A DNA stretch of 22,241 bases from positions 1 through 22,241 of IMG/VR virus record IMGVR_UViG_3300007960_004291; one strand, 5' to 3'. Both the position numbers and the translations under genes were made by a program. Shown piece after piece: positions 1 to 22,241 of the stretch. Positions within the stretch are counted from its first letter, which is position 1. Each line of letters starts with the position of its first letter. The notes below the pieces were generated by a model that searched no databases, was not told the origin of the DNA, and was given only the letters and a program-made list of their open reading frames with translations. Source of the stretch: a virus.

Positions 1-116
1 ACGAGCTTCCCGGTGTTCGCTATTTTACAGTGGATAACTTCCCCGGGGACATCCACGTTAATGTTAACGAAATTATCCAACTCAACAACTTTGAGCTTAC
101 TGTGGATATAGTATAA
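1..116 (+). CDS. C-terminal end of an upstream structural protein, possibly baseplate wedge gp6 / baseplate J-like (partial)
   Basis: Only the last 37 or so codons are present, read in the frame starting at base 3 and ending in TAA at 114-116. The visible C-terminus includes VRYFTVDNFPGDI and ends NNFELTVDIV. It has the alternating hydrophobic pattern of a terminal beta-strand pair, which fits the end of a baseplate J-like / T4 gp6-like protein. The main support is position: in P2 the J gene precedes I, in T4 gene 6 precedes gene 7, and the next gene here carries a gpI/gp7-type domain. The stop overlaps the next start (TAATG), suggesting translational coupling. That a coding region ends here is well supported; the identity as gp6/J is inference from context. 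Confidence 0.6.
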   Translation, partial: ELPGVRYFTVDNFPGDIHVNVNEIIQLNNFELTVDIV

Positions 117-3100
117 TGACAATTCAGAAATACAACTACATTGAAACTATAAATCACCTAGTGCCCTCTCTGTACACGGACAGGGAGGCGTTGAATTTTG
201 GTGTAGGGGAAGAGTTAAGTTACAAAACTCTAGCTCATTATTTGAAGCTAGTCGAAAATGCCAGCTCGTTGTTTCAGTCGAGCGCAATAGGTAGTATTTC
301 TGAACTCCAGGCTAAATTTGTCCCGGCAAATAAATTAACACGGGTAACCTCAGATGTGTTCAATGATTATGTTTTAGCTCCTTTAGGCTATGACTGGAAA
401 GATTTTACTGCATCCTCCGAGCTTGTAACGTTCATGGAAGGTAGTGGTCTTAGCGCAACAATATTGAATTCTGATTATAGAACCAACCAAGCTTTCGCTT
501 TATGGTTCTCTGGAGACAACTCAAACGTTCCAGGTGTATCCTCTCTATACCCCGAAGTAAGTACTGTTGGGCTGGCGCATGATACACTTGTTGATAAGTT
601 GGGGCTTCTGCATCTTTTAAACAGTCCGGGTCCCTCTATTACATCTAAACATGCAGACCACGTTGAATTAAGTTCTTTAGCTTCGAGCCTGTGGTCTGAA
701 AACCTATACCAAGGAAAGACTGTTACGGAAAAGGATTGTCTTAATGTTCTTTACGAGTACATTTGGAAAAACAGAGAGTATAACTACCCCAACTTAAATG
801 CCAGCCGGTTTATGCCCGCTGAGTTCGTATCTTCCACCTCTCAAGTCTCAGGGGAGACATATTTGTCTGGAACGCAGTTACTTGATGCGTACAAGACTTC
901 ACTTGGCTTGTGGGTTGACGAGAATATGGATTCCTCACCTATGGTGAGGGATAGTTTAGAGGTTTTCACGTCCTCTACTTTAATTCCTACTAAGTTTGCC
1001 AATAGCGGCTCTCTTAGTAAATTCTTGCGTGCGCTAGGATACGCTACGTATGATATTCATCACGTAGTGGATTCTATCGGGGATTTGGTTGATATCGACA
1101 ACTGCCCTCCGGAGTTCTTGGATTACTTAGCGACTTTAATTGGGTGGAAATTAATCGGCAAGGATGTTACCGAGTGGAGACAGCAGCTAAGAAATGCGGT
1201 AACTGCTTACAAGATGAAAGGCACCACTTCCGGGTTGGATGCCGTCGTGGAGTATATTTTCGACCGTAATGTTTTCTTCCCGACAAGTGGTTTAACGGAG
1301 ACTTGGGAGTCGTACCTCCCTAACATGATTTATTATGTTCTTAAGACAGAATCTTTCATGACGTCCGCCACTCCAGGAGAAGTTAGGACATGGGTTTCTT
1401 TTTGGAGAAATACGGGAAGTGTAAAAATTAACCACGACCCGGACAATATAGACAATACTATTAGGTTTGCGGTTGACATGTTGCTTCAGTACTTGGACAA
1501 CACGCACAAACTTATCCACATTAAAGGTAGGCACTGGAAAGAAAGTGATATGTGGAAAGGGATAATTGACAACCCGAACTCACCGAACGGGTTCGCGCAT
1601 CGTGGAAAGATTGTCGAAGTCCCGCCGTGGGAAAATGATAGGTTTTATTCCGATTCATATATCACCTTGGACGCACTTGAGTCTCTTTCCTCGATTATGG
1701 TTAAATCTCCAGACCATGGTGGGTTAGGGGTTTCCCCTACTGCTTCGGAGTACATTACCAATTTCTGTAAAGATAATTTAGGATTAGACAAACTACCTCC
1801 AATGCCGGGGGACCGCCAACGGTTTAAGTTCCATACCTCTTCTTTGGCGGTGGCACCAAACACGAGTTCCCTGCCTTTACGTAGCAACGCTTTCGAAGAC
1901 GCTACTATTTTAAGCGATTATTGGAATAGGAAGTCTTCTACGATGATATTGGATATCAACGCTGAGGATGCCGACTTCGCGCAGAAAGGCAACACGAAAC
2001 TTAACTTAGAAAACCTTAGAATGCTTCATCAAGTATTCAGGGACTTTGTACCCCTTAGGGTTATGGTCCATTCTGTCATCACGAAAAACATGGCAGACGG
2101 TGGAGGAAGCGAACAGACAAATGATGGTATTTTTGATGGGTATGGTTGGGGTTCAGGAGGATTGCTCCCTTCCGCGACTTTCTGTCTCCAAGGGGATTTC
2201 TCCAAACAAGATGCTGCAACCAACATAGCAAACGATACCTTTACTTCCGGATTTTCTGGTTTGGCGGATGGCGGTGTAAGCGCAGGCACATACCAAGAAG
2301 GTCGATTTGTCCCCGACGTAAACTCAGACTTTTGGGCTGGTGTTGGAGTCGTTCCTAGCAGGAACGCGTCCAGAGCCAGAAACCTAAGATATAGTTTGCC
2401 GGGAAGGTTCTTTTCTAGAAATGGAAGAAACTCACCCCACACGATGGATTTCATGAATACGTATCTTTGGGGGAGTACCACAAACACCGCAGCTTCCGCA
2501 GGCTCTTTTAAAGTTCTTTCCAATGGGGATGGCGTAGGGTACGCTTTTAGTGCGCTAGAAAACTCAGTTTTCCAACCAAAAGGGTGGAACTTCTCCTCAC
2601 AAAGCTACTTCGACACCTCTTCCAGGGAGTTTGATACTTCTAACGCTGTGCGGGCTAACCGTACTGGTCATGCCCGACCAAGATGGATTTCTGCAGAGAC
2701 AGGGCTTCAGGCTTCCGCAGCATTCCCGTTTAGAGCCGCTGAAAGGTACTCCGTAAATTGTAGTGCTGTAGGTGCTGAGGAGAGACACAGGGTATTCGAA
2801 GTAAACCGCCAAATTATAGATATTATCCTCAAGGAGTTCGCTCGTTCAGGTGATAGGGCTGTTCTCAACTTCAATCATGAAGATATGTTGGATAGAAGTT
2901 TTGGAACAGGTGTAAACCAGCTTTACCGTAAATATAAAAATGAATTTATGAATAGGTTGGACGATACTGGGTTCAGTCTTTTATATCACACCTTTGGACC
3001 TTTCCTTATTGGTGGTGATGTTCCTGTAAGAAGCATAGCTATCGACGGAACATTGGACGACTCCCAATCTCACACTCCGGGGCGTGCCCCTGGTGTAGAT

Positions 3101-5023
3101 GATAAGATTTCTACGCGTCCGGAATACAAATATATTATTGGTGGTGACGGAATCCATTCGAACGTATTTTATAATTCAAGCGGTACGAGGCAGTTAGTTG
3201 AAAGTTTTGGTCTAGCTTCAGAGGAAGGTCTTCACGCATGGAAACCTGACTTGGACGAATTCCTAGGAGTTAAACAGTACAGTAATGTGTCATTACTGTC
3301 TGCTATGGAAGTAGTGACTAGTCCGGTTGGGCAATCTTTCGCAGTCCTTAACGATTCATATTCTAAGTTTAGAGTTACGGATGCGGACTCTGATACTATA
3401 TCTTTGTTTAGCCGTGGCGCTCACTCTAAGTATGAGGATTGTTTGAAGTTCAAATTCCCGCTGTTACAGAAGAAGAACTTTATTAGCAACCCGAACTTTA
3501 CGGATAACCCTCCGTCAAGAACAAATCTCCCTCTTTATGCTTTAGAGGTGAAAGGTTGGGATTTAGCTGATTATGCTAGGGACCCAAATTGGAATAATCT
3601 TGGAACAAACGCAGGAACTTTAACAGTTGTTGATGGCTCTCAAGGTCCTTTCTCCCTCTTCCCAGACCTCACCGCCGACGCTAGCGGTAACAATTTCATT
3701 GTTTTAGTAAGTAAAAAGGCTACGGTAGAAATCAGAAACAGAGCCTGTCCGACAATAAGAACAAACATCTCCCCTGTTTACGATACCTCAAGCAGCGATT
3801 TGAAGGGCGTAAGACCAGGAATCGTTCCTGGCAAAACTTATACTTTATCTTTAGACGTCAGGTCTGAAGTATCTGCAGGCATATGGGCTTACCGGCTAAC
3901 AAATGTTACAAAACAAGAGAACTTAACGACTGGAACCATAGCCGCGACAAGTACTACTGCCAGGGAAACGCTCACTGCAGATATTGATATCCCGACCAAT
4001 TATTCTCCTTCCGACGATTATCAGCTGTTTCTGACGTACGCAAATGGAACGAGCACTGCTGCCAAGTGGTCTGTGTTGTATAAGGTTTCTTTAAAGGAAA
4101 AACTCAGTACAGAATCCAACACCTTAATGCCGGACTCCAAATATAGATTTTCTATAAAGGCGAAGGCTGCCGGGGTTGAGCTGGAGAATGTTGATTTTGC
4201 GCAAAAGTTTGCGCTGTTAGGGGTTAGAGTCTGTACCGACATTATTACCGGTTCTGATGGTCGTGAGCAACGTCGAGTGTTTAACTTTAAAACCAGGAAG
4301 TGGGATGTCATGACCCAGTCTAACTACACTAGAGATATGGTAGGCGACCGGAAAATGTTTGGATACAGAACGGACATGTATACTCCGGGGGGACAGTATG
4401 TAATTAAAGACTCTGGAGCTAACTACACAGGTTGGTATCATAGAATGGATGAAAAAGGACATATTAAATTTATGTCCGGACGGCGACACGTCGCAGCTAG
4501 CCAAGATTTAGTCCCCATCTCGGATAACCATTACGTAAGAGAGCCTATGAGGGACGGCGTAATGTTTGCTATCCCAGCAGGTACTAGAGAAGTTCAAAAT
4601 TTAGAGTTTGATTTTGATACTTATGGCGGCTCGGAGATACACAACGAAGATACCGGATACTATATAGAATTTTTCAGGGTACAAGGTCCAAACGCGGAGA
4701 AACTTATTCAGGAAACGCGTATTGACGTACGCCATATTTCAGGGTACGACCTTGAATTAAATGAACTTACGTCGGACAAATTTAATACAGTCGACTATGA
4801 TAGGGAAGATGTTAAAGTTATTATGAGATATTTTAACGATATCATAAGTACTTATAAATTAAATTCTAGGAATGCGAGCGATTCCAATTCTTTGGCTGGC
4901 GCTTCGGGAGGAGGCAGGTCTGAGATGTTAACCCCATTCGGGGGAAGCGCTAGGACTAATGCTGATGATGGAGAAGCCCTCTTCGGAGCCGGAAAAGGGT
5001 CCACTACAGTGTACGAAATATAA
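116..5023 (+). CDS. Giant baseplate wedge protein with a gpI/gp7-type domain and a C-terminal beta-sandwich-like module
   Basis: This 1635-residue protein is probably the wedge component that joins two gp6/J subunits in the baseplate of a contractile tail. Residues about 320-385 carry the phage tail protein I signature: D-I-D-N-C-P-P-E-F-L at 326, LATLIGW, then K-G-T-T at 368 with a following helix. T4 gp7 has about 1030 residues, so this one is some 600 longer. The excess is partly a region at about 1120-1470 that opens with N-P-N-F, includes YTLSLDVRSE and ends near FNFKTRKWD (1389-1397); this looks like a ligand-binding beta-sandwich and recurs in the next gene. The last 50 residues are Gly/Ser/Ala-rich (GASGGGR) and probably flexible. 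The ATG overlaps the upstream stop (TAATG) and has no clear Shine-Dalgarno, so coupled translation is likely. The wedge role is well supported by the domain and order; functions of the extra parts are unknown. Confidence 0.8.
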   Translation: MTIQKYNYIETINHLVPSLYTDREALNFGVGEELSYKTLAHYLKLVENASSLFQSSAIGSISELQAKFVPANKLTRVTSDVFNDYVLAPLGYDWKDFTASSELVTFMEGSGLSATILNSDYRTNQAFALWFSGDNSNVPGVSSLYPEVSTVGLAHDTLVDKLGLLHLLNSPGPSITSKHADHVELSSLASSLWSENLYQGKTVTEKDCLNVLYEYIWKNREYNYPNLNASRFMPAEFVSSTSQVSGETYLSGTQLLDAYKTSLGLWVDENMDSSPMVRDSLEVFTSSTLIPTKFANSGSLSKFLRALGYATYDIHHVVDSIGDLVDIDNCPPEFLDYLATLIGWKLIGKDVTEWRQQLRNAVTAYKMKGTTSGLDAVVEYIFDRNVFFPTSGLTETWESYLPNMIYYVLKTESFMTSATPGEVRTWVSFWRNTGSVKINHDPDNIDNTIRFAVDMLLQYLDNTHKLIHIKGRHWKESDMWKGIIDNPNSPNGFAHRGKIVEVPPWENDRFYSDSYITLDALESLSSIMVKSPDHGGLGVSPTASEYITNFCKDNLGLDKLPPMPGDRQRFKFHTSSLAVAPNTSSLPLRSNAFEDATILSDYWNRKSSTMILDINAEDADFAQKGNTKLNLENLRMLHQVFRDFVPLRVMVHSVITKNMADGGGSEQTNDGIFDGYGWGSGGLLPSATFCLQGDFSKQDAATNIANDTFTSGFSGLADGGVSAGTYQEGRFVPDVNSDFWAGVGVVPSRNASRARNLRYSLPGRFFSRNGRNSPHTMDFMNTYLWGSTTNTAASAGSFKVLSNGDGVGYAFSALENSVFQPKGWNFSSQSYFDTSSREFDTSNAVRANRTGHARPRWISAETGLQASAAFPFRAAERYSVNCSAVGAEERHRVFEVNRQIIDIILKEFARSGDRAVLNFNHEDMLDRSFGTGVNQLYRKYKNEFMNRLDDTGFSLLYHTFGPFLIGGDVPVRSIAIDGTLDDSQSHTPGRAPGVDDKISTRPEYKYIIGGDGIHSNVFYNSSGTRQLVESFGLASEEGLHAWKPDLDEFLGVKQYSNVSLLSAMEVVTSPVGQSFAVLNDSYSKFRVTDADSDTISLFSRGAHSKYEDCLKFKFPLLQKKNFISNPNFTDNPPSRTNLPLYALEVKGWDLADYARDPNWNNLGTNAGTLTVVDGSQGPFSLFPDLTADASGNNFIVLVSKKATVEIRNRACPTIRTNISPVYDTSSSDLKGVRPGIVPGKTYTLSLDVRSEVSAGIWAYRLTNVTKQENLTTGTIAATSTTARETLTADIDIPTNYSPSDDYQLFLTYANGTSTAAKWSVLYKVSLKEKLSTESNTLMPDSKYRFSIKAKAAGVELENVDFAQKFALLGVRVCTDIITGSDGREQRRVFNFKTRKWDVMTQSNYTRDMVGDRKMFGYRTDMYTPGGQYVIKDSGANYTGWYHRMDEKGHIKFMSGRRHVAASQDLVPISDNHYVREPMRDGVMFAIPAGTREVQNLEFDFDTYGGSEIHNEDTGYYIEFFRVQGPNAEKLIQETRIDVRHISGYDLELNELTSDKFNTVDYDREDVKVIMRYFNDIISTYKLNSRNASDSNSLAGASGGGRSEMLTPFGGSARTNADDGEALFGAGKGSTTVYEI

Positions 5024-5026
5024 ATA
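5019..5026 (+). promoter_or_regulatory. Exact match to the T4 late-promoter box TATAAATA, probably fortuitous
   Basis: TATAAATA lies across the stop codon of the wedge gene, 5 to 12 bases before the next ATG at 5031. T4-type late promoters consist essentially of this octamer, with transcription starting about six bases downstream. Initiation would then fall within or next to the 5031 start codon and give a leaderless or truncated message. The match is real; use as a promoter is doubtful and would need a mapped 5' end. Confidence 0.25.
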
Positions 5027-5030
5027 AGAT

Positions 5031-8000
5031 ATGAAAGGAGTTGTAGAAGTTTTTCAAGTTAAGGACGGGTGTTGGAGTAAGACATACGAAGACCACAACT
5101 TGGTAGTTCACGGAGGCAAGGTAGCCTGCGCGGATATTTTCACGCATCTACCTTTAGAGAAGGAAGACGGGACAACGCCTTTAGCAGGGTCCCCTGTACA
5201 GTCAGTCTCCAACTACACTATCCACTCGTTAACCTTAGGCGCTGGCTCCAGAACCTTAAATAAGAGAGATTCCCGACACGCAGTCGTTTACGAAAACGAT
5301 ATCGATGGTGCCGGAACTAAGCAATATTTAGATATCAGCGGTAGTTATTACAGCCTTCTTCCGTACAGGGAGAATTTTAATTTTACTCAGTTCGGTAAAA
5401 GAGGGCTTCAAAAAACATCTGCTAGAAAATCCACTGCAGAAGAATACAAAGGACCTACACTTCGAGATGCTAACCTTGTAAAACATTCAACTATTGAGGT
5501 TTCTAGAAGCAACGAAGATGGGGGTTCCCTGACGTGTACAAAGGTGCGAGGACAGGATTTCGTAGAAGTAATAGTTCCCGTAACTTTGGACCTCGCAACA
5601 AAATACAAGCTAAGTTTAGGTGTAGATGGAAAGTCTCCGGTAAAAGTTGAGCTTCTCCGAAGAGACAGGATATCGAGACGTAATGCTTTAGATGTAGATT
5701 TAAGAGACCATGTGTGGGATTTTACCCAAGCTGATTTTGTTGACGAACAATCCGTCGCAGATAAAAGTAGGCTAAGTAGAACTCTTCACGCCTCCGGGGT
5801 TATCTCAGGCGAACTACATGAGCTTTTTATAACAACGGGGTTTGACAGAATAGACCAAGGTAGTCGTGTCGAGTTGTTTGATTATTTTGTAAAAATAACA
5901 GCACCTCAAGAAACAGATTTTGAGAAAGGTCAAGTCCGTCTTCACAACTTCAAGCTAGAGGCATTAACCGATTATATTGTAACAAACCCTGATTTTAGTA
6001 AGGTTGAATCTTTAGTTGGTAATACTAGCTTCAAAGATTTAACCCCTTACGACCTGCGAGCTTACCCAGAGGGTCAAGGTAGCCCCGAGGACCTTAGGGT
6101 TATGGGTGTTTACCAAATTGGAGGGTTTGAACACTATTCTCCTCTGTACGCATCCGCTAACGCTCTGGACGAAAGTACCCAAACTAGTGCTTTATGGGGA
6201 TGGATTTCCGTAGACAATGTTGATGAATACGGAACCAACGGCAAGCCCCCTAAAGCAGTGGACGGCAACGAAACTAATATCGGGGTCTCTTTCAACTCCT
6301 GTTCACTTATTTTTAATAATTCAGGAACAGCGACTTTGAGTAAAAGATTCAAGTTTCCTAAAAAATGGACCGACTTCTATACCCAGACAGGTTCTAGGTT
6401 TGAACAGGGTTATTTAAATGACCCATACTCCAACAGAAGCCTTGTAATTAAGTTTGATTGTACTCCTGTTTCCTCTGTGAATGATAACGTCGCCGCTGGC
6501 GTAAAGATTCGTTGTACTAACGTAACCAGAGATTTAAAGTATAATTTTGTTTCTGGAGATTTATATGAATCCAAATCGTGGGGGGGAAGCGGAACGGAAC
6601 AGCTGCTAGGTGCTGGGCTGGGCATGGGTACAACCACCACGCTACAGGCAAACATTATGATGCCTCTGGAATTCTATAATGATGAGTTCAAGTTGGACAT
6701 TATTGGTCATGCGGGTGATTCCGAAGGGGACCGTGGAAAGTTAACAATTAGGAATTTAGATATTGGTCAGCTTGAAGGATGGCATATCAATGAAGGGTAT
6801 GCGTCAGGAGTTGTTGTATCTTCTTGTGCTGGAACCCCCGTGTCTGGTGTGCGCATTATAACAGACGTGGGGCAAAATCCTCCGTCTGACTGGTACAACC
6901 TGTCTTCCATAAATAGAAACACGTTCCTGTCCCAGACGATAACTGGGGTAGACCCTAAGAAAATATATAACCTAATAGTTGAAGGTAAGAGCAACACAGG
7001 AAATGGAAAGGTAGGAGTCGCATTAATACACAAAGGCTATTCAAACCCGTACAAGACAAACCATGCCAAGTATCTTACTATAGGAAAATCGTATAACGCG
7101 GGCAACGCTTACCAAAACTATTTTAATCCTGATACGGCTGTCTCCGGTTTCGGGTTTACTATGCCAGGACCTAAAGGACCCCCAAGTGATGAACTATCCG
7201 ACTGGGACTACCAAGAGCATCAAAAATGTGTAAAGTGGCAGCTTCAAAATACGGACTCTCCTTTGTATAAATTTGTAGAGACTGCCACCTCCTCACAAGG
7301 GATATTCAATCAGTATGTAAACTTGCCAAATGGCAGGTATAACTTCTCCATGGATTTGAGGCATTTACAAGATACCTCCAATCCATACACCTACTACTCT
7401 CCAGTTAAGGTGGCGATGAAAATCGCAGCTAACAACCCGTCAGCCGCGGTTCAGTCTTTTTGGTATAATTTCCAAACTAGAAAGTGGGATAATGTCCCCG
7501 ACTCGGATGGGTTTAATAACAAGCCTGAGTACGGAAAAACTATCTTAGGGGGCTCCCACGCGGACACGATGGACCCCGGACGAGACTTCCACAACCTAGC
7601 CAAGTCGACCATCGAAATCGCTGAGCTTAAAGGGGACGCTGAAGGATGGCAGTCCGCTTCAGTAGCCTTTGATATTCGGGAGTCCGATTTTGGAGCTGCC
7701 GCTGCCCGCCAAGAGAACTATCCGGAAGGACACGTCCTCCACCCTGCTTGGAGTACTAGACCAGTAGAGTTTTGGTTCTATGTAGATGAAACCGTTGCGG
7801 TCCCTTCTAACACTTTTGTAAAGGATGGGGTAACCGATGGCGTAGACCCTCTAGGAACTGTATACATTAAAAATGCCAAAATAGACGGTCCTCCAACACC
7901 GAGGGAGCAAATGAACACTTACTTCGTATATGAAGGTGATGGCACCTGGACCGCTACATCGTCTCTCTCTTCGGTAGAAGCACTCAACGATGCCTCAGGA

Positions 8001-9719
8001 CCTATGTCCGGGCATAGACCAATACGTGATGTTAGTGCCGGGGCTTCGACTTGGAACGAGATAGGGTCTGGGTTTGGTTTCACGATTGATTTAGATGACG
8101 AGCAGCATGTTCTCCCTGTTTTCGGGATGGACAGAATCCACAACGAAGCCCTCCCGTATGGAAATCAAACCCTGTTCAATGATACTATAGCTTCTTCTAT
8201 GTACTCGGCGGAGAAGGAGAGTATTTATGAGCTTATGCTTTTCCACCTTAACGGGAGCGATGTTGAAGTACACAACGTCACTTTTGCTGATGCCACAACT
8301 GCGTACTATGACGGTCCTTCGTCGTATGAGAGAAATAAACTAACGTCTGAACCTTTTATTGAGCCTGTTTATCTCGCGAATCCAGGGGGTTGGTCTTTAG
8401 ACTTCAAACACCACTATACCGGAACTGCACGGTCCACAAGACCTGTGAGCGCGGTGATGTATGTTAGCGGAGGACAAGACACTTCTGACTATCTAAAGCT
8501 TACAAAAGTAGGGGCTGTGAACAAAGCAAACTACCACACGACGTATTCGAACTATGTCGATACCGTAGAGAATTTTGGTATGAAAGGTGGTAACCGGTAC
8601 GCGTTCGCGTTCGACTATGCGACCAATAACGGTACGATTTCAGAGGGTGTATTTTTACAGCACGGGGATAGGATTCTCTGGCTTTCTGGTACAGGCAGCA
8701 ACACTCAATGGGTTGAGGCTAACCCTTACAAAGATACAGGGGATATGACCACCGCTGCGTTCAGGAGCCTAGGTACATTCCTTCCGGCAAACTCCGCGAG
8801 CAGAAAACAACTCTCAAGAGACGTTACCACTCCGGAGTTTGTACTTCCTACAAATGTCCCGGAGGATGCGCTTCTAGGGTTAAAAATACGAGAGAGACCC
8901 GATGGCAGTCCCTTCGATTCCTTAAAGAAGAATTTTAGGGCTTACCAAGTTATAGGCGGAGTCCAGGTGAGTTCTGTAATGCCCGACTTCCCCGAGGAGA
9001 AAGATTTCTCCGTACAGCCCTATACAGACGCAAGCACTCCTGGCGAGCTCGGACATTTCCAAAACATGATTGAGTTCTTCCCGTCAGGCACAGACTGGGA
9101 TTACGATGCCAGCACTACTGAACATATTCCAACATATGAAAAAGCGGTAAGTCTGGGAGCGTATTTGCCAGGGAGTGGTATTGTATTTTCTGCCGGAACG
9201 TTCGGGTATAACGGAGCCGAGGCTTCTAAATGGAACGCTAACGTGTCCAGCATATCAGGAACACTTAACCAGTATAGCACCATTACCCCGAAAGGTCACA
9301 TCCTAAGACACCCAACTGCCACTACTGTATTGGATAGTAGTGCGGGCTTAGTTGTGTCTGGACCGTGTCATGAAAGTACGGGAGCTGTTGATGCGTGGGA
9401 CGGTAGAATTGTAAAATATATCCTAACACTAACAAAAGAAGAGGTGGAGTATCTTACTTATTACGGTGGGGGTATAGAATCCGCAGGTCTGTGGACTATA
9501 GATTATACTAACTCTGCCAAAAAACAAGATTATAAGTATGGCGGACCTCCGTTCTTGGTGTCAGGAACTGGCGTACCCTACTCCACAAGTCTATATAACT
9601 TGAAAGACTATGAAGAGCCTGACTGGAGATTATTCGCAAAGAAAGTATTTTTAGCTGGAGGGTTAAAAATGAACGCAGATTCTGAATTTTTGACTATAAT
9701 ATGGAGCTTGAAGTTTTAA
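5031..9719 (+). CDS. Giant baseplate/tail-fibre structural protein built on a split fibre-type fold with repeated beta-sandwich-like modules
   Basis: A 1562-residue virion protein. Its first ~75 residues and last ~25 match the ends of the 206-residue neighbour encoded just downstream. The N-terminus has KGVVEVFQVKDG, then HNLVVHGG (22-29) and a LTLGAG strand-turn (67-72). The C-terminus has DSEFLTIIWSLKF, the variant of the K-T-x-x-F-x-L-x-x-x-W-x-I-x-F ending common in fibre-associated proteins. Between them lie about 1,350 residues of beta-rich sequence in several units. One begins N-P-D-F near 319; another includes YNFSMDLRH and YNFQTRKWD (812-820), matching the wedge protein. Such units resemble carbohydrate-binding or jelly-roll domains, but no specific family is claimed. 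The start at 5031 is supported by alignment with the 206-residue paralogue. There is no upstream Shine-Dalgarno; an AAGGAG lies just inside the coding region instead. Likely role: peripheral baseplate or fibre part. Confidence 0.75.
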   Translation: MKGVVEVFQVKDGCWSKTYEDHNLVVHGGKVACADIFTHLPLEKEDGTTPLAGSPVQSVSNYTIHSLTLGAGSRTLNKRDSRHAVVYENDIDGAGTKQYLDISGSYYSLLPYRENFNFTQFGKRGLQKTSARKSTAEEYKGPTLRDANLVKHSTIEVSRSNEDGGSLTCTKVRGQDFVEVIVPVTLDLATKYKLSLGVDGKSPVKVELLRRDRISRRNALDVDLRDHVWDFTQADFVDEQSVADKSRLSRTLHASGVISGELHELFITTGFDRIDQGSRVELFDYFVKITAPQETDFEKGQVRLHNFKLEALTDYIVTNPDFSKVESLVGNTSFKDLTPYDLRAYPEGQGSPEDLRVMGVYQIGGFEHYSPLYASANALDESTQTSALWGWISVDNVDEYGTNGKPPKAVDGNETNIGVSFNSCSLIFNNSGTATLSKRFKFPKKWTDFYTQTGSRFEQGYLNDPYSNRSLVIKFDCTPVSSVNDNVAAGVKIRCTNVTRDLKYNFVSGDLYESKSWGGSGTEQLLGAGLGMGTTTTLQANIMMPLEFYNDEFKLDIIGHAGDSEGDRGKLTIRNLDIGQLEGWHINEGYASGVVVSSCAGTPVSGVRIITDVGQNPPSDWYNLSSINRNTFLSQTITGVDPKKIYNLIVEGKSNTGNGKVGVALIHKGYSNPYKTNHAKYLTIGKSYNAGNAYQNYFNPDTAVSGFGFTMPGPKGPPSDELSDWDYQEHQKCVKWQLQNTDSPLYKFVETATSSQGIFNQYVNLPNGRYNFSMDLRHLQDTSNPYTYYSPVKVAMKIAANNPSAAVQSFWYNFQTRKWDNVPDSDGFNNKPEYGKTILGGSHADTMDPGRDFHNLAKSTIEIAELKGDAEGWQSASVAFDIRESDFGAAAARQENYPEGHVLHPAWSTRPVEFWFYVDETVAVPSNTFVKDGVTDGVDPLGTVYIKNAKIDGPPTPREQMNTYFVYEGDGTWTATSSLSSVEALNDASGPMSGHRPIRDVSAGASTWNEIGSGFGFTIDLDDEQHVLPVFGMDRIHNEALPYGNQTLFNDTIASSMYSAEKESIYELMLFHLNGSDVEVHNVTFADATTAYYDGPSSYERNKLTSEPFIEPVYLANPGGWSLDFKHHYTGTARSTRPVSAVMYVSGGQDTSDYLKLTKVGAVNKANYHTTYSNYVDTVENFGMKGGNRYAFAFDYATNNGTISEGVFLQHGDRILWLSGTGSNTQWVEANPYKDTGDMTTAAFRSLGTFLPANSASRKQLSRDVTTPEFVLPTNVPEDALLGLKIRERPDGSPFDSLKKNFRAYQVIGGVQVSSVMPDFPEEKDFSVQPYTDASTPGELGHFQNMIEFFPSGTDWDYDASTTEHIPTYEKAVSLGAYLPGSGIVFSAGTFGYNGAEASKWNANVSSISGTLNQYSTITPKGHILRHPTATTVLDSSAGLVVSGPCHESTGAVDAWDGRIVKYILTLTKEEVEYLTYYGGGIESAGLWTIDYTNSAKKQDYKYGGPPFLVSGTGVPYSTSLYNLKDYEEPDWRLFAKKVFLAGGLKMNADSEFLTIIWSLKF

Positions 9720-9720
9720 A

Positions 9721-10341
9721 ATGAGATTTTCCGATTTGAACAGTATTAAAGGACACCTTGAAGTTTATAAGGTGTTTAAGGATGGAACTGAAGAGTTACA
9801 CTACAGCGAGAAAAACGTTATCACTAGTGGCATGGGTGTTACCTTGGCTCACGCTTTCGCTGCAGATGCGGGTTCCGACGTAAGCTCTTTTCAAGCGAAT
9901 TGGATGCAGATTGGCACTGGCGCTTCTACAGTCGCAATTAGGGCAGCTGAGGATGTACAAACTTCATCGCGGGCTGACCTGTTATCTGCCATCCCTGGTT
10001 CTCAGTATGGGGACGTAAACACTATCGGTCTTCACGTGTCTGCGCTTACGTATATGACCTCTGCAGGAACTACTGCGACCAGTAATTTTGTTAAGATTCC
10101 TCCTGCGTTTGTCCACCGGATATCAGACCGCAAAGTAATGTGGCGACTTATTTTAAACGACAGCGCATGTAATATTCCAGATACGGCTAGTGGGGGAGCG
10201 TTGTGCGAGGTGGCTATATTCTCGAATAATCCTCGACAACAAACTCCTCAAGAACTATACATGATTGCATATCGAGCTTTTGCTAATATTGTTAAAACAA
10301 ACGAATTCACCTTGGACTTCAGGTGGACTATTGAATTCTAA
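9721..10341 (+). CDS. Small tail-fibre/baseplate-periphery protein with the classic F-x-L-x-F-x-W-x-I-x-F ending
   Basis: A 206-residue protein with the architecture of small fibre-associated phage proteins. An opening beta-strand (GHLEVYKVFKDG) is followed by NVITSGMG (32-39), a MQIGTGAS strand-turn (62-69), a middle with F-V-K-I-P-P-A-F and W-R-L-I-L-N-D, a G-G-A-L-C-E-V-A-I-F strand, and the ending KTNEFTLDFRWTIEF (192-206). Proteins of this type usually sit at the tip of a baseplate arm or fibre, or connect fibres to it. It is a compact version of the 1562-residue protein just upstream, whose two ends align with its two ends. The gap to the upstream stop is one base; its own stop overlaps the next ATG (TAATG). 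The fold assignment is from motifs; the precise virion position is unknown. Confidence 0.7.
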   Translation: MRFSDLNSIKGHLEVYKVFKDGTEELHYSEKNVITSGMGVTLAHAFAADAGSDVSSFQANWMQIGTGASTVAIRAAEDVQTSSRADLLSAIPGSQYGDVNTIGLHVSALTYMTSAGTTATSNFVKIPPAFVHRISDRKVMWRLILNDSACNIPDTASGGALCEVAIFSNNPRQQTPQELYMIAYRAFANIVKTNEFTLDFRWTIEF

Positions 10342-13300
10342 TGGCTTACAGAAACTTCACATCACTTACAGCAGGGACTTCAACTCATACTGAAGATTTC
10401 CCAAGCATCACTATGTTTGATGCGAGTACGTTCTACAATTGGGAACAAGACAACATTCCTCTGCAACAACTAAAGCAAAGAACGGATACTCTTCTTCGTC
10501 ATGCGGGGTATAACGAAACCGAGAAGCCAACGGGGACTGTAACATATACTCTGTCTAGCTCGGAGGATGCCACGTACGGGATTTATTCCGACATGGGTAA
10601 AATCCTTGACCTTATTCCAAAAAGATTAACCTACCCTATCCTGGTCGAAGTTTGTAAGTACGGTGCTTTAGGCGCGTTTGATTTGGCTGGAATCACCACA
10701 GAAGGTGACGGAAAATTAGAAATCAGAAATAGACTTTTTGCCAAAGGTGCTAGTTCTGTGGTTGCAGGCGTGTCCTCTGTGGCTGCTGGCGCAGAAGGTG
10801 CTAGCAACCTAATAAGCCACGTTGGAGATTCATCCAACACCGATTTTTGGGATTCTCTTACAGGCGTTCAGTCTACTAGATTCTCCCATAACATTTATGA
10901 TTTAGCGCAATGGAATACCAGCGGCTCTAGAGCTTTCCACCAAAGAGGTCCTGATTTAGAAGACGAATCTTTAAATCTATCTGTTTGGGTTGAGGGTGTT
11001 TCCGCTGGGGCTACAAATGCTCTCGGAGTATCCGGTTTCCCCTATGCCAGTGTGCATGACCAGTCAATTGCCACTGCGGACCCCTCTCCTTCTGGTATGA
11101 GCAATAGAAGGACATATTTGGGAGCTGCTAGAGGAGCCGATACTACTAGCCACGTCGCCGCCGGATGCGCGTACGGAAATGTCGCCCATGGAATTACAGT
11201 TAGAGGTTGCCACGGAGATATTAAATTAACTGGCTTCTGTGTTGATGGCTCTAATTATGCGGTCGGCGCTACTTTAAGGCATGTCCGAACTAACGGTATT
11301 GAGGTTGTAGACTCTGATGTTATTTTGGAAAATTGCGCCTCGATGAGGTGTTCTAAAGCTGGAGTATACGTTAAAAACTCAAGCGTTAGCTTTGCCAGTG
11401 GTTTAATTTGCTACCGCAACTATGAGCATGATGGTGGTACTACTGCTAGAGTTACCAGCCACGATAATTATGGAGTTGGGCTTCATGCGGTAAACTCTGA
11501 AGTTTTCTTCGCATCTGTAGACGAAAGCTCCGACGCACTAACCAATGCAGCTCAGCCAAATGAAAAGAGAAACCTTTATAACTTCCATAAAAATGAAATT
11601 GGAATTTTGTTAGAATCTTCCAAACTGCATGGCGGAACTTTATGGCAAGAGACTAATGCGAGCCACCCGAGGAGTCGCGGTGTAGGTTCTGATTATGTAA
11701 CTTCTTTCCTTCAAGTTTACGGCAATAAGACAGGTATGAAGTTGGAAGGTTCTCAAGCGACGTGGTTGGGTATTTTCGACTCGTTCTTAAACCATAACTA
11801 TGGAGTCGACGCTGCAAACTCCACCTTGAACCTCACTCAGTTTACTGTAGAGGATAACGGTTTAACCGGATTTAAATTAGATAACTCTAAACTAGTTTAC
11901 GGTTATTTTGGCGACAAATTAGGTGGGGATACTAATGGTCATTATGGTGATAGCTCTGTAAGTTTTAAACGCTCGTACACCTGCTCTCGCAATGGTCAAA
12001 ACTTGGTGGTTGATAACGGCAGTCGTGTAGTGCCATATCAATGCAACGATGTTAGAACCAACTTAGGGGTATGGGGTGGAGCTGGAGCCAGCATCGCTGG
12101 AGGTAGCAAATCCGAGCTATTCGATTACATGTTCTCTGTGGGAGCCCAAAACGGAACCGGCGCAGATGTCGATGCTTTTGACCTGCCTGCCATTGTAGTA
12201 AAGAATGGCTCTTTCGCTGAGTTTATAGGTTTAGCTTGTGCCGCACAAACTCGATATGCCGCAATTAAAGGGGCATGCGTATCGGTAACTGATAACTCGA
12301 AAGTTGTGTTCAGAGGCACCAGTAAAAGTCGCACTGCTTTAACATGTGTACCTCAAAACGACATGGCTACTGAAGAGTTAGGTCATAGCTGGTATACTGC
12401 TGGAGTTTACGCTGGTAGGAATTCGGTGGTAGAGTTTACCGGACCTACTAAGATTTCAAGGTTCGGCGTGCCAGTTCTTGCTGAAGATGGCTCCACTGCT
12501 TTGTTTGGTCCTCCGACTGTTGAAGGTAGTGAAGTTAAAATGGATATTGACAGATTTAGTTGTAGCTCCGTTCCTGGGGACACTACAAACGATGCGGAGC
12601 ATACTGCCGTGGAAATCCATTCTACCCGCGCTGGCTTAGTGGCAAACAGAAATTCAAACATTAGAATGTTCCACTTGGGAGGCTGGTGCTCAGAGGAGCT
12701 TAGGACTTCTAACTTTTCTACTGATGGGGCTTTCAATTCTAACCACCCAAGGAACCTAGACACTTCACTTTCGTCCTGCACCTCAGGAGGTTCTTTTAGG
12801 TTCTTCCCGAACGGATTCACGAGCGCTTTAGCAACAGAAATTCCCGTAAGGCTAACCTCTGTAGGCAACCACGAGCGCAATGCGGCATTGGCTAACGGGG
12901 TCTCAAACGCAGAAAAAAGGACTAATCTTTCCACTGGAGGCATGTGCGTTCGGGCTGTAGGAAATAGCAACATTGATGTAAATGGTGTTAACTTTGTATT
13001 CGCAGGGGACGCATCTAGTACGTCAGGAGTCTTTTATGACTACTTAGGTACTGACAGGACCGGGCTGGCTGACGCCTACACTGCTAATGGTGGGTCTTGG
13101 TGGAATAACACTGCTCCTACTACTTTAGCATCCCACACTAAATCTGGTTACATGATGGATGCTTCTGCCTTTACTACGTCCTCTATTACGAAGAGTCAGT
13201 TTTTCACTGAGGCGCACAATACGGCGACCAACCCTTTATATAACGCGAGCTCATGGGTCCCGAACATGAACGAGTCCATAAACTCTATTGTTACGGACAA

Positions 13301-14174
13301 GAATCCAATTGTAAACAATGCGTACGCGTCTAACTTAATGATGTGGAACGTGGCAGACACATCCCGAATCCATGTTGCGAACTGCAAACTCAATGGAACT
13401 GACCCAGAGACTGAATGCGCCGCTAAAGGATATCACGGTCCAAGAGGCAAGTGGGCTAACGGTGTCGCGCTAGACTACTACGGAGAAGGCGGACTTGCGA
13501 CTACGTACAATCCTAAATTAAGAACTACAAATGTTGCTAGAGGTCACGAAAACTATGGCATCTTCAGGTTGCTATTAGGTCACCGTGGTCAGTTAAAGTC
13601 TCTAACTGATGTTAGTGCAGGTCCAGGTACTGGAGTAGTAGCTCCAGGATTCCAGTTTGGTGCTGCGATAGACCAAATCAACTCTGCTGGTTACCAAACA
13701 TGGGCTGGTCAAGCTATATGCTTGTCTGCGGCGGATGAGTTCTTAAAATCCGCAGGTCTAGAAGGTGGCACGTATGCCGCGAACTTAGGTGCTGTGTCCG
13801 GAGCTGAAGATGTTTTTGGTCAAGGATGGGCTGCTTCCGCACTTACCCACCCCGCAGGGATACAAGGTTTAATTAGTTCGTATACCGACTCCGAAGGAAA
13901 TGTTAGGACTAATGTTCCGAGTATGCCAATACCTCCATTACATATGGATTGGCAGGGCTATATGAGAAACTTCTTAGATGAGTCAGGTGCTAGTCTATTT
14001 ACCAATGCAAAGCATGCAGCAAACAAGAAAGTTAATGCGGTTTCAATCTACCATTCAACCTCAAATGCTTTCTCTACTGGAGGCGAAGGTCGAGACGCGG
14101 GTGAGGTCGCAACTGCCACGTATGGAGTGGGATGCCGCTCGCTAAACCTGTTTGATTTAGATAGGACATTATAA
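10341..14174 (+). CDS. Parallel beta-helix tail spike / fibre protein with the shared D-N-x-P-L anchor
   Basis: A 1277-residue protein whose N-terminus carries the anchor motif YNWEQDNIPLQQL (D37, N38, P40, L41), shared with the next two proteins and probably used to dock on the baseplate. From about residue 284 (HGITVRG) to about 1030 the sequence is a long series of short rungs of the form hydrophobic-x-N/D-x-S-x-hydrophobic, as in VYVKNSSVSF, AVNSEVFFAS, LDNSKLVYGY and VTDNSKVVF. This is the look of a right-handed parallel beta-helix (pectin-lyase-like fold), the usual body of tail spikes that bind or cleave surface polysaccharide. No catalytic acidic cluster can be assigned by eye, so binding versus depolymerase activity is open. 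The last ~240 residues are Gly/Ala-rich and could form a trimerisation or tip region. Start and stop each overlap the neighbours by one base (TAATG). The host-recognition role is inference. Confidence 0.72.
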   Translation: MAYRNFTSLTAGTSTHTEDFPSITMFDASTFYNWEQDNIPLQQLKQRTDTLLRHAGYNETEKPTGTVTYTLSSSEDATYGIYSDMGKILDLIPKRLTYPILVEVCKYGALGAFDLAGITTEGDGKLEIRNRLFAKGASSVVAGVSSVAAGAEGASNLISHVGDSSNTDFWDSLTGVQSTRFSHNIYDLAQWNTSGSRAFHQRGPDLEDESLNLSVWVEGVSAGATNALGVSGFPYASVHDQSIATADPSPSGMSNRRTYLGAARGADTTSHVAAGCAYGNVAHGITVRGCHGDIKLTGFCVDGSNYAVGATLRHVRTNGIEVVDSDVILENCASMRCSKAGVYVKNSSVSFASGLICYRNYEHDGGTTARVTSHDNYGVGLHAVNSEVFFASVDESSDALTNAAQPNEKRNLYNFHKNEIGILLESSKLHGGTLWQETNASHPRSRGVGSDYVTSFLQVYGNKTGMKLEGSQATWLGIFDSFLNHNYGVDAANSTLNLTQFTVEDNGLTGFKLDNSKLVYGYFGDKLGGDTNGHYGDSSVSFKRSYTCSRNGQNLVVDNGSRVVPYQCNDVRTNLGVWGGAGASIAGGSKSELFDYMFSVGAQNGTGADVDAFDLPAIVVKNGSFAEFIGLACAAQTRYAAIKGACVSVTDNSKVVFRGTSKSRTALTCVPQNDMATEELGHSWYTAGVYAGRNSVVEFTGPTKISRFGVPVLAEDGSTALFGPPTVEGSEVKMDIDRFSCSSVPGDTTNDAEHTAVEIHSTRAGLVANRNSNIRMFHLGGWCSEELRTSNFSTDGAFNSNHPRNLDTSLSSCTSGGSFRFFPNGFTSALATEIPVRLTSVGNHERNAALANGVSNAEKRTNLSTGGMCVRAVGNSNIDVNGVNFVFAGDASSTSGVFYDYLGTDRTGLADAYTANGGSWWNNTAPTTLASHTKSGYMMDASAFTTSSITKSQFFTEAHNTATNPLYNASSWVPNMNESINSIVTDKNPIVNNAYASNLMMWNVADTSRIHVANCKLNGTDPETECAAKGYHGPRGKWANGVALDYYGEGGLATTYNPKLRTTNVARGHENYGIFRLLLGHRGQLKSLTDVSAGPGTGVVAPGFQFGAAIDQINSAGYQTWAGQAICLSAADEFLKSAGLEGGTYAANLGAVSGAEDVFGQGWAASALTHPAGIQGLISSYTDSEGNVRTNVPSMPIPPLHMDWQGYMRNFLDESGASLFTNAKHAANKKVNAVSIYHSTSNAFSTGGEGRDAGEVATATYGVGCRSLNLFDLDRTL
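11363..13385 (+). repeat. Protein-level rung repeat of the beta-helix (x-N-S-x-h-x-h pattern)
   Basis: At least a dozen degenerate copies of a short unit occur in this part of the spike gene. Examples are KNSSVSF, VNSEVFF, ESSKLHG, EGSQATW, ANSTLNL, DNSKLVY, KNGSFAEF, DNSKVVF, RNSVVEF, RNSNIRMF, GNSNIDV and DTSRIHV. The copies are irregularly spaced, often some 20 to 50 residues apart. A polar N-S (or G-S, D-S) turn followed by alternating hydrophobic residues is typical of successive coils of a parallel beta-helix. The repeat is visible in protein only; the DNA copies have diverged. Confidence 0.65.
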
Positions 14175-16078
14175 TGGCAAGAGAACGAATTAATCCAAAT
14201 ATTAGATATTACCTTCCGGGGGACCCCTACTACTATGAAGTAGATAATCTCCCTTTGAAGGATTTACAAGCTAACGATATGTCTCTACAAGAGCAAATCG
14301 ATAACTTAAACACAAGAATAGATAATGTTTTAGATTCGCCTGACCGAGGTGTTTTCACTGAGCTTCTTCCGTATCTCAGCACATCTAGAGATGGGGTGTT
14401 GCGGGTAAAAGATGGTAATTTTATTGCGAGGGTAAACACTAAAGCAGATTTCGAAAATGGCTTGATGGAAAGAAAGTTTGGTTCTGACGCAGACTCGGTT
14501 ACCGTTTCTCTGGAGGACCCAGGCGCAGCCGATATGGCTAGAACTTTAGACGCAGGTCGAACCGGAGCTGAACAATTCGAAGCAAAGTCTTCCGCGAGGA
14601 ATTCTGTGATTGAATATTTGGATGTTCATGAAATTGAAATTCCAACGTTTGATGATAAAGATTTTACCGATAGTGATGCTCCCGACTTCAGGGTCGATTT
14701 GTTGTACATCCAAGCTTCTCCTGGAATGGATGAAACGAACGAGAGAGTACAAAGGTTTGGAAACGTAGAAGACACCGCGAGACTTGGATATGTAAGAGGC
14801 GGGTATTTTAGAGTAGACACCACCTTCCCTGACAGAAACGAAGGTTCCATTTTAAGCTTCGATGGTCTTGATGGTAAGGTTGTAGGCTTGTCTCAAGTAG
14901 ATGTTGTCGGTAGAGCTGCGGGAACTATTCCAGCACCAGACGACATTGTAAACAAATCCCACAAAGATGCCACTACTCCCGCAGGCGCAGTATCTCACAC
15001 TCCGGGTATTTCGACATTGCCTTTGGATGTGTGGGCTGAACAACAACTAGACAACCTTGGGGTTTTCTGTCTCCCTGTTGCGTATATTAGGGTTCCAAGA
15101 GGGTACGTCGCAGGTACTCCCCTTCCTCAAGATAATCTAATCGACATTAGACCGTTCTTCCGTTCTGCTGAACTAACGTTGTCTGAGAGACAAGCGATTG
15201 CCACAGCTCATGCGCCTAGTCTGAGTAATCGTTTTATGACGGTTACCGACCCGGATTATATGCACCTTAAGAATGTTACGGTAAAAGGTTTAGGTACCGC
15301 TGAACAACAAGACCATGAAGGCAGAATCCAAAGTCTGGAAGCTAAAATGCGAGAGCAAGCAGATGTGGAGATATTCCAACCGGTAAATATTGCGTGTATG
15401 GAAGGTCAAGAAACAAAGCCTTTTTACTTAAACCGAGATGAAACCGACGCTGATAAACTATCTGGATTCCGCGACTTTCTTCCTGCTGGCGGAAATGGAA
15501 ACGTCCGTAGAAACAACGAGACCTACAAAAAAACAGTAAGAGCTGTTCGATATAAAGCAGGTCCTGGGCAATGGATGTTGTATACTCAAATATCATTCTT
15601 TATTGCCGACGAAACGAAACCCGCAGCGAGAGGAGCGATTGGAACTGCCACTAATGTACGTGAAGGTGCCGAGTCCAACAATCCTGGAATAGCTATGCCT
15701 TCCGGGTACTACAGACTTAACATATCGGAATTAGGTTATACCGGAGCCGGTGTGGATTCTATTCTTGCCACTCCTCATATGGAAGAGAAGTGGGGTGGGG
15801 ATGCCTGGGCTTTCGACATTATGAGACATTCGGACTATGTCGAGGAGGGAGGCACATCCCTCAATCCTGGGTTTATTGATTTTGATTTTGGATGTAAAGA
15901 CACTTATAAAAGGACGAAGCTTAAAGGTTATCCTGGCTGGAACTTCTGGAGAGGCAATAAGTGGGGTACAGTCGTAGACCAAGAAGGAAGCCTTCGAGTA
16001 AATCTGACCTTGGTAGGTCTTTCCACTACTCCGGACTTGTACTCTGGGGCTGAACTTGCTACCGATGTAGTTTATTAA
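14174..16078 (+). CDS. Fibre/baseplate protein with D-N-x-P-L anchor and DIRP module; tandem paralogue of the next gene
   Basis: A 634-residue structural protein. N-terminal anchor: YYYEVDNLPLKDL (D24, N25, P27, L28), followed by a predicted helix LQEQIDNLNTRIDNVL that could be a short trimeric coiled coil. The middle, about 80-345, contains DFRVDLLYIQ, GTIPAPDDIVN, LPVAYIRVPRG and, at 324, DIRPFFRSAELT followed by SERQAIA. Next comes a short helical segment H-E-G-R-I-Q-S-L-E-A at 381-390. A C-terminal tip domain from about 400 includes ISFFIAD and ISELGYTGAGVDSIL. All these blocks recur in the same order in the 898-residue protein downstream, so the pair arose by duplication. The start overlaps the upstream stop (TAATG), with a weak AGGA just before it. 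The stop is one base before the next ATG. Probable role: baseplate-attached fibre or spike; no enzymatic motif is seen. Confidence 0.68.
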   Translation: MARERINPNIRYYLPGDPYYYEVDNLPLKDLQANDMSLQEQIDNLNTRIDNVLDSPDRGVFTELLPYLSTSRDGVLRVKDGNFIARVNTKADFENGLMERKFGSDADSVTVSLEDPGAADMARTLDAGRTGAEQFEAKSSARNSVIEYLDVHEIEIPTFDDKDFTDSDAPDFRVDLLYIQASPGMDETNERVQRFGNVEDTARLGYVRGGYFRVDTTFPDRNEGSILSFDGLDGKVVGLSQVDVVGRAAGTIPAPDDIVNKSHKDATTPAGAVSHTPGISTLPLDVWAEQQLDNLGVFCLPVAYIRVPRGYVAGTPLPQDNLIDIRPFFRSAELTLSERQAIATAHAPSLSNRFMTVTDPDYMHLKNVTVKGLGTAEQQDHEGRIQSLEAKMREQADVEIFQPVNIACMEGQETKPFYLNRDETDADKLSGFRDFLPAGGNGNVRRNNETYKKTVRAVRYKAGPGQWMLYTQISFFIADETKPAARGAIGTATNVREGAESNNPGIAMPSGYYRLNISELGYTGAGVDSILATPHMEEKWGGDAWAFDIMRHSDYVEEGGTSLNPGFIDFDFGCKDTYKRTKLKGYPGWNFWRGNKWGTVVDQEGSLRVNLTLVGLSTTPDLYSGAELATDVVY

Positions 16079-16079
16079 T

Positions 16080-18776
16080 ATGTCTAAGAGGGTAAAAAAT
16101 GTTAAAATGCACGGACCTATCGGTGCGTACGAATACCTTAGCGATAATTCCCCTTTAGAGGAGCTCTCTGAGAATGATATTCTGCTGCAAAAGCAAGTAG
16201 ATTTATTATATAAAAAACTACAAGAGAACGCTTCGGTAGACTTTAAAAGGGAGGAGTTTACACCCCTCAAGCCATACACAACATTTAGTAGCGAGAATAC
16301 TTTATTCGTAAAGCCCGGTTCTTTTTTATGTAGAATACCTACAAAGTCGGGACCTTTCGTAGGTAAAACCTTAGGTTCTGGAATTAACTCGGCTGAGGGA
16401 GGAACTGAGGCTTCAAGGCATGACGCTGACCTTTTAGAAGAGAATGAGTTTCATAATATGGGAGAATCTCAAAGAACCGCTACTGTCTTTTTTAAAGGTG
16501 GAAGCGTTTCTTTTGATAGATGGAGCGATGCCGATTTTAACTACGCTATATCCGACACGTTGGAGTATACCCCAGACCCGCCTGACTACAGGCTAGATTT
16601 GGTGTGTGTTCAAGGGTTTCCTGCGGATGACCAGTTCGGCAAGCACGATACCGTGTTGGGCGCTCAAGATACCCCCTGGTTAACCGTAGTTAAAGGAGCA
16701 GGGTTCAGAAACTCGCCAACGTTCGATGAGAACGATGAACCAGTACCTCTAAACCAATGGTTTAACGGTAAATTTAAAGACCAGGACCCGAGGATTACTT
16801 ATTCATCAGAGGACACTGGCGTATCTAAGTTCGTAGCCGAGCCTCTTATCGATTCCCCAGGATTAACATCCGCTAAAACTTATGGAATGGGGCAGACATC
16901 TGTGGCGAGTATTTCCCCTGAAAGGGAGTACGGCACAGTCCCCGCTCCTGATGATATTTTAAATTCGTCTTTCAAAATAGTCCCCGGTTTAACTGAGGGA
17001 TTCGAAGCCTTTGTGTCCAGCACCTCAGAACTCGCAGACAAAAACACAGATGGCTCCAATCAAGTAGGCGTGTTTACGATTCCTATTGCGTATGTAAAAA
17101 TACCAAGAGGTTTTGATGGGGGACGAATTCAAAGTTCTTGGGTTAAGGATATCAGACCTTTGTTTAGGTCTGCTGAGCTTACGGTTTCAGAGAGGCAAGC
17201 GATAGCTAACAGTTACCAAGCTCAAGCGTCTAATAGAATCCTAACTGTTTTAGACTCCGACTACCAAGAACTAGTTAATTATATTTTACAAGAAGACCAG
17301 TGGAATGTGTTTGACCTTAGGGGAGGTCAGCGGGATATCAGTCTTGGTAACCATGAAGGTAGGCTTAAGGCTATGGAAGCCGCTATTGCCAGACCAAAAC
17401 TTCAAGCTGCTCCTAGAACTAGCTTTAAGGATGCATACCCTTCCAACCAACTGAGACCTTCATACCCTGCCAACAAATATCAATTACCTGTATGGACTTT
17501 GATGTGGGGTGCAGGACCAAAGACTTGGCAAACCCAGCATGACGGTACTGGGATGAATTACCATAATGGGCTTTACTACTCGCCGGGTCAATACATTCCC
17601 TGTGTGAGGAACTATCTGGACCGGTTTTACCATGATAGACAAAACCCGACTGTTCTTGCCGACAATTTGAACAGCAATAAACCTGCTAGAGTTTACGGAG
17701 CCGAGCCAACTTTAACTCGTAGGGTTGTTGTGCGGAAACCTTTCCTGTCCTACGCTACTGACAAATGGTATGGTTTCGATTACGAAGGAGGAGACCCGAC
17801 TGAATATCCTGCCAGAAGTTACCGCTTCGATAACCAGAGACCAATCTCCGCGAAATGCTATTGGCCGGATTCCCCGGCTAAATGGGACGACACGATGACT
17901 CCTCCCGACAATAGGTATAAATTCCAACATATAGAGTTGGATTTTATATTCCCAGATTTCGACCCAGACCGAGATGAGGTAACGGAATGTAGCGAAGTTT
18001 GGACTGAGTCTTGTAGTAGAGGTAGAGGTTGGTCTGGCTTTGGGCATGGGGGTTCAACTACCTGTAGCGGTAGATGGGTCACCAAATGTAATACCTATGG
18101 GGGTGATAAAACTCCTCAAGCGGAACTTCCTCATTGGAATATTCCTTTAGGGTGGGTTCCTTATTTTGTGGATGTGGACGCCTTAGGCTTCGTTCCAGGC
18201 AGCATTGATTCTTTAATAATCGAAGTAAGCAACGCAGGGTGCGGTGCTGAAGACTGGGGTACCTTTGTTTATTACAGGTTTAACCAAAGAGGTCCTAGAT
18301 GGAATGGTATTAACGACCCCGATGAAGGTTTAAATGGCACTATCGAGTTGCCAGACGTAAACCCTCAATATTTATCTTTGGACGAACGTAAGGGGGTTCC
18401 TGAGTTTGGGACGGTAGGTAATTTTAAGTACGGTTCAGTGGGGGAAACCCAAACGTGGACTTCTAGAGCTTGGGACGGCCGGAGGATTAGAGATTGGAGT
18501 TATAGAGCCAACCATGTATCCACAGGGTATAGCGGGTTTTGTATAATGGTAAATATGCCTATCGACAGAACATGGAATAGGCGCACAAGCTCCAGCTTCT
18601 TCGGACTCTTTTCTAGCATCCATTACACGTTTACTAGAGACCAAGGGTACCGGGAGAAACGCTGTAAAATTAAAATTTCCGGTCCGGCGCATAGATACTA
18701 TAACGGGGCGTTCCTCCCAACTGAAGGAAATTCAGATGCAGGAGACTCCGTCCAAGGACAATCATGGATAGATTAA
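16080..18776 (+). CDS. Longer paralogue of the 634-residue fibre protein, with a four-cysteine Gly-rich insertion in its tip
   Basis: An 898-residue structural protein. Anchor: YEYLSDNSPLEEL (D22, N23, P25, L26) with a following helix. Blocks shared with the preceding protein are DYRLDLVCVQ, GTVPAPDDILN, IPIAYVKIPRG, DIRPLFRSAELT (357) followed by SERQAIA, and HEGRLKAMEA (425-434). The tip domain holds LDFIFPD and V-D-A-L-G-F-V-P-G-S-I-D-S-L, equivalent to ISFFIAD and ISELGYTGAGVDSI of the shorter protein. Between these two strands it carries an extra loop with C637, C645, C662 and C670 in two CSxxWxxxC units joined by a Gly/Ser-rich linker. After the shared tip it continues about 180 residues further (NHVSTGYSGFCIMVN and beyond) with no counterpart in the paralogue. 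Its end overlaps the next gene by 13 bases. A fibre or receptor-contact role is inference. Confidence 0.68.
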   Translation: MSKRVKNVKMHGPIGAYEYLSDNSPLEELSENDILLQKQVDLLYKKLQENASVDFKREEFTPLKPYTTFSSENTLFVKPGSFLCRIPTKSGPFVGKTLGSGINSAEGGTEASRHDADLLEENEFHNMGESQRTATVFFKGGSVSFDRWSDADFNYAISDTLEYTPDPPDYRLDLVCVQGFPADDQFGKHDTVLGAQDTPWLTVVKGAGFRNSPTFDENDEPVPLNQWFNGKFKDQDPRITYSSEDTGVSKFVAEPLIDSPGLTSAKTYGMGQTSVASISPEREYGTVPAPDDILNSSFKIVPGLTEGFEAFVSSTSELADKNTDGSNQVGVFTIPIAYVKIPRGFDGGRIQSSWVKDIRPLFRSAELTVSERQAIANSYQAQASNRILTVLDSDYQELVNYILQEDQWNVFDLRGGQRDISLGNHEGRLKAMEAAIARPKLQAAPRTSFKDAYPSNQLRPSYPANKYQLPVWTLMWGAGPKTWQTQHDGTGMNYHNGLYYSPGQYIPCVRNYLDRFYHDRQNPTVLADNLNSNKPARVYGAEPTLTRRVVVRKPFLSYATDKWYGFDYEGGDPTEYPARSYRFDNQRPISAKCYWPDSPAKWDDTMTPPDNRYKFQHIELDFIFPDFDPDRDEVTECSEVWTESCSRGRGWSGFGHGGSTTCSGRWVTKCNTYGGDKTPQAELPHWNIPLGWVPYFVDVDALGFVPGSIDSLIIEVSNAGCGAEDWGTFVYYRFNQRGPRWNGINDPDEGLNGTIELPDVNPQYLSLDERKGVPEFGTVGNFKYGSVGETQTWTSRAWDGRRIRDWSYRANHVSTGYSGFCIMVNMPIDRTWNRRTSSSFFGLFSSIHYTFTRDQGYREKRCKIKISGPAHRYYNGAFLPTEGNSDAGDSVQGQSWID
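17988..18089 (+). repeat. Paired CSxxWxxxC motif in the tip of the 898-residue protein
   Basis: Two nine-residue units, CSEVWTESC (637-645) and CSGRWVTKC (662-670), flank a 16-residue linker rich in Gly and Ser (GRGWSGFGHGG). Cysteine, serine and tryptophan are kept at the same places in both, which suggests internal duplication. The four cysteines could bind a metal ion or form two disulphides after release from the cell. Neither can be decided from sequence alone. Confidence 0.7.
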
Positions 18777-19210
18777 CATTTCTCATTGCGGGGCTATTAC
18801 TTAGTAGTTGCTCCATGCTAGCACCTATTGGTGGTGGAGCAGCCGGTGCCGCACTTGGCGCTGCTGTTGGAGGACCCGGAGGAGCTGCAATTGGAGGTGC
18901 TACCGGTGTAGCCACAGCTCAAATGGCTTTTCCAAACGAGCAGGTTGATACTAGCGTAGCTCTAGAAGCTGCCAAACAAGGTCTTCCTGCCCCTGGAACC
19001 ACCGCTTCCACTTTTCGTGAAGCAAAAGGCTTTATTCATGAAATAGGGTACTGGTACTTATTGATTTTTGTACTGTTCCCTTTAATAACTAAACGTGGTA
19101 GAACCTGGGTGAAGAAGTTTACCTCTATACACAATACTGTATCTCAAAAAGATATCGATGACGCAATTAAAGACGTAAAAAAACAAGTTGGTATTAAGAC
19201 CGACGACTAA
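18764..19210 (+). CDS. Small glycine-zipper lipoprotein or membrane protein
   Basis: A 148-residue protein of unknown function. Residues 4-16 form a signal-like segment ending in a lipobox (LLSSC, Cys16). Residues 22-50 are almost only Gly, Ala, Val, Ile and Pro (IGGGAAGAALGAAVGG, then GGAAIGGATG), a glycine zipper like those of membrane-inserting or outer-membrane-lipoprotein segments. A second hydrophobic stretch, YWYLLIFVLFPLIT (96-109), is followed by K-R-G-R and a charged, probably helical tail ending KTDD. The ATG lies 13 bases inside the end of the fibre gene in another frame, with AAGGA at 18754-18758 at good spacing. It sits at the border between fibre and head genes. Possibilities include a virion or ejection-related membrane protein, an envelope-modifying (superinfection) lipoprotein, or a holin-like lysis protein; none is favoured strongly. 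Confidence 0.6.
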   Translation: MDRLTFLIAGLLLSSCSMLAPIGGGAAGAALGAAVGGPGGAAIGGATGVATAQMAFPNEQVDTSVALEAAKQGLPAPGTTASTFREAKGFIHEIGYWYLLIFVLFPLITKRGRTWVKKFTSIHNTVSQKDIDDAIKDVKKQVGIKTDD

Positions 19211-19213
19211 ATA
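19206..19213 (+). promoter_or_regulatory. Possible T4-type late promoter box (ACTAAATA) before the head-gene cluster
   Basis: ACTAAATA keeps the TAAATA core of the T4 late octamer TATAAATA (6 of 8 positions). It overlaps the stop codon of the lipoprotein gene and opens one of the only two sizeable gaps in the window. A start about six bases downstream, near 19219, would leave a 5' leader of roughly 29 bases before the ATG at 19248, beginning with the hairpin annotated next. The match is imperfect, so this is a suggestion only. Confidence 0.3.
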
Positions 19214-19218
19214 AATTA

Positions 19219-19236
19219 GTGGGGTAAAAGTCCCAC
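19219..19236 (+). promoter_or_regulatory. Hairpin in the leader of the acidic head protein gene
   Basis: GTGGG (19219-19223) pairs with CCCAC (19232-19236), extended by two G-U pairs around an AAAA loop. No T-run follows, so it is not a typical terminator. It lies in the 37-base gap before the ATG at 19248, where no Shine-Dalgarno is seen between stem and start. It may be a 5'-end stabilising hairpin, a processing site, or chance. Confidence 0.4.
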
Positions 19237-19247
19237 ACAATAATATT

Positions 19248-19778
19248 ATGAAGTATTTAGAAAACGACGACCAGCTTGGTGTAATGGCTGCTGACAGTAA
19301 AGTTACCTCCATGATTCTAGAGAATCTTGGATACTATTCTCCTGAAAAGGAAGAAGCCCCTAATCTGGTCGCTATTGGCGATTCTATTTTTGGCTTATCT
19401 CCTGAACTTTGCGCTCTTGACGAGAACACTTTGGGTATCAAGCTTACTGAGCTTAGTGATTCACTTTTTGAAAGTTTAGGCGAGGAGCATGAGCTGACTG
19501 AATCAGTTGAGTACGACGGTGAAGACTACGTGTTCGAGAATGTTGTCCAGGATGACGAAGGCAACTACTACCTCAGCCTAGCGCCAGCAGCTGTGGACGA
19601 AGAGGAGTCTGAGGATTTTGTAATGGAATTCAACGGCAAGTCCTATGACGTGGTTGACGAAGAAGAGGGCGACACTTTCGCTTATCTTGTCGAAGGTGAG
19701 GATGGAGAGTACTCTGTCGTAGACACCGAAGAAGAAGCAGAGTTTATCGTACACTTAAAAGCTCAAGAGCAGGAGTAA
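19248..19778 (+). CDS. Very acidic protein in the position of a prohead core protein (gp67-like by position)
   Basis: A 176-residue protein strongly enriched in Glu and Asp, especially after residue 75. Two related units are visible: VEYDGEDYVFENVV..EGNYYLSL (87-111) and MEFNGKSYDVVDEEEG...YLVEGEDGEY (126-155), each a hydrophobic-E-aromatic-D/N-G strand followed by acidic turns. No family is recognised by sequence. In T4 the acidic core protein gp67 (80 residues) lies before gp68, the protease gp21 and scaffold gp22; here an acidic gene and a basic gene precede the protease in the same order. The analogy is positional and compositional, not homology. Such proteins are usually packed in the prohead core and cleaved. 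The start at 19248 lacks a Shine-Dalgarno; the next gene starts five bases after this stop. Confidence 0.55.
   Translation: MKYLENDDQLGVMAADSKVTSMILENLGYYSPEKEEAPNLVAIGDSIFGLSPELCALDENTLGIKLTELSDSLFESLGEEHELTESVEYDGEDYVFENVVQDDEGNYYLSLAPAAVDEEESEDFVMEFNGKSYDVVDEEEGDTFAYLVEGEDGEYSVVDTEEEAEFIVHLKAQEQE
19506..19712 (+). repeat. Two-copy acidic beta unit within the 176-residue protein
   Basis: Residues 87-111 and 126-155 share the pattern hydrophobic-E-(Y/F)-(D/N)-G-x-x-Y, followed by an acid-rich turn and a tyrosine-containing strand (YYLSL, AYLVE). The copies are divergent and detectable only in protein. They suggest a small duplicated beta-hairpin domain. Confidence 0.5.
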
Positions 19779-19783
19779 TTCTA

Positions 19784-20764
19784 ATGGGTGACAAGTCAAT
19801 CATGCAAATGGCAGACGACATCCTAGGAGGAGCCTTAACGAATACTCCTAAGATGAATGAAGCCAAACAGCAGCGCGCTGAAGAGGAACTTCCTGAAGTT
19901 TCTCCTGAACAGCATGATGTTCTGATGAGTCACATTCTGGGTGAAGGTAAAGCTGCCGATGCTGCTAAGAAAGTAGCTAGAGGAGTAAAGAAAGGAGTAA
20001 AGAAAGTAGGCAAGGTGGTTAAGAGACTTGTTACGCCTTTGACAGATGAGGACGCTGACAAAGCGGGAGTACCTAGAAGAGGTGAGCGCTACCTTGGACC
20101 TCGTAACCCTAAACTACAGAAAGACCATATGGAACACCTATCTAAAGACCAAATCGAAATCCTACAACAAGCTAAAGACATTTTAGGTGAGATGACCGGT
20201 GTAGGCAGTATCGGCGTTAACATGGCTGGAGGCGAGAAGCAAAGCTCTCACCACCCCGCTATGCAAGTTAAGCTGCCTGGAGATAAGGACCAAGCGAAGC
20301 AAATTAAAGCCGCGTCCACTCCTCCTGTATACAAAGCCGAAGCCGCGAAAGGTCCTTCTCAGCCTGCTAACACGAAAAAGCGCGTCATCGTTAAAAGAAA
20401 GTCGGCTCAATCTAAAGACGACGAAACTCAAACGAGAGTACACAACGATATGAGAGCCATGTACCATGAATCTTTCGATTCCTTTGTTGACGGTATACTT
20501 CTAAAGGAAAACGAAAGGAAAGGGTACGCAGGCGACGTTAGCGTTGCTGATTTCGGTAGAAAAGGTCCTGCCAGCGACACGTTCGGTGGTGGAGGTGTTA
20601 AGACCCAAGGCACCGGTCCTAAAATTCAGCTTACTAGCAATCAACTAATGACTGCTAATAAAAAAGCAAAAGCAAAAGGACAAGACAAAGGTGAGAACGC
20701 ATTTGGTAATGCTTCCTCACATTCTCGTAAACACCCCCAAAACCCGTACGCTGGAAGCAAGTGA
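19784..20764 (+). CDS. Head core / scaffold-associated protein with a Lys-rich helix and candidate protease sites (gp68-like by position)
   Basis: A 326-residue protein. Residues 60-81 form a Lys/Arg-rich helix (KKVARGVKKGVKKVGKVVKR) that could bind DNA or the acidic neighbour. The C-terminal half is hydrophilic, rich in Lys, Gly, Ser and Gln, and probably disordered. Four related short motifs recur: DILGG (12-16), HILGE (50-54), DILGE (132-136) and GILLKE (237-242). The ILGE and LKE sites fit the (L/I)-x-E cleavage rule of T4-type prohead proteases, so the protein may be cut into peptides during maturation. The start has an AGGAG at 19771-19775 with good spacing. The stop TGA overlaps the GTG start of the protease gene (GTGA). 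By order it corresponds to T4 gp68 (141 residues), but no sequence homology is claimed. Confidence 0.6.
   Translation: MGDKSIMQMADDILGGALTNTPKMNEAKQQRAEEELPEVSPEQHDVLMSHILGEGKAADAAKKVARGVKKGVKKVGKVVKRLVTPLTDEDADKAGVPRRGERYLGPRNPKLQKDHMEHLSKDQIEILQQAKDILGEMTGVGSIGVNMAGGEKQSSHHPAMQVKLPGDKDQAKQIKAASTPPVYKAEAAKGPSQPANTKKRVIVKRKSAQSKDDETQTRVHNDMRAMYHESFDSFVDGILLKENERKGYAGDVSVADFGRKGPASDTFGGGGVKTQGTGPKIQLTSNQLMTANKKAKAKGQDKGENAFGNASSHSRKHPQNPYAGSK
19982..20005 (+). repeat. Perfect 12-bp tandem duplication (GGAGTAAAGAAA twice)
   Basis: Two identical adjacent 12-base units within the basic-helix part of the 326-residue gene encode GVKK twice (residues 67-74). The identity at every base, including third positions, points to a recent slippage duplication that lengthened a Lys-rich helix in frame. 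Confidence 0.9.
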
Positions 20765-21369
20765 GTAACCTACTAAGAGAATTCAACTCCTTCGGAGAAG
20801 TCCAAATCCTCAATGAAGGCAGAGGCGATAAGCCTATGAAGATTCGTGGGCTGTTTTCTGAGGCTGAGAAAGTAAACGGAAATAAAAGAGTTTACAGTAA
20901 AAAGCTTCTAGAAAGAGAGTGTAACAAGTTAGCTACCATGATTGCTGAGCGCAGATTGGTAGGCGAGCTGGACCACCCGTCTAGTGAAGTTGTTTCTTTA
21001 TCTAACGCTTCCCATCTTATTACTGGGCTAACCTTTGAAGGTAACCAAATTATTGGCGAAGCGGAAGTGCTAAACACTCCCTCCGGTAAAGTTCTACAAG
21101 AACTTCTTAAATCAGGGGTTCAAGTAGGCATCTCTTCCAGAGCAACTGGAAGCCTAGAGCAGGATATGCATGAAGATTGCTATCGTGTTCAAGACAATTT
21201 AAAAATGATTACTTGGGATATGGTATCAGACCCTTCTTGCCAAGGTGCTTTCCCGGCTCTACAAGAGGGGATGCTAAATGAAAAGCGTGACCCGATTGTT
21301 GAGGAGCTAGACCACCACAAGCAAGAAAGAATTTATATCACCGCCCTTAAGAATAGTTTGAGAAAATAA
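20761..21369 (+). CDS. 21: Prohead core maturation protease (T4 gp21 family)
   Basis: A 202-residue serine protease, close to T4 gp21 (212 residues), that cleaves the scaffold, core proteins and capsid protein inside the prohead and then itself. Family landmarks are visible: MKIRGLFSEAEKVNGNKRVY (26-45), the GELDHPSS block with His72, SNASHLITGL with His85, the V-L-N-T-P-S-G-K segment at 103-110, and the serine motif VGISSR with Ser125/Ser126. The H-P and G-x-S-S-R blocks are the usual candidates for the catalytic His and Ser of this herpesvirus-assemblin-like fold. WDMVSDPS (152-159) follows. The start is GTG, overlapping the upstream TGA, with GGAAG just before it; a later ATG (residue 26) would remove little of the core, but the GTG start has the better ribosome site. 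A C-terminal ALQEG fits an autocleavage site. The scaffold and capsid genes follow in T4 order. Confidence 0.92.
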   Translation: MSNLLREFNSFGEVQILNEGRGDKPMKIRGLFSEAEKVNGNKRVYSKKLLERECNKLATMIAERRLVGELDHPSSEVVSLSNASHLITGLTFEGNQIIGEAEVLNTPSGKVLQELLKSGVQVGISSRATGSLEQDMHEDCYRVQDNLKMITWDMVSDPSCQGAFPALQEGMLNEKRDPIVEELDHHKQERIYITALKNSLRK

Positions 21370-21379
21370 CAAACCAATC

Positions 21380-21395
21380 CTAGGCTATTGCCTAG
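21380..21395 (+). promoter_or_regulatory. Perfect 6-bp hairpin before the scaffold gene
   Basis: CTAGGC (21380-21385) and GCCTAG (21390-21395) form a perfect stem with a TATT loop in the 44-base gap between protease and scaffold genes. An AT-rich tract without a T-run follows, so termination is unlikely. No Shine-Dalgarno is evident between the stem and the ATG at 21414. A role in mRNA processing or in setting the protease:scaffold ratio is possible. Confidence 0.4.
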
Positions 21396-21413
21396 ATATA
21401 TTAGATTACAGCC

Positions 21414-22025
21414 ATGAGCAACACCCTAGACAAAATTATCAAAGAGCTACCTGGAGATTTATCCAAAGCAGGTATCACTGAGATTCATAATCTTCTGAAT
21501 GAAGAGGTTGAGTCTCGTGTACAGGCAGAGGTCGCTTTGCTTGAGTCTAAGGTTAGTGGTTTTCTTAGAACGAAGATGGAGCAGATGAAAGATGCTGCTC
21601 TTCAAGAGCTTAAAGCTTCGGACGAGACCTATCGCGCCGTTAGGATTTATGAGGCGGTCAAACAGTTGGTAGCAGGCGATATTACTTCTGCCGATACTGA
21701 CAGTATCGCCCACGCTCATGCTGAGAAAATTGCTAGCCTAGAACAGCTAGTCGGCAGCCTTCAAGAGAACCTTGAGGGTGCTATGAAAGAGAATCATCTC
21801 TTAGAAACGAAACTAGAAAAAGAGATTTCTAAGAATGAAGGTTTAATTGCAGAAAACCAAAACTTACAAGAGCAAGCTGACTTGCCTTTCCATTCTTCAG
21901 AGTCCGCCGTAATTATTACTAATGAGACGGACACTAAGAATGATTTCGCTGAGGCATTCTCGGATAATCATTTCCTCACCGAGGATGTCGTGCGCTTAGC
22001 GCGTACTTTCACGGAGGATAAATAA
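21414..22025 (+). CDS. 22: Prohead core scaffolding protein (T4 gp22-like)
   Basis: A 203-residue, largely helical protein between the protease and the major capsid gene, the place of T4 gene 22 (269 residues). It has a helical N-terminal half (EEVESRVQAEVALLESKVSGFL, about 30-51) and a strong coiled coil at about 102-155 with regular hydrophobic spacing (EKIASLEQLVGSLQENL and following). The C-terminal tail ends NHFLTEDVVRLARTFTEDK; FLTE (187-190) and TFTE (198-201) fit the (L/F)-x-E protease cleavage rule and suggest digestion of the scaffold on maturation. Such proteins form the core on which the capsid shell assembles and are then destroyed. The start follows a small hairpin and has no visible Shine-Dalgarno. 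Identification rests on position, coiled coil and length. Confidence 0.8.
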   Translation: MSNTLDKIIKELPGDLSKAGITEIHNLLNEEVESRVQAEVALLESKVSGFLRTKMEQMKDAALQELKASDETYRAVRIYEAVKQLVAGDITSADTDSIAHAHAEKIASLEQLVGSLQENLEGAMKENHLLETKLEKEISKNEGLIAENQNLQEQADLPFHSSESAVIITNETDTKNDFAEAFSDNHFLTEDVVRLARTFTEDK

Positions 22026-22027
22026 TT

Positions 22028-22241
22028 ATGTTAAACAAAGACACTTCACGTACACTTACTGAGAAGTGGTATCCAATTCTGGAGGGGATTGAGGACTCAT
22101 CCACCCGTGAGAGTACCGCAGTTCTTCTAGAGAACCAAGCACGTTCTATCATGAACGATATGGCTAAGGATGGTCAGTCTCTCGATGAGAGTACTAACGT
22201 CGGTCATCTTGGTACTTTCCAGAAGTTTGCGTTCCCTCTCA
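22028..22241 (+). CDS. 23: Major capsid protein, N-terminal part (T4 gp23-like), cut by window end
   Basis: The reading frame opens at ATG 22028, with GGAGG at 22013-22017 ten bases upstream, the best ribosome site in the window and consistent with the most abundant virion protein. Seventy-one residues are visible. TEKWYPILEGIED resembles the T4 gp23 opening (N-K-W-K-P-L-L-E-G), and VLLENQA matches the following I-F-E-N-Q region. QSLDE ending at Glu54 is a plausible cleavage site for the prohead protease, comparable to the T4 cut after Glu65 (FLTE). HLGTFQKFAFPL would begin the mature shell domain. The frame is open to the end of the window and has no stop. Position after protease and scaffold supports the call. 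Confidence 0.9.
   Translation, partial: MLNKDTSRTLTEKWYPILEGIEDSSTRESTAVLLENQARSIMNDMAKDGQSLDESTNVGHLGTFQKFAFPL

Follow-up and report, generated by a model that had tools for sequence, protein, structure and literature searches.

A predicted baseplate connector fold opened by a large insertion beside its uninterrupted paralogue in a marine-phage contig

Introduction

The first three complete genes of a 22-kb viral contig (IMG/VR record IMGVR_UViG_3300007960_004291; all 22,241 nucleotides were analyzed and are referred to here as the window) encode a 1635-residue protein of the Tail_P2_I family and two proteins of very unequal length, P0001 (1562 residues) and P0002 (206 residues). This arrangement raises the question of whether the large protein is a copy of the small one that has been opened by an insertion and, if so, which fold the two share and what such an insertion might do. 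The analysis presented here indicates, with a probability of about 0.8, that P0002 and the two ends of P0001 are connectors of the T4 gp8/A511 gp105 type, and that the ends of P0001 form a single domain from which the insert is held out. The features discussed are as follows.

116..5023, + strand: Tail_P2_I protein, baseplate wedge gp7 / P2 gpI type (BW3), 1635 aa (Pfam PF09684)
5031..9719, + strand: P0001, F paralogue, predicted gp8-like connector split by a large insert, 1562 aa (short-orthologue HMM)
5031..5273, + strand: N-terminal part of the split core of P0001, residues 1-81 (HMM 1-76; small-family profile)
5274..9026, + strand: insert of P0001, residues 82-1332 by HMM bounds (absent from short orthologues)
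9027..9716, + strand: C-terminal part of the split core of P0001, residues 1333-1562 (HMM 155-339; family profile)
9721..10341, + strand: P0002, S paralogue, uninterrupted predicted gp8/gp105-like connector, 206 aa (AF2 model; PDB fold matches)

Results

Relationship of the two ends of P0001 to the small protein

The open reading frames of P0001 and P0002 are both intact. P0001 and four relatives, 46-66% identical to it, are five distinct sequences that each keep the protein as one frame, so that P0001 is not an assembly artefact. P0002 matched phrog_5417, a family of unknown function (E 4.7e-7); searches of PHROG and Pfam with P0001, insert included, yielded no match.

Direct comparison of the pair by blastp aligned residues 1-79 of P0001 with residues 9-74 of P0002 (E 0.003). 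When an alignment of P0001 and its four relatives was compared with a profile of the small family (95 sequences), residues 1-110 matched with an E-value of 1.2e-7, against a best value of 0.014 for the other 150-residue windows of P0001, the first apart. The C-terminus did not match this profile significantly (E 0.03, within the background). The preliminary description had both ends of the large protein matching the small one; this holds directly for the N-terminus and, for the C-terminus, by way of intermediates.

These intermediates are encoded in L022 and about 20 other contigs, which carry a protein of 337-422 residues (short F) at the exact position of P0001; in most of these contigs a further paralogue, T (215-272 residues), comes next, and then S, the orthologue of P0002. 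A hidden Markov model built solely from F orthologues of 425 residues or less matched P0001 twice, at residues 1-81 (HMM 1-76; 21.7 bits, iE 3.7e-7) and at residues 1333-1542 (HMM 155-339; 49.1 bits, iE 1.7e-15), whereas the best score among 644 reversed ORF decoys was 6.4 bits. The insert of about 1,250 residues between the two matches is therefore real. The short-F profile in turn matched the S/T profile over both halves and in the correct order (N-half E 3.6e-10, C-half E 3.3e-4). A C-terminal profile of 57 long and short F proteins likewise matched the S/T profile (E 2.2e-5, score 35.1; best score of 60 column shuffles 21.5, all below the real one), with the pairs GLW/GLF, LFAKKxF/LVAYRxF and xWxLxF/xWTIxF in register. 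Because the short orthologues match both proteins, the C-terminus of P0001 is kin to the small protein as well.

P0001 and P0002 are thus tandem paralogues, as originally proposed, and both ends of P0001 share ancestry with the small protein on either side of a very long insertion. The boundaries put forward at the outset (residues 1-75 and the last ~150) agree with the strands of the fold: residues 1-81 are predicted to form a beta hairpin, a helix and the third strand, and the final strands start at about residue 1412. The size first given to the insert, about 1,350 residues, needs adjustment, because relative to the short orthologue it amounts to about 1,250 residues and the conserved C-terminal part to about 230; by eye, the core possibly resumes near residue 1317 (HMM bound 1333).

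Size series and insertion site among F orthologues

Proteins of intermediate size, whose presence in related phages had been suggested as a check, do exist. The 69 distinct F orthologues span 337 to 1617 residues, with sizes of 337, 362-422, 532-661, 725, 793, 993, 1089, 1198-1224, 1525 and 1558-1617. Most long F proteins have a common insertion point, at about positions 83 to 117 of the short-F HMM; four break the HMM near position 175 instead. The loop after the third strand is a recurrent site of insertion across the relatives. A search of bacterial genome contigs detected no relatives, and P0001 had none among annotated phages. Vibrio phage D69 and Pseudomonas phage Voja-6 have the small protein alone at the F/T/S position. 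The proteins encoded directly before it (974 residues in D69, 398 in Voja-6) were considered as size intermediates and rejected, as neither, when its sequence was read, carried the ends of the family; both are taken as gp7-type proteins.

At least two groups of F inserts can be distinguished, which show no detectable similarity to each other. The first comprises the inserts of the window clade, of L118-L129 and of L132, the window insert being homologous in part to the latter two; the second comprises most other F inserts together with the C-terminal extensions of some T proteins. Self-comparison of the P0001 insert revealed no internal repeats (best self-match E 0.06), so that the earlier suggestion of an accumulation of modules is not borne out as far as internal duplication is concerned. 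Two F inserts contain RCC1-like beta-propeller repeats (L096:3436-6417 and L090:4702-7971).

In a paralogue tree of S and T, on which F was not placed, S and T form separate deep clades that split before the lineages sampled, and their duplication is therefore old. This depth, and the fact that even the short orthologue exceeds the small protein in length, do not fit a duplication immediately before the insertion, the order of events assumed initially. The tree bears also on the direction of change. It may be, though this is less likely than not, that protein and fold are as we propose but that the insert was there first and has been lost from the short orthologues: each of the lineages closest to the paralogue root (L101, L123 and next the window clade) carries one, and the S tree requires five or more transitions in insert presence, whichever the direction. 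However, the inserts of L050 (661 residues) and L055 (725 residues) sit within groups of insert-free relatives, an arrangement that favours gain in these two, and no homology was detected between the window-type insert and the others.

A split copy and extended copies of the third paralogue

An even cleaner split of one copy of the small fold is seen in the third paralogue, in six other contigs (L083, L084, L096, L099, L104 and L110). The T proteins of these contigs (577-622 residues) matched an S/T profile, built without the split T proteins themselves, in two stretches (iE of the parts 1e-13 to 1e-22): the first runs as far as position 105-106, the second starts at position 107-112 and reaches the end, and 366-402 residues separate them. 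Split T is the S fold opened at the turn that joins its fourth and fifth long strands, the whole core being retained. Since the F insert, after the third strand, precedes the loop that is opened in T, the fold tolerates insertion in two loops.

Other T proteins (742-1083 residues) carry 530-880 residues appended past the C-terminus. Extensions of ~850 residues are found in five T connectors (L093:4738-7989, L094:970-4158, L095:4818-7979, L097:4813-7980 and L109:4795-7998). All five contain the canonical sulfatase motif C-x-P-x-R followed by TG, and a sulfatase domain (PF00884) was detected in both of those scanned (L093, E 2e-24; L095, E 2e-29). A fusion of connector and sulfatase would suit marine hosts bearing sulfated polysaccharides. 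In the extension of another T protein (L103:5341-7983), the signal of an alpha/beta-hydrolase was weak (E 2e-4) and fell short of the Pfam cut-off.

Predicted fold and gene context

An AF2 model of P0002 (41 sequences) had a pLDDT of 85.4 and a pTM of 0.83. In VIA-align comparisons with the PDB, its best match was phiKZ gp139 (9xpg, Z 7.6), followed by A511 gp105 (6hhk, 6.9), another phiKZ baseplate chain (6.8), T4 gp8 (1n7z, 6.3 over 119 residues) and a chain from the KP1 baseplate region (6.0). The top five matches (Z 6.0-7.6) are all phage baseplate proteins; the next one, an unrelated protein, scored 4.5. The model of a short F protein (P0012; mean pLDDT 57) is confident in the core alone, which has the same order of strands and helices as the P0002 model. 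All matches listed for P0012 are baseplate proteins of phiKZ, phi812, A511 and KP1 (Z 3.5-5.8), the best being phiKZ 9xqd (5.8), with A511 gp105 (6hhk) at 4.1; three PDB entries (6hhk, 9xqd and 9f4a) are common to both models, an indirect form of the structural comparison with the small protein that had been proposed as a check. The Z-scores of the two models, 3.5-7.6, are all below 8, derive from predicted structures and lie in the range where chance arrangements occur. Foldseek searches of the PDB with both models gave no significant match, and sequence searches of the PDB with the S/T and F profiles yielded no hit, to a solved gp8-like protein or to any other. Sequence similarity to a solved member was not treated as defining, because T4 gp8 and A511 gp105 are themselves grouped by fold (PMC10811340). 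In BFVD, the P0002 fold also matched predictions for proteins of archaeal lipothrixviruses (B2CRN3, E 7e-7, TM 0.71 by target) and of the haloarchaeal tailed viruses HGTV-1 and HHTV-1.

The genes are ordered gp25 (PF04965), gp6/J (PF04865, phrog_219), gp7/Tail_P2_I (PF09684) and connector family, the first two being seen in relatives, as the window begins at the Tail_P2_I gene. This is the order of T4-type baseplates. The connector family is thus encoded with baseplate wedge genes and adjoins a gp7-type protein. The product of 116..5023 matched Tail_P2_I with an E-value of 6.6e-6 (26.5 bits; cutoff 20.6) and is the predicted chain carrying the connectors. A head maturation protease gene with a GTG start (phrog_207, E 1.5e-46; window 20761-21369) lies a few genes downstream of the baseplate genes.

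The restriction of the top matches to one kind of protein, the three shared PDB entries and the gene order together argue for the predicted identity of the small protein and the short orthologue as baseplate wedge connectors of the gp8/gp105 type. Contrary to the initial assumption, the fold is probably not that of a fibre; it resembles T4 gp8 and A511 gp105 instead. That P0001 might nonetheless be a fibre or tailspike, with an N-terminal attachment domain, a separate C-terminal tip that folds independently and a fibre shaft between them, is improbable. Its length and unmatched middle do resemble long fibre proteins, and phrog_4176 ('tail fiber protein') weakly touches P0002 (E 0.12), but both ends occur within one protein of 200-400 residues, in the same strand order, in short F, S and T, and the two parts of split T meet at the adjacent profile positions 106/107. 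More improbable still is a gene fusion joining the N-terminal part of one connector to the C-terminal part of a neighbouring paralogue around other sequence, since, although three paralogues stand in tandem in many relatives and the window clade is without the middle one (T), both ends of P0001 match the same orthologue family F and L105/L106 have a 1525-residue F yet still carry T and S.

Discussion

A proposed split connector at the baseplate periphery

In the T4 wedge, gp8 assembles with gp6 and gp7 (PMC3004832). T4 gp8 and A511 gp105 join receptor-binding proteins to the baseplate, and gp105 of A511 forms three dimers arranged like beads along an extended BW3 chain (PMC10811340). If the marine-phage connectors behave alike, they would sit on the gp7-type wedge protein and link receptor-binding parts to the baseplate. 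In P0001, the N-terminal ~75 and the C-terminal ~150 residues would still assemble into one connector domain, the loop after the third strand holding about 1,250 extra residues, and this insert would project from that domain at the periphery of the baseplate, where it would most likely be a module facing the host surface. By analogy, F, T and S may be beads on the gp7-type protein (on that encoded at 116-5023 in the case of the window), with the F insert hanging toward the host. We infer the assembly of F into the virion, its location and dimerisation there and the role of its insert from this analogy.

More tentatively, the string of three beads may be built from up to three paralogues (F, T and S) rather than from one repeated protein, with two loops and the C-terminus offering interchangeable positions for the display of large modules, whether enzymatic or directed at the host. 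Somewhat less than even odds attach to this proposal; if it is true, display on paralogous beads would give host-range modules a path that does not run through tail fibres.

P0001, a large marine-phage protein that lacked annotation and whose small paralogue matches only a PHROG of unknown function, is likely to be a baseplate part. One small fold has been opened in different loops by about 200-1,290 extra residues, with both ends kept. Relatives differ in their cargo, such as beta-propellers and sulfatases, and carry it either in loops or at the end of this fold. Should the inserts face the host, such connectors would be parts that bind receptors or modify the envelope and that escape searches aimed at tail fibres. 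The size series constitutes a natural experiment on the gain of modules by baseplates.

Comparison with known connectors

The fold match of the small protein to T4 gp8 (1n7z) is to a wedge protein; gp8, however, has 334 residues, no sequence similarity that we could find and no insert of such size, and it is encoded by a single gene, whereas the marine phages have two or three paralogues. A511 gp105 (6hhk), the BW3TFN connector, matches both the small protein and the short orthologue in fold, but is about 174 residues long, is one protein used repeatedly and is free of cargo inserts. Gp139 and other periphery proteins of the phiKZ baseplate (9xpg, 9xqd) gave the best matches of both models; they differ in size (265-298 residues) and show no sequence match. 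The garland proteins gp125 and gp127 of Milano are, like the predicted connectors described here, a paralogous pair with the gp8/gp105 fold and lie beside receptor-binding proteins, but they occupy the distal tips of spikes and fibres and are not described as split (PMC10811340).

Follow-up and report, generated by a model that had tools for sequence, protein, structure and literature searches.

A short N-terminal module shared by neighbouring baseplate-region genes of a T4-like marine phage fragment, and its probable role in virion attachment

The baseplate gene cluster and its three module-bearing proteins

The window analysed here is the whole of a 22,241-base IMG/VR viral fragment (IMGVR_UViG_3300007960_004291), in which the main genes all lie on the + strand. 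A wedge-type protein of 1635 aa (116..5023, +) carries a Tail_P2_I domain at residues 302-381 (Pfam PF09684, 26.5 bits against a curated cut-off of 20.6), and this domain marks the cluster as baseplate. Between its gene and that of a 206-aa protein lies the gene for a 1562-aa protein (5031..9719, +), which from its position is a probable baseplate-peripheral protein. The 206-aa protein (9721..10341, +) is phrog_5417-like (PHROG match, E 4.7e-7); its gene is directly upstream of that of protein 1, and its stop overlaps the protein 1 start. By eye, the start of the 1562-aa protein (GVVEVFQ...NLVVHGG) resembles the 206-aa family; the profile does not reach the 1562-aa protein.

Three consecutive genes follow, all on the + strand. 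Protein 1 (P0001, 1277 aa; family B) is encoded by the open reading frame at 10341..14174 and consists of an N-terminal module and a right-handed beta-helix spike body. The module, delimited by profile alignments and their controls, covers approximately residues 20-55 (10398..10505, +), with the core YNWEQDNIPLQQL at residues 32-44 (10434-10472, +). Protein 2 (P0002, 634 aa; family A, the DIRP type; 14174..16078) has its module at approximately residues 9-43 (14198..14302, +), with the core YYYEVDNLPLKDL at residues 19-31 (14228-14266, +), followed by a conserved platform up to about residue 400 and a variable C-terminal part. Protein 3 (P0003, 898 aa; 16080..18776) arose as a tandem paralogue of protein 2, from which it differs in its C-terminal body, another and longer one. 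Its module is the most diverged of the three (approximately residues 7-45, 16098..16214, +; core YEYLSDNSPLEEL, residues 17-29, 16128-16166, +). A sequence-only reading of this DNA had proposed that three consecutive genes between 10341 and 16203 share one N-terminal motif. All three aligned starts were found as quoted, and the end position it gave falls before codon 43 of the third gene, whose own end is at 18776.

Further downstream, a T4-type prohead protease (20761..21369, +; PF03420 E 1.9e-21, phrog_207 E 1.5e-46) identifies the virion as T4-like. Its nearest isolates are mostly T4-like cyanophages, at less than 45% identity. Pfam and PHROG scans of the window proteins and of both families gave no assignment for proteins 1-3, and full-length queries with these three proteins and two relatives found no match in 50,697 phage records.

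The same arrangement occurs in a 130,604-base contig from the single-cell genome of Prochlorococcus sp. AG-409-P03; a comparison over 1,134 bases showed that this contig agrees with an IMG/VR record belonging to the group. Its gene order is hub-like, gp25, gp6-type wedge, Tail_P2_I, phrog_5417-like genes, protein-1 type and DIRP type, after which come the protease, gp23 capsid and sheath-like genes. Being co-sorted, the contig suggests Prochlorococcus as the host; psbA was not found in the related contigs, so that a cyanobacterial host is suggested by the single-cell contig only. A separate lineage shows the order Phage_base_V, PAAR, gp25, Baseplate_J, Tail_P2_I, phrog_5417 type and module protein. 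The module genes sit downstream of gp25/gp6/gp7-type wedge genes, the position held by the gp9/gp10 family in T4, where the genes for gp9 and gp10 come after genes 6-8.

A homologous module ahead of different bodies

The module comprises about 40 residues of the type RYYxxxDPYYxEVDNxPLxxLxxN, running into a short helix ahead of a separate body. The combination of an aromatic residue, D-N-x-P-L, a following leucine and a helix, as described earlier for these starts, is present in proteins 1-3 as the pattern Yxxx-x-DNxPLxxL followed by a predicted helix. The helix itself appears in both structure models (residues 26-52 and 41-54), at modest confidence only.

Compared directly by BLAST, proteins 1 and 2 show only weak similarity (E 0.06), with protein 1 sharing the short start only. 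Profile-profile alignment of the starts of families A and B gave a probability of 98% and an E-value of 1.2e-14 over 42 columns, and the E-value was still 4.5e-9 when the eight core columns were masked; a reversed-profile control gave 0.02. The score of 66 compares with a mean of 9.3 (s.d. 2.2, maximum 19) for 200 column shuffles. The families had been defined independently of the motif, the protein-1 type by its body and the DIRP type by DIRP. Among the matches listed, the motif is found in 58 of 61 protein-1-type and 98 of 99 DIRP-type proteins, the exceptions being degenerate versions. Only four of 624 other ORFs match it, and each of these belongs to the two families as well, as a duplicate or an unlisted paralogue. 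Judged from these profiles, the likeness between the families exceeds chance and the modules are homologous.

Relatives were gathered with a DNA pattern for DIRPxFRxAEL, which yielded at least 119 loci. Among the matches listed, nearly all DIRP proteins whose N-terminus is complete have DNxP[LI] at approximately residues 24-64, and upstream of the DIRP gene there is usually a protein-1 relative of 1000-1450 aa bearing SSFYNWEQDNLPLYDLEERT or similar. When 23 whole contigs (29-131 kb) were searched with a profile built from 21 starts (A2), the profile matched only the adjacent genes described here, one to three per contig. In 20 other contigs the module was found in one or two genes each. An automatic degenerate-peptide scan derived from the DIRP alignment recovered the known relative alone because of its peptide choice, and a search for the variant pattern VDNQPL gave no match. 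The module has no match among Pfam, PHROG or solved-structure entries, sequence searches of solved structures gave nothing credible, and the string VDNRPL was not found in a literature text search.

The bodies behind the module are different. That one of them is a beta-helix spike, as first proposed from the letters, agrees with the model of protein 1 residues 1-700, a right-handed parallel beta-helix (pTM 0.80) whose best PDB matches are the phage tailspikes phi297 gp61 and LKA1 gp49; TM-scores are low because the body is long and curved. The C-terminal part of protein 1 was found in 63 ORFs among the matches listed, and even distant relatives of this type remain conserved as far as the C-terminus, which a typical host-range tip would not. 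The conserved positions in protein 1 are mostly turn Gly, Asn and Ser, and no catalytic site was recognized in it. Protein 2 was modelled poorly (mean pLDDT 50) except for the start, the helix at residues 26-52 and a small beta domain; Foldseek and VIA-align found no fold match for this DIRP-family model, which at that pLDDT is too weak to conclude from. Sequence variation in this family is concentrated distally: among the matches listed, the part up to DIRP forms a single homology group with 87 members, the C-terminal parts split into 21 groups of up to 55 members, and conservation peaks at residues 1-40 and 321-360, with about 1 bit beyond. The DIRP module attributed earlier to proteins 2 and 3 is indeed common to both, but the likeness is wider, extending over about 440 residues at 30% identity (E 1e-44), so that they are paralogues differing in their C-terminal bodies.

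Two near-identical contigs (G028 and G031), whose carriers were found by profile and selected by no pattern, show how such bodies can differ. A stretch of 3,564 bases with 99.1% identity ends at codon 42 of the carrier gene, and the match to the profile stops at this point too. Past this codon the bodies differ, with 149 and 225 aa, and one of the two contigs has an extra gene for a 511-aa beta-helix spike (Pect-lyase_RHGA_epim, just below the cut-off); from the stop codon the identity is again 98%. This single case has the pattern that would be expected of an attachment module with an exchangeable body.

Carriers in other lineages and the phrog_5417 neighbour

In the isolate collection, gp199 of Salmonella phage Arash was recovered, along with three Vibrio phages, by a 60-aa module query and by no other query type. 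The A2 profile detects Arash at E 2e-8 and Vibrio phage D69 at E 6.5e-9, once per genome. Arash gp199 and its D69 homologue have the same N-terminal module, RYYxxxDPYYxxVDNRPLxx, but the body of gp199 is only about 265 residues long, bears no recognized likeness to the beta-helix or DIRP bodies, and is encoded by a gene that is not adjacent to the Arash phrog_5417 homologue. Arash gp199 was detected in purified particles by LC-MS with 70% coverage, 9 unique peptides and 245 spectra (PMC10585845). For this carrier, published mass spectrometry proves that it is a virion protein.

A second pattern, DP[YF]xxxVDNRPL, added 38 more loci, in which the core is present by construction, the flanks being left free by the pattern. 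The DIRP-type profile detects these carriers with E-values down to 1e-14. Measured as open frames, carriers have lengths of 139 to 1568 aa. Among them is a plain tail fibre that combines collar-fibre repeats (phrog_910, E 4e-42) with a Peptidase_S74 chaperone at the C-terminus (E 5e-11). Short carriers of 134-161 aa also exist, too small for ordinary spikes.

The phrog_5417 type accompanies the module in many genomes. Among the matches listed, 53 of 61 relatives have its gene immediately ahead of protein 1, and the type is present in 18 of 23 module-bearing records, even where distant. Three of nine comparison phages have it as well (phage G, LR756511 and, marginally, Mel-JY01), while T4, phiKZ, P-RSM6, Cr30, RaK2 and KVP40 gave neither the phrog_5417 type nor a credible module. 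The 206-aa protein is a candidate for the socket or partner of the module; the socket idea is weakened by phage G and LR756511, in which the phrog_5417 type is present and no module was recognized.

Attachment, alternative readings and known systems

The module stands at the extreme N-terminus ahead of beta-helix, DIRP and S74 tail fibre bodies. Because it recurs at the start of otherwise unrelated spikes and fibres in several lineages, it is probably a plug that fixes exchangeable spikes to the tail, and we consider it likely that the shared N-terminus is the virion-attachment module of baseplate fibres and spikes. The original idea of a common docking module with interchangeable distal parts is well supported by the different bodies, the carrier proven by mass spectrometry, the exclusive location at wedge genes and the one swap. 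Against the attachment reading stand the conservation of protein 1 to its C-terminus, the carriers of 134-161 aa and the poor model of the DIRP family. In the arrangement that we infer, which includes the module's partner, stoichiometry and trimer state, trimers of proteins 1-3 would dock through the module at the edge of the baseplate, beside the wedge protein with the Tail_P2_I domain; the 206-aa phrog_5417-type protein may be what they dock on. The bodies would extend outward, swappable behind the module, and may bind receptors.

A wider form of this reading, which we hold only tentatively, takes DPYY-VDNxPL as a portable plug of otherwise unrelated contractile-tailed phages, with the wedge-adjacent phrog_5417 protein as general socket. 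The lineages it would unite are the T4-like marine phages (one of them in a Prochlorococcus single cell), the Arashvirus-like phages and the fibres with an S74 chaperone. If it is true, fibres and spikes of uncultured phages would become recognizable from sequence. These proteins set host range, yet they are among the hardest phage genes to recognize because their bodies change quickly. A short conserved module across unrelated lineages would make the host-recognition proteins accessible from sequence in a large group of marine phages that are uncultured and had no isolate found in the collection searched, and Arash would provide an isolate for a testable docking model.

The two module types bear on the number of attachment sites. 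Even in the same genome, the modules of the protein-1 type and the DIRP type share 29% identity, compared with 68% within the protein-1 type and 61% within the DIRP type, and none of 108 modules among the matches listed has its nearest neighbour in the other type. The two types never mix and have long been kept apart, which speaks against one interchangeable socket, and the single socket type suggested from the sequence alone is not upheld. A better fit is given by a stack, or by two sites that are related yet distinct. In a stack, one protein would sit on the baseplate and the next on the first through a related module, an arrangement for which T4 gp10-gp12 and branched tailspikes are models. 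Such precedents, the distinctness of the two module types and the fixed order of the protein-1-type gene before the DIRP-type gene in at least 76 loci agree with a stack; Pfam and PHROGs recognized no T4 gp10-like branching domain in the module proteins, however, and some contigs have a single module gene. On balance a stack seems rather unlikely, if a serious alternative.

Somewhat less probable is that the module acts as a trimerization or folding nucleus that sets the register of three chains and starts the helix, with attachment located elsewhere. The helix directly after the motif in both models is consistent with this, and in known spikes, triple-stranded segments at the N-terminus serve for anchoring as well as for trimerization (PMC8825819). 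Such a nucleus would nevertheless be expected in more fibres per genome than the one to three genes seen, which are mostly adjacent and beside baseplate genes, and the conservation that persists in the flanks after masking of the core also argues against it.

That proteins 1-3 share or compete for one universal docking site is improbable in view of the two old module types, their low identity within a genome and their lack of mixing. The common module would agree with it, as would the paralogous modules of proteins 2 and 3 and the recurrence of duplications. In the tree, proteins 2 and 3 group with a pair from another locus (L001; support 93/81), and a separate, independent duplication is found in L088. 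Extra copies occur in three loci, as a second DIRP gene in the window and in L001 and as a second protein-1 type in L032.

Removal of the N-terminus as a propeptide by the T4-type prohead protease at an [LI]xE site was rejected as very improbable: among the matches listed, 67 of 99 A proteins and 39 of 60 B proteins have such a site no more than 16 residues from DN, but one third of members lack it, proteins 1 and 2 among them, and the carriers are tail genes.

The attachment reading thus describes a module that appears to be undescribed, though the general principle is already known. Among beta-helix tailspikes, phi297 gp61, LKA1 gp49 and the K1 lyase have a fold like the right-handed beta-helix predicted for protein 1, with which they share approximately 10% sequence identity. 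In the branched tailspikes of CBA120, G7C and RaK2, conserved N-termini (anchor domain, XD domains and peptides) assemble several exchangeable spikes, and some second spikes are thought to dock via a short conserved peptide (PMC8825819, PMC10253068, PMC6872550). Here, in contrast, the module is common to several neighbouring proteins and is not an anchor on one of them. The XD branching domains had no Pfam or PHROG match in the module proteins, and the DIRP-family model is too poor for a verdict on the fold.

The T4 proteins gp9 and gp10 are trimers at the periphery of the baseplate wedge whose N-terminal parts are homologous (23% identity over 200 residues), and gp9 docks on gp7 through its N-terminal domain (PMC3004832). 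The module described here comprises only about 40 residues and is unrelated to them in sequence: PF07880 (T4_gp9_10_N) had no match at E<=1 in 23 related contigs, nor among the window proteins, and by this comparison the module is not a member of that family. The likeness lies in the design, in that different baseplate-peripheral proteins, here presumably also trimers, carry related N-termini.

An apparent second family of common starts

The 206-residue protein encoded directly upstream of protein 1 (9721-10341) and the 1562-residue protein before it (5031-9719) also appear to have an N-terminal start in common, which reads GxLEVYK...NVITSGMG in the former and GVVEVFQ...NLVVHGG in the latter. 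Among relatives, this family occurs as groups of one to three adjacent genes that differ widely in length, and it seems to be a second instance of common starts on differing bodies.

Protein 3 and its downstream neighbour

The variable body of protein 3, the DIRP-family paralogue of protein 2, carries a cysteine-containing insert, ECSEVWTESCSRG...TTCSGRWVTKCNTYGG (about residues 635-672; window about 17980-18100). The end of its gene is overlapped by a 148-aa ORF (18764-19210), located amid virion genes, whose product begins like a lipoprotein (LLLSSC) and contains a run rich in glycine.

Loci of relatives

At locus L168, two very short proteins of 134 and 161 aa (5118-5522 and 6179-6664), encoded near each other, bear the module with little beyond this N-terminal plug. 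A long, low-complexity Thr/Leu repeat ORF (TLTTLTTTPTT...; L037 1-1292) lies immediately upstream of a DIRP gene. In the separate lineage of L175, a Kelch beta-propeller is fused to the C-terminus of the Tail_P2_I wedge-type protein (9810-12371), upstream of the module gene.

A host clue

Contig QCKN01000003.1 (L064/L128; 130,604 bases), in which psbA was looked for and not found, is a phage contig of the window's group within a Prochlorococcus single-cell genome, and offers a clue to the host of this isolate-less group.
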